From a virus: a DNA stretch of 64,000 bases. Below the pieces are notes generated by a model. The model did no database searches. It worked only from the letters and a program-made list of their open reading frames with translations, and was not told where the DNA came from. Numbering within the stretch: the stretch's first letter is position 1; each line of letters begins with the position of its first letter. Below are positions 1-64,000 of the stretch, in pieces. The position numbers and the translations under genes were made by a program. The stretch covers positions 37,170 through 101,169 of the IMG/VR virus record IMGVR_UViG_3300048597_000118, one strand, 5' to 3'.

Positions 1-1058
1 CGGTCTCTACACTGTACAGTCCATACTATGCCAGCTGATGCCCCACCACTTTTAGTTACAGTGTCAACTACCCAAACCCCGCGCCGTAATAATCTATTCT
101 CAGCTATATCCTTCTGAGTAACAGGACGCATGGTGTCTAAATAACCGAAGAAGATACATACCTCGTCTAATATGTCTAAAGGGGGAGCCTCTATTTCATC
201 TTGGGTGGCTACTTTTTGTACTTCGGCCTGCTCCGCACTTTGTTCTACTTCGCTAGCTGCGCTGAAGAATTGCGACAAGCTAGAATTTTTGTCACCTAAA
301 ACCGTCTGTATATTCTCTTTAGAGACGACTTTACTAACCTCTCCATTAACAGATGTTCCCAACTCCTGTAATTCTTTTACCAGGTCTCGTATTACCGGCG
401 TATATTGTTTCTTTCCTTCCTCGTCCAATCCATCTTGAGAAGTACCTTCTTCTATCCCAGGCAGTCTGTTTATAAACAAGTCTTGGATACGGCTTATAGG
501 AATACCTACTATCTTCCCGCCTTGGTTTCCAGGTTCGGTGTATTCCCTGTAAAGGCTGTCATTTAATAGTTCTAACTTGAGCTCTTCCGCTCTTTTCGGG
601 CCATACCTTTTAGCTAACGTCTCTCCTGCTTGACTAGCGTCTGAGAATTTAACACCACCACTAAAATTCTGTCTATTCAGCATATGTCTAGCTATGCCAC
701 CAGGACTAGGAGGGATATCAGTGGTTGTATCTGTGGCAGACAGCGTACATTGAAAGAAGGCGGTTGATGCGTCCCAATAATTGTTGATATTCGTTCTAGC
801 CTTAAGCACAACCCATTCACCAGCTTTATTGGTGTTGCTCATTATAATCTTGTTCTCTAAGTCTGTAATGGCACAGACTGGTACCGCCGCAGGCCTTTGT
901 TGATGACAAAGCGCCCCAAAAGACGGAGCAGAATTACCTTTGTCGTCAGTAGTATACCCATAAAAATACGGCGCAAGTTTATTAGGTTTAGCTACTTGTT
1001 CCGTCTTCTTTTCTGTAGATGGCGGCGCTGGAGGAGTAGTATTAGGTTGAGTAGCCAT
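1..1058 (-). CDS. Baseplate/tail protein, partial (runs off left edge)
   Basis: I read an uninterrupted frame on the minus strand from an ATG at 1058 to the window edge, about 352 residues without a stop, so the 3' end is missing. The first ~30 residues are rich in Pro, Thr and Lys (MATQPNTTPPAPPSTEKKTE), like a flexible tail. The last visible part alternates short hydrophobic strands with Gly/Asp turns (CIFFGYLDTMRPV, then GVWVVDTVTKSGG). That rhythm resembles baseplate hub or late-control-type proteins, but this is impression only. It lies directly downstream of the tail tube gene, separated by a terminator-like hairpin, so it probably has its own promoter or depends on read-through. A tail role is inferred from position. 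Confidence 0.6.
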   Translation of the reverse strand, partial: MATQPNTTPPAPPSTEKKTEQVAKPNKLAPYFYGYTTDDKGNSAPSFGALCHQQRPAAVPVCAITDLENKIIMSNTNKAGEWVVLKARTNINNYWDASTAFFQCTLSATDTTTDIPPSPGGIARHMLNRQNFSGGVKFSDASQAGETLAKRYGPKRAEELKLELLNDSLYREYTEPGNQGGKIVGIPISRIQDLFINRLPGIEEGTSQDGLDEEGKKQYTPVIRDLVKELQELGTSVNGEVSKVVSKENIQTVLGDKNSSLSQFFSAASEVEQSAEQAEVQKVATQDEIEAPPLDILDEVCIFFGYLDTMRPVTQKDIAENRLLRRGVWVVDTVTKSGGASAGIVWTVQCRD

Positions 1059-1079
1059 AGGTTATGTTTATACGGCAAA

Positions 1080-1104
1080 ACGCTGAGCTATTACTAGTCA
1101 GCGT
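1080..1104 (-). terminator. Intrinsic terminator after tail tube gene
   Basis: A perfect 7-bp inverted repeat (ACGCTGA / TCAGCGT) with an 11-nt loop is followed on the minus strand by TTTT. It lies just after the stop of the tube gene and before the next gene, so tube mRNA probably ends here. Confidence 0.6.
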
Positions 1105-1129
1105 CTTACATTACATATTAGCTTATAAG

Positions 1130-1885
1130 CTATTGCCCTACAGTGGGCACAATTAGGTCTTGATATTCGTTTAACCAAGAAGGAGCTGTATTCTCAAAAT
1201 CACCGGTGGCGCGAATGACGTTATCAGCTTCAATTTGATTACGGTCATAAGCGTAATTAGTGTCACGATCACCAAGGTCAGTTTGACCTGTTTGGATACC
1301 AGCCCAACCACTGACTTCGTCAGACCGGTAAATACCTTCACATAATCCTTCCCAACGGTTAGCTACGACAGAACCACCAGCCATAGCACCGAATGTTAAC
1401 GCGTCAGTCTTAGCATAAACTAAGCGGATACGACCCTTGGCCATCCGAGTAGAACCACTAGCACCTGCGTCATTATCAGTGCCAGCTTTTACATACGCCA
1501 CGCTTCCATCAATGGGGTTACCATCCAGTTCCGGCGCATTCATTTCCAAAGTGATTTGGAAACGAGGGCTTCGGTTAACACGAAGTTCCCTACCAATAGA
1601 ACGGAACCCAAAGGTTTGTTCAACAAACCGAACATCTAAGCAACCACGTTCTAATACCCAACCAAATTGGAATACACCGTCTAATAGGCGGGGCACACGT
1701 TGATTTAATTCTAGATAGGGTTCAGTGGCATTCCGCATGGTGAATTGGAACGAGGTAAAGGAGCCTGCCAGAACCTGAACACCAGTAGCTTGGTCTTGTA
1801 CAAATACGTCAATGTCAAACCCTTGAAAAGGGTCTAGGATGGCGTTGTTAATTGCCGCCCGAGAAATAATATTGCCAGTAGCCAT
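1130..1885 (-). CDS. Tail tube protein
   Basis: This 251-residue protein probably forms the inner tube of the contractile tail. It opens with MATGNIISRAAINNAILDPF and is dominated by alternating beta-type segments with few charged clusters, as in tube proteins. The key support is context: it follows the tail sheath gene on the same strand, the usual sheath-tube order in myoviruses, and is flanked on both sides by terminator hairpins. That arrangement suits a protein made in many copies. The N-terminus differs from T4 gp19-type tubes and I cannot name the exact family, so the call rests on size, order and composition. Confidence 0.6.
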   Translation of the reverse strand: MATGNIISRAAINNAILDPFQGFDIDVFVQDQATGVQVLAGSFTSFQFTMRNATEPYLELNQRVPRLLDGVFQFGWVLERGCLDVRFVEQTFGFRSIGRELRVNRSPRFQITLEMNAPELDGNPIDGSVAYVKAGTDNDAGASGSTRMAKGRIRLVYAKTDALTFGAMAGGSVVANRWEGLCEGIYRSDEVSGWAGIQTGQTDLGDRDTNYAYDRNQIEADNVIRATGDFENTAPSWLNEYQDLIVPTVGQ

Positions 1886-1908
1886 ATAATTTTAATCCGA
1901 AAAAGTAA

Positions 1909-1940
1909 ATGGGGCAGGCACCGCAAGATACCTACCCCAT
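1909..1940 (-). terminator. Intrinsic terminator between sheath and tube genes
   Basis: The imperfect inverted repeat ATGGGG-C-AGG / CCT-A-CCCCAT is followed on the minus strand by a T-rich run (TTTACTTTTTC). It lies in the 78-nt gap between sheath stop and tube start and would separate the two transcripts, or leave tube expression to its own promoter. Confidence 0.5.
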
Positions 1941-1963
1941 AACTAGAACAACAGATACTCTAT

Positions 1964-4900
1964 TTAGAACTGGTCGACACGAGGTCCAGGCAGTGCATTA
2001 ATAGTTAGGGAAGAACGGAAGTCTAAAATGTCCGTAACCTTCAGATAATCTCCAGGGAAGATAGGACGAGCTTGAATCAAAATGTTGATGATACCCCGGC
2101 GGGCATCGTCTTCAGAGTTGTTTCGCGCATCACAAATGGTTGGCTGGTAAGCAGACAACATTTCATTCCGTACAAACTCAGCCAGCACAGCGTCACAAGC
2201 ACTTGCAATACGACTTAGTAACTGAGGGCTGATGTTCTGAGAGCGGTAGCTCAACAAAGACTTGTAGATGCGGTCACGTGCTTGGTCCCAAGAGTGGACT
2301 ACAGACACATGACGTAACAAGTTATTGGTGGTAGAGCTAATACCGTTCAAGAACTTAAACACATTCAATCCGGGGTCTAAGTAAAAGACTTCAGTGCCGG
2401 ACTGAGTGTAAGCTTCTAAGTTAGACGGAGTAGGATTGATAGAGCTATAAGTAAAGCCGATTACAGAACGTTCACCGTAGGTAGACGCGGGGCTCAAGTG
2501 AGGTCCACGGCTAGCACCTAGTCCGATGTATGCACCAACTACGGGCTCACTACGATAAGCAATACCGCTCATGCTCCGACCTTGAGCCATCCCTGCAATT
2601 TGGATGAACCGAGGAGAGTTAACTTGGGTACGCATGGTACCGGCAGAACGAGGAGTAACCGTAGGAGATAACTGGACTACCGCCCGACGGAAACCACCAG
2701 TAGAAGGTCCGCTAGAATCTACAATCTCTTTGAGCTTCTCAAAGACTTCTTTGTAGTCATTGTCGCCGTAGTAAATACCTACGACACCAATCCAAGTAAC
2801 GTCAATAGAGCGGACTAATTCTAACGCTTCTAAATAGCCGGCCTTACGGGCTTCAATAGCAGACGTTGCATCTCCAGCTGCCGAGAAGTTAGTTCCTTTA
2901 CGAAGGAACACATCTGAAATAGTAGAAGACCCTTGAGCTCCAAATCGAGTAAACCCAGTGGAGTAGGAATTGTCCTGAGCTTCTAGCGCAGGAGCTAAGC
3001 GTAGAGGTAGCTGAGTGTAAATGTCAGGTGTTAACCGTGCAGCACGCACTATAGGATTACTAGGCTCAATAGCAGGAATCAAGTAAACTCGAACCAAGTT
3101 AGAAGTTTCGGTCTCTACATAAACACCAGTGTCAGTGTTGACAGCTTTGTTATCCAGGTAGAAAGACTCTACTTTGGGTCCGCCTAAGCTTACTTCAGCA
3201 GAGGTATCTTCTACTTGTAAGTAAAACCGAGCACTGCCTTCGCTTACTTCATCTGGGATAATGGTCACGCGGATGTTATTACCATAATCACCAGGGCTTA
3301 AAGCTTGTATACGGACTAAAGGGCGCCCGTCTAAAGCGTAGAAGTCACGGTATGCAAAGGAGCCGCTGTCCCGTCCACCCGTATAAGCATAATACTTATC
3401 AGGACCATAGTTATCCTGAGTGTAAATGCCGTCTTTAGTTAGAGACATCAACACATCACGAGTTTGGTCTTGACTTTCTAAACTAATAAGAGCTCCAACG
3501 TATAACTCGTCAGAGAATGCGCTCTGAACTTCAGAGGGCATGTCAAACTCTACATAATTGGTGCTAGCTGCACTAATGGGGTAGTAAGTACCGTTAAAGG
3601 TTACGCCGTAGTCCTCGTAGTTGTTAATAACAACATTAGACACAGACTCGACCATGAACTTGTCATCGTCCATTGCTGAAAACACTAGCTCAGGTCCAGC
3701 AACATAACGAACTAAATTCCACAAGCACCGGTTAGATTCCAATCCAGTGATGCTGGGTCGCACTTGGAACATGTACGGCGTCATACCAATGACATTTTCT
3801 ACCGCACTAGTCATAGAAGAGAATGCCGGGTCAGCGTAAATGGCATACTCTAAGTCCCGCATAATGTTAGCCAGTGGAGTGCCTTTTGCATACGCTTCTG
3901 GGGTACCGGCTCGACCACCTACAACAACTTGAGTCCGCACAAAAGGTACGGTCCATTGCGTGCCCTGAGTTAAGTTCAGGCGACTATCATTAGGAAGTCC
4001 ATAAAGGATTTTAATGCCGACAGATTCCTGACCTAAGACAGTAGCAGTGGAATAAGATAAAGGCGCTACTAAGTATTTGAACTCGATAGCTTTATTGCCG
4101 TTACCTTCAGTTAACACATAGTAAGCGTCAGCACCGGTCAGGTTAGGCACTTTGAAGTAGTTGTAGCCATCCTGTTGTGCAGACAAGTTGGCGAAAGTAT
4201 CAGTCTGTACATATCCATAGGAAACTAAGATTTTACTCTTAGAAGGAAAATGTACACGGAAAGGTTTAGTTACAGCGGCGGTGTTGGGCGCAGTTAACAC
4301 AATGTAATCATTTACTTTGGTTTTTTCTGCGACGTTGCCTGCTACAGTAACGGTAACCAACCCAGTAGTGGCTACATAAGGAGTAGTAACGGAATCAACT
4401 ACAAAGGTTTCTTTAGAGTGACCAAAGGTTAATTTAGTTCCTACTACAATAGTTGAGCTAGTTAAACCTTTAATAGCAACCGTAGAAGTCGTGGCTCCAG
4501 GAGTAATTGAAGCAACTCGTGGTGCGATAGTAACCCTAGAGTCTTCCTCCACTGTGGAGCTTAAGTTGTTACCAAGTTCCAAAGTTACCGATGCATCGGT
4601 GTTAGCAGCGCTTTCAATTAGATATACAGACTCGTTAATTAACAATGCCGAGTCTTCTAAGATAGTCAGCTGATCAGCAGTAGGTTCCCAATCTGCTCCT
4701 AACGCACCAAAAGTGGCGTCAAAGGTAATCTCACGTAGTCCAGAAATGGAAGTTACAACACCGTTAACAGTGGTACTGGGGCTAAAATGACCAGTTACTA
4801 CGATGCCTTTTAGTCCAGCGTCTTCGTTAATGTAAAAGGGCTGTGAGGCAATAGTCAGTCCTTCTTGCTGCCCATTTTCGCTAGATAGTAGTGAGAAACC

Positions 4901-5563
4901 AGGATTAAGGAAATTCTCAACGTAGGCGTTGTTGCCTTCAGTGTAAGAAACAATCTGGTACTCTTCAGGTGCTGTATTACGAACAGTCATTTGTAGAGCC
5001 TGTACAGAGTCTTCATACACTACAGGCTCAGCAAAGTTACCCTTTTGAATATATTGAGCATTAAAGTTAAATTGACCGCGCCCAAAGAAATTGGGGTGGG
5101 TCACATGACCAGTTTCAGTACGCAACTCTCCGTAATGAGTCACAGCACTTACCGGGCTGCCAATATAATCAAAAGTCAGTCTAAGACCTGTAGTGCGGTT
5201 GAATACGTCTAATACGTTAGTAGTGCTGACGCCAGACTCAAAACCAGTCTTAGGAACTACGTTGGGGTCTTCACCGGCCAAATAAAACCGGAGATAGCCA
5301 GGCTGGGTGCTGGGTACAACACGAATAGCAGTAGCGTTGGCAGCGCCCTGTTGTAAGGCTTGCTGTAACGCAATAGAACCAGAGCTACTATCTTCACCAA
5401 AAAGAGAGGCTAAAACAGAACGTTGTTTAGAAGTTACAGGGCGCAAAGGACCACGGTTAAATTCCCCGATGATAGCGTAACCATCACGCCAGGGAGCAGT
5501 AGAAGGAACGGGGCCTAAGATCCGAGAATCAAAAGAAATATGTGGGAAAGTATAATCAGCCAT
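1964..5563 (-). CDS. Tail sheath protein, unusually large
   Basis: This 1199-residue protein is the probable contractile sheath. The C-terminal ~200 residues carry the recognisable sheath pattern: a Gly-rich stretch, a segment on passing through the N-terminal part of a shared fold (VFYLDPGLNVFKFLNGISS), then RHVSVVHSWDQ, a helical DAVLAEFVRNEMLSAYQP region and a final ARPIFPGDYLKVTDILDF strand. The start ADYTFPHISFDSRILGP is typical of the sheath N-terminal arm. Many sheaths are about 400-700 residues; the surplus lies in the middle and looks like several beta-rich inserted domains that would face outward. It follows the connector-type genes and precedes the tube gene. Confidence in the family is good; the role of the inserts is unknown. 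Confidence 0.85.
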   Translation of the reverse strand: MADYTFPHISFDSRILGPVPSTAPWRDGYAIIGEFNRGPLRPVTSKQRSVLASLFGEDSSSGSIALQQALQQGAANATAIRVVPSTQPGYLRFYLAGEDPNVVPKTGFESGVSTTNVLDVFNRTTGLRLTFDYIGSPVSAVTHYGELRTETGHVTHPNFFGRGQFNFNAQYIQKGNFAEPVVYEDSVQALQMTVRNTAPEEYQIVSYTEGNNAYVENFLNPGFSLLSSENGQQEGLTIASQPFYINEDAGLKGIVVTGHFSPSTTVNGVVTSISGLREITFDATFGALGADWEPTADQLTILEDSALLINESVYLIESAANTDASVTLELGNNLSSTVEEDSRVTIAPRVASITPGATTSTVAIKGLTSSTIVVGTKLTFGHSKETFVVDSVTTPYVATTGLVTVTVAGNVAEKTKVNDYIVLTAPNTAAVTKPFRVHFPSKSKILVSYGYVQTDTFANLSAQQDGYNYFKVPNLTGADAYYVLTEGNGNKAIEFKYLVAPLSYSTATVLGQESVGIKILYGLPNDSRLNLTQGTQWTVPFVRTQVVVGGRAGTPEAYAKGTPLANIMRDLEYAIYADPAFSSMTSAVENVIGMTPYMFQVRPSITGLESNRCLWNLVRYVAGPELVFSAMDDDKFMVESVSNVVINNYEDYGVTFNGTYYPISAASTNYVEFDMPSEVQSAFSDELYVGALISLESQDQTRDVLMSLTKDGIYTQDNYGPDKYYAYTGGRDSGSFAYRDFYALDGRPLVRIQALSPGDYGNNIRVTIIPDEVSEGSARFYLQVEDTSAEVSLGGPKVESFYLDNKAVNTDTGVYVETETSNLVRVYLIPAIEPSNPIVRAARLTPDIYTQLPLRLAPALEAQDNSYSTGFTRFGAQGSSTISDVFLRKGTNFSAAGDATSAIEARKAGYLEALELVRSIDVTWIGVVGIYYGDNDYKEVFEKLKEIVDSSGPSTGGFRRAVVQLSPTVTPRSAGTMRTQVNSPRFIQIAGMAQGRSMSGIAYRSEPVVGAYIGLGASRGPHLSPASTYGERSVIGFTYSSINPTPSNLEAYTQSGTEVFYLDPGLNVFKFLNGISSTTNNLLRHVSVVHSWDQARDRIYKSLLSYRSQNISPQLLSRIASACDAVLAEFVRNEMLSAYQPTICDARNNSEDDARRGIINILIQARPIFPGDYLKVTDILDFRSSLTINALPGPRVDQF

Positions 5564-5641
5564 GAGAGTGCTACTAGCGTGATGTTTATTACACTACAAA
5601 GGGTTATTAACCGTTCACAAAACCTGTAGAAATACGAGGTA

Positions 5642-5728
5642 ATGCTTTTAGATTGGATTAACCAATTTAGGGCACAACGGCTGGGCCTCTATCAACTCGG
5701 AGATAATCTCGTCGCTGAATACTTTTAG
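5642..5728 (+). CDS. Possible 28-aa peptide in the sheath upstream gap
   Basis: The 252-nt gap upstream of the sheath gene holds a plus-strand ATG frame of 28 codons (MLLDWINQFRAQRLGLYQLG...). GAGG lies only two bases before the ATG, closer than usual for a ribosome site. The composition is protein-like but it is too short to trust. The rest of the gap (5564-5815) presumably holds the minus-strand sheath promoter; I could not pick out a clear -10/-35 pair. Confidence 0.2.
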   Translation: MLLDWINQFRAQRLGLYQLGDNLVAEYF

Positions 5729-5815
5729 TGTGATGTTAATGGAATTACGTTGTGTAACCCCTATTCATATAATTAGTTGATTTTCACTGAATATCAGTCC
5801 GTGAGCCTAAAATCC

Positions 5816-6658
5816 TTACGGCACAAAGGATTCCACATTGTCTATTTCTGGGTTACCAGACTGCAATACAAAATTCGGCTTCGGTAAGACATAGTCTTCG
5901 GCGCGGGGCGGCTCGTATAAATCATACGATACCAACATATACGCAGAGTGGAATACTAAGTTCAACTTATCATTACCTTCCCAGTTAGGAGTCTCGTAAT
6001 TCACAGACATAATGTTAGGATTGCGGACTGTAAAAGGTTTTAATACGTTGATGTCTCGTATGACGCCGCGCAATATAGCCATCCAATTCCTTAATATCTC
6101 CTCCCCGGGTAAGATGTTAACCTGTAACATCTTTTGCTCTACAAAATGCGTCTCAGGTAAATGCTCTTGTAATGTATCTCCTGGTAGATCTACAGGAGTG
6201 TCAAACCCTTCTTTATACTGCAGTATCCTACCATGAGGTAAAGCGTTGACTATATCATTGATAGGATTAGACTGTTCAGAATAGATAATACTTGGAGCGT
6301 TGTAGCTAGACTCCCGATAATATAAGTGGACGACTAAGCGCACGGTGGCCTTAACAGACCACTCCTTCATAGATGCATTACCCAGATTATGGTTCTCATA
6401 GGTTATTGCCCGCCCTAATCCTTGGTTAGTTCCAGGCAAATATACAGATAGCGTTAGCCCATCTTCTATATACTCAGTACCTGCAAAAGTACGATATGAG
6501 GCTAACGGTATCTTACGCGCTATATTACGGTCACCTGTGATATACGGGTAATAAACATCAGCGTTGGCTATGTCTCTATGGTTAGCTATGGCGTTAATTA
6601 AGGCTCTTACTATTTGCCCCTCAGTGGGGTATAAAGATTTGATTCTAGGGTATCCCAT
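5816..6658 (-). CDS. Tail completion/terminator-like protein
   Basis: This is a 280-residue protein of unknown family with no signal peptide or membrane segment. The N-terminus (SLYPTEGQIVRALINAIANH) looks like a helix leading into a beta-rich domain. It sits between the capsid-side genes and the tail sheath on the same strand, the place where head-tail connector or tail terminator proteins are usually encoded. Five bases separate it from the upstream 572-aa gene, so the two are cotranscribed. The role is inferred from position. Confidence 0.45.
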   Translation of the reverse strand: MGYPRIKSLYPTEGQIVRALINAIANHRDIANADVYYPYITGDRNIARKIPLASYRTFAGTEYIEDGLTLSVYLPGTNQGLGRAITYENHNLGNASMKEWSVKATVRLVVHLYYRESSYNAPSIIYSEQSNPINDIVNALPHGRILQYKEGFDTPVDLPGDTLQEHLPETHFVEQKMLQVNILPGEEILRNWMAILRGVIRDINVLKPFTVRNPNIMSVNYETPNWEGNDKLNLVFHSAYMLVSYDLYEPPRAEDYVLPKPNFVLQSGNPEIDNVESFVP

Positions 6659-6663
6659 AATTA

Positions 6664-8382
6664 TTAGAGCCTAAAGTCCTGTACAGATTCGTGTTCGTCC
6701 ACAATGGCCCGCCATAAGTTATTTGGCTTACGACTTACTAATTTAACTGTCTCATTAGCAGCCATAGCACCTAATTCTTGGAAGTAACTGCGGGATTTAA
6801 CAGAAATCACTAAACTCCTGGGTTTACTACTAAACGGCGTTCTAGGTCCAACGTAGTCACCAGTAGCTATTTCTATGTCCGGCGGCACTTTGATAATATC
6901 CATGGTGATGTGAGACATACTTTTGGTCAAAGACCAACCAACTAACTCTACAGCAGACATAGGTTGAGCTACTTCTGTTGGGTCATTCCGTATGATGGCC
7001 CCCGTAGCTTTAGTCTTAAGATTTATGCGCGCTAACCCTTCTAACAATTGCAATGCTATCTGTGAGAACCTAGAGTTGTCTAAGTTTAATTGTTCTGTAG
7101 CGTCTCCACTGCCATCCATAATCCTGTCAAAGGTCTCTTCTAGCAGAACTGGTTCTTCATCTACTTCAGATAGATTAGGCTGCCAAGGTTGCAGTCTATA
7201 AGCAAACTCAGTCATCTGTAAGGGCGGCGCATCTCCTTCTTCGTACACCTTCTTATTACGGAAATACAAGACTATAGGTGTATAGGCTTCATTTAACTGC
7301 TTAGCGTTGAGGGAAGACGCACGGTTAAAGTAAAGGATGATTATAGAGCCATTTACTGGATAGTCCTGTAAAGACTCAGGAGAGGTGCCCCATCTAAAAG
7401 GAGGTTTACCAAAAACAGACCCGCTAGGATCAGTCTTGGTAGCGCCAATTACTAATTGCTCAGTGTCAGGAGTGGTTATAGGTTTAGTCTGTATCCTGAC
7501 ATTAATAGAATGACCCACTACACCATTGATAGGCCTCCGGGGATAGAAAGATAGAGCGTGGCATTTACCTTCATTAACTACGTCCCTACCTCCTAACTCA
7601 GCTATAGCTAATAGCGCGCCATCAACACTCTGAATCGTATATTGGTTTATGCAATCAGCTAAATCAGACACTAAATGCCAAGTAGATACACTACCTCTAT
7701 AAGTTTGGACAACAGACCAAGCAGTGGTAAACGAAGGGCAGTACCACTCAAGGACTAATTCTCTATCGTTAGGCAATTCAAAGTCGGCAGGTACAAAATA
7801 AAACGCTACTGGCGGTTTGTCTTCGTCTTTAGCTGTAGACCCACCGCCTGTAGACGCTTCAGACCTTTGATAGGTGACTACAATACGGTCTATATCCGCA
7901 ATGGCGTCAGCTCTTAGTTCTGATGCATATTCTCGTTGTACTTCCGGTAACTTAGCCAGTAAAGTAGCGGCAGTTAAAGCGGCGCTAGCCCTACGAATAC
8001 CATCAGAAAACAAGGTCATATTCAACTTGTTCTGGTTGATGGCCCCTGCTGCTCTATTTGGGTCGCCAAACATCAGAGTTTGAATTTCATCTAACCCTGA
8101 AAATACATTGTTGTTGGTGTTTTTATCTTTAGCCCCTGCTAACTTCAAAGCAATCTTAGGGTCTGACTGCTTAGTGATTACGTTAAATATTTCTAAGGTA
8201 CGGGTTCTATTAAGCAAGACTGAATAATCCCTGACCATCTGGGCCATGGTGGCCAGTTCTGGAGAGACTGCTTCTAAATCTGCGTCCTCTAGCTCTTGGG
8301 CAGTAGAAAAAGAGATACCAGACCCTACACCGTCTGCCTCGGGGTAGCTAAATCTATTTCCAAAGGAGTAGTTAGTGCTCAT
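6664..8382 (-). CDS. Virion structural protein, unknown
   Basis: This 572-residue protein was not recognised. It starts with a low-complexity Ser/Gly/Tyr segment. Residues ~30-190 look helical (ELATMAQMVRDYSVLLNRTR), and the remainder is beta-rich with several Pro-Gly turns. No catalytic motif is visible. It lies in the connector/tail part of the minus-strand virion operon, directly upstream of the tail-completion candidate and 31 nt downstream of the 192-aa gene. A virion or assembly role is likely by position only. Confidence 0.45.
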   Translation of the reverse strand: MSTNYSFGNRFSYPEADGVGSGISFSTAQELEDADLEAVSPELATMAQMVRDYSVLLNRTRTLEIFNVITKQSDPKIALKLAGAKDKNTNNNVFSGLDEIQTLMFGDPNRAAGAINQNKLNMTLFSDGIRRASAALTAATLLAKLPEVQREYASELRADAIADIDRIVVTYQRSEASTGGGSTAKDEDKPPVAFYFVPADFELPNDRELVLEWYCPSFTTAWSVVQTYRGSVSTWHLVSDLADCINQYTIQSVDGALLAIAELGGRDVVNEGKCHALSFYPRRPINGVVGHSINVRIQTKPITTPDTEQLVIGATKTDPSGSVFGKPPFRWGTSPESLQDYPVNGSIIILYFNRASSLNAKQLNEAYTPIVLYFRNKKVYEEGDAPPLQMTEFAYRLQPWQPNLSEVDEEPVLLEETFDRIMDGSGDATEQLNLDNSRFSQIALQLLEGLARINLKTKATGAIIRNDPTEVAQPMSAVELVGWSLTKSMSHITMDIIKVPPDIEIATGDYVGPRTPFSSKPRSLVISVKSRSYFQELGAMAANETVKLVSRKPNNLWRAIVDEHESVQDFRL

Positions 8383-8413
8383 ACAGGGTCTGGTTATCTA
8401 TGTTGTTGGATTA

Positions 8414-8992
8414 TTATTCTTCAACAGTAGGCTCAACTTCAGCCCCTTCTGTTTTAAGGATGCGGTCACATTCACGCACTACGGCCTGCATGGTATCAAA
8501 CCCTTCTTTGATTTCCCGAATGGCGTCATAGTCAATAGGAGTCTCGTCTTCTAGCTCTAGAACACGAGAGCGAACCTTAGACCAATGAGCTTTAGGATCT
8601 AGACCAGCTATTAACTCTGCTTCTTCTGCTTCAATAACAGGTTCGGGTTCGGGCTGGGGTTCCGGTTCAGCAGGAGCAGAATACTGAGAGTTAGGGTCAG
8701 CTAAAGTCCCAGGAGCGTAAGGAGTAGCCCATTCAGCATGTTTAGTAATCTTAGGTACTTCTACCTTAGGTTTTACTACTGGACTAATATTGCGTTTATG
8801 AATAGTTAAAGGAGTGCCTTGAGCAGAAGAGGATACTAGACGGAAGTTACCGCCAGCTTCTGACCCTAAAATGGCTCGGGCTTCGTTATCTGGTAATAGC
8901 AAGGATTCCCCCACATTTTCGTTGGTAAATTGATAAGTTTTGCCCGCTACAGTGACCTTAGTCGGGGCGGTGATAATAAGTCGATACGCCAT
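8414..8992 (-). CDS. Small virion/connector protein with acidic linker
   Basis: This 192-residue protein has a small beta-rich N-terminus (MAYRLIITAPTKVTVAGKTY), a proline/glutamate repeat in the middle (EPEPQPEPEPVIEAEEAE), and a helical acidic C-terminus. The layout suggests an N-terminal capsid- or connector-binding domain tethered by a flexible linker. It lies between the 349-aa virion gene and the 572-aa gene. I do not recognise the family. Confidence 0.45.
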   Translation of the reverse strand: MAYRLIITAPTKVTVAGKTYQFTNENVGESLLLPDNEARAILGSEAGGNFRLVSSSAQGTPLTIHKRNISPVVKPKVEVPKITKHAEWATPYAPGTLADPNSQYSAPAEPEPQPEPEPVIEAEEAELIAGLDPKAHWSKVRSRVLELEDETPIDYDAIREIKEGFDTMQAVVRECDRILKTEGAEVEPTVEE

Positions 8993-9024
8993 AATACTTT
9001 CTAGTCTAAGTGGTTATAAGAGAA

Positions 9025-9053
9025 TGCCCAGCCCTATTCAATAGAGCTGGGCA
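9025..9053 (-). terminator. Intrinsic terminator downstream of capsid-side genes
   Basis: A perfect 8-bp inverted repeat (TGCCCAGC / GCTGGGCA) is followed on the minus strand by TTCTCTT. It closes the capsid-side transcription unit before the 192-aa gene and would keep capsid transcripts separate from the weaker connector genes. Confidence 0.65.
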
Positions 9054-9082
9054 AACTCCCAAGGCTATTCTAAGTTATTAGC

Positions 9083-10132
9083 TTATACAGCTAATACTCC
9101 GTGAACATCAAGTAAGTCACTCTTATTCCGGTCGAACAAGTAGAAACGACCAGCAGTTTGAGGCTCGATCACAAACACAGCATCAGTCATATTACCAGTC
9201 AGGTTGGCAGCCACCGTTACGGTGTTGCCAGTAATGCCAGTAACGTTACTAGATACAGTAGCGGGACTACCTGCAAAAGCAGCGGTGGTGTGGGTGAGCT
9301 TAACAGCCAAATTACTTACGTTGCCGGCAGCAGCGACCATATCGGCCAAGATGGCGGCGGTATCATCATCTACCAGCAAGTCATTATCACCAGATACACC
9401 AGTAGCTACAACGCTAAGGGGCAAGGTGTAATAGTAGAGGCTTAACCGACCTAACTCTAAAGAAGCGCCCGCACGGAGCAGTGCTTTAGAAGCAGAGTTG
9501 GTGTAAGGAGGATAGTTGGGCTCGATGTAAACCCGTTTCTCTAAGGCGCCAACAGTAAAGTTAGTAGCAGCCACAGTAGGCAACATGTCATTGCCGAAAC
9601 TACGGTTCTTACCTTTTTGAGCAGGCAGAGAAGGAGCACTGAAAATGGGGTTGAATTGTTCCCAATTAGCCCCGTCATACTCGTAGAATTTGGTGGCACT
9701 GAGGTAGTCACCGAAGTCAATGCACTCAGCGTATTGAGCGCCTTTACCCACAGAAGCACCATTGAGATAAGTAGTGGGAGCAGAGTCGCCCATAGGAACA
9801 GGTTGAAGTACCCGAGTGGGGTTTAGATAGATGTAATAGTCGTTAACACCGTTAACCGGGGGCATAACAGACAGAGGAGCAACAGTGACGTTAGCGCTAG
9901 AGGCTAATACTGCTAGCTCACCGTCTAAATACGCTTTGCCGGCGGCTACGGCAACTGTGTAGCTAGGAGTGGCTACGGGTCCAGCGGCGGCGGGTTTAGA
10001 CCAGCTTAAGCCGAGACCAGAGAGGATCTCAGTGTACTGAGAGTAGTAGCTGAGACCTCCAGTCCGACCAGAGGGCCATAGCTGCCATAGAAAGCGGTAC
10101 CCGGGCGTGCCATTGAGTGGAATAGTAGGCAT
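9083..10132 (-). CDS. Virion protein next to capsid; decoration/fibre-like candidate
   Basis: This 349-residue protein is rich in Ala, Val, Thr, Ser and Gly with almost continuous beta-type segments and a C-terminal strand pair (AGRFYLFDRNKSDLLDVHGV). It is immediately downstream of the major capsid gene and upstream of a strong terminator, which suggests high-level expression and a place on the capsid, for example a decoration or head-stabilising protein. No enzymatic motif is seen. The family is not recognised, so the role is inferred from position and composition. Confidence 0.5.
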   Translation of the reverse strand: MPTIPLNGTPGYRFLWQLWPSGRTGGLSYYSQYTEILSGLGLSWSKPAAAGPVATPSYTVAVAAGKAYLDGELAVLASSANVTVAPLSVMPPVNGVNDYYIYLNPTRVLQPVPMGDSAPTTYLNGASVGKGAQYAECIDFGDYLSATKFYEYDGANWEQFNPIFSAPSLPAQKGKNRSFGNDMLPTVAATNFTVGALEKRVYIEPNYPPYTNSASKALLRAGASLELGRLSLYYYTLPLSVVATGVSGDNDLLVDDDTAAILADMVAAAGNVSNLAVKLTHTTAAFAGSPATVSSNVTGITGNTVTVAANLTGNMTDAVFVIEPQTAGRFYLFDRNKSDLLDVHGVLAV

Positions 10133-10177
10133 GATTAATTATCAGTTAGTCGAAGAATAAGAAACAGGAGAACGAGT

Positions 10178-11473
10178 TTAGAAGGTACCGAAGCTGAGGT
10201 CAGACTGGAGAATCTGATTAGCACGGATATCATCGGGCTCGCACACATCCAAGATGCAAATCCACTCAGGATATACAGCAAACGGTAAGAACGCGTCACC
10301 CATTTGCATAACCCGTCCAGGAGGTGCGGGAGGCTCTTGGGTTCCACTAATCCGAACGTATACGCCGGGGTTACCATCTTCAGCTTCACCCACACAATGT
10401 TGAGTCATACCCAACTTCGCACTGGGGTCATTCATGTGCTGAGCAGCAACTAAAGCAACCTTATGAGCAGGCCACCAATGCTTAATAGTGTTGTCTACAG
10501 GGTCACGATACAGACCGTTAACTACCCGAATCCGGAGACCACCTAAGGAATAAAGGTCGCCGCCAGGACCCAAGGTTACAAAAGAGCTGGGGGGTTGTTG
10601 ATTAGCAGTAGCAAAATCAGCACTGCCATTGTTCATAAACAAAGCAGCCGGAATACCCATGTAAGACTTGACGAGGTTATTCTCTTGGAGAATGGTCAAC
10701 AAGTCAGAGTGCATGATGATCTCAGTCACCATGTTTTTGTTGGTGTTGAGCAACCACTGCTTCAACTGACGGATAGTGTAAGCGAGGTCAGCTCTATCAT
10801 CAGTCCAGGGCACACCAAAGCGCTCATCAGTAGACCGGAATAAAAACGCTTCAGGGCGTCCTTTATCGTTGGTCATAGTTTGGTTAGCAGTGTAACCATG
10901 GAATAGACCACCGGAAGCGATATCACCGCTAAACCCTTTATAGGAGAAAAAGTTGTGCGCGGGAATCTGGGTGCTGACATCAATGGAGTAGTTAGTCCGA
11001 GGGTCAGTGTAGCTTACTCCGCCTAAGAGGATTTTGGCACGGAATAAGTCAACGGTACGACGGTGACGGTTAACAAGTTTTTGAATCCGACGTTCAATAA
11101 TTTGTTGAGGACTCCACTGGCTATTCATGGTGCCAGGTTGACGGAGTTGGTTAATGAAAGACTGTTCGATGAAGTCTTCTTCACGTACAACTACAGGAGT
11201 AATCAACCGACGTTGAATCCGGTCGTCTTCGATGAAGCCGCCGCCGGGCACACCGAAGCGGACGATGGGCATAATACCCAGTCCTTCTACGATTTGCTCG
11301 ATGACGATGGTGCGTTCGTTGATCATCGTAGAAGGGAATAGGTCGTCAAATTGACCCTGCTCTACAATGTCAAAGCCCCGCGCTAGCATAGTCAGCTGGA
11401 GACTACCTAAAGAATGTAGGTCTCCAACGTAACTGTAATCTGTAATCTCAGGATGAAACTCTTGGACTGGCAT
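10178..11473 (-). CDS. Major capsid protein (lambda gpE-like)
   Basis: This 431-residue protein is the best candidate for the major capsid protein. The N-terminal half has the order seen in the lambda E-type (HK97-fold) family: a short leader, TMLARGFDIVEQGQ, a segment with RTIVIEQIVEGLG, paired strands around PIVRFGVPGGG, then a long basic helix QIIERRIQKLVNRHRRTVDL followed by FRAKILLGG. The C-terminal half is beta-rich with GGLRIRVVNG. Context agrees: it follows the protease/scaffold gene and precedes a small virion gene. Length fits the family. No separate delta domain is obvious, consistent with a separate scaffold. Confidence 0.75.
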   Translation of the reverse strand: MPVQEFHPEITDYSYVGDLHSLGSLQLTMLARGFDIVEQGQFDDLFPSTMINERTIVIEQIVEGLGIMPIVRFGVPGGGFIEDDRIQRRLITPVVVREEDFIEQSFINQLRQPGTMNSQWSPQQIIERRIQKLVNRHRRTVDLFRAKILLGGVSYTDPRTNYSIDVSTQIPAHNFFSYKGFSGDIASGGLFHGYTANQTMTNDKGRPEAFLFRSTDERFGVPWTDDRADLAYTIRQLKQWLLNTNKNMVTEIIMHSDLLTILQENNLVKSYMGIPAALFMNNGSADFATANQQPPSSFVTLGPGGDLYSLGGLRIRVVNGLYRDPVDNTIKHWWPAHKVALVAAQHMNDPSAKLGMTQHCVGEAEDGNPGVYVRISGTQEPPAPPGRVMQMGDAFLPFAVYPEWICILDVCEPDDIRANQILQSDLSFGTF

Positions 11474-11512
11474 TGCTTTAACTGATTAGGAAGAAAGGAT
11501 AGGATTAAACTA

Positions 11513-12682
11513 CTAAACAGGGAGATTAAACTCTCTACCTAAGTCAGTAGCACGCTGCTTGAGTCGCTCAAGAGTGCTCAAGTAGGGAGTCATTTCTACC
11601 GTGGTAGATTTAGCGGTAGGAGCACCATTTACATTGGTGAACTTGTGGGCTTCAGAGGTAGACAGCTGATTTAACAGTTGCCACATCATTTCTTCAGACT
11701 CAGGGCTCATACCAGCATTTAGCTTATTGGTGTACAGCTCTTTAGTCTCAGCGGAGATGTTCAACTTATTAAGACGTTGCAGCTTAGCGTTGGTCTCTTG
11801 ACGACGGAAGGTTTCCGTATGCTCGTTAAGAGTGGTTTCTAAGTTGGAGAACTTTTCTAACAATTCGGAATACTTACGGTCACGGTCTGCGAGCTCTTGG
11901 CGGAGAACTAAGTTCTCTTCTTTAAGAGTTTCAACATCAGCAGCAGGGTCGGCTACAGCGCCACTAAACGCTTGGACGGAACCTTGCTCGTTGACTTCAG
12001 TATTAGTAATCGGGGCTGTAGAGCTTTGCTCGGCCGCCGGCGTAGTAGTAGGCGTAGTAGACGTCGTAGTCATAATAGAGGGTTGAGAAAATACTTCTTC
12101 TTCTTTAGATATAGTAGATTGTTGAGTAAATACAAAACGCACTGTTTCAGTAGGCTGTGTAAACGCTTCAACTTCAACTACTTCTACCCTAGGTAATTTG
12201 GTAAAAAAAGGCTCATTTGTCAAAGCGTGACGCTCTAGTACAGTGCCTACTTTCTCTCCATTCTCACGATTAACAGCATTACGGGCTAACTCAGGACTGG
12301 CATATCTATACTTCCCAGATTCCACGTCATTTAATGCTTGCTCATCTACAGGGTCATATAACCCAAATAACGCTTCGCCTTCCTGCACAATGTTATCTAA
12401 AAAGGCTACTGCGGGCGTTCCCCCAGAACTAAAAACATTATTAGGGTGACCAAGATACAAAGGCGGTTCATAACCTAAGACCCCAGATTCCCAATTACTG
12501 ATAATCTGGTCAAAGTCTTTCTGGTCTTCTACTACCTGACCGTATTTAGGGTGTTCCCACGAGCCAATACGACTGATAGGCACCTTGATTAATTTCTTGC
12601 CCTTAGACTCAACCACCTCAGCAGCAGGAGCCGGGCTAAGCACTTCTAAATTTTCCATGGGTGATTCCACACTATTAGGCAT
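11513..12682 (-). CDS. Prohead protease (Mu gpI-like) fused to scaffold
   Basis: This 389-residue protein probably processes and scaffolds the procapsid. Residues ~30-190 match the Mu I-protein pattern: IGSWEHPKYGQVVEDQKDF, a YEPPLYLGHPN segment with a conserved Gly-His, then QEGEALFGLYDPV and SGKYRYASPELA. After a Thr/Ser/Pro linker (~200-235) comes a coiled-coil region (ADVETLKEENLVLRQELADR onward) with the charge pattern of capsid scaffolds. A protease fused to a coiled-coil scaffold upstream of the major capsid gene is a standard arrangement. An internal start could yield free scaffold, as in Mu and lambda, but I did not identify one with certainty. Confidence 0.7.
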   Translation of the reverse strand: MPNSVESPMENLEVLSPAPAAEVVESKGKKLIKVPISRIGSWEHPKYGQVVEDQKDFDQIISNWESGVLGYEPPLYLGHPNNVFSSGGTPAVAFLDNIVQEGEALFGLYDPVDEQALNDVESGKYRYASPELARNAVNRENGEKVGTVLERHALTNEPFFTKLPRVEVVEVEAFTQPTETVRFVFTQQSTISKEEEVFSQPSIMTTTSTTPTTTPAAEQSSTAPITNTEVNEQGSVQAFSGAVADPAADVETLKEENLVLRQELADRDRKYSELLEKFSNLETTLNEHTETFRRQETNAKLQRLNKLNISAETKELYTNKLNAGMSPESEEMMWQLLNQLSTSEAHKFTNVNGAPTAKSTTVEMTPYLSTLERLKQRATDLGREFNLPV

Positions 12683-12695
12683 AACTGATTACCAC

Positions 12696-13373
12696 CTATT
12701 CCAAAAAGGCGTTGTCTAAATTACCGTGTTTGGACTCATACGCCCGACGGTAACGCAGCTTTAGAAACTCATCGGCATACGCACTCCGAGTACTAAACCT
12801 TTGGACTACTACATCCAAAGCCTCAGAAGCCAAGTCCCCATCACTAAACTTTTCTAAAATAGGCTCGTAAGCCTCCGCTGCCTTAGAAATACTACTGTCT
12901 TTACTGCCGGTTTCTAACGGTTCTAAACTCTGAGCTTCCTTAGGTTTCTCAAAATACTCAGTAGTCTTTACAGGCTTAAGCTCAAAGTCCCCGCAAGAAT
13001 AAAGATGGTGATTGGGAAAAGAATGTAACTTACATCCGCCATAGTCGTCGTAAGCACAATTTCCACAAGCCTGTGCTGGACCGTAACCATTAGGAATAGC
13101 TCCGACCAGGTTATAGCCAAATTTCTCTACCTCTTTAGCAGGTGTAGTGACTGTTACCTTTGGTTGAGATTTTACTTCAGTCGTTGGAGCGGGAGGTTGT
13201 GATTCTGGCTCTACATTACTAAACTTCTGAGTTTGTGCGGGTGCTAGAGTAGTAGCCCTACGAGTATCGTAATTAGTAGAGTTAGCTACTCCTAAGTTAC
13301 TAATCACATCCTTCGGAGGCTTAACGTTTGTCGTAGACAACTCTCGGAGCACATTAAGTTCATTACTGCTCAT
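12696..13373 (-). CDS. Cys-rich protein upstream of prohead protease
   Basis: This 225-residue protein has a small Cys/His cluster at about residues 100-132 (ACGNCAYDDYGGCKL, then HLYSCGDFEL): CxxC, a further Cys and a final Cys before a Phe. It could bind zinc or an iron-sulfur cluster. The flanks are low in complexity and rich in Pro, Lys and Thr. It sits 13 nt upstream of the protease/scaffold gene, so it is cotranscribed and probably has a part in head assembly. Similar short Cys motifs are known in phage proteins encoded near portals, but I cannot name a family. Confidence 0.5.
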   Translation of the reverse strand: MSSNELNVLRELSTTNVKPPKDVISNLGVANSTNYDTRRATTLAPAQTQKFSNVEPESQPPAPTTEVKSQPKVTVTTPAKEVEKFGYNLVGAIPNGYGPAQACGNCAYDDYGGCKLHSFPNHHLYSCGDFELKPVKTTEYFEKPKEAQSLEPLETGSKDSSISKAAEAYEPILEKFSDGDLASEALDVVVQRFSTRSAYADEFLKLRYRRAYESKHGNLDNAFLE

Positions 13374-13439
13374 TTGTTCCTAGCTTGGGGGAGTGGTACA
13401 AAAAGAAATTAGACAAGGCAACCAAAACGATTATCAACC

Positions 13440-14069
13440 ATGGAAAGTAACAATCCTACGTACCTATTAGCCACTTTAGACCAACTACGCTCATATCTAA
13501 CAATTACAGAGTCCTCTTTCAGTGAAGGAGCTTTCAACTGCTCTCTAATAACCCGCAACACTAAAGTAGCACCTCTTAAATTTCAAGCCCTTGAATTAGC
13601 GAAGAAATTAACCTATGAGTGGGACCAACTAAAGACTAGAGTCAACGTATATCAAACATTAACCGACTTACCGGAGTCAAAAGACTTGGCTAGTGCCGCC
13701 TGCTTTTATTACTGCCACAGTCTTATCCTTGACTCTGTGGGTTGGGCTAATTTTGTCTCAGGAAAGCTACGGTACCGCATATATGGTACCCCTTATATGC
13801 GAGAAGAATCAGAATTGTTAGACCGTAAAACCGTAGTAGGTGCAGCAGCAATATTATACGGGCTGTCCATAAATGAATATATAGGCTCCCACTACACAGT
13901 CAAAACACCAGAGGGGAAAGAACACTTCCTTCGTGGGGCAGAAAATCATTGCTCTTGTAGTAGATACTCAATAGGACCCAATGGATTCTGCGAGCATTCT
14001 GCTTTAGGTAAAGTCTATTGTGATAATAGAGCTTTGCTGGTTAATACTGGTTTAGCCTCCTTCTTTTAG
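13440..14069 (+). CDS. SWIM-type zinc-finger protein
   Basis: The 209-residue product ends in a SWIM-like pattern: HCSCSRYSIGPNGFCEHSAL, i.e. CxC, eleven residues, CxH. SWIM fingers bind DNA or protein. Upstream residues are mixed alpha/beta without a recognisable catalytic motif. It is a lone plus-strand gene between two minus-strand virion units; its last 18 nt overlap the 3' end of the portal gene on the opposite strand. The start ATG at 13440 is preceded by a 66-nt divergent promoter region. Role unknown. Confidence 0.55.
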   Translation: MESNNPTYLLATLDQLRSYLTITESSFSEGAFNCSLITRNTKVAPLKFQALELAKKLTYEWDQLKTRVNVYQTLTDLPESKDLASAACFYYCHSLILDSVGWANFVSGKLRYRIYGTPYMREESELLDRKTVVGAAAILYGLSINEYIGSHYTVKTPEGKEHFLRGAENHCSCSRYSIGPNGFCEHSALGKVYCDNRALLVNTGLASFF

Positions 14070-15539
14070 GTTCTTTTTGGGGTTGCCGGCGGCCGGCTTA
14101 GCTGGCTGTCGGTCTTGTTGTTGAGGCTTGACATTACCAGTAGGTCTACCAGGCTCTGCTTTCTTAACCGCTTCACCTGTGGGCTTTTGTAGTGGCTCAA
14201 TTAATATCTGTTTAATGAACTTAACGTCAGCAGAAGTTTGTTCACGCTCGCTAAGACCAGCCATTTGACGCACCATGGCCCAGTCCATACTATCCAATGG
14301 GTTAAGATAAGCCTTCTCAGTTAGACCAGTTACTACTTGCATAGTAGCTACCCGGTCTTCAGGTCGGTCACTATATTGATTAGCAAAAGTAGGCGGTATC
14401 TTAGCCGAAGCCCTATTAAAATTCCATTGCTGTACAGTCATTAGACACTTCTGTACAACATGGTTGATTAAAGCCCGCCGCTCATTATAAATGGTCTTAA
14501 AGTAAACCTCCATACGACGCTCACGAGCAGCCTCTAAGGAGTTAGTGTCCATAATCAGAAAGTATGGCACTATATGCCGGATAGACTCAGCATCTACAAA
14601 CCGGAGGGTGTTTAGAAACACATCACCAAAGTTGTCACTAGAAGGAATAGAACCAATTTCCGGCTTAAAGTCGTTACCAGCCTGAAGTTGCGGCAGTAGT
14701 ATATGCCGTAAGTCTTCTTGGTTAATTTCTAGCTGCTCTTGGATATACTCCAGAGTAGTCTTTGGTCTTTCATTACCAGTGGCTGGGTCTAATATCATCT
14801 CATCTCCTAAAGAAGTAGAGGGAGACCTAATCCAGGTAACACGTTTCCCTACGTCATTCATAGCGCTGACCATCATTTCGACCAGCACCTCTTTTAACCG
14901 GAACCACTTATACGAGGGCGCCACTAAAGAATGACCATAGTAATTCCCATACTCAGAGTTAGACGCCAGATAGATATGCTTCCACATCTGTAATTGACGT
15001 TCACCCCTAGGGTCTAAAGTATGATGTTGGAAGATGCCAGACTTATGACCGCTTAACGTCTTAGAGCCTTCAGTTAAGAGCCCATCTTTATCCGGGTAAA
15101 TAGTAATAGTGGTTGGATGATAAGTTAAAACATCTTTTAAGGTGAGCGCCCCAAAGGTTAAGTTATAGCAAACCTCAGATACAGAGAAGCCCGCCCAGTC
15201 CTTAGTAAACTGTATTTCCCGTAAAACTTGTTCCCATGCTTTTCCAGAGTGGTCTTCTAAGGCTAATAGACTATTACGGTGGAACTCTTGAATTTCTTCA
15301 TCTGGATGAACTGGAAGCCCAATAGACCCAACAATAGAGTTAACTCTTGTCTGTTCTGCTGAGTGAATGGTTAAGTCTTGTCGCACCATCTTTTCATAGG
15401 TACGGAGCTTAGCTTGTAGCGGTCGGTTTAATAATAGTTGGTTAAACTGGCCTTGTTGTTGTAGTTTGTACCGTGCGCTGCGTCTATCTGCGTAGCGTAT
15501 ATCACCGGCCGGGAACGGATTAGTAGGTTGAGTAGGCAC
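14052..15539 (-). CDS. Portal protein
   Basis: This 495-residue protein is the likely portal ring through which DNA enters and leaves the capsid. It shows the DUF935/Mu-portal-like order: YEKMVRQDLTIHSAEQTRVN, then WEQVLREIQFTKDWAGFSVS with the following strand, YHPTTITIYPDKDG, a helical YKWFRLKEVLVEMMVSAMND region, and a long C-terminal helix LEAARERRMEVYFKTIYNER. The C-terminus is a basic, Gln/Pro-rich tail. It heads the minus-strand head gene group, separated from the protease by two genes. Length is typical. The inverted repeat upstream (15588-15621) insulates it from the insertion element. Confidence 0.7.
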   Translation of the reverse strand: MPTQPTNPFPAGDIRYADRRSARYKLQQQGQFNQLLLNRPLQAKLRTYEKMVRQDLTIHSAEQTRVNSIVGSIGLPVHPDEEIQEFHRNSLLALEDHSGKAWEQVLREIQFTKDWAGFSVSEVCYNLTFGALTLKDVLTYHPTTITIYPDKDGLLTEGSKTLSGHKSGIFQHHTLDPRGERQLQMWKHIYLASNSEYGNYYGHSLVAPSYKWFRLKEVLVEMMVSAMNDVGKRVTWIRSPSTSLGDEMILDPATGNERPKTTLEYIQEQLEINQEDLRHILLPQLQAGNDFKPEIGSIPSSDNFGDVFLNTLRFVDAESIRHIVPYFLIMDTNSLEAARERRMEVYFKTIYNERRALINHVVQKCLMTVQQWNFNRASAKIPPTFANQYSDRPEDRVATMQVVTGLTEKAYLNPLDSMDWAMVRQMAGLSEREQTSADVKFIKQILIEPLQKPTGEAVKKAEPGRPTGNVKPQQQDRQPAKPAAGNPKKNLKEGG

Positions 15540-15587
15540 AAGAATAGGAGTTTGTTTACTAAGCTCTACTGTTAATATTAGTTTATT

Positions 15588-15621
15588 GGCTAGCCCAGAC
15601 TAACGATAAGCTGGGCTAACC
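15588..15621. repeat. Inverted repeat upstream of portal
   Basis: Arms TAGCCCAG / CTGGGCTA (8 bp, extended by GG/CC with one mismatch) surround a 12-nt loop. There is no clear T-run on either side, so it is terminator-like at best. It may block read-through from the neighbouring insertion element into the portal gene. Confidence 0.4.
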
Positions 15622-15707
15622 TATAAATAGTAGTACCGAGTCTGTTAAGCTCCTTGCTAAGGACCACTTAACTTGACATCCTCCACTTCCCTAAAGGGAA
15701 GGGATTC

Positions 15708-15824
15708 CTACGAAGCAAACAGATTTAACTGAATAGCTTTTCGGTGGGTTGACGCTTCACAGGATGCCGCTACCGAAGTAGTCTTACGCTTTCCTCCACG
15801 TCCGTTTTCAGTCTCCGAACGTCC
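15708..15824 (-). pseudogene. tnpB: tnpB C-terminal remnant
   Basis: The minus strand encodes 38 codons reading GRSETENGRGGKRKTTSVAA... and ending EASTHRKAIQLNLFAS-stop. This is the characteristic C-terminal tail of cyanobacterial IS605 TnpB proteins (SET-NGRGG then EAS and a final LNLF). The RuvC and zinc-finger parts are absent: the stop codon of the HNH gene overlaps the first codon of the remnant by one base. The remnant is followed by the terminal palindrome. Confidence 0.7.
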
Positions 15825-16384
15825 TATGAACTTACAGATACAATATTTGACCCCTGACATCGACTTTTGTGGCGGGACCAACCGTTAATTGTACTCAAAG
15901 GAATATCTAAATTTCTTGATATATCACTTTGCGTAACGCCTTCGTTTAAGAGACTTAACACAGTAGTGATGGTGGAGTCTCTATATTTACATTTACCGTG
16001 TTTTTCCCCCGTTACATATTTAGCTCGACCATTCTTTAACTTATGGTCTGTGTTTGCTTGGGGCGTTACCCATTCCAGGTTAGAGACGCAGTTGTTTAAT
16101 GGGTTTGAGTCTATATGATTCACCTGTAAATTAGAGCTTATCGGTCTGCCGATAAACGTTGTGGCTACTAGCGTATGGACACATATATGCTTTTTGACAG
16201 CATTCTTACTTAAAGCTACGCAAGGATAACCTTTTCTAAGAGTAGGACTTAACTTTTTGCGTGGAGCATGTCTGTAAGAGCCTCCTTTAGCCTTAACCAT
16301 CTTGTCCGTAGCGTAAATTGACCCATCAGACCCGCACTCATAGAGTCCCTCATAACCTGCTATCGGTCTAAATTCTATTTCCAT
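15824..16384 (-). CDS. NUMOD4-HNH homing-type endonuclease
   Basis: This 186-residue protein has three parts. Residues 1-20 are a NUMOD4 motif (FRPIAGYEGLYECGSDGSIY). Residues ~65-115 are the HNH core: HTLVATTFIG, QVNHIDSNPLNN with the central His, and NLEWVT. Residues ~130-175 form a helix-turn-helix-like DNA-binding tail (SLLNEGVTQSDISRNLDIPL). This is the classic free-standing phage HNH endonuclease, which cuts DNA at a target site and spreads itself. It occupies the place of tnpB inside the IS605 shell. A -10-like TATAAT lies on the minus strand upstream of the start. Confidence 0.85.
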   Translation of the reverse strand: MEIEFRPIAGYEGLYECGSDGSIYATDKMVKAKGGSYRHAPRKKLSPTLRKGYPCVALSKNAVKKHICVHTLVATTFIGRPISSNLQVNHIDSNPLNNCVSNLEWVTPQANTDHKLKNGRAKYVTGEKHGKCKYRDSTITTVLSLLNEGVTQSDISRNLDIPLSTINGWSRHKSRCQGSNIVSVSS

Positions 16385-16444
16385 AATTAATAGTTTAAGT
16401 CGTGATTATGTTATTATAACAATCTGTACGTACATTGGCTACCC

Positions 16445-16582
16445 ATGGCAAAAGAAAGATTAAACCTGCGAATAGAAGTAGGGCGTTTAGATAAGTTAAG
16501 GAAGCTTGCGTCTAAGAAGAAAAAGACAATGACACAGATAATAGAAGATTGGCTTGATACTCTTGATATAGATAAAGATTGA
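16445..16582 (+). CDS. Ribbon-helix-helix (CopG/Arc-like) small protein
   Basis: This 45-codon ATG frame reads MAKERLNLRIEVGRLDKLRK and ends with TQIIEDWLDTLDIDKD. The short basic strand followed by two helices is the pattern of RHH DNA-binding proteins such as CopG or antitoxins. It starts 60 bp from the divergently transcribed HNH gene, so it may repress that gene. Its last 11 bases overlap the open frame of the tnpA remnant in another frame. No toxin partner is seen next to it. Confidence 0.6.
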   Translation: MAKERLNLRIEVGRLDKLRKLASKKKKTMTQIIEDWLDTLDIDKD

Positions 16583-16781
16583 GTTTCCGCCCAAGTTGTC
16601 TGTATCGCAAATAGTAAATGCCCTCAAGGGTGTCTCTAGTCGTCGCTATGGACAAGCTAATTTACCAAAGCCATACGGTAAGGATGCCCTCTGGAGTCCG
16701 TCTTATTTTGCTTCTAGTGTTGGCGGCGCACCCATTAAAACCATTAGACTGTACATAGAAAACCAATTAAAGCCGTCCTAA
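16572..16781 (+). pseudogene. tnpA: tnpA (IS200/IS605 Y1 transposase) C-terminal remnant
   Basis: An open frame of about 70 codons without a proper start reads KIEFPPKLSVSQIVNALKGV, then SSRRYG, then ALWSPSYFASSVGGAPI and TIRLYIENQ. This is the C-terminal half of an IS200-type TnpA: the lKGvSSR segment, LWSpSYF, and the helix carrying the catalytic Tyr (YIENQ). The N-terminal half with the metal-binding HxH pair is missing, so it is a truncated, probably inactive gene. Confidence 0.75.
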
Positions 16782-16829
16782 AGGACGGGGTTTTAAACCC
16801 ATTCTTTTGATAATTAGGATTTCTCCTCA

Positions 16830-17633
16830 ATGAATCGTCTACCAGAAACTATCACTATCAGCCGTGAAGACCTTCCCTCCGGCGAGTATGATGTGATCCT
16901 TAAATGCCCGTACTTTGGAGATTGGCGTAAAGCTCGTAAACTTTACCCCAACGATATGGACTCCCAAGGTCGTCGCAAAAGCCCTGGTTATGCCGCCGAA
17001 GAACTCCTGCTCTGTCAGCAGATTGTTGATGTTGTAGACAAAGATAATCGCTCTGCTATGGGTCGCCGCCCTAAAGATGTTATTGACCGTCTTAAGTTAT
17101 TCACTATCCCAGACCGTCAAGCTCTTCTAACCATCTTTTTGGAATTGTTCTGGGTAGGTGCAGACCAGGCTAAACAAGCCCGCGATTTAGCCAATGAATT
17201 CATGGTGACTGCTGCTCTTACTTACACTATCGAAGCAGATAAAATGCCCATGGCTGGGGTCAGCGTTACCTATAATGCTGTTAACACTGGTACTCAAATG
17301 GCGGCAGACCGCCGTTATATCGGAGTGCAAGAACAAGGTTGCACCCTAGAAGAACTTCTATTTGCTACTTGTGTGGCAGCAGTAGATGGTGACCCAGTAG
17401 AGCAACCTAAAGACAGTATCAGTCTGTTAGATGAATGGACTATCTCTGATGTTCAGTTTGCTAAGTTGGTCTTTGTTAACCAATTTACTTTAGATGAAGC
17501 CGGAGAAGACCGGGCAAAGGAAGCGGGAAAGCGCTACTTGGAAAAACTTGGTTTGAGCAAGCTCGCTTCAACGCCCGCACCCAAACCCAAGCAAACCTCC
17601 AAGCCGCCGGCCAACAATGTTCAAGAATTGTAA
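16830..17633 (+). CDS. Tail assembly chaperone (short, zero-frame product)
   Basis: This 267-residue protein lies directly upstream of the giant gene in the tape-measure position. The N-terminus (PETITISREDLPSGEYDVIL) leads into a strand-rich core, followed by a helical region and a Pro/Lys-rich tail (STPAPKPKQTSKPPANN) with the stop at 17631. The -1 frame is open across the last ~120 nt and continues for about 160 codons, as in lambda G/GT, where a fraction of ribosomes shift to make the longer chaperone. Such chaperones coat the tape-measure protein during tail assembly. The family was not recognised by sequence; the call rests on architecture and position. Confidence 0.6.
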   Translation: MNRLPETITISREDLPSGEYDVILKCPYFGDWRKARKLYPNDMDSQGRRKSPGYAAEELLLCQQIVDVVDKDNRSAMGRRPKDVIDRLKLFTIPDRQALLTIFLELFWVGADQAKQARDLANEFMVTAALTYTIEADKMPMAGVSVTYNAVNTGTQMAADRRYIGVQEQGCTLEELLFATCVAAVDGDPVEQPKDSISLLDEWTISDVQFAKLVFVNQFTLDEAGEDRAKEAGKRYLEKLGLSKLASTPAPKPKQTSKPPANNVQEL

Positions 17634-18106
17634 ACTCCGCTCTTCTAATTAACCCCGGTTTATTCGAGTGTGGTGTAGCCTCATACGACCCAGAAATACC
17701 TACTGCAGGTAGATTCTGGATTTTACCCACAGGCTACCCACATCGACGCTGGGATATCACCGAAGACCAACTAAAGAATCTATCTATTGTTAGGTCCCGG
17801 GTAAATGAAGACGCAGCTAAAATTCTTAGCCAGAGATACCAAATAGCCAATTGGCTCTCAGTTAGTCAGTTAGCCCCAGTATCGTTAGCAGAATGGTTAG
17901 GCGTTAGTGAAGACCCTTTTATAAGACAATATGGCTATCCCATGTTGATTATAGAAGCAGTCAAAATGGAAGTAGAGAACCTAAGCCGCAAGATTAAGCA
18001 AAAGCAAGCTGAACAAGAACAAAGACTAAAAGAAGCCGTCCATAATCCTACCTTGTCTGCCCTAGGAGGAAAACACGGTGACCCGCTATCTAAAGTCTTC
18101 CGTTAA
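17540..18106 (+). CDS. -1 frameshift extension of the tail assembly chaperone
   Basis: The -1 frame is open from upstream of 17540 to a TAA at 18104-18106 and has no start codon with a ribosome site. Its downstream part is clearly coding (for example SVSQLAPVSLAEWLGVSEDP, then a coiled coil around VENLSRKIKQKQAEQEQRLK). A plausible slip site is TTG-GAA-AAA-C at 17538-17547. The fused product would be about 425 residues. This matches the lambda GT-like long chaperone. The exact slip point is inferred and could lie elsewhere in the overlap. Confidence 0.55.
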   Translation, partial: GKTWFEQARFNARTQTQANLQAAGQQCSRIVNSALLINPGLFECGVASYDPEIPTAGRFWILPTGYPHRRWDITEDQLKNLSIVRSRVNEDAAKILSQRYQIANWLSVSQLAPVSLAEWLGVSEDPFIRQYGYPMLIIEAVKMEVENLSRKIKQKQAEQEQRLKEAVHNPTLSALGGKHGDPLSKVFR

Positions 18107-18114
18107 GTTTGCCG

Positions 18115-18147
18115 AGCCCGACTCAACTAGAGCCGGGCTTCTTTTTT
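18115..18147 (+). terminator. Intrinsic terminator before the giant gene
   Basis: AGCCCG / CGGGCT (6 bp) with a 13-nt loop is followed by TCTTTTTT. It lies between the frameshift product stop and the start of the 5173-codon gene and would limit transcription of the giant relative to the chaperone. Confidence 0.6.
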
Positions 18148-18194
18148 AGAAGTAGAGTAAGACTATAGCCCCCTCTATTTGAAGCGCCCTTACC

Positions 18195-21100
18195 GTGTCA
18201 GATTTTACTTACACTTCAGACCCGGCTCTACAAAAACTTATAGAGCTTCTAAAAAACCAAGAAATAGTCCAGGCAGTTAAGGAGAAGCTTGCTGCTAGTG
18301 GACCGGCTATGACAGCCACTATCTTCTCAAGACAGTTAGCACAAGCCTTAAATGAAGTAGTAAGTGATAAAGGACTTCAAGCTGAATATAGTATCACAGT
18401 AGAGCTGGTAGACGCCTATTTAAAATCGGAGAACAGAGAAAGAGATGTTTTTCCAGAACAACAGGCACAATGGGCGCGGCTTAGATCCAACGTAGCTGGA
18501 CATTCTATAACCGCCGACTTTGTAGAAGATGTACACACTAAGCATTTAGACCCTTACAAAGCCATAAAGGACTTCTCAGATAAGTTCAAAGGCAATGTAG
18601 AGACTAAGGGGTTTGCTTCTAGCATCGGAGCCCGTGGACTAAACGTAGACCAAAGTTCTGAGCGGACGTTTACTTACTATGACGACAATGCCAGATTCCA
18701 GGGTAATAGACTAGCTGAGTCTATAGATAGTGACGGTAGGTTTAGTAGGCAACTAAAACTTACTTCTGATAGTTACGCTACCCCGCAAGGGTATATCAGT
18801 AGACCAGCTACCCAAGATTATTACAACCTATTTGCCGATAAAGAGCGGTCTGGTATGGGCTTTAGAGGCTCTATCTTCCAAGTTCAAGAGGCGGGCTTTA
18901 TGTCGGGTATAACACAGCGCACTGGCAGTACTGAGTTAGTCACCCAAAGATTATCTTCTGTACAAGTCATATCAGCTGCATATGACAAAGAGGAAGAAGC
19001 TTCCAGCCCTATGAACTTATATGGATCTAACGATGTCAGCATATATGCTTCTGAAGTCTTAGCCGAGCGTCACAAAAGACCATTAAAAATGATGGGCATA
19101 GAAATGCCCGGAGGGTCTGTACACGCTAAATTGGGTTACTGGTATAAAGAAGGTACAGCCGGCGATGTAAACGATGTGCAGTCTTTCTTCATCAGCTCTC
19201 AGAACTTAACCCATACTTTATCTCGGTCTAACACAGTAGAAGACATGCTGTTGATTAATAGACCGTCTGACGAAGCAGGGCTGTCTACTTTTAATTCTGT
19301 AGCTAAAGAATTAAAGATAGCCGCCGATGCTCTGATTAGTGTCGCCAGAGACCAAGCTCAGAATAATACTGCTATAACTAGCCTTTCTGATATATCAGCC
19401 TCTAGGAGCTTCTTCAGACGTTTTACAGACAATATAACGGCAGCAGCGGGTACAGAGGTTAACAAAGAAAACCGGACTATCTTCGCTAACCAAGAGATTA
19501 AAGGTCAGTTTAGCCGTATGTTTAAGGAAGCTGCTGAGTCTAAGTCTAACAAGCTTATCATTACACAACAGTACTTTGAGCAGTCCTTAATAGGCAGAGA
19601 AGGAGATTTTGGCTCAACATTACTATCTGACTCTGATGTTGGTTATTTACAAAGTTTGGCGTCTAGAGGCGGCATCAAAATTGGTGTGACCGGCTCTAGT
19701 ATGGGCGGCGACTCCCAAGGTCTTTTTAGTTTGTTAGATAAGTTCGAAGCTGCAAAACCTGGAAAGCTGACTGGGTCTCAGCTAAAGCGGTATAACCTGC
19801 TTAAAACATTAATTAGTGGTCAGCCTGGTCAGGAAAGTGCCTTCACCTTAATGCCGAGCCAATATCTACATAGTAAGTCTATGGCTATGTTTAGTGGCTC
19901 TGGAAGACTATTGGAGTACGCGTTGGGCTCTGCCAACTTCAGTGAAAAAGCTCTGGTGCCAGCGTCGAGGCAAGAGCCATCAGATGAATTTGGGTTAAAG
20001 ACTACAGACAACATAGAAGTAGCTGGTTTCTTTAGGACTAAAAACAATAGTCTGAGTCTGCTATCCAAAGCTGACCAACAGCGTATAAAAGACAATTACT
20101 TCTACGGCATAGGTAGATACCAAGAAGGAAAAGAGTCAGAGGAAGAGATAGACGACCCTAACGGTCGATTAATTAACAGGTATGGTCGTGATTTACGCCA
20201 CCGCTATCAAGGTGCCCAAGTACAGCAAAAAGGCAGCGCTAAATTCGTTAAGTCTGCCATAGAAATGATAGAAGGTATGGGCGGCAAAGAATATTCTGCT
20301 GAAGGGTCTTCAGATGCACTGTTCAGGTATAAAAAAGAATATATCCTCGACTCCCAGTCTGACTCTGGGTACAGATTAGTAGGGCTGAAATTAAACATAG
20401 CCCAGCCAATTTCAAGTGGCAAAGACTACTCTATTAGTCTAACCATAGGTTCAGAGTTCAAATCTATACAAACTGGTCGTGGTGGAGGGTATAAGACTGT
20501 AGAGTCGCCTATGGTCTACATCAATAAGACCCAGCGCTTTATGACTGGTGCAGTCTTTAAAAACGCCACGGATACTACCTTCCATTTCATGCGCTACAAC
20601 GAACTGGATGGAAAAATAGGTTTGGCGGCGCTCAAACCACAAGAAAGTTATGAAGCTAACTCTTTAGATGTGTTGGGTGGCTTCCTAACTACCATGCAAA
20701 CCAGCATGAATTACGAAGCTAAAGTCCGTGGTATTGCTTATACCTATGAAGCATTAGGCGCAGACATAATGAAAAAGTCCGCCGAGAGGGTAATTGCAGA
20801 AAAAGTAACTGCTTTATACCTATACTCTTCTGCTGGTGAAACACCTACAGAAACCCAAATAAGGACTGTACTCGACGCCAGACGACAAGGGCTAGGTGCT
20901 TTGTTGTCGTTGGTCCAAAAGAGTGGACGATTAGGCGACGTACTTCAAAATACACAATACGACTTCTCTGGCAATATCACTAAATCGGACATCATACCTA
21001 ATAACTGGGGTGACTCTTCCGCAGTCAGACGTGAAAGGAGAGTAGGTTTACAAAACATATTTAAAGATGTTATTCGCGACGCCAACTCTGCTAACACTCA

Positions 21101-24100
21101 AGACTTAGCAAAAAAACTAGTCAACAACTTTAATGCCGCCCTACAGAAATCCGTCGGACTTCTACCTGACGACATACGAGACTATACTTCCGGCTTCACT
21201 GGGCAATATAACGACATCATCATGCAGATATTTGCTGCCACTCCAGTAGGCATGCAGATTTATAAGGATGCTGTTAGCGCCGGTTATAGCGAATCTTACT
21301 CCAGACAAGTAGACGCTTATTCTCAACCACACACCGAAAACTATAGCCACGGTCAGTCCTTGCACTCTAAACCAGTGGTAGGTATCACTCCAGAGAATAT
21401 GGACCTATTCCGCTTAGTTTCCCCTATGTTAGGAGCTAACCCTGATGCTGTGGGCGGTAAAGTTGGTGGTTTAATCCTTAATCCTTATCCTTTAAGTCAT
21501 GGAGAACAGTTAGGTAATAGCACCGGCGGACAATATCTACGCACAGTAAGTAAGTCAGTAGGGCGTGCCCAGGTCCAACCATTTACACAACAAATAGGTG
21601 GCCTCACTAAGATTCAAGGCGGCGCCCCAGTCGTCTATAACATGCTTGGCGTGGCCAGCTCTATGCCCACACTCCAAGCTATAGACCGCCAAGGGTATAA
21701 GGAGAGGTCTGCCCAAGTCTTGTCAAAAATGGGACTCAAGGACGCGGAGGCAACTAACATAGTTAAGAGCTTAGAATCTCAAACCTTTGACCCTGTATTT
21801 GGTGGGAAAAGTAAAGAAGAAGACGAAGAAGCTAAAGAGTACGACCTGCTCTACTACTTCCCTTATGCCAAGACAGAGCAAATCATGCAACGGATGAAGA
21901 ACCTACTCTCCACCCGTCCTATGTTTGACGCTTCTAGGGAATTCATAGACTACTCTTATTCTCTAGGGCTTTTAGGTCGTTATTCTAATTACCAAATGGA
22001 AGGGGGTGATAAGAAAGACTTCTTAACCTCTCCATCTGACCTGATCGGTGGTCGGCTCTTAGATAGCATGCCAATCCAACAATTTGAATCCATAGTAGCC
22101 AGAACTGAGGCTAAATACACAGACAAGCAAAGAGAAGCAGCAACTGAATATAAAAAGATACTTAGTGACCCAAAGGCTAGTCGTGAACAAAAGATAGCTG
22201 CCGGTCGAGCATTACAGGAAATAGACCAGCCTATAATGCTCCAACTGGCTAAAGACAATGCTATTGATGTCTATGCAGTTGGCAAAGGGTATATGGGTAG
22301 TGAGCGCCCACGACTTAATATCCTTGTGGCCGGAGCTACTCAATTAGCAGACTACGGGATATATAACACTAGTTACCGTAAAGACACCTATAAATATGGG
22401 ATGAAGTTGTTAAAACCTCACCCAGTTCAAACGAATATCACTTTGAGTGGGGGGCAGATAGGTCCGGCGTCTTTACAGAGCGCAGTTCAGAAATATCTAC
22501 AACCTGGTACTGTCTTCATCGCTAGAGATACCACCATACAACACACGCAAGTAATTCAAGCCTTTAATGAGCAACTTAAGGATGCTTTAGAGGTTTCAGT
22601 TAAAGAAGTAGGTGTCACTAAAGGTCTGGAGGCAGTGAAGTTTAGTGTAGACACCAGTAGTAGTCTTACTAGACAAAGCATTAGGCAGAGTATAGTAACG
22701 GCTTTAGGGAGCGCAAATATAGACAACACTGAGATAGATGCTATATACAAAGGTGCCGTAGCTAAACTAAGGGGCGAAAACCAAGGTATTCGTGTAATAA
22801 CTGACTACAAGACCGGGCAAGTTGGGTATGTTTTGGGTCGTGGGGCTTACCAAAGCGGACGCCAAGTAGGGGAAGTATCTTCACTAAATACCACTAACGT
22901 CAAAATAGGGGATTTAGACCCTGGGGACGCCGCATTTAAGATGTGGGGTTTTATGTCTTATGACGGCGGACATGCTCAACCTCTACAAATTAGAGTGCCT
23001 GCTATTACTGGGGATGAACTTAACTCCATAAGTGTTTTAGGTGAGACTACCGTTATAGCTATGACAGGTAATACTGCCACTATAGATACCCAGTTCTACA
23101 ACGTAGAAGATTTTATGAGTGGTATGCGGGCCGGCTCTATCATTCCTAAAGGACCTATGAAGGGCGGTAAGAGAGAGTTATTCGAAGCCGCTGTTGGTCT
23201 AATAGGTCAAGAGTCTATTAACTTACTTCCGTCTACGGTAAAAGGACCTGGCGAGACTAGTATCAAAGCCGAAGATGTTTACTCTATGATCAGCCCTTCT
23301 CAAGTCAAAGCCTTTAACTTTGAGATTGGTTTGATGATGCTTGCCGATAAACAAGAGAGTGGCATCTATAAACGTCTGACTGACGCTGATACGGGCGGCG
23401 TTAACGTGGCCATGGCGCTGTCTATGCTATTCCTTAACTCCAAAGCAGATGATATTGGAGGTAAAGATAATCTGGCTATGTTATATGACCGTCTCAGTAA
23501 CACTTTATCTAGTGAGCAAAGAGATGGTAAAAGTGCTTATGGTAAGCAATATGCCGCCGCCCTACGGGCTAAAAAGTCTCTATTAAAGTTAGGGCAGACA
23601 GACTCAACTACAGCCTTTACTTCTTTTAGTAGTGCGCCAGGCTCTGCATCTTTAGCTATGTTCAGTGCTTTGGCGGGCTTTGGTAAATGGACTAGTGACT
23701 CTGAAAGTATAGAATCAGCACTTCTAAATCAAATCATTACAGCCTTAGGTACTGATAAGAAAGAGGCTGAAGCTGCTCAAAAGAGACTATCTGACGCAGC
23801 TAAAGGTCTGATGGACTATGCCTTTGCTGAAAAGTCTCGGGGTGGTGTCATTATAGAAGACTTTGAGACTAAGCCTTTAGGGCTATTGTCGTTCTTAACT
23901 AAAGCTAGTGCTGATATTTATAGAGACTTAGATAAAGAACAGTTGAGGAAAACCCGCGCCTTGGGCGAAGTTATTCTCAGCAGCAAAAGCCTATTTACCT
24001 CGCCAGAGAGTCTAATAGTTGATGTTGATGGTTTAGATGAGACTTATAAAAAATCCAGGGATTCCGTTCTGGTAGCCCTGAGTAATCTATTCTCTGTAGG

Positions 24101-27100
24101 AGAATCTACTTCTCGTAGGAAGCAAATACAAGTAGAGATGCAGCGCCGTAAGGCTTACTTGTTAGCAGGAGAAATCCATAAGATATCAGGGGGTGATATA
24201 GATGCGGCACAGCGAATACTTAATCCGACCCTAAGCGTAGACGAATTCTTAACTAGAGCAGGTATAGCACAGCAACGTAGGATTCTACCTGAAGGTATGA
24301 AGCCCCGCACAGGGTTAGAATCCCGCTTTGCTACTGTAGACCTCTGGAGCTCCATGCAGAGTATGTATGCTAAATCAGGGTCGGAACCAAGTCTAAAACA
24401 GCTGGGTGTCAGAGAGTTTAATCCTTACTTAGAAGCCATCAATCAATTAGTAGGCAAAGGTCAAACTCAAAGGTCTGTCTTAGATGACCTTATTGCTTCT
24501 ACAGGAAGTACCGCTACAGATTCTCAAAAGACGTTGCGGTCTAATTTCGAAGACACCCTCCGCAAATTAGTTGTTCGACGTAGTGCTATGGGTCCACAAC
24601 TCCTTGAAGTGCAGGAAAGATTGGAGAAACTGGGTATTACCGACTTTTCTGCTAATTCTGAATTTGGCAAGCTACTAGGTTCTTATCAAGAAGGAATAGT
24701 GGAGTCTATAGACACCTATGAGGTATCTAAGGTATCTACAGTAGACGCATTGATGGGCTTTTATAGTTCTACAGAAGCCTACGCCGGTTTAGCTGATGAG
24801 ACTATACAGAAGGCTATGCTGACACAAGCTCAACGTATGGGATACTCTTTGCCTAGTCAAAAACTAATCAGAAGCATACTAGATAAAATCAGTAAGAGCA
24901 CCCAAGATTCTGACATTACAGAAGGTGAGTACCGGGCGTTAAAAGAAGTGGAGTTGGTGTTTGAAGGTATTACGGCGGCTATTCAGCAGGCCCGCACCAT
25001 TACTCTACCAATGGAGACTAACTTCAGCAAAATTAGCACGCCGGCGGGTAGTAAAGACTCTACGGCCCTAGAAGGTCATCTTAGTCGTTCTATGACTGAG
25101 CGGCAGCTAAAACAGTATACTTATGCGCTGGAAGAGTTTGCTGATTTAACCTCCGTACAAAACGCTCTGATGAGTCTTACTAAGGCTTACTACGGCTCTA
25201 TACCAAACGCTAAACAGCGACAGTCTTTAATCAGTATGGACTTGTCTAACATCAATTCTTGGCGTTGGAATGACTTAGAACGTAATAAACAGGGCAAATT
25301 GGTTAGGTCTCAAGGTGAGGCTAAAGGTCAAACACAGGACGCTCACTCTAAACAGTTCCTATGGGATTACTTGGCTAATTACAACAGTCTTTATCGTAAT
25401 GCACTACCTGGAGAAGACAGTGAAGTCGGCTTCTCTCGCATAAGCATAGACAATTTTATTAATACGGGTAGGGCTCAAACAGATGTTATGAGCACAATGG
25501 AGCGTATTAATATCATCGCCTACGGTCCAGCTGGTAAGTCTGATGACCCTGCTGAAGAATTACAACGCCGTGCCACTAATTCAGCCACGTTTACTTTTGA
25601 TGAGCTCAGTGAAGGTATTTCACGTAAACGCACTACGGATAAACTCGTTAAATTGGCTTCTTCTGGTTTAGACCAGTATCTAGCATATATAGACAGTACC
25701 GATTTACCTGAATCAGATAAAAAGGCAGTAAGTGAGATACTAGCTAAAGAAAGAGGGCTATATAAGTCTCAAATAAACTACTTTGTCGCAGAGAGTATTA
25801 AAGGGAAAAGGTCTAAAGATGAAATTCTTGGCGATGATATATTCAGACAAGGTATAGATGACGCAGAAGTGCAGCGTATTAAACCATTTATTCCTGGAGA
25901 TAGAGGGATATTAGGTTACTTCAACTTCTTAGAAGAGTCACTAACGCCATTGAAGGAAAGCGAATCTAAGACTTGGCTGTCTACTGTTTTAAGTGGTGAT
26001 TCTGCAAGAGCTAACGCCAAACTGCGTCAAGACGAGATAGAACGACTGGCGGCGCCTGGTGGTAACATACACCAGAAAATACAACACGCCCAGGCACAAG
26101 ACCAAGGCGCTGCGTATTTAGAAGGAATGAAAAGTATATATAAGACCCTTCAAGGTATGCCTACAGGCAGGAAGTCTGTTAGCACACGAGGCAGACGTAT
26201 AAATGCACTAAAACGAAGCATTGAAAAAACACAGTTTATATCGCTCTACTCCTATGAAATAGCTTCTACTGAAGGTGGGCTACTAAGACTACAGCACCGC
26301 ACTAACATGCGCGGCGAGAAGTACAGTGAGACCGGTTTAATCTTAGGGTTAGATGTCTTAGAGAAGATGTCTCTACTATTCCAAAACAGCAGTCACGAGG
26401 CCTTGGTAGCTCAACAGGATTTGGTGACTAAGTTAGCTGCTGCTAAAAACATCATTGACCGCGTAGAAACTGGTTTAGTTAAAGGTTATCTAGGCGAAGA
26501 GGTAGATGTTAAGGCCACTGGTGTCACTCAAGAAGAATGGCAGCAGTTACGCGACCTTCAACAGGCCATGATGGCGTCCAAAATAACCGCTGTCAGTATT
26601 TTGCAGAATGAGAACAGTATTAGACAAGCCACTGGCAACCGTCTTAATATGATGGGCTCTTCTTTCATTGCCATGAATAGCTTCTTAGTAGGCGCTACTG
26701 AAGTGGCATTAGGGGCACGGTTTGATTCCGCTGCTGGTGTAACTACAGCCGGTGGGTATATGCGGTTTATGGCTAACGTAGCGCCGCGCACCAGAGATAT
26801 GGATAAATACCTTTTGGTAGACCCAGACCAACGTAAATTCCTCATTGGGCATTACAAAGAAGAGCATGACCTACAAAAACAAATAGCTGCAGCTGAAGAA
26901 ATAGGCGCTGCAGATAAAGTCCAAGCGTTGACTAATGAACTTCGTAGGTGGCAAGACTTACTCAGTATGGACCCTGAAAATCAGGTTACATCTCTAAACG
27001 AGAAGTTATTATCTATAGATGAGCAGATTGCACGGCAGAAAAATACAGTCGAATTTAAAAGCTTAGTTGACCCTGCTTCAAAGCGTGATGCAGAAGAGCG

Positions 27101-30100
27101 CCTAAATGCATTACAGAAAAAAAGAGGCATGATTAGTGATACTGCGTCAGCTATTACTAAGAGAGTGGGGAGTTATGTAGCACCTATACAAAAGACTAAA
27201 ATAAGCGAATCCCAGCTTAGCACTTTCGAAGAACTATATGGTCATCTAAAAACTATAGAGGCTCACGGTGAAAGTCAGGCTACCTTTGGTGGGTCTGAAG
27301 ATGAGAGTAAAGATAAGTTATTATCTATGCTTTCTAGACTAGAAAGCCTTATTGCTGGAGCAGAGTCTGATGAAGGTATGGATATAGCTTCTTATAGACT
27401 ATTTAAGTCAGAAGATATATTTTCGTATGTAGGCAGAGGGCAAAACGCACTTAAGAGTATTGTTTCCTCTGTTGTAGATATAACCAGCTATGAAGGCTCT
27501 AATAGTGACCAGCCTCTAGTAACGACAAAACAGAGAAGTGATGCGGTTAAGCAAACCACCGACAACATAATAAAAGAATTTTCTGATATAGACCTAAGCA
27601 TCAAACAACAATCTATGGGTCAAGACGCTACTAAGACAGCTAGAGTGTCTCAGGTCAATAAGGTAGCTGAAGCCGCCAAGATGAAAGACCTTTACTCTGA
27701 CCTATCTAAAGTCAAGGAGTCTAAACAGTATGACCGTAAAACCCTCAGTAAAGTGCTTCAAGTTCTTCGTTATAGCGGCGACCAAATCACAGATGGTGGG
27801 CTTACTGTTACAGACAGTGTTATCTCAACTATATTCTCCAGTTTTGACAGGCTAAACAAAGGCGAGTCATTAGATATCGACACTTACAGACTTTTTAATT
27901 TAGATGGTGGAGACCATAGGAAAGCCTTTGATGGATTCTTAGGTAAGATACTTACCATGTCCGAACAAGGTACTTTTACGGCTGATGAAGCTAACCAGTT
28001 ACTAGATTCAGAAGATAAAAACCACAAAAAGGCATTCAAAGACTTTTTAGATAAAGTACTAACTAAAACGAAAAAAGACCCGTCTCTAGCCGGCGATGTT
28101 TATAAGTTATTTGAAGTAGAAGGGGAAAAATATAGGAATATCTATGACCAAGGAGTTTATAACAGTTTTCTAAGTAAACTCTTAACAAAGGCTAAAAAGG
28201 AGTCCTTTGCCGCAGACCGTGCTTATCAAAAACTAGGTAAATGGCATGACTTACTCTCTGATTACGCTTTGGCCTACGCAGAAGGTGAAGGAGACTCAGG
28301 TAAGGCCCGCACTTTTACCCAAGCTGAACTCTTAGAAGCTTATGAGTCTAGCGGTAAGTCCCGCACTCTTATCGAACTAGAACTTATAACAGGTCAGACG
28401 GTAACTAGCCAAAATCGTAACGAAGTGATGGCTAAAGTGGACTCCCACTTCCTACGTTCTGATATCCTGGCTAACCGTCAAGGTATGCCTTCTTATGCCG
28501 CAGCTGGTCCAAGAGGTGTCGCCGCTGCCATTAGCTCCCTACAAGGCGTCACTATGGAAGAAATGCGTAAACGAGGTCAACTCGTTAATAGTCTTTTCAC
28601 ACCAGATGAAAGCGCCGACAATACTTTAATGATGATAAGCGCCTTCGGGTTCCAATTCATGGGATTAGGTGACTACGACGGTGACTCTTATCAAGCTGCT
28701 TTAAGCAGCGTAACTAAAGCACAAAGTACCATAGCGCGAACTAATGAAGAGTTAACTACCTTAGAAGAAAGGCTTAATCGTCTTAAAAAAGATAGGAAAC
28801 AGCAAGAAGAACGCAGAGCAATAGTAAAAACTAGCGCCGACACTGAAGAGCGTAGCAGAGTAAATAAAAGAATAGAGGAGTTAAACCAGCAGATTAGGAT
28901 TACTGAAGCCAAGCGCAGACAAGTTAAAGACTCTAATTACAGGGCTACTAGAGACCTACGGGATATTAACCGTGAGGCACGCGAGACTCAGTCTGTTAAA
29001 TCAGGGAAGGCTTATAAAGGATTGCGTTCTTATGTGTCTTCCTATCTAGCTTTACCTTCTTACCTATTTGGGGATTCAGTAACTGGTTCTGATGACACGT
29101 CTATCTATGAGTTTGGCCTTCAAGACGACGAGTTGGCGGGCACAGTTAAGCAATACAGAGACACAATTAGTGGGTATAGTGACCGGTCTACGGACTCTAC
29201 TAACTCTGTTGGTGCTTTTGCTTGGTTGAAGACAGCAAAAGGCGGTGCTGTAGCCATTGATAAGTCTGGAAAACTAGACTTTGACGTTGATGGTATACGT
29301 AAAAGCCGTGGTTCTACTGCTAGCACTATGACCATTAATAAGATGGTCGCTGCCGCCGAACAGTGGAATCAAGCCCTTATCAAAGAAAAAATACACGAGA
29401 AGATAGCGAAGAATAGCGCTTTAGATGAGGCCAAAGCTCGGCAGTCAGTAATAGAAGATATACAAAAGATGTCAGTAGATAGTTATATGAAGGAGGTTAC
29501 TGAGTTTCAGAACAGGTCTGAGGCTATATTCATGTCTATGTCTACATCAGGCAAGATATTTACTAATGTAGCTGGGAGCCAGATTAGTCCTGCGGACCTT
29601 AACTCTATCCAGTCAATTATGGGAACGACTGGTGGCGGGCTACTAGGTAAAGTCTATAACACTGTAGTGCCCAGCGCCGCCACTCAATTAACAGACTCGC
29701 TGATGAACCGTATGATGAGCAATGACTCCGTGCGGGCAGATTTCTTACGGTCAGTTAGTAACCTACAAGAGTCAGCAAGTGGATATACCTCTGTTTCTGT
29801 CTTGGGTAATACTTTAGGAAAAATAGCTGAAAGCTTAGGATCTATGACCAATGTTGGCGGCGTGCCTTGGGAACTCAGCATGGCAGATAAGGAAGCCAAG
29901 GCTTCTACTGCTTATAGGTTTATGCTGACGACTCAACAGTACCTCCGAGATGCTGCTTTGAAACCTAAAGGTAAAGTTGGTCTGGTAGAGATGGCGCGTA
30001 AATTCCGCCTAAGTGCTAGCGCCATTAGTCAAATAACAGACTTAGGTATACAAGGCATAGACGAAGATGTTCTGAGTAAGACTGTAGGCTATGACAGTCT

Positions 30101-33100
30101 GCTAAAACTTCAACCACAAGCAGCAGAAGAGGAAGTATCTAGACAGTTCCTAGATATAATCAGCCAGGACTTTTTAGGTGCCAAAGCAGGTGAAGTACTT
30201 AGTTATAGCTATGACAAGTCAAAGGCTAATACTAGCGCAGATGTGGACGCAGACATGACAGCTTTCGCCATGTTGAAGTTATTGACTGATTACACTGGTA
30301 GCCGCGCTATGACTGCATCAGAGATGATGGAGAAAGGGCATTACAGCGCTTCTCTTAAGGCTTCTAGGGATGAACTGTCTTCTAAACTAACTACTCATAG
30401 TCAGCAGGTTACAGAGTACTTAGAAAGTAAAAAAGGCACCGACAATACTCGCATAGAAGCCGCTAAACAAGAACTGAGAAACGTCGGCGTAAAACCTGAA
30501 ATGGTGGACCGTGTAGTAAAAGGCCAGAGCAATAGTTGGTACATAGACGATGACGCTTTTGTCCAAAATACCATAGCTAACCTCATAGGCAAGTTTCAGT
30601 CTCAGTTCTTAGGCGGCAACTCTGTGGCAGATGACTTTAAGTCTGTAGATCCACTCTCTACTGAGCGCACTCTCTACACCCACGGTTTAGAAGTAGAGGT
30701 TGACGAGTCTGGTGATAGTCCGACCTACAAAATAGTAAGGAGAGAAGACTCTGATAAAACTATCCGTCGGAATGCTGCATATCAAATGCAGGATAAAGTA
30801 GACGCTTATAATCGCAAGTTTAATCTGTCTGGTCAAGATGCTTTACAAGTAACCGACTTAGTAAAGACAGATGATAAAGGCAATTTTATAGACTGGGATT
30901 TAGAAACGGCATCTAGCAAGATTAAAGAAAGGGCTAAACAAGAAGCCCTCCGTAAACTAAATAAAACTTTAGGGCTTGAACACTCAGCAGAATTACAACT
31001 CTCTGCTGAAGAAGCTACTAGACTATCTTCTGGTGATATAGGCATGGCGCAAGCTGACTTACGCACTAGACTTGATGGGGTCAAAGGCGTGTCTAATCTA
31101 GATAGACTTGCCACTGAAACCGAGTCTAATGCTAAGTCTTACCTTGAAATTCTAGGTAATAAACAGTCTGAATCAAAAGCAGGTAAAGCGGCGCTCAAAC
31201 AGATAAATGAGGGTAGAGCTACTGAAGATGCATTTACTTCAGTAGACCAAGCGCGAGCCTGGTCTACTAAAGTCTTAGAAAATGAAAACAGATTACTAGC
31301 CGACTTAAATTCAATAAATGAGGCTAAGTCTGCCACTCAACAAGAGTTACAGACTATAGAGTCTCGCCGTAAAAGAGTTCAACGAGTAGATTCTACAGTT
31401 AATCAGTCCGCAGACGCATTTAAATCTTGGCAGACTACTTCAGATACCATTGATGCTCAAGTAGACTCTTTCGAGGCTACTATGCGGCAGAACATGGAGA
31501 ATAGAGTCTCTGAGTTGACCTCTAACCGTGATGCCATTGAGACGGAGGCCGAAGGTCGCAATATGAGCGTCGATGAAGTCGCTGCCACCACGTTTAGAAC
31601 TCTACAAGAGATAACTACCCGTAATCAGGCTGACGACCTTATGGATGTCTTAGTGAAGACTAAAAAGCTAAACCAAGCGGTCCAAGGAGTAGTTACTGAA
31701 GGTCAATCAGAACAGTTTGCCGCTGTTAAAGACTCTCTTATCTCAGCCAACAACTTAACTTCATTGACCTTATTAGAGTCTATGGAAATATTGGGAGGTG
31801 AGGTTACAGCCCACGCCCAAGGTATAGACTCAGCCAAGCTCAATCAGGCATCTTTAGCCCAAGCGATGTCTACCGGTCTAACTAATGTGTTAGAAGCTGT
31901 CAGGACTTATTCTGACAGTCTTAGTGATGGTAGTCAGTTTGATAACAAATTGGGCGGCGCTATCATGTCTTTCCTGTCTATGGGTGGCGTACTTCCTGAT
32001 GAAATAAGCCAGATAGTAAACCAGAATGTAGCTCAACAGGTAGGCACGACAAAAGACTATGTTGAGCAGATGCAAACAGAACAAGGTAGAACAGCCTTGG
32101 CTAATAAGCTAGCTAAGTACGGCGGTAGTGACCTAGATATCACTACTGCTGAAGGTCAAGTAGAAGCAGCTAACCGTATAGTTAGAGGACAAACAGATGA
32201 GCTTCAAACTGGCGTCCTTAAAAACTTGATGCGGGCCGGCGTTATAGATGCTATTGCTTCTGGTTCTGGCTTTACTGGACATATGTCTAAGTGGTCTGAC
32301 TTGATGCAAGACACTATTGAGTTAGGCAATATGGACCCAGCAAATTTATCAGAGTCACAGCAAAGTATTTTAGACACTGCTCGCCAGATGCCTACACCTG
32401 AATATCAATGGGGTCAGCGCCTAGAGGCCAGTCAAGAAATGGTAGATAGGTTTAACTCTGGCTTAGAAAAGCGCGGTGTAAAACAACGGATCAATGCCAA
32501 CCAACTCTCTCGGTTAGCAAACAGCGATAATACTATGACTGTTCTAGAAGAACTAGGTCTAAATAAAGATACTAAAGTGGCTACACAGTTAGGCGCTCAA
32601 CTAGAAGAGTTTAGGTCTGAGCAGCGGACAGAATCAGTCTTACAAACACCTGACACTGTACGTAATCCAGGAGTAGCGCCCTCGATGTCTACTCCTGCCG
32701 TCGAAGACTTATCTGGCGGTAATACCGGCTTGGGTTCTAGTAGACCCCAAGATATGCAAATGTTATCTATAGATAAAGAGCAGGAAATGGTACGACAAAC
32801 TCTTGCAGATGTACATCGTACAAGACATGTAAGAGAAAAAGAAGCGGAGCAAAGTAAAGCAGAGTCTGCTTTAAGACGTAACTACGGTTTCACTGAAGCG
32901 TTAAGTATCTTAGCTATACCCGCCTTGTTTGCAGCTATGCAAGGTGATATTCCGGTCACAGAACAAGTGGGCGGTTTAGTTCAGGATGTTGTGACCTCTA
33001 CTCTGACCTCAGGTACCTTTGAGCAGTCCGCTACGTCTTTAATGTTGGCTGATGGTAAGTCAGAAGAAGAGCGGGCGGCCAGACTGGCTCAAGTACGTAG

Positions 33101-33716
33101 GGCATCTGATAACCTACAGACTGCTCGTATGCGCGACTACTTCCGTTACTATGATTCTCCTACTGAAGCTTTAGCCCGTGGTGTCCTTAATGAGACCATT
33201 TATCAAGGTATGGGTCGTATAGCTGCTGGTGCAGGCACGGCCATGGATGTAGTCAGAGGTCATGGTCTAGATAAACATGGCAATGCTATTGTTGGCGAAG
33301 CTTTAACTGTAGGAGATTCTAGTTTAAGTAGGATTATTACAGAAGTAGGTGCAGGACTTTTAGGTCGTGTAGTAGGTGGTGTGCTTAGTGGTAGACCAGT
33401 TAACCATGGTTTTTACAGTGCTACCGAAGATGACTTTGCTAACGAGTTAGTGTCAGCCGCCGCATCAGCAGCGGCCCAAGTGGTGAACTACGTTGGTGAC
33501 ACTATGGAAGACCTATGGGAAGGCGACCCGGGTGAAGTTAGTCTAGATGACGGCAACCATGTCAGCATGATAGACACCGATACTGGGGAAGCTCTAACTT
33601 TCACCGTGGCTAATCCAGATAAAATTAACGTCGCTTCTGCTTTGGATGAAGATGAATACCTTCAAATCATCCATGGTGACCAAGGAGCCGTTTCTACCTA
33701 CGAAGAGCTAGCTTAA
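18195..33716 (+). CDS. Giant virion-cluster protein: tape-measure position, PLD-like domain, GDxDGD polymerase-like motif
   Basis: This 5173-residue protein starts at GTG 18195 with a weak ribosome site. Residues ~300-640 contain two phospholipase-D-type half-sites: HAK at 310-312 with SSQN (334-337), and HSK at 559-561 with GSAN (578-581); the Asp of the classical HKD is replaced. At 3492-3497 is GDYDGD, preceded 65 residues earlier by ANRQGMP. A GDxDGD motif after an R-x-P-like segment is how the catalytic metal site of double-psi-barrel RNA polymerases appears, including crAss-like phage and YonO enzymes. Residues ~2900-5000 are mostly helical and coiled-coil, and a hydrophobic segment follows near 4900 (EALSILAIPALFAAMQ). 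It follows the frameshifted chaperone and precedes baseplate genes, the tape-measure slot. It may be a tape measure that also carries enzymes into the cell, or an ejected virion RNA polymerase. No second tape-measure candidate is visible. Confidence 0.55.
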   Translation: MSDFTYTSDPALQKLIELLKNQEIVQAVKEKLAASGPAMTATIFSRQLAQALNEVVSDKGLQAEYSITVELVDAYLKSENRERDVFPEQQAQWARLRSNVAGHSITADFVEDVHTKHLDPYKAIKDFSDKFKGNVETKGFASSIGARGLNVDQSSERTFTYYDDNARFQGNRLAESIDSDGRFSRQLKLTSDSYATPQGYISRPATQDYYNLFADKERSGMGFRGSIFQVQEAGFMSGITQRTGSTELVTQRLSSVQVISAAYDKEEEASSPMNLYGSNDVSIYASEVLAERHKRPLKMMGIEMPGGSVHAKLGYWYKEGTAGDVNDVQSFFISSQNLTHTLSRSNTVEDMLLINRPSDEAGLSTFNSVAKELKIAADALISVARDQAQNNTAITSLSDISASRSFFRRFTDNITAAAGTEVNKENRTIFANQEIKGQFSRMFKEAAESKSNKLIITQQYFEQSLIGREGDFGSTLLSDSDVGYLQSLASRGGIKIGVTGSSMGGDSQGLFSLLDKFEAAKPGKLTGSQLKRYNLLKTLISGQPGQESAFTLMPSQYLHSKSMAMFSGSGRLLEYALGSANFSEKALVPASRQEPSDEFGLKTTDNIEVAGFFRTKNNSLSLLSKADQQRIKDNYFYGIGRYQEGKESEEEIDDPNGRLINRYGRDLRHRYQGAQVQQKGSAKFVKSAIEMIEGMGGKEYSAEGSSDALFRYKKEYILDSQSDSGYRLVGLKLNIAQPISSGKDYSISLTIGSEFKSIQTGRGGGYKTVESPMVYINKTQRFMTGAVFKNATDTTFHFMRYNELDGKIGLAALKPQESYEANSLDVLGGFLTTMQTSMNYEAKVRGIAYTYEALGADIMKKSAERVIAEKVTALYLYSSAGETPTETQIRTVLDARRQGLGALLSLVQKSGRLGDVLQNTQYDFSGNITKSDIIPNNWGDSSAVRRERRVGLQNIFKDVIRDANSANTQDLAKKLVNNFNAALQKSVGLLPDDIRDYTSGFTGQYNDIIMQIFAATPVGMQIYKDAVSAGYSESYSRQVDAYSQPHTENYSHGQSLHSKPVVGITPENMDLFRLVSPMLGANPDAVGGKVGGLILNPYPLSHGEQLGNSTGGQYLRTVSKSVGRAQVQPFTQQIGGLTKIQGGAPVVYNMLGVASSMPTLQAIDRQGYKERSAQVLSKMGLKDAEATNIVKSLESQTFDPVFGGKSKEEDEEAKEYDLLYYFPYAKTEQIMQRMKNLLSTRPMFDASREFIDYSYSLGLLGRYSNYQMEGGDKKDFLTSPSDLIGGRLLDSMPIQQFESIVARTEAKYTDKQREAATEYKKILSDPKASREQKIAAGRALQEIDQPIMLQLAKDNAIDVYAVGKGYMGSERPRLNILVAGATQLADYGIYNTSYRKDTYKYGMKLLKPHPVQTNITLSGGQIGPASLQSAVQKYLQPGTVFIARDTTIQHTQVIQAFNEQLKDALEVSVKEVGVTKGLEAVKFSVDTSSSLTRQSIRQSIVTALGSANIDNTEIDAIYKGAVAKLRGENQGIRVITDYKTGQVGYVLGRGAYQSGRQVGEVSSLNTTNVKIGDLDPGDAAFKMWGFMSYDGGHAQPLQIRVPAITGDELNSISVLGETTVIAMTGNTATIDTQFYNVEDFMSGMRAGSIIPKGPMKGGKRELFEAAVGLIGQESINLLPSTVKGPGETSIKAEDVYSMISPSQVKAFNFEIGLMMLADKQESGIYKRLTDADTGGVNVAMALSMLFLNSKADDIGGKDNLAMLYDRLSNTLSSEQRDGKSAYGKQYAAALRAKKSLLKLGQTDSTTAFTSFSSAPGSASLAMFSALAGFGKWTSDSESIESALLNQIITALGTDKKEAEAAQKRLSDAAKGLMDYAFAEKSRGGVIIEDFETKPLGLLSFLTKASADIYRDLDKEQLRKTRALGEVILSSKSLFTSPESLIVDVDGLDETYKKSRDSVLVALSNLFSVGESTSRRKQIQVEMQRRKAYLLAGEIHKISGGDIDAAQRILNPTLSVDEFLTRAGIAQQRRILPEGMKPRTGLESRFATVDLWSSMQSMYAKSGSEPSLKQLGVREFNPYLEAINQLVGKGQTQRSVLDDLIASTGSTATDSQKTLRSNFEDTLRKLVVRRSAMGPQLLEVQERLEKLGITDFSANSEFGKLLGSYQEGIVESIDTYEVSKVSTVDALMGFYSSTEAYAGLADETIQKAMLTQAQRMGYSLPSQKLIRSILDKISKSTQDSDITEGEYRALKEVELVFEGITAAIQQARTITLPMETNFSKISTPAGSKDSTALEGHLSRSMTERQLKQYTYALEEFADLTSVQNALMSLTKAYYGSIPNAKQRQSLISMDLSNINSWRWNDLERNKQGKLVRSQGEAKGQTQDAHSKQFLWDYLANYNSLYRNALPGEDSEVGFSRISIDNFINTGRAQTDVMSTMERINIIAYGPAGKSDDPAEELQRRATNSATFTFDELSEGISRKRTTDKLVKLASSGLDQYLAYIDSTDLPESDKKAVSEILAKERGLYKSQINYFVAESIKGKRSKDEILGDDIFRQGIDDAEVQRIKPFIPGDRGILGYFNFLEESLTPLKESESKTWLSTVLSGDSARANAKLRQDEIERLAAPGGNIHQKIQHAQAQDQGAAYLEGMKSIYKTLQGMPTGRKSVSTRGRRINALKRSIEKTQFISLYSYEIASTEGGLLRLQHRTNMRGEKYSETGLILGLDVLEKMSLLFQNSSHEALVAQQDLVTKLAAAKNIIDRVETGLVKGYLGEEVDVKATGVTQEEWQQLRDLQQAMMASKITAVSILQNENSIRQATGNRLNMMGSSFIAMNSFLVGATEVALGARFDSAAGVTTAGGYMRFMANVAPRTRDMDKYLLVDPDQRKFLIGHYKEEHDLQKQIAAAEEIGAADKVQALTNELRRWQDLLSMDPENQVTSLNEKLLSIDEQIARQKNTVEFKSLVDPASKRDAEERLNALQKKRGMISDTASAITKRVGSYVAPIQKTKISESQLSTFEELYGHLKTIEAHGESQATFGGSEDESKDKLLSMLSRLESLIAGAESDEGMDIASYRLFKSEDIFSYVGRGQNALKSIVSSVVDITSYEGSNSDQPLVTTKQRSDAVKQTTDNIIKEFSDIDLSIKQQSMGQDATKTARVSQVNKVAEAAKMKDLYSDLSKVKESKQYDRKTLSKVLQVLRYSGDQITDGGLTVTDSVISTIFSSFDRLNKGESLDIDTYRLFNLDGGDHRKAFDGFLGKILTMSEQGTFTADEANQLLDSEDKNHKKAFKDFLDKVLTKTKKDPSLAGDVYKLFEVEGEKYRNIYDQGVYNSFLSKLLTKAKKESFAADRAYQKLGKWHDLLSDYALAYAEGEGDSGKARTFTQAELLEAYESSGKSRTLIELELITGQTVTSQNRNEVMAKVDSHFLRSDILANRQGMPSYAAAGPRGVAAAISSLQGVTMEEMRKRGQLVNSLFTPDESADNTLMMISAFGFQFMGLGDYDGDSYQAALSSVTKAQSTIARTNEELTTLEERLNRLKKDRKQQEERRAIVKTSADTEERSRVNKRIEELNQQIRITEAKRRQVKDSNYRATRDLRDINREARETQSVKSGKAYKGLRSYVSSYLALPSYLFGDSVTGSDDTSIYEFGLQDDELAGTVKQYRDTISGYSDRSTDSTNSVGAFAWLKTAKGGAVAIDKSGKLDFDVDGIRKSRGSTASTMTINKMVAAAEQWNQALIKEKIHEKIAKNSALDEAKARQSVIEDIQKMSVDSYMKEVTEFQNRSEAIFMSMSTSGKIFTNVAGSQISPADLNSIQSIMGTTGGGLLGKVYNTVVPSAATQLTDSLMNRMMSNDSVRADFLRSVSNLQESASGYTSVSVLGNTLGKIAESLGSMTNVGGVPWELSMADKEAKASTAYRFMLTTQQYLRDAALKPKGKVGLVEMARKFRLSASAISQITDLGIQGIDEDVLSKTVGYDSLLKLQPQAAEEEVSRQFLDIISQDFLGAKAGEVLSYSYDKSKANTSADVDADMTAFAMLKLLTDYTGSRAMTASEMMEKGHYSASLKASRDELSSKLTTHSQQVTEYLESKKGTDNTRIEAAKQELRNVGVKPEMVDRVVKGQSNSWYIDDDAFVQNTIANLIGKFQSQFLGGNSVADDFKSVDPLSTERTLYTHGLEVEVDESGDSPTYKIVRREDSDKTIRRNAAYQMQDKVDAYNRKFNLSGQDALQVTDLVKTDDKGNFIDWDLETASSKIKERAKQEALRKLNKTLGLEHSAELQLSAEEATRLSSGDIGMAQADLRTRLDGVKGVSNLDRLATETESNAKSYLEILGNKQSESKAGKAALKQINEGRATEDAFTSVDQARAWSTKVLENENRLLADLNSINEAKSATQQELQTIESRRKRVQRVDSTVNQSADAFKSWQTTSDTIDAQVDSFEATMRQNMENRVSELTSNRDAIETEAEGRNMSVDEVAATTFRTLQEITTRNQADDLMDVLVKTKKLNQAVQGVVTEGQSEQFAAVKDSLISANNLTSLTLLESMEILGGEVTAHAQGIDSAKLNQASLAQAMSTGLTNVLEAVRTYSDSLSDGSQFDNKLGGAIMSFLSMGGVLPDEISQIVNQNVAQQVGTTKDYVEQMQTEQGRTALANKLAKYGGSDLDITTAEGQVEAANRIVRGQTDELQTGVLKNLMRAGVIDAIASGSGFTGHMSKWSDLMQDTIELGNMDPANLSESQQSILDTARQMPTPEYQWGQRLEASQEMVDRFNSGLEKRGVKQRINANQLSRLANSDNTMTVLEELGLNKDTKVATQLGAQLEEFRSEQRTESVLQTPDTVRNPGVAPSMSTPAVEDLSGGNTGLGSSRPQDMQMLSIDKEQEMVRQTLADVHRTRHVREKEAEQSKAESALRRNYGFTEALSILAIPALFAAMQGDIPVTEQVGGLVQDVVTSTLTSGTFEQSATSLMLADGKSEEERAARLAQVRRASDNLQTARMRDYFRYYDSPTEALARGVLNETIYQGMGRIAAGAGTAMDVVRGHGLDKHGNAIVGEALTVGDSSLSRIITEVGAGLLGRVVGGVLSGRPVNHGFYSATEDDFANELVSAAASAAAQVVNYVGDTMEDLWEGDPGEVSLDDGNHVSMIDTDTGEALTFTVANPDKINVASALDEDEYLQIIHGDQGAVSTYEELA

Positions 33717-33739
33717 CTTAGAACCTTAATTATTTAGTC

Positions 33740-34414
33740 ATGGCTAAAATACCCGTCGTAAATTCTCACTTACTTCACAACCAAGACTTACTAGAGGAAG
33801 ATTGGTTACCCAGAAATGACGCGCCCAAACGTTCTTGTTTTTTAAACGACTGGCTTGACCAAACCTGGACTCTACAAGAAGTGTTAGACCTGATGGCTAA
33901 GCCTAACAGCCTGGCCTGGGGTTTTGGGCACACTAGTCCTTGGCCATTAGACATTTGGTCTGAGCCGGTATTACCTTGGACTAAACAACAACAAGAATGT
34001 TTTGGTTATATAAAGGCCCGTGGTTATGTAGTGACTGCCTTAGAAAATGGTGAATATGAGCGAGTGCCGTTGGTACCAGGCACTACGGATTTAGTTGATG
34101 AAGAGTATGATGAGCCCGGCGATTATTGGTTAGTCATGGTAAATGGTAAGCTCAAACATGATGATATTAAAGCGGCTAGTGCTCCTATAGCGTATAGGTC
34201 TATAGGACTTTACGAGAGCGTTAAGTATAAAGTCACTGACCCTGTTAAGTTAGCGGCTGGTTATGATACCAGGACTAACCCTTGGTTTATGACCCATGAG
34301 TTGTCAGGTAATTTGGTATGGTTACAGCACTTAGACCCGCCGAGATATATCACCCCTAGGTTAGAAGTGGATATCAACGTTTTACTAAGGTTTAAGAAGG
34401 CTCCAGTAATATGA
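33740..34414 (+). CDS. Baseplate/tail protein, unknown
   Basis: This 224-residue protein is Trp/Pro-rich in the first third (DLMAKPNSLAWGFGHTSPWP) and beta-rich afterwards, with no signal peptide. It is 23 nt downstream of the giant gene, and its stop overlaps the start of the next gene (ATGA), showing translational coupling. The position after a tape-measure-type gene suggests a tail-tip, hub or baseplate role. The family was not recognised. Confidence 0.5.
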   Translation: MAKIPVVNSHLLHNQDLLEEDWLPRNDAPKRSCFLNDWLDQTWTLQEVLDLMAKPNSLAWGFGHTSPWPLDIWSEPVLPWTKQQQECFGYIKARGYVVTALENGEYERVPLVPGTTDLVDEEYDEPGDYWLVMVNGKLKHDDIKAASAPIAYRSIGLYESVKYKVTDPVKLAAGYDTRTNPWFMTHELSGNLVWLQHLDPPRYITPRLEVDINVLLRFKKAPVI

Positions 34415-35973
34415 ATCCAGATGAATTAGCCGCCGCCCTAGTTGCCACTCTAAACAGTAGTGGCTCTTTAGACCGTAGGACACTAGAGACCAAGGCGGCT
34501 AATACTCTTGCTGACCTTTTAGACGAGTGGAGTCTAACAGAAAGTAAAGTAGGCAGTATTATTCAAACTGCTCTCGACGAGTATGTGCCTGACACTATTG
34601 CTTTAAACGAAGCTCAACAGTTAGCTGTAATAGATAACGTCGTTGACTATGTAGACATTTGGGCTCAGTCTACTGAACAGCAAATAGCTCAGACAAAAGA
34701 AGTCATACAAAACCTACTGACAGCTTGGGAATTATCTGAAATAACTGACGAAGTAGTTAGTGATATTGCAGGCTCTGTCATATCCCTTATTGATGAACAA
34801 AAACTAGTAAACGACCAAAAAGCTGAGCAAGTAGCTGAACAAGTAGTAAATGAAGTTATAGAGTCCTGGGAATCGGAAAACTTAGAATTAACACCGGCGC
34901 AAGAACAGGCTTTAGTGCAAGCAGTCACGGAGAATCTTACTCCAGTAGAATATGTTGGTCCTGGTCAGGGCGGCGGCAATCAATCCATAGGCTCTTTACT
35001 TATAGCTGGTTCTATTGGCGCGGCTATTTCTGCTGTGGTTCTAAGTTTGACTCGTTCTGGGTCCATATCTACAACAGAGCAGCCACAAGTGGTAGCTGAG
35101 ATAATCGGTCAGATGATGGACTCTGGTGATATAGATGAGGCTCAGCAAGAACAAGGTATGGTCTCGGCTATCATAGCTGCGTTAGTCAGTTCTGGTCAGT
35201 TAAGTGGTGTGGACTCTATAGAGCAAATACAATCTATTATGGTCACCCCAGCGCCGCCGGCCCAACCAATAACTAACACTGATTTTAAATGGGAAGATGT
35301 CAGAGAAGCTCTAACAGTAGAAATAACAGAAGCAGACCGACGTATAGGTACCCAACCTACTAACGAAGACTTCCGCTATAACCCTAAAGACATATTTACA
35401 ATCACTTACCGAGACCATAAAAACGTTCAGAAGACATTTACCTTTGACTTGTTGCCTGCTGTAGAGGCACGAGGTTCTGGTATCCCAGGAGGCTCAGATG
35501 TTCCTGAAGTAAAACCTGGTTTGTTACGGGTTGTAGAAACTCGCCATAAGAATATAATCGTGCCTGGCGCGGCACCAGTTCAACAATCTATAGGTCTGAA
35601 GTCCACCATTATTAACTTGGTAGGTATGTTTAGTGGGCTAGAAACCTCCACTGTAGGAACGTCCCCAGCTATACCTGGTCGATCTCAAGAGAACGATGTA
35701 TTTTTGGCAGAGTCTGGTCCGAACGGCGTTTATAAACCAGAACCACCTAGTAAAGCTCCTGGCACAGCGGACGCCTTCTACCGTGAGGTAGTATCCCCAA
35801 TGACTGAAGTAAAAGTTTATGTACAGGTATCTAACGGGAATGAAGGCGTAACTAAATTAACTTATTACGGCGTTATTATCCGCTTTAAAGACTATTACGC
35901 CAGGGAAAACCGGGTTTACTACGTCATCGACCTACTCTTAACTCGTTATCCCATACAAGGCTCTGGAGGCTAA
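34411..35973 (+). CDS. Baseplate/tail protein with membrane-like segment
   Basis: This 520-residue protein has three parts. Residues 1-185 form repeated amphipathic helices rich in Ala, Glu and Gln (NEAQQLAVIDNVVDYVDIWA). A single hydrophobic segment lies near 190-215 (GSLLIAGSIGAAISAVVLSL). A beta-rich C-terminal domain (~300-520) ends YYVIDLLLTRYPIQG, like baseplate wedge or hub-associated proteins. The start overlaps the preceding stop by four bases. The helices plus one hydrophobic segment could allow contact with the host membrane during injection; this is inference. Confidence 0.5.
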   Translation: MNPDELAAALVATLNSSGSLDRRTLETKAANTLADLLDEWSLTESKVGSIIQTALDEYVPDTIALNEAQQLAVIDNVVDYVDIWAQSTEQQIAQTKEVIQNLLTAWELSEITDEVVSDIAGSVISLIDEQKLVNDQKAEQVAEQVVNEVIESWESENLELTPAQEQALVQAVTENLTPVEYVGPGQGGGNQSIGSLLIAGSIGAAISAVVLSLTRSGSISTTEQPQVVAEIIGQMMDSGDIDEAQQEQGMVSAIIAALVSSGQLSGVDSIEQIQSIMVTPAPPAQPITNTDFKWEDVREALTVEITEADRRIGTQPTNEDFRYNPKDIFTITYRDHKNVQKTFTFDLLPAVEARGSGIPGGSDVPEVKPGLLRVVETRHKNIIVPGAAPVQQSIGLKSTIINLVGMFSGLETSTVGTSPAIPGRSQENDVFLAESGPNGVYKPEPPSKAPGTADAFYREVVSPMTEVKVYVQVSNGNEGVTKLTYYGVIIRFKDYYARENRVYYVIDLLLTRYPIQGSGG

Positions 35974-35978
35974 CCATA

Positions 35979-36866
35979 ATGGCTCTGAATACTATTGCAG
36001 ACACTATTAGATTAATGACCGCCGAATGGCCCATCCGTAATAACTTCGGTGAGGTCTTGGAAGACCCAGAAACTCTGGCAGACGCCACTATAGGTTGGTA
36101 TGGACCCACTTGGTTTGCTTCTTCCACTTATCTTAAAGGCGGCGTTCCTTATTACTTAGTAGACCTTGGCGACCCCAATTTAGGCGGTTATACTCCCGGC
36201 ACAAAATGTAAGGTATTTGACTACCGTTGGCGTCATGCTCTGACCATTGAGCCGATCAGTAACCGTTCTATAGACAACGTTGAAGGATATTGGTGGGGTT
36301 TTAGCCAAGCAGAGCGGGAATTAGTAGAAAATGCTGTCCACGGTAGTCGTTGGTTTCTCACTTGTAATGATGTTCTTAGTCAGTTCTTTATAGACAAAAG
36401 TATGGGTCCTGGTATGGCTCAAGCCCGTGCCAAATATATCGAAGGTCTACGCGTTAGATTAGGCGGTTCTCTAGTCTTAGCTCATGAAGCATTTATAGAC
36501 GGATATACACAAGGAGACTATTGGACTTACGTCTTGATGGATACAGGGGCCGGCGCTGTTAAAACGGCGGAAGAATTCTTTAAAGCTAAAGGACAACAAC
36601 GTTTCGTCAATAAATATAAGTCCGGCTCTCCTAGTTATGTAAGAGTGCCATTAGGTCAAGATGCCTGGGTAGTTATGACTAACGCCGCCACTGGCGAGGT
36701 CATACCTTTAGAAGTATTACCTGAAGTCCCTGGAGTGGGACCCAATCCTATTTCAGTTAATCACTGGGCTCGGGTAAGTGATTGGGGTGGTGTACATTTG
36801 GGCGGTGACCGACGAGTTAGAAAAGGCGAGCGGTTAAAGGTCTATCTCGCCGCCGCGCCAGTGTAA
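35979..36866 (+). CDS. Tail-associated protein, unknown
   Basis: This 295-residue protein lies five nt after the previous gene and is the last of the plus-strand tail run. It is rich in Trp, Tyr and Gly (IGWYGPTWFASSTYLKGGVP; VEGYWWGFSQAERELVENAV), typical of carbohydrate- or surface-contacting virion proteins. No lysozyme or amidase triad is evident. The 3' end overlaps the convergent 108-aa gene by 33 nt and a 14-nt perfect palindrome (ACCCAATATTGGGT, 36866-36879) follows at once; the palindrome may end transcription. Confidence 0.45.
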   Translation: MALNTIADTIRLMTAEWPIRNNFGEVLEDPETLADATIGWYGPTWFASSTYLKGGVPYYLVDLGDPNLGGYTPGTKCKVFDYRWRHALTIEPISNRSIDNVEGYWWGFSQAERELVENAVHGSRWFLTCNDVLSQFFIDKSMGPGMAQARAKYIEGLRVRLGGSLVLAHEAFIDGYTQGDYWTYVLMDTGAGAVKTAEEFFKAKGQQRFVNKYKSGSPSYVRVPLGQDAWVVMTNAATGEVIPLEVLPEVPGVGPNPISVNHWARVSDWGGVHLGGDRRVRKGERLKVYLAAAPV

Positions 36867-37160
36867 CCCAATATTGGGTAATGACTCGGCTATCCTTGTC
36901 AATATTGTGTACAACACGGATAGCTGAGCCATTTGCACAAGACTCGGTCCATATACCTCTAGCCGACGTATTTGTTTAGTGACGTCATCTATATGCTTCA
37001 TGTCATGGAAGTCTACGAGGTATTGAATAACGTCGGTTGTTTTCTCTAAGTTTAATTCGGCGGCTATTTCTTTGAGTCTGTTTTGGTAATGAGCCTTGGG
37101 CTTTCTAAAGTCTATGGGGTCTGGGCGCTTTGGCGGCTTCCTTCTATTTACTCTCGGCAT
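36834..37160 (-). CDS. Small basic protein, possible RHH-type regulator
   Basis: This 108-residue protein has a basic N-terminus (MPRVNRRKPPKRPDPIDFRK), then helices including KEIAAELNLEKTTDVIQYLV, whose spacing is compatible with a ribbon-helix-helix or small helical DNA-binding fold. The start overlaps the end of the upstream 108-codon gene by 13 nt, so the two are translationally coupled. No family name is assigned. Confidence 0.45.
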   Translation of the reverse strand: MPRVNRRKPPKRPDPIDFRKPKAHYQNRLKEIAAELNLEKTTDVIQYLVDFHDMKHIDDVTKQIRRLEVYGPSLVQMAQLSVLYTILTRIAESLPNIGLHWRGGEIDL

Positions 37161-37474
37161 GGATTTCTAAATTGTAGAGACAGCTTTAGGAGATAGTTGG
37201 CGTCAGTAGCTTTAGCCTTATTTAACGTGACAAATACGTCTAAGAAATCTTTGCTTAGTGTTGGTGCAGCCTTAACGTAAGAAATGACGTTATTCAGAGA
37301 ATAAGAATGTTTCCATGGCCGGCGAGCTCTTACAGCTTCGTAAGCGTCGCCTATACGAGTTTCATCTTTAGATAACCATACGTGTGTAGGTGCCAAGCGG
37401 ACATGTCGTAGTACCCAGACGTAGTCCTTCGTAGCCAATTCATAGAGGCCTTGAACTTCCGATATGTTAACCAT
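37148..37474 (-). CDS. Hypothetical protein
   Basis: I start this gene at ATG 37474 (MVNISEVQGLYELATKDYVW, 108 residues); a GTG 60 nt upstream in frame would add 20 residues that look non-native. A strong GGGAGG site upstream fits instead a 5-codon peptide in another frame (MYIPN), which may be a leader. The product is helical with several Trp and His residues. No motif is recognised. It is coupled to the following small basic gene. Confidence 0.4.
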   Translation of the reverse strand: MVNISEVQGLYELATKDYVWVLRHVRLAPTHVWLSKDETRIGDAYEAVRARRPWKHSYSLNNVISYVKAAPTLSKDFLDVFVTLNKAKATDANYLLKLSLQFRNPCRE

Positions 37475-37541
37475 GGTAAAAGAATAGAATGGGGCTTTGC
37501 TTTCAGTTTGGAATATACATAATATTCCTCCCACCGGAGAC

Positions 37542-38429
37542 CTAACAGCTTACACCCTCCGGCAGCGCAGCCCTAGCCCTCAAATGGCGCTGAGAGCACA
37601 GGACATACGCCGGGTAGTAACGGTACGGCAGCATCTTCAAAGGAAGACGACCACACCGCTCACCATCAGGCAACTTAATCTGCTTTGGGGCAAAGAAGCC
37701 TGATTCAAGTGGGCTGCCAAAATTCTCTGACGCTTCAAACACAGCGCGATGCCAATACTTCCAACTAACCCGCTGGGCTACTTGGAGTTTTTCTTTAACA
37801 TTACTCAGTAAACCTTGGGCACAAGACCATGAGATGTTTAAAGATTTGGCCACGCCATTAATCGAAGCACCATAAGTGGCGGGGGTAGAACTCAACAACG
37901 CAACTTTCTGGCCATTAAACTCAAAGTAGCCCTTAATCTTGTTCTTTCTAGCAGCCCGACTCCCTGGGAATATATCAGACAGCGGGTTACCTTCAGAATC
38001 AAAATATAACTCTGGTTTAATAATCAGAGCGTTAGGGTCACTCAGCTCGGCCAAATACATTGACTGCTGTTGAATCTTTATCGCCTCAATATGGGCCGCT
38101 TGCACAGCTAAGTTATCTACTGTGTCAGACCACCCAATCCCTCCTAATCCTCTTACTCTTAATTCAGCACATACCGCAGGCAAACTCCTATACATAATCA
38201 CATAGGACTTTAGCTTACGGTCATACCGATAAGTATGGAAAAGTCTACGGTCGTTTAGGTACCGCCAGGTGGTAGTATTACCACGACGACATAACTCCTT
38301 CACTTCCTTTGCACTCACTACAGCTCGTCCAGACCCATTTAGGTCTAAAGCCCTAGCTAGATACCATAACTTTAAAGCTGGCACCTCTAGAACTTTAATG
38401 GCTAACTTGGCGTGAATGCGGACTTCCAA
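37542..38429 (-). CDS. Putative winged-helix protein (replication/regulatory candidate)
   Basis: This 295-residue basic protein was not recognised with certainty. The N-terminal ~70 residues (KLWYLARALDLNGSGRAVVS, then KEVKELCRRGNTTTWRYL) look like a winged helix with a helix-turn-helix, followed by a basic beta-hairpin (RLFHTYRYDRKLKSYVI). Residues ~175-220 again show a helix-turn-helix-like pattern (GVAKSLNISWSCAQGLLSNV). Two DNA-binding segments suggest a replication initiator or transcription regulator. A -10 box (TATAAT) lies upstream, shared in sequence with the AP2 gene. Confidence 0.4.
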   Translation of the reverse strand: MEVRIHAKLAIKVLEVPALKLWYLARALDLNGSGRAVVSAKEVKELCRRGNTTTWRYLNDRRLFHTYRYDRKLKSYVIMYRSLPAVCAELRVRGLGGIGWSDTVDNLAVQAAHIEAIKIQQQSMYLAELSDPNALIIKPELYFDSEGNPLSDIFPGSRAARKNKIKGYFEFNGQKVALLSSTPATYGASINGVAKSLNISWSCAQGLLSNVKEKLQVAQRVSWKYWHRAVFEASENFGSPLESGFFAPKQIKLPDGERCGRLPLKMLPYRYYPAYVLCSQRHLRARAALPEGVSC

Positions 38430-38457
38430 AGAAGATTAGAAAAAAGACGATAAGCTA

Positions 38458-38463
38458 ATTATA
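38458..38463 (-). promoter_or_regulatory. -10 box TATAAT with shared downstream TAGCTT
   Basis: On the minus strand the sequence is TATAATTAGCTTATCG, about 29 nt before the start of the 295-aa gene. The same TATAATTAGCTT occurs before the AP2-domain gene (45787-45792) and a close copy (TATAATTAAGCT) before the polymerase gene at 63632, so these accessory genes share a sigma-70-type promoter unlike the hairpin cassettes. Confidence 0.5.
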
Positions 38464-38481
38464 TCATAGGTTTTCGAACGG

Positions 38482-38880
38482 TTAGAACTCACCTCCGCCG
38501 GCGACCCACGCCTTAATTACTTCCCTCAACACCGACGCACGTTCACTAGGCTCCGGCAAGACATCCTCTGCATAATACCGGACCACTGCATTTATTACCG
38601 CTGACGGTAAATACTCTACATCCTTATAATTAAACCCCGCTATTTCCCGTAATGACGGCGGTAATTCCTCAGGCTCACACATATATATACGCCAAAATAT
38701 TCCCCGGGGGCGCCGCCCAGCAACTCCCACCAAACGCTTATCCGTAAACGTAGACGTAGATACACCCAACATGCGGGCTAATCCTCGGATAGAGCAACAA
38801 TAATCGCCGGGCGGCTCCATTAAAGGAATCAACTCCATCAACACCGTAAAGCACACCGACTCTAACAAAGCCTCATCCAT
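38482..38880 (-). CDS. SIRG-domain DNA-binding-like protein (paralogue of AP2 protein N-terminus)
   Basis: This 132-residue protein shares a domain with the 271-aa AP2 protein at 44944-45759: CSIRGLARMLGVSTSTF versus CSIRGASRLLNMHHSSL, a shared ...PPSLREIAGFNYK versus ...PDSLKPIAGFDYK, LPSAVINAVVRYYA versus LPEVVVSSLVKYYA, and a final SERA. The SIRG segment reads as a helix-turn-helix. Here the AP2 domain is absent, so this may be a competitor or simple regulator. It lies upstream of, and in the same direction as, the winged-helix-like gene. Confidence 0.55.
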   Translation of the reverse strand: MDEALLESVCFTVLMELIPLMEPPGDYCCSIRGLARMLGVSTSTFTDKRLVGVAGRRPRGIFWRIYMCEPEELPPSLREIAGFNYKDVEYLPSAVINAVVRYYAEDVLPEPSERASVLREVIKAWVAGGGEF

Positions 38881-38928
38881 AACCGACTAATATCGTAAGT
38901 AAAGTATTAATCTTACCGCCGCCCTTAG

Positions 38929-39186
38929 ATGAAAGTAATTCATACTGTCCCTGATAATGACCGCGCCGGGCTTCAACATTACCTGACACCACGGTGCCAA
39001 TGCAACCCCTTCTATATACACGACCAACACCTCGTACACAACTCCTATGACCACCGAGAAGTCTTTGAAAAGCATTGGCGCCGGCTTCCACTAGATAAGC
39101 TACTACTAAGACTCTGGCTAATACTCACTAATCAAGTCCCAGACCTAGAAAACACCACTTGGACTAATTGGGAGGTGGAAGATTAA
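38929..39186 (+). CDS. Small phage protein of the VP-D-H / HNSYDHRE family
   Basis: This 85-residue protein begins MKVIHTVPDNDRAGLQHYLT, followed by CQCNP and later VHNSYDHREVFE. The order VPxxD, CxCNP, VHNSxDxRE is a widespread short phage/bacterial protein family of unknown function that I recognise by pattern. Minus-strand frames over the same DNA lack such conservation and I treat them as shadows. The Cys/His content suggests metal binding. The last 23 nt overlap the 3' end of the convergent 151-aa gene. Confidence 0.6.
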   Translation: MKVIHTVPDNDRAGLQHYLTPRCQCNPFYIHDQHLVHNSYDHREVFEKHWRRLPLDKLLLRLWLILTNQVPDLENTTWTNWEVED

Positions 39187-39619
39187 CCGTCACCTTGCCG
39201 TCTATATTGATCTGTAAAGACCGCGCGCCGCCGGCTAAATCAAACAAGTAGTCACTAAAGTAGTCTGACTCTTGTTGCGTGATGTCTAAAACTACATTAT
39301 TAATGTCCTTGGTCTTTATACTTACCTGCCCTGAAGTGTAACTAATGTCGAACGCTTTGGCACCAAACATAGCATGGTGGGCTAATCTACCAGTCACAGA
39401 CTCCAAATGCTTAGCTCGTAGCTCTGCCGTAGGAAATAAACAAAGCATATCTTCCTTGGTTAAACGTAATTCACCTGTAAGAGCCTCAGGACAATATACA
39501 ACCATGGTTTTCCTAATAAGCTCTGTGGTGACGGCATACACCTTCGATAATGTATCTCTGTCTAGACAAAGTCCTTCCACAAGTTCGACGTGGTACTTAG
39601 TCAGTTCTGCTGGAGTCAT
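39164..39619 (-). CDS. Hypothetical protein
   Basis: This 151-residue protein has a helical N-terminal half (ELTKYHVELVEGLCLDRDTL) and a beta-rich C-terminal half ending in SLQINIDGKVTVNLPPPN. No motif is recognised. It starts 35 nt from the divergent 168-aa gene on the other strand, so the two share a promoter region. Confidence 0.4.
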   Translation of the reverse strand: MTPAELTKYHVELVEGLCLDRDTLSKVYAVTTELIRKTMVVYCPEALTGELRLTKEDMLCLFPTAELRAKHLESVTGRLAHHAMFGAKAFDISYTSGQVSIKTKDINNVVLDITQQESDYFSDYLFDLAGGARSLQINIDGKVTVNLPPPN

Positions 39620-39654
39620 GATTACAAACCATAAACAATAACCAAGCTAACATA

Positions 39655-40161
39655 GTGAAATCCTTAACCTTCCGAAAAAGACTAAAAGACGGGCGCCATG
39701 CCCGGTTACGCATATCCCACTATTACCGCAACACCGGCGAGTTCGCCGCCGTTTCCCTGGTAGCTCACCACCATAGACGCTTTGCTAATGACTGGCTTCG
39801 TAAGCCTAATCGTTCTTGGCGCAGTAAGACTATTGATGACACGAATACAGGGCAGGGGATGGAAGTAATGGTTTGGGCGGCGCAATGCGTATCTCAAAGC
39901 ATCCCTACTTTACTCCGCGCCGGCTATAGTTACTTATTAATAGAAGCCACCAACCAACGACGGCTAGAACTGTACAAAGCTATATTGGAGCGCCGCTATG
40001 GAGTAATAACAGAACCACATGAGTATGAGGATAGATTAATGCTTCAAGTGGATTTGCGGCGGTGTATGATTGAAAGCTTCTTACAGAAAATGCAGATGCA
40101 AGAACGTATGCCTAGTGAATATTCGAAGATACTTGATGACAACTTTTGGGACTTAACATGA
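39655..40161 (+). CDS. Hypothetical protein, weakly GNAT-like
   Basis: This 168-residue protein has a basic start (MKSLTFRKRLKDGRHARLRI) and the segment LLIEATNQRRLELYKAILER followed by RYG. The A-x-N-x-R...LY...L-x-R-x-YG rhythm is seen in the last helix of GNAT acetyltransferases, where it follows the cofactor loop. The cofactor loop itself (Q/RxxGxG/A) is not evident, so the match may be chance. The stop overlaps the start of the next gene (ATGA). Confidence 0.4.
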   Translation: MKSLTFRKRLKDGRHARLRISHYYRNTGEFAAVSLVAHHHRRFANDWLRKPNRSWRSKTIDDTNTGQGMEVMVWAAQCVSQSIPTLLRAGYSYLLIEATNQRRLELYKAILERRYGVITEPHEYEDRLMLQVDLRRCMIESFLQKMQMQERMPSEYSKILDDNFWDLT

Positions 40162-40358
40162 CTAAACATTACCAAGACTCACCAGTAAATGAATTAGAGG
40201 ATATTGAAAACGAATTAGAGGATATTGAAAACGAATTAGACCCAAGTATACAGATAGATAACTCCCTGTTATCAACACATATAACGGTTAAATCTACATT
40301 CAAACTGGTTGGCTATTACATACCCCGTCCTTCAGAAGTAGAGACCTTAAGTGAATAA
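40158..40358 (+). CDS. Small acidic protein with tandem repeat
   Basis: I start at ATG 40158, which overlaps the previous stop (ATGA), instead of the earlier TTG; this gives 66 residues. Residues ~11-28 consist of two perfect 21-nt repeats encoding ELEDIEN, then a partial third. The rest is beta-type (HITVKSTFKLVGYYIPRP). The acidic repeats could be a peptide mimic or linker. Function unknown. Confidence 0.45.
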   Translation: MTKHYQDSPVNELEDIENELEDIENELDPSIQIDNSLLSTHITVKSTFKLVGYYIPRPSEVETLSE

Positions 40359-40386
40359 GACCACTTACTTCGTTTAAGTGGTCTTA
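40357..40386. terminator. Bidirectional intrinsic terminator
   Basis: AAGACCACTTA / TAAGTGGTCTT is a 10-11-bp near-perfect stem with a short TTCG-containing loop. It begins at the stop of the 66-aa gene and lies between convergent genes, so it can end both transcripts. Confidence 0.65.
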
Positions 40387-40430
40387 TATGGCTTGGGCTT
40401 CCTCATCCACTATTATTTTAGACCACAGGG

Positions 40431-40637
40431 TTAAGCCCGCCCTAAAAACTTCATCACGGCTAAAACCACTGACTCAAATCGGTTGGGCACAGGAATGGTA
40501 AAGGCTGGACCTCCAATAAGTCGCCCATTAGCTTTAATACACCGAAGCCTTCTCTCTGCATCCTCTAAAGACTCAGCTTCTATGATGTGACTATAAGTTT
40601 CACCGTCCATGTTGAAATCTACTAAATACTTGTCCAT
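40431..40637 (-). CDS. Small hypothetical protein
   Basis: This 68-residue protein (MDKYLVDFNMDGETYSHIIE, then a helix LEDAERRLRCIKANG) has the beta-strand, helix, strand outline of small single-domain phage proteins. It is four nt downstream of the 250-aa gene on the same strand. Function unknown. Confidence 0.45.
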   Translation of the reverse strand: MDKYLVDFNMDGETYSHIIEAESLEDAERRLRCIKANGRLIGGPAFTIPVPNRFESVVLAVMKFLGRA

Positions 40638-40641
40638 GCGT

Positions 40642-41394
40642 TTAAAGGTGAATTTCGTTCACACTATAGCCTAATGGGATAGCTGTAAAGCTCTGCACTT
40701 TGCCATATCCAGTCATGTCCGTTGTTCTTCCCATATTAATAGAAGGGAACCTGTCTCGAATCCAAGGTTCCACCCACTTACAAGTCGCCACATAAGCATT
40801 AAACTCAGCCATTGTACAAAGTTTACATGGATGGTCTTTGTTATCGTCTGTCCAACGATAAATTTTGTGGGTATCTCCTAGACTACGTTTCCAAGCATTT
40901 ACCAAGCGGTCTTTGTGACGCGATAAGATTTCTAAGTCTTCTTTAATCAAAGGCAACTCTGCTCCATCACCGTGCCCCGGCGCGTGTACCGACTCGCCAC
41001 CAACAAACTTATACTCAGTTACTACTAAGCCTGTGACTTGATGATGTTCCTGAATGCGGTGTAAGGTACGACCATGTTTATCCTTAATGTCGCGGATTAA
41101 GTCAAAACGCCCTAAGATTTTATCTCGGTCTTCTAAAGTAGGGTACTTAAATCCATTAAAGTCTAACTCTAATTTGATCTTGTCAAATTCTATCTTCGGA
41201 GTTTCTAATCCAAACGCTTCGTTCATAGCTGTCTTTAACCCTAGACGGGCGAAGATAGACATTAAATCTAATAATTGACACCATTCATCGTAATAAAGGG
41301 AGTCTACCTTCTCGTGGGCTGCTATCAGCCGCTTTTTCATATTTAATTGATGCTCAGATTGCTCTACGTAAAAGCTTATATCAATATCCATCAC
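40642..41394 (-). CDS. Hypothetical protein with CxxC
   Basis: This 250-residue protein is helical in its first 70 residues (QLNMKKRLIAAHEKVDSLYY). The C-terminal half holds DHPCKLCTMAEFNAYVATCK, with a CxxC and a third Cys that may bind a metal, and ends in a strand-rich segment. No family is recognised. It leads the short minus-strand pair with the 68-aa gene. Confidence 0.45.
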   Translation of the reverse strand: MMDIDISFYVEQSEHQLNMKKRLIAAHEKVDSLYYDEWCQLLDLMSIFARLGLKTAMNEAFGLETPKIEFDKIKLELDFNGFKYPTLEDRDKILGRFDLIRDIKDKHGRTLHRIQEHHQVTGLVVTEYKFVGGESVHAPGHGDGAELPLIKEDLEILSRHKDRLVNAWKRSLGDTHKIYRWTDDNKDHPCKLCTMAEFNAYVATCKWVEPWIRDRFPSINMGRTTDMTGYGKVQSFTAIPLGYSVNEIHL

Positions 41395-41454
41395 TTTTGG
41401 GAAGGCATTACTGCCTCTATTATACTAAGCATAGATTCCTTAACTTAACTACTC

Positions 41455-41604
41455 ATGCTATTCATACTCGGATATCTTACCCTTGGCATCTGCGCCCTCC
41501 TCTACATGGACTACCAAAACAGAGTAGTTCACGACATAGGCATAGTCGAATCAATCACAGAGAAAACCGCTGTAACCAGTAACCTAGAGCCAACCTTCGG
41601 CTAG
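41455..41604 (+). CDS. Small membrane protein
   Basis: A 49-residue frame starts at ATG 41455: MLFILGYLTLGICALLYMDY followed by QNRVVHDIG and an acidic, soluble C-terminus. One N-terminal hydrophobic helix of ~17 residues points to a single-pass inner-membrane protein, for example a spanin- or holin-accessory-sized protein. No clear ribosome site is seen. Confidence 0.4.
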   Translation: MLFILGYLTLGICALLYMDYQNRVVHDIGIVESITEKTAVTSNLEPTFG

Positions 41605-41955
41605 CGCCCATTATCCTTACCTTTGTTTCCCCCATTGTCTTATTGCTTACCTTAGACGAGGCACAGAGTTTAGGAAGGAGACTACTAGATAAAGCTGAAG
41701 AGTATAGGAATAAAGGGGACTAACAACGGCTGTAATCATTAATAAGGCAATAGCTGGGAATTTAAGTCGTAATAATACTAGTCGCTGTAGAGTGACGGAA
41801 CAGGCGGGAAATGGTATATAGCCGGAAATTCAATTCGCATATGGGTGCAAAAATATACGCGCCAGAAAATGGAATGGTATATGTCTAGTGTGCCTAAGCC
41901 CCCTACGCCTGAGTGAGAAATTCCTGGCACTAGGGTCACTTAAGCCCGTTACCTT
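41605..41955 (+). other. Gene-poor stretch with possible second membrane frame and direct repeats
   Basis: An open frame from about 41601 to a TAA at 41723 (IILTFVSPIVLLLTLDEAQS...) looks like a membrane helix followed by a charged helix but has no start codon; it might be reached by frameshift from the preceding small gene, whose stop it spans. Beyond it, 41724-41955 holds no convincing gene. The decamer AATGGTATAT occurs twice (about 41812 and 41873), close to other AT-rich words, so it may be a binding site. Confidence 0.3.
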
Positions 41956-41990
41956 AACCTCCCTTGCTTATGGCTTGGGAGGTTATTTCA
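41956..41990 (+). terminator. Terminator opening the cassette array
   Basis: AACCTCCC / GGGAGGTT (8 bp) with a 13-nt loop is followed by ATTTCATG. The post-stem TTATTTCATG is shared by four terminators in the array. Confidence 0.6.
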
Positions 41991-42001
41991 TGACCTTCCT
42001 A

Positions 42002-42016
42002 ACCGGTTCGACCGGT
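42002..42016 (+). promoter_or_regulatory. Class I leader hairpin, cassette A
   Basis: ACCGGT-TCG-ACCGGT: 6-bp stem, triloop. The ATG follows 8 nt later with no Shine-Dalgarno sequence. Confidence 0.7.
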
Positions 42017-42024
42017 GTTTAATT

Positions 42025-42177
42025 ATGAAAATCTTACTAAAAGGTTGCTTAGCTTTCATACTTCTCTCCGGCTTGACCGGAGGGGCTGAATCCGCCCTAG
42101 TGGCAGCGAAAAATGTGCCTCGTAGGAGGCACTGCCACTGCTGCCATGGCAGTGGCGGGGGTAATAAGCCCCCGTGA
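42025..42177 (+). CDS. 50-aa secreted/lipoprotein-like peptide
   Basis: The product begins MKILLKGCLAFILLSGLTGG, a typical signal peptide with a Cys at position 8, and continues with a basic, Cys/His-rich tail (RRRHCHCCHGSGGG). Four Cys/His residues in a row suggest metal binding outside the membrane. It follows the first class I hairpin directly and has no ribosome site. Two internal near-repeats of GGAGG/CCTCC and GGCAGTGGC form hairpins in its mRNA, so a structured RNA with fortuitous coding is the alternative. Confidence 0.4.
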   Translation: MKILLKGCLAFILLSGLTGGAESALVAAKNVPRRRHCHCCHGSGGGNKPP

Positions 42178-42190
42178 ATAACTAATCTTT

Positions 42191-42221
42191 AACCCCCTAT
42201 ATGCCCCCATATAGGGGGGTT
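42191..42221 (+). terminator. Terminator, cassette A
   Basis: AACCCCCTATATG / CATATAGGGGGGTT stem of about 12 bp, then ATTTCATG. Confidence 0.7.
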
Positions 42222-42241
42222 ATTTCATGATCAACTTTACC

Positions 42242-42256
42242 GCTAGGACCACTAGC
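42242..42256 (+). promoter_or_regulatory. Class I leader hairpin, cassette B (5-nt loop variant)
   Basis: GCTAG-GACCA-CTAGC: 5-bp stem, 5-nt loop, followed at once by AGGAG and the ATG at 42268. Confidence 0.5.
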
Positions 42257-42267
42257 AGGAGATCATT

Positions 42268-42690
42268 ATGTCCGTAGTTAAGCAAGCTGTAAGTATCCTG
42301 CTCCTAGCAGGCTCCCGTGTGGGAGAGGGTGAGAGGGTGACAGCTAGGCTGTTTATCCACTACCTGGGTGGTAGTGGAGATGCAGTGACCCTGCATAACG
42401 ATGCTCTTACTGAGCACTGTACCTCTGCCCCCAGGACATGGGACAAAGGGTACAAGTGGGGTGTTATAGCGCCCGGAGCCTACGTTAATGCTGTAGGAGG
42501 TTATACATGTTATCCAGATGGTACTGGATATGACTTGTATGACTTCGAATCTTGGGAGTTAGACCCTAAGATATGCAGCAGGCTATATAAGGTTAATACC
42601 TTGTATAAGCTAAGAATGCTGCCCCCTAACCTGGGGCGGTGCATAACCAGCACTGGTGTAGGTAAGCCCTACACCATCCAAATCAAGTAA
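42268..42690 (+). CDS. Cassette B hypothetical protein
   Basis: This 140-residue protein has a hydrophobic N-terminal segment (VKQAVSILLLAGSRVGEGER) then a Gly/Tyr-rich body with several Cys (TCYPDG, KICSRLY, RCITS). AGGAG six nt before the ATG and the class I hairpin fix the start. It is alone between two terminators. No family is recognised; an early host-takeover role is inferred from the cassette layout only. Confidence 0.5.
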   Translation: MSVVKQAVSILLLAGSRVGEGERVTARLFIHYLGGSGDAVTLHNDALTEHCTSAPRTWDKGYKWGVIAPGAYVNAVGGYTCYPDGTGYDLYDFESWELDPKICSRLYKVNTLYKLRMLPPNLGRCITSTGVGKPYTIQIK

Positions 42691-42695
42691 AACGT

Positions 42696-42734
42696 AACCC
42701 CCTCTATATGCCCCCTTGGTGTATAGAGGGGGTT
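42696..42734 (+). terminator. Terminator, cassette B
   Basis: AACCCCCTCTATA / TATAGAGGGGGTT, 13-bp arms, 13-nt loop, then ATTTCATG. Confidence 0.7.
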
Positions 42735-42751
42735 ATTTCATGTAAACTATA

Positions 42752-42766
42752 GCCGGTACTACCGGC
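42752..42766 (+). promoter_or_regulatory. Class I leader hairpin, cassette C
   Basis: GCCGGT-ACT-ACCGGC: 6-bp stem with triloop ACT, followed at once by AGGAGG. A second site (CGGAGG, ~42786) precedes ATGATG at 42804, which opens a 22-codon frame (MMIRLGITRLWII...) overlapping the main gene. Confidence 0.6.
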
Positions 42767-42833
42767 AGGAGGCTATATAGCCAAACGGAGGAAACAGAAA
42801 TTCGATGATGATCCGTCTGGGTATTACCAGACT

Positions 42834-43346
42834 ATGGATTATACAGAAACTTTCTGTGTGCCTATGGCTATAGGCAGTCACGCATCCCCTTTTGGGGAGA
42901 TAGTAATCGGCAAAGATTACTGTCCTGGACACGACATACCTGAAAGGTATGATGTGTCTAGTTTTGTCGTGCTGCTTTCGGGGGTATGGTTCCAGACCCA
43001 GGAACATTCTGACTGGGTTTGGGACTTGTATTGCCGCAAATATTTCTACTCTGGTGAAGACCAAGTAGATTTTGTGGTAATGCAGGATGGGCAGGTTTTA
43101 ATTCTCGTTAATGGGAGTTATGACTATGCTCACTTGCCCCCTGCTAAAGGATTCTCTATTATCCGTAAACTAAAACGGATATTTAAAGAGTTCTTAGGCA
43201 GTAAGCCAACCCATCTACAGCTTTATGCTGTGCCTTATGGCAATGATGGGCTCGAAGACTACAGAGTTAAAGTATTTAGCTCTGTGGGCTTTAACTCCTC
43301 TTCTGAAGATAAACAGAAGATGGTCTTCGAGGGTACTGACTGCTAG
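42834..43346 (+). CDS. Cassette C hypothetical protein
   Basis: This 170-residue protein (MDYTETFCVPMAIGSHASPF) is beta-rich with aromatic clusters (LLSGVWFQTQEHSDWVWDLY) and a basic helix (IIRKLKRIFKEFLGSK). It lacks its own ribosome site; the 22-codon frame starting at 42804 covers its start, so translation may be coupled to that leader peptide. Lone gene between terminators. Function unknown. Confidence 0.5.
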   Translation: MDYTETFCVPMAIGSHASPFGEIVIGKDYCPGHDIPERYDVSSFVVLLSGVWFQTQEHSDWVWDLYCRKYFYSGEDQVDFVVMQDGQVLILVNGSYDYAHLPPAKGFSIIRKLKRIFKEFLGSKPTHLQLYAVPYGNDGLEDYRVKVFSSVGFNSSSEDKQKMVFEGTDC

Positions 43347-43403
43347 GAAAGACTAGCGGTGCGTCTTTATCCGCACGCGGAAGCATAGATAAAGCTCTGA
43401 AAT

Positions 43404-43435
43404 AACCCGCCCCACCGCTTCATGGTGGGTTATTT
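43404..43435 (+). terminator. Terminator, cassette C
   Basis: AACCC...ACC / GGTGGGTT with a bulge, then ATTTCATG. A further stem (GTGCG / CGCAC) lies just upstream at ~43360-43376. Confidence 0.55.
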
Positions 43436-43528
43436 CATGGGTGTAACAACCGGTATGTAAAGCTAGCAGGCGCGCATATCTCTTTAGTAATCCACGCTCC
43501 CTAACAAGGTCTAGTCAACCGAGGTAAA

Positions 43529-43543
43529 GGAGAAGTCTGCTCC
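43529..43543 (+). promoter_or_regulatory. Leader hairpin, cassette D (variant) with strong ribosome site
   Basis: GGAG-AAGTCTG-CTCC is followed by AAGGAGGTGAT, a nearly complete complement of the 16S 3' end, and the ATG at 43559. The usual triloop hairpin is missing; CAACCGGT at ~43447 may be its remnant. Confidence 0.45.
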
Positions 43544-43558
43544 AAGGAGGTGATTTAC

Positions 43559-44149
43559 ATGACCTTCAAGTGCTTTTTAAGGACCGCAAGGGACCTTGAT
43601 TCCAGCTTGTTCATTAGTGATGGGCTGAAACTCAAGTATACCTTGGGTCCTGATAAAGGACGCCCCGCTGAAGAAAAAGCTCTACTACTAGTAGAAACTT
43701 TCTTCGACGGTGTAGAACAGGCTTTTCTCGCAAGGAAAGGCTATGTACTTGACGTCAGCTTCAAAGTTGACCTAGTTGTCAAGTTCTATGAGCAAAAAGT
43801 GAAGGATGAAGAGGGTAAAACCATCAAAGTCCTAAACAAAAGAGCTCTAGGCTTACAAGTCAAGTCTTCTGCGTTCGGGGCGCTAAAGCACGAAGACCTG
43901 CGGTTCTCAAGAGATTGGGAATTCGGGTTTCCAGAATGCTTAACTTTGGCTATGGGTACCAATATGGTTTCCCAATTAGTCAGGTTATTGCGGAGGAAGC
44001 CGAATAAGCGGTTCTTCGATGCTTTGGAACTAGCCCGTAACTTGGGTGGAGAAACTTGGCCAGAAGGCATACCGGGTATGAAAGACCTGGTTGTGCTGGG
44101 ATTGGCTAAGCCTACCAAACAAGGCTACGTGGTGCGTCCCACCCGTTAA
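43559..44149 (+). CDS. Cassette D hypothetical protein, possible winged helix at C-terminus
   Basis: I start at ATG 43559, eight nt after AAGGAGG (196 residues); an upstream in-frame alternative start would lie on the ribosome site itself. The body holds a helix ALLLVETFFDGVEQAFLARK and strands YVLDVSFKVDLVVKFYEQKV. The last ~45 residues (KDLVVLGLAKPTKQGYVVRP) look like the helix plus beta-wing of a winged-helix DNA-binding domain. Function unknown. Confidence 0.5.
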   Translation: MTFKCFLRTARDLDSSLFISDGLKLKYTLGPDKGRPAEEKALLLVETFFDGVEQAFLARKGYVLDVSFKVDLVVKFYEQKVKDEEGKTIKVLNKRALGLQVKSSAFGALKHEDLRFSRDWEFGFPECLTLAMGTNMVSQLVRLLRRKPNKRFFDALELARNLGGETWPEGIPGMKDLVVLGLAKPTKQGYVVRPTR

Positions 44150-44176
44150 TGATATGACGAAATCATTAACAAATAA

Positions 44177-44241
44177 AAGCCCCCGTTTATGTAGATGAAT
44201 GAACGCTACAGACCCCCTCGCATAAGCTTGGGGGCTTTTTT
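44177..44241 (+). terminator. Terminator, cassette D
   Basis: AAGCCCCC and GGGGGCTT arms 45 nt apart close a long stem-loop followed by TTTTTT. Confidence 0.6.
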
Positions 44242-44256
44242 CTCCGTGAAATTACC

Positions 44257-44271
44257 GGCGGTACAACCGCC
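44257..44271 (+). promoter_or_regulatory. Class I leader hairpin, cassette E
   Basis: GGCGGT-ACA-ACCGCC: 6-bp stem, triloop ACA, followed by AGGAG and the ATG at 44282. Confidence 0.7.
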
Positions 44272-44281
44272 AGGAGACAAC

Positions 44282-44572
44282 ATGGAAGGTTGTGTTAAGT
44301 ATTTAGTCTCTGCTTCTAAAAGCGTAAACCTAGAACTAGAGGGTGAAATTCCCCTAGATTTAGGGTATCGCTGGGAAGTGGGCGTGACAGATTGGGAAGT
44401 TCTATCTGAGTTAACCGGAGAGCCGGTTAAAGTTCTCCAAAACATCTTGTCAGAGATGACTGGAGACGATCAAGAGGCCGCATACGCCTGGTTAGACGCC
44501 GGGCAGACCTTTGACTGGTTATTAGGGGGTGATGTCCCCTACTTCGTGGAAAAAGAGCTGTATAAGCTCTAA
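44282..44572 (+). CDS. Cassette E small acidic protein
   Basis: I start at ATG 44282 after AGGAG (96 residues); a longer in-frame start upstream would run through the terminator and hairpin. The protein (MEGCVKYLVSASKSVNLELE; later DWEVLSELTGEPVKVLQNIL) is strongly acidic, which is common among phage DNA mimics and host-takeover proteins. Function unknown. Confidence 0.5.
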   Translation: MEGCVKYLVSASKSVNLELEGEIPLDLGYRWEVGVTDWEVLSELTGEPVKVLQNILSEMTGDDQEAAYAWLDAGQTFDWLLGGDVPYFVEKELYKL

Positions 44573-44596
44573 TCCACCCCAATTAAGTAAAACAAA

Positions 44597-44626
44597 AAGC
44601 CCCCAAATTAATGGGGGCTTTTTTCT
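44597..44626 (+). terminator. Terminator, cassette E
   Basis: AAGCCCCC-AAATTAAT-GGGGGCTT followed by TTTT. Confidence 0.75.
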
Positions 44627-44637
44627 TGTTCTATCTG

Positions 44638-44652
44638 ACCGGTACGACCGGT
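44638..44652 (+). promoter_or_regulatory. Class I leader hairpin, cassette F
   Basis: ACCGGT-ACG-ACCGGT: 6-bp stem, triloop ACG. The ATG at 44660 follows 7 nt later; only GAAG resembles a ribosome site. Confidence 0.7.
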
Positions 44653-44659
44653 GAAGATT

Positions 44660-44830
44660 ATGCAAGTCATCAGCATTCGTATTTCTAAGCTATCTATCAC
44701 CTTGGGCGTAACACCTGAGGTAGTCACTCAGTGGTTATACGCGGAGTTTATTCGAGTAGAAGAACCTGCCCTTCGGGGTGGGGATAAAGAAGACGAATTT
44801 CCCACTAGTGGGAAATCTTCCCGCTGGTAA
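44660..44830 (+). CDS. Cassette F 56-aa protein
   Basis: The frame reads MQVISIRISKLSITLGVTPE then VVTQWLYAEFIRVEEPA and an acidic, Ser-rich tail. The core looks like a small helix-turn-helix (SITLGVTPEVVTQWLYAE resembles a Cro-type recognition segment). Its placement 7 nt after a class I hairpin supports real translation. Function unknown. Confidence 0.45.
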   Translation: MQVISIRISKLSITLGVTPEVVTQWLYAEFIRVEEPALRGGDKEDEFPTSGKSSRW

Positions 44831-44903
44831 TTAACTAAATAACCCTCAACAAGAGGAGGCAAGCTAATCAAACCTGGATTGAAAGCCAGTAAGGAATAGC
44901 GCG

Positions 44904-44924
44904 CCCCCGAGTTGGGGGTTTTTT
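44904..44924 (+). terminator. Terminator, cassette F
   Basis: CCCCC-GAGTT-GGGGG followed by TTTTTT. A GAGGAGG at ~44851 upstream has no start codon after it. Confidence 0.65.
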
Positions 44925-44943
44925 ACCGATTAGAATACCGCAG

Positions 44944-45759
44944 TTAAAAATTAAGTTTGGCTTTGTCTCCATACACGATTATGGCGTAGGAGTCATACAC
45001 TCTTGCAGCTTCTTCAGGAGTAGGATAAGTACCTATAGGGCGTGAGACTCCATTGACGCTAATCTGTGCTCTCCAACCTGATTTATGCTTAACGACGCCT
45101 CTATAAGTAGTATTGACAGGCTCGTCATCTACACTAAGCAGATTAGTACGTATAAAATTGTTTATCTGCTGAGTAGATAACCGTGCGCTGTCTAATCGTT
45201 GAAATAATCGTAGTGCTTTATCTACTTCTGTTTCAGCATATAAAAGGTTATCTACTGAGGGTATTGGGACAGACCGTACCTCTGAGACAGCTAAACACTC
45301 TGGAGCTTGTTTAATCTTACTAAATACAGAGCGGACTCCTATAGAACTAAATAAGGCATCAAGCCTCTTGGCACGCTCACTTGTCTCTCTTGCATCGTAG
45401 GCGTAGTACTTAACTAAAGAAGAAACTACTACCTCAGGCAGCATATAATTCTGATGGGTTCGTGTAGTGGCGGCCGTCGTAAGTTGTGGTTGGTTCTTAT
45501 AATCAAAGCCAGCTATAGGTTTTAACGAATCAGGTAAATCTTCAGGCCGCCAGTCAGGTAACCGCCGCAGCAAACCTTTTGCTAGCCCGTTTGCTTGTTT
45601 GCGCCCATCTATAAGAGATGAATGGTGCATATTAAGTAGACGGCTGGCTCCGCGTATAGAGCAGAAATAGTTGTTATCTCTTACTTCTAGCTCTGCATTA
45701 AGAAGCTGTCCTAATTCCGCATAGGACACTTCTGGTGGACATGGTGTTATTTGTGCCAT
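44944..45759 (-). CDS. AP2-domain DNA-binding protein with SIRG domain
   Basis: This 271-residue protein joins two DNA-binding parts. Residues ~28-130 contain the SIRG domain shared with the 132-aa protein at 38482 (YFCSIRGASRLLNMHHSSLI; LPEVVVSSLVKYYA). Residues ~213-271 are a bacterial/phage AP2 domain: YRGVVKHKSGWRAQISVNG, then PIGTYPTPEEAARVYDSYA and the closing YGDKAKLNF, which matches the family in order and spacing. Phage AP2 proteins are often linked to homing nucleases, but no nuclease core is visible here, so I call a transcription regulator. It is the only minus-strand gene inside the cassette array. Confidence 0.75.
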   Translation of the reverse strand: MAQITPCPPEVSYAELGQLLNAELEVRDNNYFCSIRGASRLLNMHHSSLIDGRKQANGLAKGLLRRLPDWRPEDLPDSLKPIAGFDYKNQPQLTTAATTRTHQNYMLPEVVVSSLVKYYAYDARETSERAKRLDALFSSIGVRSVFSKIKQAPECLAVSEVRSVPIPSVDNLLYAETEVDKALRLFQRLDSARLSTQQINNFIRTNLLSVDDEPVNTTYRGVVKHKSGWRAQISVNGVSRPIGTYPTPEEAARVYDSYAIIVYGDKAKLNF

Positions 45760-45786
45760 GATAGACCTTAGATATACAACAAGCTA

Positions 45787-45800
45787 ATTATAACGTTATA
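45787..45800 (-). promoter_or_regulatory. -10 box and perfect palindrome upstream of AP2 gene
   Basis: On the minus strand TATAATTAGCTT provides a -10 box (45787-45792). It overlaps the perfect 12-nt palindrome TATAACGTTATA (45789-45800), a likely operator, possibly bound by the AP2 protein itself. Confidence 0.5.
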
Positions 45801-45814
45801 AGCAGCACCAGCGG

Positions 45815-45848
45815 GCACTCCTATGTATACAAGGAGTGTTCTTTTTAT
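45815..45848 (+). terminator. Terminator opening cassette G
   Basis: CACTCCT-ATGTATACA-AGGAGTG (7 bp) followed by TTCTTTTT on the plus strand. Confidence 0.6.
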
Positions 45849-45973
45849 GGCTATTTGAGCCCTATTTTTATGACCAAGACAACCGCTAGGTACTGAGTGC
45901 AAGACGGCTGGTAAGTATATGGTGCGACTCCATACGCCTTTATCAAATGGACTGTCAAGGTTATAAACATCGT

Positions 45974-45988
45974 CCCAGTACGACTGGG
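45974..45988 (+). promoter_or_regulatory. Class I leader hairpin, cassette G
   Basis: CCCAGT-ACG-ACTGGG: 6-bp stem, triloop ACG, ATG 9 nt later (45998), no ribosome site. The stem differs from the CCGG type at paired positions, so pairing is kept by covariation. Upstream 45880-45973 forms further stems (ATGG / CCAT). Confidence 0.7.
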
Positions 45989-45997
45989 CAAAACAGA

Positions 45998-46519
45998 ATG
46001 TCTTTCTTAAACGCGATTAAAGAAGCTCTTTCCACCAAAACCGTAAAAGTAGAGGAAAAGGAGACTGCTAAAACCCGGACCCAAAAGTTCGTAGGTGAGT
46101 TCAAGGAGGTGGCTCAAACCCATCCCGCTGAACTACTTGATGCAGCCCAAAAACTGCATGGTATTGAAGTTATTAAAGACAAAGCCACAGAGAAGGCTGC
46201 CCAAATTGCTGAAGCTCGCAAAGCTAAAGAACGTTTGGTGTTTGCGGTAGACTCTGTCATAGAACAAATCGGTGTGGTAGCCGAAGAAATTCTGTGTCTT
46301 GAGGACGCCATTCTGGCTGATCAAGAGGCTATTAAGGTAGCCGAAGACGCATCGAAAGATGTGTTAGACGCTATGTCCAAAATGGACCCTGCTACTGTGT
46401 TAGCTGCTGCCCGTGCAGAACGAGCTAAAAAAGCTAACAAAAAGCAAGAGCCTGTAGTAAAACAAACTACTACCACTAAAGGCAATGGGCAACCAGCGCC
46501 TAAAGTGAACGTCGTCTAA
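45998..46519 (+). CDS. Cassette G coiled-coil protein (paralogue of cassette I)
   Basis: I start at ATG 45998 (173 residues), because MSFLNAIKEALSTKTVKVEE aligns with the start of the cassette I protein. The two share RTQKFVGEF, AAQKLHGIEVIKDKA, KAKERLVFAVDSV, QIGVVAEEIL, LEDAILADQEA and AARAERAKKA. Both are long, highly charged helices without Cys, typical of coiled coils. This copy has a Thr/Lys/Gln-rich tail. A nucleoid-like, shell or inhibitor role cannot be distinguished. Confidence 0.6.
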   Translation: MSFLNAIKEALSTKTVKVEEKETAKTRTQKFVGEFKEVAQTHPAELLDAAQKLHGIEVIKDKATEKAAQIAEARKAKERLVFAVDSVIEQIGVVAEEILCLEDAILADQEAIKVAEDASKDVLDAMSKMDPATVLAAARAERAKKANKKQEPVVKQTTTTKGNGQPAPKVNVV

Positions 46520-46526
46520 ATAAACA

Positions 46527-46560
46527 AGGGGAGTTTCCACCAGGATTCTCCCCTGTTTTA
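46527..46560 (+). terminator. Terminator, cassette G
   Basis: AGGGGAG / CTCCCCT with a 14-nt loop followed by GTTTTATT. Confidence 0.7.
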
Positions 46561-46573
46561 TTGACGTTTACAG

Positions 46574-46586
46574 CCGGTACAACCGG
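46574..46586 (+). promoter_or_regulatory. Class I leader hairpin, cassette H
   Basis: CCGGT-ACA-ACCGG: 5-bp stem, triloop ACA, followed at once by GGAGG and the GTG at 46597. Confidence 0.7.
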
Positions 46587-46596
46587 GGAGGTCAAG

Positions 46597-46893
46597 GTGA
46601 GTTTCTCCAACCACCAACAGCGGTTTATCCGCAAAGCTCGGGCTACTGTCAAGTATGCCCAGTCCTTGGGGTGCCCCTCAGCCCCTATTGGACATGTCGA
46701 CTTCAGTAATGGGTCGGCGGGCTATGCAGTATGTAATCAGGTGATTCATTCCCTAACATACTGTCAAAACTACTTGACACGGGAGTTGACCCGTAACCCA
46801 ACCCTGGAGCAAGCTCAGGAGGTGCGTAAGTGCCTGAATGCTATAGCAACAACTATCAGACTCGGGACTAAATCAGTTTTGAGTCGAGATTAA
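46597..46893 (+). CDS. Cassette H small helical protein
   Basis: The start is GTG 46597, eight nt after GGGGAGG; the in-frame TTG at 46561 lies in the terminator tail. The product has 98 residues (SFSNHQQRFIRKARATVKYA, then NYLTRELTRNPTLEQAQEVR), basic and helical with three Cys. Function unknown. Confidence 0.5.
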   Translation: MSFSNHQQRFIRKARATVKYAQSLGCPSAPIGHVDFSNGSAGYAVCNQVIHSLTYCQNYLTRELTRNPTLEQAQEVRKCLNAIATTIRLGTKSVLSRD

Positions 46894-46898
46894 GAATT

Positions 46899-46927
46899 CC
46901 CGGGAATATTACTTCCCGGGTTTTTTT
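46899..46927 (+). terminator. Terminator, cassette H
   Basis: CCCGGGAA-TATTAC-TTCCCGGG (8 bp) followed by TTTTTTT. Confidence 0.8.
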
Positions 46928-46941
46928 CTTGATCTATTTCA

Positions 46942-46954
46942 CCGGTACGACCGG
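46942..46954 (+). promoter_or_regulatory. Class I leader hairpin, cassette I
   Basis: CCGGT-ACG-ACCGG: 5-bp stem, triloop ACG; ATG 8 nt later (46963), no ribosome site. Confidence 0.7.
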
Positions 46955-46962
46955 CTAGAATC

Positions 46963-47424
46963 ATGTCTTTTCTAAATGCTATCAAGTCTGTTTTAACAAC
47001 CGAAGCCCCCAAGGCTGAGGTTCAAGACAATGCATTGACTCGTACCCAAACTTTCGTGAAAGAGTTTTCGGACGTGGCTGACCACCACAAACCCGAACTT
47101 TCTGTAGCGGCGCAAAAGTTACACGGTATTGAAGTAATAAAAGACCGTGCATCTGCTAAAGCAAAACAAATCTCTGAGGACCGTAAGGCCAAAGAGCGTC
47201 TCGTGTTTGCTTTAGATAGTGTTGTAAAACAAATTGGTGTGGTTGCCGAAGAAGTTTTAACCCTAGAGGATGCTATTTTGGCAGACCAAGAGGCTGCCGC
47301 TATTGCTAAGGACGCGTCGAAAGACGTATTAGATACGTTAGCTAAACTTGATGCAGCCACCGTGCTTAAAGCTGCTCGCGCAGAACGGGCTAAAAAGGCG
47401 GCTGAAGCCAAAAAAGTCGTATAG
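46963..47424 (+). CDS. Cassette I coiled-coil protein (paralogue of cassette G)
   Basis: This 153-residue protein (MSFLNAIKSVLTTEAPKAEV) aligns along its whole length with the cassette G product, keeping the segments AAQKLHGIEVIKDRA, KAKERLVFALDSV, QIGVVAEEVL and LEDAILADQEAAA, but lacks the Thr/Gln-rich C-terminal tail. The gene also begins 8 nt after an ACG-triloop hairpin. Two kept copies under the same leader suggest high dosage or specialised partners. Function unknown. Confidence 0.6.
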   Translation: MSFLNAIKSVLTTEAPKAEVQDNALTRTQTFVKEFSDVADHHKPELSVAAQKLHGIEVIKDRASAKAKQISEDRKAKERLVFALDSVVKQIGVVAEEVLTLEDAILADQEAAAIAKDASKDVLDTLAKLDAATVLKAARAERAKKAAEAKKVV

Positions 47425-47437
47425 ACTTTAATTAAAT

Positions 47438-47462
47438 AGAGGGGTGTAAGCCCCCTCTTTTT
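47438..47462 (+). terminator. Terminator, cassette I
   Basis: AGAGGGG-TGTAAG-CCCCCTCT followed by TTTTATG. Confidence 0.75.
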
Positions 47463-47472
47463 ATGTGGGTGA

Positions 47473-47640
47473 CAACCGCTACTTCCTATCTCTGAGACCC
47501 TATGGGCAGACTCGTGTATCGAGCCAGGGTTGGAAGTAGCGCATTACCCACACGACAGTATTCAATACTGTCAGCCCGCCACAGCCGGAGTCAGACAACC
47601 GCACCTCGATACCCTTACCCCTACCTGGGCATATTTTTAA
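47473..47640 (+). ncRNA. Candidate small structured RNA
   Basis: No start-coded gene occupies this cassette. Instead CGCTACTTCC (47477-47486) pairs perfectly with GGAAGTAGCG (47532-47541); inside it ACCCT (47497) pairs with AGGGT (47526), and CTCG (47511) with CGAG (47520). A second perfect hairpin GACAGTATT-C-AATACTGTC lies at 47554-47572. A CATATTTTTAAC tail ends the unit. Nested perfect pairing where neighbours have a gene suggests a non-coding RNA; an extended leader of the next gene is the alternative. Confidence 0.45.
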
Positions 47641-47650
47641 CACCCTAACA

Positions 47651-47665
47651 GCCGATAAGCTCGGC
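47651..47665 (+). promoter_or_regulatory. Class I leader hairpin, cassette K (5-nt loop variant)
   Basis: GCCGA-TAAGC-TCGGC: 5-bp stem, followed at once by AGGAG; ATG at 47679. Confidence 0.5.
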
Positions 47666-47678
47666 AGGAGTTAAATTT

Positions 47679-47981
47679 ATGTTATTTGAAATGACTGTAG
47701 GCGCACATCAGACATACGAGAGATTCCAGACTAATCCTGGTGTCCCAGTAGTTATGTTGGTATTGGCCGAAGGGAGAGAGGTAAAAGTGCTTCTCTCCCA
47801 CTCTGGGACTTGGATTCGTCCAGGTAGGGAGAAAACAGTAGATTACTATGTCTGCTGCCATCCAGAGCGATTGGAGCCACGACTAAGGGAAAAACACCCC
47901 TTCCCAGACCATATAGGTCCTGTCCGTGGACGGGTATACGCGAAAGATAAAAAACTTTGGTGGGAGGTGACTCCCGCATAG
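47679..47981 (+). CDS. Cassette K hypothetical protein
   Basis: This 100-residue basic, beta-rich protein (MLFEMTVGAHQTYERFQTNP; EGREVKVLLSHSGTWIRPGR) ends GRVYAKDKKLWWEVTPA. A CC-x-PE-R segment (VCCHPERLEPR) might bind metal. The hairpin-AGGAG leader fixes the start. Function unknown. Confidence 0.5.
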   Translation: MLFEMTVGAHQTYERFQTNPGVPVVMLVLAEGREVKVLLSHSGTWIRPGREKTVDYYVCCHPERLEPRLREKHPFPDHIGPVRGRVYAKDKKLWWEVTPA

Positions 47982-47989
47982 ATCAACTA

Positions 47990-48020
47990 ACCACTTATGC
48001 CCCTCGGTATAGGTGGTTTT
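47990..48020 (+). terminator. Terminator, cassette K
   Basis: AACCAC / GTGGTT with an imperfect inner stem, followed by TTTTTTA. Confidence 0.6.
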
Positions 48021-48228
48021 TTACTGTCATCTATTTTGCATAGTTACATAAAAGCAGAGGGCTGCATTCCTGACCCGGCAAGGGTTCTAAGGTTTTGATT
48101 AAGTGCTCACTCGAACAGCATTAAAGAAGCAAACTACATAGAAGGCTCTAATTTGAGCCCTATTTTATTGACTGTCTTTACCGGTAGTCATCACTATATC
48201 CGGCGTCTACAAGGCGTCGTGTTTTCGT
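48021..48228 (+). other. Leader region of the giant early operon
   Basis: There is no gene here. It contains a short stem with a T-tail (GGCTC-TAATTT-GAGCC then CTATTTTATTGAC, ~48143-48173), the post-terminator TTATTGAC signature seen elsewhere in the array, and an 8-bp bulged class I-like hairpin (CCGGTAGT...ACTA-TAT-CCGG, 48181-48203) before the small membrane gene. Confidence 0.4.
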
Positions 48229-48459
48229 ATGGACATTTTCGTTGTCTTGACTTTGTGGGTCTACGGACTTTTTGTCGTATTCTGCCTGAACGCTGTGGTA
48301 TCTGCCACAGCCCGGGCAATTTATTCCGTTTATGGGGTGACAGCCCAAGACATTCTCGTATGGGGGATTCAGAACCCCCTGTGGTTTTACAACCTGCTTG
48401 ATCAGGTAGCCCCCCAAGCTACCCAACAACACAATTACTTCGGAGGGTTGAATGACTAA
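48229..48459 (+). CDS. Small membrane protein coupled to the giant helicase gene
   Basis: This 76-residue protein (MDIFVVLTLWVYGLFVVFCL, NAVVSATARAIYSVYG...) has one clear N-terminal membrane helix, a likely second amphipathic segment (GIQNPLWFYNLLDQV) and a soluble Gln-rich tail. Its last eight nt overlap the start of the 3452-codon gene, with GGAGG between, so translation of the two is coupled. It might anchor or signal for the giant product; no family is recognised. Confidence 0.5.
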   Translation: MDIFVVLTLWVYGLFVVFCLNAVVSATARAIYSVYGVTAQDILVWGIQNPLWFYNLLDQVAPQATQQHNYFGGLND

Positions 48460-51400
48460 TCCCAACACGGCGCCTAGCGGCGGCGCCTTACAAATAGTCG
48501 CTGGTAGTCCAGCTGGGAGGACTCAAATTAGTCCCAGTGGGTTCCAGGCAGGGTCCCATCAAAACCCTGGTCAAATCGTGTCCGTTGAGGGTGGAGCGCC
48601 TATGGCTCAGCTCTCGACGGGCAAAAGTTCACAGCCGGTCCTTACAAACAAAAACGAGGTAATTATGAAAGTTAATCGACGCTTTGAATTAGGTATGTCT
48701 CTAAATAAAGAATGCCTTGATTATGTTGTCCATTTAAATCAAAAAGGCAATCCAAACTCGGAAAGCCAAAAACTGATCGATAAAGCCCGCGCTTTTCGTC
48801 GGGCAGCTCCCGTCCGGGCTGGTTTAAGTATCACATTCAGTAACACTCCTGTTGCTGGCGTTGTCATTAACCAGGAAGGCCGTGATGCTTCCGTTGCTTA
48901 TTGTGCTGCCCGCACCATTTACAAAGCTACCCGTCGGGTGGCTAATCGTGAGGCTTTCACTTTGATTAATATCCTGGGCTTGGTAACCCGCCGTCACGGC
49001 AAAGTTACTCGTAACTCTACCAAAGGATTTGGTACTGTTACTATCGTATCTTCCGGCACCTCTGCCGGTAAAACCGTGAACAACCGTAAAATCAACCAAC
49101 AGATTGCCCGTGCCCAGCGGGTATCTCGTCAGCGCCGTAATGGTCGGCGCTCCCAAGTTAGTAAAACAAGTCAGCAACGTGGTGCTGACCGTGCAGCCCG
49201 TGCTGCCAAACAGGGGGCAAAATTAGCCCGTCGTCGGGCTGCCCAGGCCTTCCTGGATGCTCAACGCAAGGCGGCAGTTATGGCTCTTGGGGTAACTCCC
49301 AAAGGGCATAAAGCCCCAGCTATGGTCCGTGGTGTACGGGTGAGCACCACCCCAATACCCACCACCCGGTCGGCTAAGTCCAGTGCCCTCCGTGGGGCAC
49401 ATGACGGTGTATATTACGTTAACGGCACTGAGGTGCCGGTGGTTAAAACAGTAGTTGCCCACCGTCAGGCAATTCTGCGTAAAGAGCGTAATGCTCTACC
49501 CTTAGCGGTACGTAACCGCCGTCTAGCGGCGGAAAACGGAACCCGGTTCCACCGGGATGCTGAGTTCGGCGCACGGCGCGCCTTGAGTCGGCACATTGTA
49601 GAAGTCCCTGTTATGCCTGTATGGCGTATGGTGCCCACTGCCCCAGCACCTGAGGTAACAGTGGCAGACTTTGAAGCCAAGGCTAAAGCCATTATGGCTG
49701 AGGCTAAAGTCAAATACGGCGCTGGTGACCTCCAGATGTCGTTAAATAGTAATTCTAGCGACCGCGATATAAAAAGCGGACTAGAAGCTCTACCGGTAGG
49801 AGACTCCATGGATAATATCGTAAAACTCGTCAGTGACCTTATGCCCACGGCTCAACCCGTAGCATCTATCCACGCTGACCACGCCTCTAATGACCGCTCC
49901 CTCGGCTATTACGTCAGCCTCTGCTGCGTATACGTCGACGGTTCCGGTCGTCAGACTATCAAAGGCAATATCAATTTGCCTATCCAAGCTCACTTCAGCA
50001 AGAAGCAATGGCCTGTCATCGGTGAACCTATGACCTCCGAAGACGCTAGCCTTAATGAGTCTTCTCTGCTTAAAGTGAGCGCCGAGCAACCTGTGCTCAA
50101 GTTCCGCACCAGTGCGGCCTACAACACAGGGAATTACACTCCTTGTGGTATGTGGCTATCTAAAGCCTGGGAGCGACCATATCCATTGAGGAAGAAATAC
50201 CCTGAAATCTCCCCCGAGATTTCGGTTATGCTGGATGGCAAAATGACGGTAGCTAACCTAGCCAAACCTGCTGAAGGCAAAGACAATATCACCCTTCAAC
50301 GGGCTATCGTCGACGCCCGTCTAGAGGTATGGAACGCCATCATGGGCGCCACCACTGAGGTCAAAGCCGGTGGCTGTACCGTTAAAGGCGGACTCGGTGC
50401 CAAATTACAACCCGGTCGTAACTGGGTGGTAGTTGTTGCTGATGTCACTGCGATCAACGGTGCCTCTAAAGAGAAAGGCGGCTTTGACATGTTGTTCAAC
50501 GTTACCCGTCCTGATGGTGTGGTATCCGTTGAGGGCTCCCTAGCCAAAGAAGACCTATACGGTCATGGTCGGGACTTTGCCTATGAGCGCATGGCAGCCC
50601 AGTCCATTGAGGTGCTCTATGTGCCTAACCTCAGTGATATTTATGCTGAGAAAGTGTTGGGTCCTTGGCACCCCAGCATCTCTGAAGGCTTAGCCCGTGG
50701 TTTCTACGGTGATTTACCTGAGTTAGCTGTAGACACCAAGAGCGGTAAGTTCAAGTATGCCGCTGCGTCTAAGGGCATAGCAGACCCCAAACGGGTTCGG
50801 CTATGTGACTTACTTGACTGGTCCTATGAGGCTTACGTCATGATTCAGTGCTGTCGGGAGAATCTACTGAATCAACGTGGACTACCCAGTGGTTCACGGG
50901 TAGTTACCAAACCAGCCGCACCGGTGGTCAAAGCAAAAGCAGCGCCCACTGTAACTACTGAGCCCACCAAACCTGTAGATGTAGCCCCTGTTATTGCTAG
51001 CCTCTTGGAAGCAGTGACCGCCGCACCTGCCCCTGCCCCGGCTCAACAAGTAGCCATAGTAGAACCAGAAGTAGAGGTTAAAGAACCTACTTCGCCACCC
51101 AAAGTAGAGGTGGTAGCAACGAAACTCCCTGAGCGCCCTGTAGTGCCTACCGTAGAACCTAACCTACAAGGTTACGCCGGTGCGCTCAGCCAATACCTTA
51201 ACCACATGGAAGGTATGTGGGTTAACCGCGAGTTAGCAAATATCACTGATATCAGTGTGTATTGCCAGGAACACGTCCAAGCGTGGGCTAACCTTGACAA
51301 GACTACAGGATTCAACGCTGAAGGTGTACAAGCCCGCACCAATGGTGTATCTGGTGCTTTTGGCGTTATTCGTTATCTAGCTGATGTCACCAAGACTGAA

Positions 51401-54400
51401 GGTGATTGTAAGCCTAACCTCAGTTTCTATGGCTTTGATTGGCAGCCCGAACACGTTATGAACGTGATTGCCATTCTCCGTAGCTATGAGTCTACCAATC
51501 ACCAGGATGATTTGTGCTACTTCAAACCTGAAGCTGGTGGGTATATCTTCAGTTTCCTTGGTAAAGAATTCGCCTGGATTCCTGAACTCAACGGTGTCAT
51601 CGACCTACCCCGTGGTCGGATGTTCAAGAACGTCGTTATGGCGTGCTACTCAGAAGAGCTCACAGAGAATGACCAACTAGTCAAAATCTACCGTGGGGCT
51701 CAAGCTATGTCCTCTATGGGTAGCTTCATGCGTTACCTATACATGGTGGTATTGCCTGTGATGGCTCATCTACCCGCTTCGGACGACTGGTCTGCCGTGG
51801 GTGCGAACCTTAACCAGTATCTCAATAAAGATGCGGGAGTCATGTTCCCCATGTCCTCTGACAATATCCTGTCAGAGAATGCTAACTTCCGTTGGGCTGA
51901 GTCCAATAGCTGGGCTCCCATGGGTCTAGACGTAGGCTCTACAATGCCTACTCCTGTAGTCAACGTAGATAAGAAATTCGCCTTAATTAACTGCTGGGGT
52001 ATCTACGCTGACAAACTCATCAAGGCATACGCAACTAACTATAAGCAGGCGAAGTTAACCAACGCTGAGTTTGCCGAGAACTTGTTGCCCGAAGCTATGA
52101 GTCAATTGGGTATTACCTGGTCGTTCAACAAGAACGTTGGGTATTCTATGCCTAACTTTGCTATTAACTGTCTTGTATTAGCTGAGCATGCCCCCGCTAT
52201 TTACGAACTAGTTAAAGCCCAGTTCGTCATAGATATGGGCGGTAGTAAAGCGGTAGATGAGTTCCTAGCCGCCTCCAAGTTCGAATCGTTAGATTTGTTC
52301 TTGCGCGGATGCGTAGTGAATAGTAACGGTAAAGTTGCTAAAGGAACTAAGCGTCAGCTATTGCGGGCACCTAACTCAGTGCAGTCTGGTAGCTATATCA
52401 ACTGTGATCGCAAACCTAAATTGGCTAAGATGCTAGCGGCTGGTCGTGGTGTCAAACCAGTTGATACCTTGTGGGCTGGTATGTTACCGGAGAACTTCTA
52501 CGCTGTAGGTGCCGGACACAAATTCAGCACTCAACCTGAGCCTATCACTGGCACAGCTATCCGTGTAGCTCTTGGTCTAACGGCTGTTGGTCCTGCTGGT
52601 GTAGTTGCTTGGATTGGTGGGCCTAATCAAATGCCCCATGGCTTTGGTTCTAATATTGAGCAGTCTAACTTTGAGATTCCCCAACGGGCTATCGAAGTTC
52701 AGCCTGGTGTTGGCTTTGGCGCCGATGATATCCAGCTAGTCCGCCCTGAACTGGCTGTAGACTTCCGTCAGCCTGAATGCGTGTTGGCTGATGTTGAATT
52801 GGTGACTGAAGTTCATCGGGTGCGGGGTATTGAATATTACTACTTCAAACCTCAAACTGCTGTGTATGTACATGGCAATGGTGGGTCTGTGGTGTGTAAT
52901 GTATTCACCAATGATGAACTTGCTCCTAGCAAACCGTTTGCCTATGAGAGTAATAACGGCGACGGCATCTTGGAATGGGTACGTGTCCACGTAGCACCAG
53001 AGATTACCGGTAAGAACCTAGAGGTGGAATTCAAAGTCACCACTATGGAACGGCAGGCTAAGATTCGTAGCTCTGTGGCTAAGGCTAACCTAATGCCCGT
53101 TAAGTCTTCGTTCTTGAAGTTGAACGGTGTGGCTGGGAAACTGGTTGACGCTGTATATCTGCAAGACGCCATGAAAATTGACGTTGATGGGTGTCTTATC
53201 AGTGTTATTGGTGTCACGTTGGTGCTTAACCCTGACTGTAATGACCCTGAGTTCTTAGCCATGGTTGAATTGGCTAAGGATATCAACGAGATGGTTGAAG
53301 GGCGCCGCCACTTGGATTACTTGGTAGAAGACCACGTGTCTATGGTTGCTCAACCTAAGTACACCGAACTGCAAACTCGGTTCTACAACTACTTCAAGCG
53401 TGAAAACGTTTGGACAATGTGGGAAGAACTAGAGCATGGTGACTTTGGCTATGCCATTGACCGCCTATACACCGATATGTCCAATGAAGGGTTGGACTCT
53501 TGGCGTGCTGTTACTGATGCCTTAGAAGCACGTGAGTTGGTAATGAACCTAGCGGCCGATGTAACTGATGAGTATACCTACAAATGCTTCACCAATGATA
53601 AAGACAATGTCTTTGTCTTGTTCATTAATGAAGCCGGGCGTGTAGCTAAAGTAGCTCAACGGTCCACTATGCTGGTTGGTCGCAATAATTGCCCCATCTA
53701 TGATGTGGTGCTCTATGAAGCGGCTACTACTCGCCAGGGTATCAACAATAATACCTCGGGTCAGATGGATGTCTGCATGCGTTCCTTGCGTGCTATGACT
53801 GATGCTTGGGGTATTGGTAATGATGGGTTGGCTAAAGACCTTATCCGTCGCCAAGGTATTTCTGGTAAGACTAACGCTATGTGGCGTGCCAAAATGCTAC
53901 ACCTTAGCGCCCATTGTGGTCTCAGCAAAGCCATTGATGGTCGTCAAGTCATCAAACTAGGCGAATGGAAAGAGGCAGATAAAGGGCAAGCCACCTGGGT
54001 ACCTAACTCTGAAGTAGTGGCTACCATCAAGTCCATCTTGGGCAATGCTGATGTGTCTAACGTGTCTAACTTTGGTGGGCTATGTGAAGCCCTTAAAGGT
54101 TATATCTTCACTGTTGATGCGTCTCGTAAAGAGTATAAAGTAGACGAGGAGAGCGGTGAAGTCTATGCCGTGTCTAAGTCTATTGAGGTATGGACTCCGT
54201 TCTTGTATTACCTCAACGGACGTAGTGCTGAAGATAATAGCCATAGCACCGCCAGTGGTCTATTCCAGGCTTACTTGGCCAAAGCATTATCCATTAACCC
54301 TGACGCCCGTAGTCTTGGCATCATTGCCAATCAACTATGTGGTCGTATGGACTCCTGGGCATCTTCTGAAGGTGTCCGTAAGTTTATCTCTGGTGGTGAG

Positions 54401-57400
54401 GTATTCGGCGGTAAGGTTATCGCTATGCCTAATCTACCTACTGGGGTGATGTTACTCTATGAGGGTGATGACCAATGGGCTAATGCCCGCCGCGTGGCTA
54501 AACATTATGGCTTAGACCTACGCAATGTACCCACTTGGGCTGACTATAAAGCCTTTGGTGAGGCGGTATGGGATATGCCTGAGCGTACCGAGGCGTTTAA
54601 CCATCTCACTCGTAGTCCTATTAAAGACGGTCCGGTTCAACGAGTACTTCGCATGCCCAAGTCCGTTGAAGCCTACAAGGATACGTTCTATTGCTTCAGC
54701 AATCCTTGGGTATATAACCCATTGAGTAGCAAGAACGTCTTGGCTAATCCATATCCCTATACCATTGGCGTATCTGTTATCGCCATGACTGGTGTTACTA
54801 AGGGTGACTCTGACGGTGATGGTGTGAGTGCTACGTTCTTAGTTAGCAATGTACCCGGCCTTCGTGGTTTGGTTACTGCTGAAGATAAAGCGTGGGAAAG
54901 TTGTGATAAATGTGCCGGGTTACCCGGGGCACAAGCTCGCCTGGAAGTATATCTAGGTGACCACTTGAGTGCCCCTAGTTTGGCTAAGAAAGCTAATATC
55001 TTCTTCCGTAAAGGTATGTTAGCTGTGTCCTTCAAAGACGGTGGTGTTAGTGGTAAGCATTTAGTATTAGCCGAGACCTATAACACAACCAACGTTCGCT
55101 CTTTGATTCTGCAAACTATGCAGGTCGGGGTGAGCTATAAAGTTTACCGTTTGACCGAGGCTATCACGGATATTCTCAATGGTCTTGTCAAAGGTGGTGT
55201 GTTTAAAGCAGCTGGTTTAGAAGTACCTGAGATGTTCAAGCCCTTCGTCGGTCCTCAATCCTACTATGCAGTAACTGCCTGTGCAGATATCTATGAGTAT
55301 GTATTGGGTGCTGTTGATGCGTTGGGTTGGCAACTCTGGGGTATGCTTAAATCCGTAATGGAAGCCAAGTTTGCTCCTATGTGGCACGCTCCGTTAATCC
55401 ACATAGACAAGACAGACGGCAATACAGTGGACCATAATGCTGAGGCTGAAGCCAAAGCAGTTCTGTTTCGTCAGAGTAAAGTAGCTGAGCTGACTGGAAT
55501 CCTCGGTAAGGCTGGTGTAAATACCAGTCAAGCCGACGCCATGGCTACTGCTTTCTGGTTGGCATCTTATGCTAACGGAACTGTTAAGCAACAGTCTATG
55601 TTCATGTTTGACGTTCAACGTAGTGACCGTCGGCTTGCACAGTTCATTATTGCTGCCGCCATGTTGGTCACCGAAGCAGGTCGTGCTAAATGGCATGGCT
55701 TCAATCATGGTCCTCTCAATAGCACTGCTTTGGCTAGTGACGAGAAGGTAGCTAACCATAAGAAGATGACTACAGTGACCTTAGACTACCTGACTAAAGG
55801 TGTAGCCGCCCATGATGTATGGGTTAACGCTGTATCTGAAAGCCATTGTTTGCAGTTGCTTATGGATATGGCTGACCCTGAGACTTTAGGTGACTTGGTA
55901 GTTGGTCCCCCGGCTAACACTGCTATTGATTACTTTGTCAATGCAGACTTGGTTGCCCATTATGAGTCTCAGTTGGCTGCTCGTGTTGGTGATGTCAACA
56001 TGGTCGAGATTAAAGAAACCGTGGTTGATGTGGAAGTATGTCTTGATATCTTTGTCACTGACGAAGACGAGGAGTTCGACTTAGTTGACCCTGATGCAGA
56101 TATATATGACGATTATCAACCGACTTATGACGAGGAGGAATATATGGAAATGCTCGCTAACCAGGCGATGTTGGCTCAAATGTTGGCTGCCCCCACTGCC
56201 GTAATTGAACCCACGGATAATACTCCAACTCCTCACTGTGTTGATGAGGATATGTATATCCCCGAGGAACAGACTGAAGAAGACCGGTTGGCTACTCAAC
56301 AAGTTATGGCTCAGCTGATGACTAAACCTCAGGCTGCCCCTGCTCCTGTAGTAATGCCTGCTCCTACTGAAGACCAAATCTTCTTAGCCAAACAGGCTGC
56401 TGTAGAAGCTGAGATTAGTGACCTAGAAACCCGTTTGGTTAAAGCCCAAGAGCTATTAGCTAAACAAGAAGCTCAGGCAAAAGCCCTGCGGAAGCTAGAA
56501 GACAAAAAGGCTAAATTATCGGCTAAACTAGCTGACGTTGTTGCTAAACTCAGCCCTGAGTACCTCGCCATGTTAGAAGATAATACCCAACCAGAAGAAG
56601 ACGAGGATAATGGCGGTGGCAATGTTAAGCCTGAGCCTGATGCCCCCAAACCTCCTTCTGATGACCATGGTCAGAATCTAAGCATCGATGCAGAAGTTCA
56701 GAAGGTACGCCATGATTTAGAACAGTTGGCTGCCCGTGCTCGGGATGGTGAGGTGATTGGTCGTCCTAGCCCTGAGCCTGCGCCTTCTGATGAGGATATG
56801 TATATCCCTGAAGAAGGTAATCCTGCGGAGAATATGGCGGCCTTTGCCGCCGCCGCTGCCACTTCCGTTACTGCCACTACTAACGAAGTAGTAACGGAGC
56901 CCACCTGGGCTGACTTTGTCCAAAGCATCAAATGGGAGCGTGGTGACGTATGTGAAGTCGAATACGAAGACGGCACCATCGGTTGGATGTTAGGCCAAGA
57001 GGTTATCCCTAACATAGTCAGCTCTGATTATGTAGATGGTCGCTTGTGGTTCTACCATGAGAAGCCCAACGTTCTCTTTATTGAAGATGGCTTGACCATC
57101 AATGACGTACCCGACGTTCAAGGATGGGAACTAGACCTATGTGATGACATTCGGTACGTTACTGGGTATGTAGGAGGAACTATTACTACCACCCCAGAAG
57201 CTAAAAAGGAAACTAGTGAAGTAAAATCACCGGATGACATCGTGGCTACACTAATAGAAAGTTACGCAAAAAAGTCTCAGCCCAAAAACCTTATTGAGGC
57301 TAAGACTAAAGCTCGCTCCCTTCCATGTCCACCTATAGACGATGAAGGTGCCACCGACTGCCAGAAACGCTTCTTCGAAGCCGCCTGCACCGGTGATAAC

Positions 57401-58810
57401 ATCTTCTTATCTGGGGAAGCTGGCACAGGGAAAACCTACGCCCTAGAGTCAATGATTAACCATTGGTTAGAACTGGGAGATAAAGTCATCGTTACCGCCA
57501 CCACTGGTCGCGCTGCTATGAACATGGGCGCCCGCTTTGATATCGAAGACTTAGCTGGCTACGGTACCTTTAACTCTGTGTTGGGTCTGGGCATCGGTTT
57601 TGGTGAGAAAGATGCTGAAGCCATGACTCCCTACGCTTGGAGCCAACGCATGATTAGTCGTGGTCAGAGCAACGATGAGCTAGAAGTGATGCTTAAAGGA
57701 AGTAACCAAGACCAACGAGTCCACTTCGTCTTAGACGAGGTATCTATGTTGGATGCCCGCATGCTTTGGGTTATTTGGAATATCCTTTATTACCACAACC
57801 CCTGCATTCAAGTTATCCTAGCTGGCGACGGTGACCAACTCAAGGTAATCGGTAAAGGTGCTCGGGACTTCTGGCAACGTCCTTACCTTGAAGGATGTAA
57901 CGGAACTTTAGAGACTATCATCGACAAGTTTCGCTGCATTAACCTGAAGACCAACGTAAGGCAAGCTGATGACCCTGAGTTGGCTGCTGCGTTGAAACAC
58001 CTTTCTGAAACCAATGAGATTACTGGGGTGTTACTTGAACGATTCCGTTTATGTGCAGAAGAAGGTCTAAAGCCCAGCGACGACTTAAATACGACTTATA
58101 TTCGTTATAACAACGTATCTGTTGAGCGGATTAACCGTCGTATGACCCGCGCCATGGGTACAGAAACCCGTGTATATAAAGCACAAGTAGTGGGCAATAA
58201 TGGTCCCGTCACTGTTAATAATGACCGTTATCCTGGTTGGGTATACGCCTTTAGCCCTATTGCTCCTGTGATGGAGTTTGCGGTAGGTATGCCTGTTAAG
58301 CTCCGCAAGAATCGTAAAAAAGATGGTGTGTTAGAAGCTTCTAATGGTAGCCGTGGGTTCATTACCAAGCTAGGTAAGGAGCATGTATGGGTTGAATTTG
58401 AAGATGGTAAGGAGTTAAAGATTAACTTCGAACGATTCGAAGGACCCCATGTAAACGGTAATAGCGTCGGCGCTTTCTACCAATTACCTATCCATCCTGA
58501 CTTCGCTACCACGGGGCATAGTGTCCAAGGTATGACTATCACTAACGAGGGTGTCATCTCTGTTAGTCAGGAATGGAAGTGCAAAGATAACCATAAGCAA
58601 TTTATCTTTGAAGAAGATGGCGAGCATAAGGTTTATAAGGTTGCTTTGAATGACGCCCAGTGGTTATTGGTTGCGTGTTCACGGTTCACTAAGGCTTCGG
58701 ACATTTACTTCCAGTATGATGGTCCCGAAGATTTGCATTGGCTATTCCAAGCACAAGGTAATAAAGATTTGAGCTACCGTGAGTGGCTTGCTTCTAAAGC
58801 TAAGCAATAG
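48452..58810 (+). CDS. Giant polymerase-like / SF1 helicase fusion protein
   Basis: This 3452-residue protein starts at ATG 48452 after GGAGG; ATG 48665 (MKVNRRFELG) after GAGG is a possible second start. Residues ~130-330 are very basic, ~850-900 and ~2550-2850 are Pro/Ala/Glu linkers. At 2118-2123 is GDSDGD after a strand GVSVIAMTG and LANPYPY, the layout of the catalytic loop of double-psi-barrel RNA polymerases; a Lys/Arg-rich strand near 1530-1545 (KIRSSVAKANLMPVK) could be the first barrel. Residues ~2960-3452 are an SF1 Pif1/RecD2-type helicase: Walker A GEAGTGKT (2988-2995), DEVSMLD (3095), GDGDQL (3125), TGHSVQG (3356 His) and a final LLVACSRFTKASD. The linker repeats DEDMYIPEE twice (2598, 2780). 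Helicase confidence is high, polymerase moderate. Confidence 0.65.
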   Translation: MTNPNTAPSGGALQIVAGSPAGRTQISPSGFQAGSHQNPGQIVSVEGGAPMAQLSTGKSSQPVLTNKNEVIMKVNRRFELGMSLNKECLDYVVHLNQKGNPNSESQKLIDKARAFRRAAPVRAGLSITFSNTPVAGVVINQEGRDASVAYCAARTIYKATRRVANREAFTLINILGLVTRRHGKVTRNSTKGFGTVTIVSSGTSAGKTVNNRKINQQIARAQRVSRQRRNGRRSQVSKTSQQRGADRAARAAKQGAKLARRRAAQAFLDAQRKAAVMALGVTPKGHKAPAMVRGVRVSTTPIPTTRSAKSSALRGAHDGVYYVNGTEVPVVKTVVAHRQAILRKERNALPLAVRNRRLAAENGTRFHRDAEFGARRALSRHIVEVPVMPVWRMVPTAPAPEVTVADFEAKAKAIMAEAKVKYGAGDLQMSLNSNSSDRDIKSGLEALPVGDSMDNIVKLVSDLMPTAQPVASIHADHASNDRSLGYYVSLCCVYVDGSGRQTIKGNINLPIQAHFSKKQWPVIGEPMTSEDASLNESSLLKVSAEQPVLKFRTSAAYNTGNYTPCGMWLSKAWERPYPLRKKYPEISPEISVMLDGKMTVANLAKPAEGKDNITLQRAIVDARLEVWNAIMGATTEVKAGGCTVKGGLGAKLQPGRNWVVVVADVTAINGASKEKGGFDMLFNVTRPDGVVSVEGSLAKEDLYGHGRDFAYERMAAQSIEVLYVPNLSDIYAEKVLGPWHPSISEGLARGFYGDLPELAVDTKSGKFKYAAASKGIADPKRVRLCDLLDWSYEAYVMIQCCRENLLNQRGLPSGSRVVTKPAAPVVKAKAAPTVTTEPTKPVDVAPVIASLLEAVTAAPAPAPAQQVAIVEPEVEVKEPTSPPKVEVVATKLPERPVVPTVEPNLQGYAGALSQYLNHMEGMWVNRELANITDISVYCQEHVQAWANLDKTTGFNAEGVQARTNGVSGAFGVIRYLADVTKTEGDCKPNLSFYGFDWQPEHVMNVIAILRSYESTNHQDDLCYFKPEAGGYIFSFLGKEFAWIPELNGVIDLPRGRMFKNVVMACYSEELTENDQLVKIYRGAQAMSSMGSFMRYLYMVVLPVMAHLPASDDWSAVGANLNQYLNKDAGVMFPMSSDNILSENANFRWAESNSWAPMGLDVGSTMPTPVVNVDKKFALINCWGIYADKLIKAYATNYKQAKLTNAEFAENLLPEAMSQLGITWSFNKNVGYSMPNFAINCLVLAEHAPAIYELVKAQFVIDMGGSKAVDEFLAASKFESLDLFLRGCVVNSNGKVAKGTKRQLLRAPNSVQSGSYINCDRKPKLAKMLAAGRGVKPVDTLWAGMLPENFYAVGAGHKFSTQPEPITGTAIRVALGLTAVGPAGVVAWIGGPNQMPHGFGSNIEQSNFEIPQRAIEVQPGVGFGADDIQLVRPELAVDFRQPECVLADVELVTEVHRVRGIEYYYFKPQTAVYVHGNGGSVVCNVFTNDELAPSKPFAYESNNGDGILEWVRVHVAPEITGKNLEVEFKVTTMERQAKIRSSVAKANLMPVKSSFLKLNGVAGKLVDAVYLQDAMKIDVDGCLISVIGVTLVLNPDCNDPEFLAMVELAKDINEMVEGRRHLDYLVEDHVSMVAQPKYTELQTRFYNYFKRENVWTMWEELEHGDFGYAIDRLYTDMSNEGLDSWRAVTDALEARELVMNLAADVTDEYTYKCFTNDKDNVFVLFINEAGRVAKVAQRSTMLVGRNNCPIYDVVLYEAATTRQGINNNTSGQMDVCMRSLRAMTDAWGIGNDGLAKDLIRRQGISGKTNAMWRAKMLHLSAHCGLSKAIDGRQVIKLGEWKEADKGQATWVPNSEVVATIKSILGNADVSNVSNFGGLCEALKGYIFTVDASRKEYKVDEESGEVYAVSKSIEVWTPFLYYLNGRSAEDNSHSTASGLFQAYLAKALSINPDARSLGIIANQLCGRMDSWASSEGVRKFISGGEVFGGKVIAMPNLPTGVMLLYEGDDQWANARRVAKHYGLDLRNVPTWADYKAFGEAVWDMPERTEAFNHLTRSPIKDGPVQRVLRMPKSVEAYKDTFYCFSNPWVYNPLSSKNVLANPYPYTIGVSVIAMTGVTKGDSDGDGVSATFLVSNVPGLRGLVTAEDKAWESCDKCAGLPGAQARLEVYLGDHLSAPSLAKKANIFFRKGMLAVSFKDGGVSGKHLVLAETYNTTNVRSLILQTMQVGVSYKVYRLTEAITDILNGLVKGGVFKAAGLEVPEMFKPFVGPQSYYAVTACADIYEYVLGAVDALGWQLWGMLKSVMEAKFAPMWHAPLIHIDKTDGNTVDHNAEAEAKAVLFRQSKVAELTGILGKAGVNTSQADAMATAFWLASYANGTVKQQSMFMFDVQRSDRRLAQFIIAAAMLVTEAGRAKWHGFNHGPLNSTALASDEKVANHKKMTTVTLDYLTKGVAAHDVWVNAVSESHCLQLLMDMADPETLGDLVVGPPANTAIDYFVNADLVAHYESQLAARVGDVNMVEIKETVVDVEVCLDIFVTDEDEEFDLVDPDADIYDDYQPTYDEEEYMEMLANQAMLAQMLAAPTAVIEPTDNTPTPHCVDEDMYIPEEQTEEDRLATQQVMAQLMTKPQAAPAPVVMPAPTEDQIFLAKQAAVEAEISDLETRLVKAQELLAKQEAQAKALRKLEDKKAKLSAKLADVVAKLSPEYLAMLEDNTQPEEDEDNGGGNVKPEPDAPKPPSDDHGQNLSIDAEVQKVRHDLEQLAARARDGEVIGRPSPEPAPSDEDMYIPEEGNPAENMAAFAAAAATSVTATTNEVVTEPTWADFVQSIKWERGDVCEVEYEDGTIGWMLGQEVIPNIVSSDYVDGRLWFYHEKPNVLFIEDGLTINDVPDVQGWELDLCDDIRYVTGYVGGTITTTPEAKKETSEVKSPDDIVATLIESYAKKSQPKNLIEAKTKARSLPCPPIDDEGATDCQKRFFEAACTGDNIFLSGEAGTGKTYALESMINHWLELGDKVIVTATTGRAAMNMGARFDIEDLAGYGTFNSVLGLGIGFGEKDAEAMTPYAWSQRMISRGQSNDELEVMLKGSNQDQRVHFVLDEVSMLDARMLWVIWNILYYHNPCIQVILAGDGDQLKVIGKGARDFWQRPYLEGCNGTLETIIDKFRCINLKTNVRQADDPELAAALKHLSETNEITGVLLERFRLCAEEGLKPSDDLNTTYIRYNNVSVERINRRMTRAMGTETRVYKAQVVGNNGPVTVNNDRYPGWVYAFSPIAPVMEFAVGMPVKLRKNRKKDGVLEASNGSRGFITKLGKEHVWVEFEDGKELKINFERFEGPHVNGNSVGAFYQLPIHPDFATTGHSVQGMTITNEGVISVSQEWKCKDNHKQFIFEEDGEHKVYKVALNDAQWLLVACSRFTKASDIYFQYDGPEDLHWLFQAQGNKDLSYREWLASKAKQ

Positions 58811-59056
58811 AATAGTCGTGTAATGATTAGTCAGTAATGAGGCGGCACCGCAATGGGGTGGCACAGTCCCTAAGGCTAGTTACAAGGCAAAGCCAGGGGA
58901 GTAATAGTGGGAACGAGGAGTGTCTGAAAAAGAGGATTATCCGGCGAGCTGTCTGTCATAGCGAGAGTTATGGGGGACAGCTGCTTAGTAGTGTTTGACT
59001 GCGCCGAGAGGTGTATGAAAAAGACTACTAATTGGAAAATTAATGAGGTAATCCCA
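58811..59056 (+). other. Structured leader upstream of the 219-aa gene
   Basis: I see no gene in these 246 nt. A stem AGCTGTC / GACAGCT (58947-58982) encloses CATA / TATG, and GGCT / AGCC and GGCGG / CC-type stems lie before it. The end (59009-59035) is a degenerate class II leader element. It is a long structured 5' leader or a small RNA; it matches no riboswitch I know. Confidence 0.4.
59009..59035 (+). promoter_or_regulatory. Class II leader element, copy 1 (degenerate)
   Basis: The sequence AGGTGTATGAAAAAGACT... followed by ACTAATTGGA keeps the AAAAAGAC and AATTGGA words of the class II element but lacks its TCCACC part. It lies 21 nt before the start of the 219-aa gene. Confidence 0.45.
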
Positions 59057-59716
59057 ATGTCTAAAATCTATCTGACCACTCCAGAAGCTATTGCCGCTAA
59101 CCAAGAGGTACTAGCTAAATGCATTGCTGAACAAGGTATCCCCATGGATATCATCAAAATGCTGGGGGGTTTAGTAGTATTACCAACTAAGTTCGTTAAC
59201 AGTAAAGTATTTAGCATCACTCGTCATGCAGATGGCGAATATGGTGTTTTGGTATCCTTAACTGGGACGTGCCGCGAAGGTCAATTGGTGCCCGGAGAGA
59301 AAGGTAACTATAATTTCTCATTGAAAGGCTGGCTCAATATGAGTCTGTCTGCCGATGAGAATAGTGGTGTTATGCCCTTGACCGATAAGGAGGCCACGGT
59401 GTTAGAAACTTGGCTGACTGCGGCTAAAGACGAGAAAGAGAACTTATTCATCAATTTCAATGGGCATCCTATCGTCCTATGTCTTTGTATTGAAGAAGTT
59501 CGTCCCTATGTATTAGATAGTAACGGCAATAAAATCCAAGTCGGTGTAAAAACTGATGGGTCTCCTGTTTACCAACTATCTGAGCCTCAACCTATTCTTA
59601 CTTATTCAGCCGGATTTACTCATGGCAAGTTAGGTGGGAAAGGGACCTCTGGTTCTAGTTTGACCATGGATGCAGTAAATGAAGCTCTAGAACGCTTCGC
59701 TGCCATGACCAAATAA
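59057..59716 (+). CDS. Hypothetical protein, SSB-like candidate
   Basis: I start at ATG 59057 (219 residues, MSKIYLTTPEAIAANQEVLA); an earlier in-frame ATG at 58970 would place the class II element inside the gene. The protein has a beta-rich body (YGVLVSLTGTCREGQLVPG; NYNFSLKGWLNMSLSADENS) and a Gly/Ser-rich stretch before the last helix. Size, beta content and place after a helicase gene would fit a single-strand-binding or replication accessory protein, but no family is recognised. Confidence 0.5.
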   Translation: MSKIYLTTPEAIAANQEVLAKCIAEQGIPMDIIKMLGGLVVLPTKFVNSKVFSITRHADGEYGVLVSLTGTCREGQLVPGEKGNYNFSLKGWLNMSLSADENSGVMPLTDKEATVLETWLTAAKDEKENLFINFNGHPIVLCLCIEEVRPYVLDSNGNKIQVGVKTDGSPVYQLSEPQPILTYSAGFTHGKLGGKGTSGSSLTMDAVNEALERFAAMTK

Positions 59717-59730
59717 TCAATAATATAGTT

Positions 59731-59776
59731 GACTACTAGGTCCCCATCATCGGGGATTTAGTAGTCTTCTTTTTTA
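59731..59776 (+). terminator. Terminator after the 219-aa gene
   Basis: GACTACTA / TAGTAGTC encloses TCCCC / CGGGGA, followed by TTCTTTTTT. Confidence 0.8.
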
Positions 59777-59802
59777 ATGCCTAGCGGCGGGCTTTTTATT
59801 TA

Positions 59803-59834
59803 TCCACCTACAGGTAAAAAGACAATTAATTGGA
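59803..59834 (+). promoter_or_regulatory. Class II leader element, copy 2
   Basis: TCCACCTACAGGTAAAAAGA then CAATTAATTGGA, 32 nt. ACCT/AGGT can form a small hairpin. A TATAAG follows 3 nt after TGGA. The ATG of the next gene is 19 nt downstream. Confidence 0.65.
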
Positions 59835-59853
59835 ATGTATAAGGTAAAAACCT

Positions 59854-60237
59854 ATGGCAATTATTAATTGCACACCCCACCCTATTAATATTTTCGACAG
59901 AAATGACGCAGACAGCTCCAATCCCCGCCGACTGATGTTGGCTGAAGGGGCTGAGTGTATCCGCACCATTGAGCCGTCTGGCACAGTGCTTAATGCACAA
60001 CGTGGGGACTCTGACATTGTGGACATGATTGATGGAGTGCCGGTGAAAAGCCGGGCAAAGTTCATCAGCTTCGATGCATTGCCTGAAGGTGATGACTTCG
60101 TTATCGTCAGCCAACTGTTTAAGTCCGCTGTGGTTGACTGTGGTGGCGACACCAGTCGACTACTCTGTGTGGCTGAAACTGTTTTCCGCGTTGATTGCCC
60201 CACACCTGTGGGCTGCTGTGCCTTAGAAGTAGGTTAA
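59854..60237 (+). CDS. Conserved phage protein of the TPHPI type
   Basis: The 127-residue product starts MAIINCTPHPINIFDRNDAD. The N-T/C-TPHPI-x-I start, a central IEPSGTVLNAQRGDSD, the DGVPVK segment, a LPEGDDFVIVSQLF segment and a closing GCCALEV recur in a widespread phage/actinobacterial family of unknown function (often I-N-L-TPHPI ... sG ... R ... dGiPV ... LP ... yIVS). It lies in its own cassette with a class II leader and terminators on both sides. GGTAA precedes the start. Confidence 0.6.
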   Translation: MAIINCTPHPINIFDRNDADSSNPRRLMLAEGAECIRTIEPSGTVLNAQRGDSDIVDMIDGVPVKSRAKFISFDALPEGDDFVIVSQLFKSAVVDCGGDTSRLLCVAETVFRVDCPTPVGCCALEVG

Positions 60238-60239
60238 TC

Positions 60240-60288
60240 AAGATTGTCATGGTCTCCTCCTAGGGGGCTAGACAGTCTTTCTTTTTAT
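60240..60288 (+). terminator. Terminator after the 127-aa gene
   Basis: AGATTGTC / GACAGTCT with an inner CCTCC/GGGGG stem, then TTTCTTTTTATTT. Confidence 0.7.
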
Positions 60289-60290
60289 TT

Positions 60291-60322
60291 ACCATCTACC
60301 GGTAAAAAGACAATTAGGTGGA
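60291..60322 (+). promoter_or_regulatory. Class II leader element, copy 3
   Basis: ACCATCTACCGGTAAAAAGA then CAATTAGGTGGA, 32 nt. AATAATTT follows and the next ATG is at 60340. Confidence 0.65.
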
Positions 60323-60339
60323 AATAATTTGGTAAAAAA

Positions 60340-60636
60340 ATGAACACCGAACAAATCCGTGCCGCGCTTAACGAGAAAGAACAGAGTCTCCGTACAGCCG
60401 TAGGACACACCAAATGGCAGTCTTCCACAGGCATCCTCCCCATTGGGACAATGGATGAGGACCATTTGATTAACTCGGCTATATATGCTCAGCGAAAAGC
60501 TGATGACATTGCCCGACTCAATCTGAAGTTCGTGCCAAAGTACTTCGGGCGAACCTGGGAGGACTGGGTCACGTTATTCAGGGCGGAATTAGAGTACCGT
60601 CACTCTGAAGAAGGATTGGCAGAAGTTCCCTGGTAA
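60340..60636 (+). CDS. Hypothetical protein
   Basis: This 98-residue helical protein (MNTEQIRAALNEKEQSLRTA; YAQRKADDIARLNLKFVPKY) ends with an acidic segment. A class II leader sets the start at 60340, and a terminator follows the stop. No family is recognised. Confidence 0.5.
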   Translation: MNTEQIRAALNEKEQSLRTAVGHTKWQSSTGILPIGTMDEDHLINSAIYAQRKADDIARLNLKFVPKYFGRTWEDWVTLFRAELEYRHSEEGLAEVPW

Positions 60637-60637
60637 A

Positions 60638-60681
60638 GATTGCCTGCGTCTCCTCCTAGGGGACCAGACAGCCTTTCTTTT
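60638..60681 (+). terminator. Terminator after the 98-aa gene
   Basis: It is a relative of the preceding terminator (GTCTCC-TCCTA-GGGGAC core with outer GGCTGTCTG-like arms), followed by TTTCTTTTTATTT. Confidence 0.6.
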
Positions 60682-60844
60682 TATTTGTCTATCTATATCA
60701 GTTTAGCTAAATAAGAAAGCTTCTCGTCTGGGGACAAAGACGACTCGTTTAACCAAGATACTACGCCCCCCACCCTAAAACCACCGCGCTACAACAGTTT
60801 GAGGTATGAACGAAGATGAACTCCCCCCAGAGGCCGGTCATTCG
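60682..60844 (+). other. Gap before the structured RNA
   Basis: Only a 17-codon frame at 60806-60859 (MNEDELPPEAGHSSTIR, after GAGGT) is seen, running into the class II element. I give it little weight. Nothing else is recognised. Confidence 0.25.
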
Positions 60845-60876
60845 TCCACCATAAGGTAAAAAGATAATTAAATGGA
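60845..60876 (+). promoter_or_regulatory. Class II leader element, copy 4
   Basis: TCCACCATAAGGTAAAAAGA then TAATTAAATGGA, 32 nt. ACC/GGT with loop ATAA is a small hairpin. No gene follows; the downstream DNA is the structured-RNA candidate. Confidence 0.65.
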
Positions 60877-61505
60877 GTCTTAAAGCTCCTTACCCTGGCT
60901 CGCTGCTCGAGGGGTTATAAAAACTAAGGAAAGGCAAAACAGCTCAGGTTCTCTATGACCTGACTGTGGATGGATAATATAGAGCCCTGCACGATTCGCA
61001 GTAAGTCTGCGGCTATACCTAGTGGGTAAAACTAGGTTTTCTATAAACTACGGAGTAATCCCATGCGAATATGAAGCCTAACCACAGCCTAAATTGAATA
61101 ATACCCCGGTGCTTAGGCACCCAACCTAACAGAGCTTAAATCGGCTCGACCTCTGTTAACACTTGTAGCAAACACTGCACGATGTTAAGGTCCAAGTATA
61201 AACATGAGGACTTCTACCGCCTTAAAGGGTAGATAATGCCATGATTAAGCTACTGGGCATGAAAAACAGTTAGTAGTAGCGGGGAGGCATCGATCCTTCC
61301 CCACCCATCCTAGTGAGTACGCCTAAAGGTAGGGCGGTACATTACTATTATCAAGACGGTGCAGATTGGTAACCTGACGTCAAAGTTATACTCAGCAACG
61401 AGTATAAAGAGAGAAAGTTCACATTGGGTGGACAAGACTCTTTGAATAATAAGACTGTAGCTGGGCCTATAGTCTCTTGCGGGTTCAACTCCCGTCTCAC
61501 TTCCT
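60877..61505 (+). ncRNA. Candidate large structured RNA (~630 nt) with tRNA-like 3' end
   Basis: About 630 nt without a gene follow a class II leader and end at TTCCTTTTTACC. Many perfect stems can be read: TCAGGT/ACCTGA (~60947), CGCAG/CTGCG (~60997), ACCTAGT-GGGTAAA-ACTAGGT (~61017), GGTGC/GCACC (~61110), TAACAGAG/CTCTGTTA (~61127), CTACC/GGTAG (~61216), GGGGA-GG/CC-TTCCCC (61281), TTATACTC-AGCAAC-GAGTATAA (~61388), GACTGTAG/CTATAGTC (61453). The 3' end carries a T-arm GCGGG-TTCAACT-CCCGT. The size and density recall large ornate phage RNAs such as GOLLD and ROOL, but I cannot match their conserved cores by eye. Confidence 0.55.
61311..61502 (+). ncRNA. tRNA-like half structures bracketing an insert
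   Basis: TAGTGAG (61311-61317) pairs over 6 bp with CTCACTT (61496-61502). After it come TA, a D-arm-like CGCC-TAAAGGTAG-GGCG with GG in the loop (61320-61336), and at the 3' end the canonical T-arm (61479-61495). Between D-arm and T-arm lie ~140 nt instead of ~25, so this is not a normal tRNA; it is an interrupted tRNA or the closing domain of the larger RNA. No CCA is encoded. Confidence 0.35.
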
Positions 61506-61527
61506 TTTTACCCCCTAATAAACTCTT

Positions 61528-61881
61528 ATGAACAAAGCACTAGCCCGCCCCAATGTTGATTTCTACCAAAAGCAAAACAATAAAACTCCACATAAAGTGG
61601 ACCGCTATGAGCAGTGGCTCAAACAGGAAGACGAAAGGTTACTAGGGTTCCTGGAAGCACAAGCTGAGGAAGCCGGGCGCCGTAAAGCTCAGGGGTTACC
61701 GTTTAAGCGCCCTAACCTTAAGGGATTTGAGAAGCGGTATTTCGAGGAGAATTTAACCTCTTATGAGGAGTTACAGCGCCGCTCTGATAAAGAGAATACC
61801 GAGCGCACTGAGTTGATTGAATACTATTTGGCTAATGCCAAAGACCAGGCTGAGTTTGACGGTATCGTTGCTACGCTCTAG
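61528..61881 (+). CDS. Small helical protein
   Basis: This 117-residue charged protein (MNKALARPNVDFYQKQNNKT; WLKQEDERLLGFLEAQAEEA) is almost wholly helical. It starts 22 nt after the structured-RNA terminator and may be expressed by read-through from it. ELIEYYLANAKDQAEFDGIV forms the last helix. Function unknown. Confidence 0.5.
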   Translation: MNKALARPNVDFYQKQNNKTPHKVDRYEQWLKQEDERLLGFLEAQAEEAGRRKAQGLPFKRPNLKGFEKRYFEENLTSYEELQRRSDKENTERTELIEYYLANAKDQAEFDGIVATL

Positions 61882-61886
61882 GTTGT

Positions 61887-61928
61887 ATTGTTAGGGGAGA
61901 GGCTCCATGGGGAGGCTCTTTCTTTTTA
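61887..61928 (+). terminator. Terminator after the 117-aa gene
   Basis: An imperfect GGGGAGAGGCTCC / GGGGAGGCTC stem around CATG, followed by TTTCTTTTTAATT. Confidence 0.45.
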
Positions 61929-61945
61929 ATTGTCTGGGAATAAAA

Positions 61946-62000
61946 AGCTTAGGTATTTAACTAGAGGAGGTGTAGAGATAATTACCTTTAGACCTAAGCT
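61946..62000 (+). repeat. Long hairpin with orphan Shine-Dalgarno in the loop
   Basis: AGCTTAGGT (61946) pairs perfectly with ACCTAAGCT (61992); the loop contains AGAGGAGGTG, a strong ribosome-binding word, with no start codon after it. The remaining 62001-62137 has no gene that I can support. Confidence 0.5.
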
Positions 62001-62137
62001 GGGGATAGGAATACAATCAATACAATCTTAGCCCATGTTCGACTCAGCGCACAGAACAGTATCCGCGAGTATCTACGAAGCGATTATGGCGGAGCTGCCA
62101 ACACCACGCATTTAGACACACGTATCCTGCGAATAGC

Positions 62138-63625
62138 TTAAAAACTAGGACTAAAACCAAAACCAATAAAGCCATCAGGCAGCTTATTGTAGTCATTTAA
62201 TGTATTCTTAGGGGCCTGTCCTTGGTTGTTGGCTGCTTCTTGCTCTGCTATGTGGCGGGTTCCTGCTGCCATGATGATGTCCACCATGTTCTTGGGCCCT
62301 GTTTGGGAGAATGGGATTATCTCTATGGTCTTCCCGCATATCTCCTGGGCGTATCTCTCGTCCGGCTTGGATATGGGTTTGGGGGTTACCTTGATGTACC
62401 CTGTGTTTATCGGGGGGAGCTCTTCTCCTAGCGGTATAAGTGCTCCGTCATGTTGGTCGTTTGTTTGAACCTTCTTGAGGTCTGCCAGCAGGGACACTTC
62501 TGTACTTTGGAGGATATGTGCCGTTAGTTTGATTCTGGTTTCTTTGTTGCTGAATTCTTTGAGCCATTGGCTCATGGCGCACTGGACTTTCTTGAGCGCT
62601 TCATTGAGTATTCTTAGTTGTTGCTTTAGGAATTCTTCTGGGCGTCCTTGGGTGTTAGGGTCTCTTTTCACAATGTTGGGGATTGTTAGGTTGGGGGCCA
62701 AGGAGTTAATGAGCTTAGCACCGTTGATTACTGCTAGCATGGCAATTTTCTGGGCTTGCTGCGTCAGCATGCATCCCGGGATGTTAACTTTTCCTTGCAG
62801 CAAATCCTTGAGGCCCGCGTCTAATCCTCTTTTTGAGGTTTCTATGTGTGCTATTGTTGCGTGGCATTTCTCGGCGTCCACATTGAGGACTGGGGAACTT
62901 ATGAGCAGGTATTCTCTGAAGTTTTGAGATGCACATTGCAGTCCTCCTCCTTTTTCATAGAGCCTTAGCCCCGGGTCGGGCTGGAACAGTTCTTGGGAGT
63001 ACTTGATTTGTAGCTTCTTCCAGTTTGCTTCTGTTTTGCGCTCAAGGATGCCTTTAAAGCAGTTTAGGTTGTGTATGTACTTTCTACGTTCTGCTTCTTT
63101 CTGTCTTGCACTGGGGTACTTATGGTTTTGGAGCCGTTCTTTCTCCCTTTGTAACCATTGTATTCCGTAACCTACGTCGATTTGCGTTGTTCTTGTGTGG
63201 GTTATAGGTTTGATGAATTTCTTACATGGTTGTCCTTGCTCGTCGACGAAGGGCTCTTCTTTAATTCTGTTAACGTTTAGCAGGTATCCTTCTCCGGCTC
63301 TTATGTAGTCGTCTACCCATTGTTCTTGAATTCTGTACCTGAAGCACTTCTTTTGTTCTTTGTCATACGGTGCGCGCCTCATTATGTGACTTACGTCCTG
63401 CCACTTATAGTTTCGGCAGTATACGTGGATAAAGGTCTCTCTCGGTAGAGGAACTCCTTTCCAATCTTCGTAGTCTTTTGTTACTCTTCGTTGGAGCTGA
63501 CATTTAAGGACGTGGATGAATAGCTTGAAACTATCAGGGTTTGCTCCTGCAGTTATTTGCGCCAGCATCTCATGTTGCTCGCGGGTTTGTTTAAGTCCTG
63601 ACTGAATGAATGGTTCCATGCTCAT
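62138..63625 (-). CDS. PolA/TV-Pol-like polymerase
   Basis: This 495-residue protein carries three motifs in the order and spacing of family A-like polymerases: motif A with Asp250 (LNVDAEKCHATIAHI), motif B with Lys293 (AQKIAMLAVINGAK, the K...NG form of K...YG), and motif C with His392-Asp393 (NDQHDGALIPL). The N-terminal ~230 residues are helical and basic; Gln/Asn-rich segments end the chain. This layout recalls the transposon/virus polymerases (TV-Pol) related to PolA and T7-type RNA polymerase. No exonuclease motifs are seen. It may prime or copy phage DNA or synthesise RNA. The start at 63625 lies only 7 nt from a TATAAT, implying a nearly leaderless mRNA. Confidence 0.5.
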   Translation of the reverse strand: MSMEPFIQSGLKQTREQHEMLAQITAGANPDSFKLFIHVLKCQLQRRVTKDYEDWKGVPLPRETFIHVYCRNYKWQDVSHIMRRAPYDKEQKKCFRYRIQEQWVDDYIRAGEGYLLNVNRIKEEPFVDEQGQPCKKFIKPITHTRTTQIDVGYGIQWLQREKERLQNHKYPSARQKEAERRKYIHNLNCFKGILERKTEANWKKLQIKYSQELFQPDPGLRLYEKGGGLQCASQNFREYLLISSPVLNVDAEKCHATIAHIETSKRGLDAGLKDLLQGKVNIPGCMLTQQAQKIAMLAVINGAKLINSLAPNLTIPNIVKRDPNTQGRPEEFLKQQLRILNEALKKVQCAMSQWLKEFSNKETRIKLTAHILQSTEVSLLADLKKVQTNDQHDGALIPLGEELPPINTGYIKVTPKPISKPDERYAQEICGKTIEIIPFSQTGPKNMVDIIMAAGTRHIAEQEAANNQGQAPKNTLNDYNKLPDGFIGFGFSPSF

Positions 63626-63631
63626 AGCTTA

Positions 63632-63637
63632 ATTATA
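63632..63637 (-). promoter_or_regulatory. -10 box for the polymerase-like gene
   Basis: TATAAT on the minus strand, followed by TAAGCTATG where ATG is the gene start. The first transcribed base would fall at or next to the A of ATG. Confidence 0.45.
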
Positions 63638-63656
63638 CCAAGGGTTTGAGCCTCCG

Positions 63657-63688
63657 TCCACCGTGCGGTAAGAAGAAAACTAAATGGA
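63657..63688 (+). promoter_or_regulatory. Class II leader element, copy 5
   Basis: TCCACCGTGCGGTAAGAAGA then AAACTAAATGGA, 32 nt. ACCG/CGGT can pair. TTTAAT lies 3 nt after TGGA. Confidence 0.6.
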
Positions 63689-63910
63689 TGGTTTAATAAA
63701 AGAGCCCTGCCTAATAAGACAGAGCTGTACGTTGTACGATTAACACAATGAAATACAACCATCGACCTGCCGTCATTCTGCAGGCTTAATACTATGTTAG
63801 CTTAGGCTCAGTACCTGCGATTATAAGTCCCGCTAATATGGTACAGTCTGCTATAATTAAAAGACACTACTCTATTATCAATACTTTATTTTTTTATTGA
63901 GGCAAAACCT
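63689..63910 (+). other. Gene-free leader/possible RNA before the last gene
   Basis: No gene is seen. It shares AGAGCCCTGC with the start of the large structured RNA (60979-60990) and has CCTGC/GCAGG (~63767) as a stem. TGC-TATAAT at 63849-63857 is a good extended -10 for the right-edge gene. Confidence 0.35.
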
Positions 63911-64000
63911 ATGGACGGCAAAGAAGTAATAAAAGTCCGCGCGCAAATTGGAAACATGGTGTGGGTTGGGTCAGATGGTCAATCTTCTTCCCTACGGCTT
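63911..64000 (+). CDS. Hypothetical protein, 5' part (runs off right edge)
   Basis: An ATG at 63911 opens a frame to the edge (MDGKEVIKVRAQIGNMVWVG, then SDGQSSS). The upstream region has an extended -10 box about 55 nt before the start and GAGG 10 nt before it. Too little is visible for a function. Confidence 0.4.
   Translation, partial: MDGKEVIKVRAQIGNMVWVGSDGQSSSLRL

Follow-up and report, generated by a model that had tools for sequence, protein, structure and literature searches.

Composite units with covarying leader hairpins precede the small genes of an array in a large phage related to cyanobacterial viruses

The small genes clustered near 42 to 48 kb of the window, a 64,000-nucleotide stretch of an IMG/VR record (IMGVR_UViG_3300048597_000118, positions 37,170 to 101,169) from a large phage that is kin to cyanobacterial viruses, are separated by copies of a composite unit. 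Specifically, each unit runs from the GC-rich terminator stem of the preceding gene and its T-run, through 12-13 nt with the consensus ATGACCnAnACA, to an (A/G)CCGNT arm that closes a stem by pairing with a downstream partner, and then to the Shine-Dalgarno sequence or start codon. A preliminary description had noted seven hairpins with 3-nt loops in this region and had offered two readings of them, either as promoters for a virion RNA polymerase like those of phage N4 or as RNA hairpins in the 5′ leader. These triloop hairpins are one component of the larger repeated unit. We favor an explanation, to which we assign a probability of roughly 0.55, wherein one-gene cassettes are divided by the units, each unit carries a phage-specific promoter, and the hairpin acts in the RNA. 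Most likely, the hairpin lies at the 5′ end of the mRNA of each gene, rather than forming an N4-type hairpin promoter.

Inspection of the sequence recovers all seven triloop hairpins at the sites and with the loop sequences originally reported. The pattern GT-NCN-AC with a stem length of at least 5 occurs seven times in positions 41901-47700, compared to a mean of 0.066 and a maximum of 2 among 2000 dinucleotide shuffles. The enrichment holds for the whole 101-kb record, with 10 occurrences against a shuffle mean of 1.6. The proposed covariation of the stems is likewise borne out, with, when homologous sites from the relative G001 are added, changes on both sides in five of the six pairs and a covariation score that is reached by none of 500 shuffles. 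Paired cells make up 91% of the stem alignment of these window and G001 sites. Terminators are also present in excess (32 found, 7.4 expected).

Other features first ascribed to the hairpins hold only in part. The central C of the loop is present in all seven window hairpins, but is not conserved in G001, where the loops include TAAAT and AAA. The triloop occurs in six of the 12 window units, the others having loops of 5 to approximately 45 nt or no clear stem, and hence is not the constant part of the cassettes. All seven hairpins are near gene starts, although the one at 45974 lies approximately 90 nt downstream of the start of its own unit, within a long leader. Finally, cassette C lacks an ATG at the usual spacing from its hairpin, although its AGGAGG is followed by an ATA, in frame, at 42777. 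Translation of ORF C probably begins either at this ATA or at ATG 42834.

The register of the unit is fixed. Among 32 units from three genomes, nearly all place the arm 12-13 nt after the T-run, and the base before CCG is strictly a purine. Strong matches to the motif are concentrated in the array, which holds 11 of them, with one elsewhere in the 101-kb record. Pairing of the arm is specific to each leader, given that own partners outperform swapped partners with a z-score of -4.9 and none of 20000 swaps does as well. A set of 38 leaders folds better than shuffled sequences, with z below -1 in 32 of them, and the 3′ arm adjoins the Shine-Dalgarno sequence in several units. A clear close partner for the arm was not found in unit D or in some units of the relative G003. 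The stems contain 12 G.T and 9 A.C wobble pairs, a balance that does not decide between RNA and DNA. Comparison with Rfam 15 yields no curated family above threshold, and the sub-threshold matches fall largely on a terminator.

Table 1. Positions of array features and of two giant genes in the window
Feature	Position	Strand	Associated ORF or remark
Candidate two-barrel RNA polymerase, 5173-aa ORF	18195..33716	+	DYDGD at residue 3493 (nt 28671-28685)
Terminator-like stem AACCTCCC/GGGAGGTT, ahead of first cassette	41956..41984	+	From sequence; present in G001 too; no + strand gene of note immediately upstream
Unit A hairpin ACCGGT-TCG-ACCGGT	42002..42016	+	ORF A 42025-42177
Unit B arm ACCGCTA and stem GCTAG-gacca-CTAGC	42239..42256	+	ORF B 42268-42690
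Unit C hairpin GCCGGT-ACT-ACCGGC, then AGGAGG	42752..42766	+	ORF C ends 43346
Unit D arm ACCGGTA	43449..43455	+	Partner not evident nearby; ORF D 43550-44149
Unit E hairpin GGCGGT-ACA-ACCGCC	44257..44271	+	ORF E 44282-44572
Unit F hairpin ACCGGT-ACG-ACCGGT	44638..44652	+	ORF F 44660-44830
Unit G arm ACCGCTA	45882..45888	+	Opens leader of ~115 nt; ORF G 45998-46519
Leader hairpin CCCAGT-ACG-ACTGGG	45974..45988	+	Directly ahead of ORF G start, not at unit start
Unit I hairpin CCGGT-ACA-ACCGG	46574..46586	+	ORF I 46597-46893
Unit J hairpin CCGGT-ACG-ACCGG	46942..46954	+	ORF J 46963-47424
Unit K arm ACCGCTA; CGCTACTTCC (47477-47486) paired with GGAAGTAGCG (47532-47541)	47475..47541	+	No ORF of note between units K and L
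Unit L hairpin GCCGA-TAAGC-TCGGC	47651..47665	+	ORF L 47679-47981
Unit M arm ACCGGTA, CCGG partner at 48200	48180..48203	+	ORF M 48229-48459
3452-aa ORF, C-terminal Dda-like helicase domain	48452..58810	+	Immediately after array

The segment that precedes the arm likewise pairs with the region downstream of it in the same unit (z of -3.5), and thus the RNA may start further upstream or arise by cleavage of a longer transcript. In the latter case, the whole array would be transcribed as one polycistronic RNA, and cleavage within the A/U-rich linker that separates the two stems would leave each mature message with a hairpin at its 5′ end and a stem plus U-tail at its 3′ end. This route, which we judge rather unlikely, would agree with the A/T-rich linker flanked by two stems in every unit, with pairing that extends back to just behind the T-run, and with the terminator-like stem before the first cassette in G000, G001, G004 and G012, where no gene of note ends. 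However, stems with long T-runs resemble strong intrinsic terminators, and the fixed register of 12-13 nt together with the strict purine before CCG is more typical of a promoter. Moreover, a promoter for the long transcript was not found.

The promoters used by the virion RNA polymerase of phage N4 have 5-7 bp stems and 3-nt loops (PMC4496689), and some units similarly place short stems with 3-nt loops just ahead of small genes. If the units were N4-type promoters, the triloop would be extruded in the template strand and the virion polymerase would start approximately 12 nt past the loop center to yield mRNAs that are almost leaderless. We consider this to be quite unlikely, even though seven stems of 5-6 bp carry 3-nt loops with a central G on the template strand, as in N4, and a candidate giant polymerase is encoded. 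A 3-nt loop is missing from half of the 12 window units and from most of those in relatives, the central template-strand base is G in all seven window hairpins but T in the G001 loops AAA and TAAAT, and additional conserved bases lie upstream of the hairpin. Furthermore, the messages of units C, E and L would lose their AGGAG if transcription began at the N4-like position, and the candidate polymerase does not appear to be T7-like as is that of N4. The promoter reading of the preliminary description, in its original form, therefore lacks support. That loops vary and sequences turn over speaks against an obligatory DNA-hairpin promoter of the N4 type and for a structured 5′ leader. The second reading of the preliminary description fits best, given the leader-specific pairing, loops of 3 to approximately 45 nt, the proximity of the 3′ arm to the Shine-Dalgarno sequence in several units, and a layout that is kept with new sequences in distant relatives.

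The closest known kind of element is the PeSL (promoter early stem-loop) of T4-like phages, a composite promoter-terminator cassette (Arbiol 2010, Comeau 2014, as cited in PMC4503421). As far as that citing account describes them, PeSLs are likewise compact intergenic blocks, repeated between small and fast-changing genes, in which a start signal is coupled to a stem-loop terminator, and here too a terminator stem-loop is linked to the beginning of the following gene. What sets the units apart from PeSLs, so described, is a phage-specific motif at a fixed distance from the T-run, a covarying hairpin that fronts each leader, and the lack of a detected host-like sigma-70 promoter. The hairpins could be mere leader structure behind host sigma-70 promoters in PeSL-like units, given the host-like early promoters that this account reports for T4-like phages and a CTATATAG-like sequence in some G001 units, but we regard this as very unlikely. 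The common ATGACCnAnACA(A/G)CCG corresponds to neither a -10 nor a -35 box, the interval from T-run to hairpin could hardly accommodate a -35 box, and sigma-70-like sites fall below the shuffle mean (6 versus 10.5), none of them in register with the units. Because such sites are not in excess, we infer that every unit contains a promoter specific to the phage.

Several stems have a symmetric core in common, CCGGT/ACCGG, as might be expected of palindromic double-stranded sites that a phage regulator binds without a hairpin ever forming. This possibility seems scarcely credible. Changes in one half-site are matched by changes in the other, the resulting sequences are unrelated, and the half-site spacing varies from 3 to approximately 45 nt, which would not be tolerable for a protein that reads a fixed palindrome.

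The 5173-aa protein is a candidate, recognized from its sequence, for the phage polymerase that would act on the units. It carries a conserved catalytic-type DxDGD motif, and all ten sequences in an alignment share LGDYDGD without change. Phage P23-45 offers a precedent in gp96, a giant virion polymerase fused to the tape measure protein that has a DxDGD motif and its own early promoters (PMC10770324). Both proteins are giants of approximately 5000 aa with a lone DxDGD, and both phages have a small-gene cluster with a dedicated upstream motif, but the motif is at residue 779 in gp96 versus 3493 in the candidate. Profile searches of the ORF against PDB returned no match, its direct comparison with gp96 revealed no profile similarity, and neither the Pfam beta′ models nor the T7-like model PF00940 matched, the latter being equally silent on control genomes. 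A polymerase of this class would have two double-psi beta-barrels, and the predicted structure for 1180 residues around DYDGD is mostly helical, at a confidence (pLDDT 51.7, pTM 0.26) too low for use. Since a candidate giant RNA polymerase is encoded, a phage promoter within the unit remains likely.

Units were found again in G001 and G003, whereas in G012 and G004 the architecture is kept while the sequence is largely different. Gene shuffling is ascribed to PeSL cassettes, and the array gene content differs between G000 and G001. Between these two genomes, conservation amounts to 58-81% for units and 54-70% for genes. Better conservation of units than of genes is true for some units only, and was dropped as an argument. 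A scan of IMG/VR with the motif identified one true genome, G003, and three other contigs that look like chance matches. Searches with one cassette gene and the helicase giant revealed no close relative except G001.

According to the favored explanation of a structured 5′ leader, each unit couples the terminator of one gene with the beginning of the gene after it, and transcription of each cassette would begin at a phage-specific promoter inside the unit, between T-run and hairpin. The polymerase would probably be phage-encoded, perhaps the 5173-aa protein. The hairpin closed by the arm and its partner would then sit at the 5′ end of the new mRNA or close to it, ahead of the Shine-Dalgarno sequence and start codon, where it could cap the end against decay and keep the adjoining ribosome-binding site open. 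As a tentative extension, a two-barrel polymerase carried in the virion might read the units, with the T-run doubling as part of the next promoter and each early mRNA bearing an obligatory 5′-terminal helix whose sequence is free to turn over while its position is kept across lineages.

On this explanation, the units would show that a hairpin resembling those of N4 need not be an N4 promoter, and they would supply a concrete promoter motif on which the candidate giant virion RNA polymerase can be tested. If our explanation is right, then a group of large phages related to cyanophages expresses an array of small genes by a dedicated code, in which terminator and promoter are combined in one block and every message bears a structured 5′ cap.

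The hairpin element that precedes the start codons of the one-gene cassettes is real, covarying and repeated. All seven hairpins of the preliminary description lie where it placed them, with the stems and loops it gave, and positions 41901-47700 contain seven GT-NCN-AC matches with five or more stem pairs, as against a mean of 0.066 in shuffled sequences. The covariation claimed for the stems also holds. When homologous sites and two leader hairpins from a close relative (G001) are included, compensatory changes are found at five of six pairs in an alignment whose 15 sequences mix paralogues and orthologues and do not equal 15 independent events. In this alignment 91% of cells are paired, none of 500 shuffles reached the covariation score, and the signal is lost when the partner is slid by one column. 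Several orthologous stems differ at paired positions (ACCGGT/ACCGGT versus CCGCT/AGCGG; CCCAGT/ACTGGG versus CCCAAGT/ACTTGGG). The second hairpin of cassette G, which is distant from its own unit start, adjoins the start codon and covaries between orthologues, suggesting that a stem so close to translation initiation has a benefit of its own.

Site alignment reveals the hairpin to be one component of a larger unit. Immediately 3′ of the preceding gene's terminator T-run lies a 22-nt motif, T(C/T)ATGACCnAnA(C/T)A(A/G)CCGNTAC, in which the base before CCG is a purine without exception (14 G, 11 A). A weight matrix built from the aligned sites finds 11 strong coding-strand sites in the array, to which unit E, a weaker twelfth, was added by hand; a single other strong site in the 101-kb record falls within a gene. 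G001 carries 13 sites in its homologous array plus a few isolated matches elsewhere, and a more distant relative, G003, has at least seven ahead of its own giant open reading frame (ORF). The T-run is separated from the (A/G)CCGNT arm by 12-13 nt in nearly all of 32 units, although a later T-triplet misled the automatic count for several of them. Each arm pairs better with the sequence downstream of it than with the counterparts from other units (z = -4.9; 0 of 20,000 permutations). Some partners are distant: in unit K ten bases pair across 45 nt, and partners in G003 lie up to tens of nucleotides away. Pairing with its own downstream region was likewise seen for the segment directly behind the T-run (z = -3.5, against +1.1 for a control stretch).

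The layout of the unit outlasts its sequence. In G004, another distant relative, the T-run is followed immediately by GTGGG, then 11-12 nt, CCCAC, often GGAG, and ATG, with variants that are altered yet still paired (e.g., GTAGGT-CTAGT-ACCTAC). A third, G012, has GAGG/CCTC with CCGG/CCGG, GCCGGT/ACCGGC and other pairs. Across five genomes, leaders fold below the energy of their shuffles (mean z = -1.71; z < -1 in 32 of 38).

Two readings of the hairpin had been proposed, an N4-type promoter or an RNA hairpin in the 5′ leader. The latter is favored, whereas the former is disfavored in its strict form. N4-type promoters are short template-strand hairpins with a 3-nt loop, centered at -11 (PMC4496689). 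Here, neither loop length nor loop center is conserved, sequence conservation extends upstream of the hairpin, and an N4-like start would remove AGGAG from the mRNA in units that carry it directly after the stem. Position and free loop length favor RNA over a DNA hairpin, but the wobble pairs (12 G.T versus 9 A.C) point to neither. Sigma-70-like sites show no excess, and no Rfam family scored above threshold.

The strong terminators and compact gaps leave about 45 nt for each gene's own 5′ end. The motif's fixed register with the T-run and its concentration in the array would most simply indicate a phage-specific promoter; the main rival explanation is that the units are processing sites in a longer RNA. 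For such a promoter, the purine before CCG would suit a transcription start, or the RNA may start earlier, close to the T-run, as pairing of the upstream segment suggests. The RNA would begin with a helix, the ribosome site exposed directly behind it. We regard this arrangement as a new form of the PeSL units (composite promoter-terminator cassettes) of T4-like phages, as these are described in a paper citing the primary work (PMC4503421).

The IMG/VR record is linear (101,169 bases, of which the window is part). Because its major head protein is ~30% identical to homologues of Microcystis phages (LMM01 group) and a Microcoleus phage, and a tail sheath is encoded, the virus is a large cyanophage relative with a contractile tail. 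The phage records searched gave no near DNA match; the relatives found and read were G001 (205,544 bases) and the more distant G003, G004 and G012. In this virus and its relatives the array lies between a giant ORF bearing DYDGD and a giant helicase ORF, on the same strand as both. Phage P23-45 shows that virion RNA polymerase activity can reside in a giant tape-measure protein with DxDGD as its sole motif, acting on early genes that have a promoter motif of their own (PMC10770324). In the 5173-aa ORF of the present virus, LGDYDGD is invariant in ten aligned sequences, as is R-x-G-x-P ~60 residues ahead of it. The 5173-aa protein is only a candidate RNA polymerase, since its fold is not confirmed and no sequence similarity to P23-45 gp96 was found.

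Several further features accompany the array. Stems in the long leaders look tRNA-like; ARAGORN (in the window) and Rfam returned nothing for them. The stretch between units K and L is perhaps a small noncoding RNA, and that ahead of the first cassette perhaps an origin or noncoding RNA. Genes similar to the homing endonuclease-like ORF seem to lie next to the arrays of G003 and G012.

Features of the array and its surroundings (window positions unless a genome is named)
Feature	Position	Strand	Observation
Candidate polymerase ORF, 5173 aa	18195-33716		LGDYDGD around residue 3493
Third giant ORF, at least 4659 aa	G000 (whole record):C1:2-13978	-	Overruns record start; upstream of window
Noncoding, ahead of first cassette	41600-41956		AAAATATgCGCGnCAGAAAATGG-like sequence common to G001, G004 and G012 equivalents; in relatives adjoins short repeats, then terminator-like stem
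Cassette C start region	42767-42779		AGGAGG, then in-frame ATA at 42777 (ATG in G001); frame encodes IAKRRKQKFDDD ahead of first ATG, 42834
Homing endonuclease-like ORF	44944-45759	-	In array; weak AP2 and NUMOD-like matches
Long leader	45882-45945		T-arm-like stem TATGGTGCGACTCCATA
Long leader, G001			T-arm-like stem GGGGTGCGACTCCCC
Long leader, G003	120671		T-arm-like stem AGGGTTCGAGTCCCT; end stem GCCGGTA/TACCGGC
Between units K and L	47475-47640		No ORF of note; 79% conserved with G001; stem GACAGTAT-TCA-ATACTGTC; two more ACA(A/G)CCG copies
Repeats, G003	near 117467-117389		Four consecutive ACAGCCG copies

The ATA of cassette C may serve as an AUA start codon. The cassettes encode small proteins, most of which lack matches. 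Those of the relatives include kinase-like, amidoligase-like and M78-peptidase-like proteins, mostly under Pfam cut-offs, a content that would suit early host-takeover genes.
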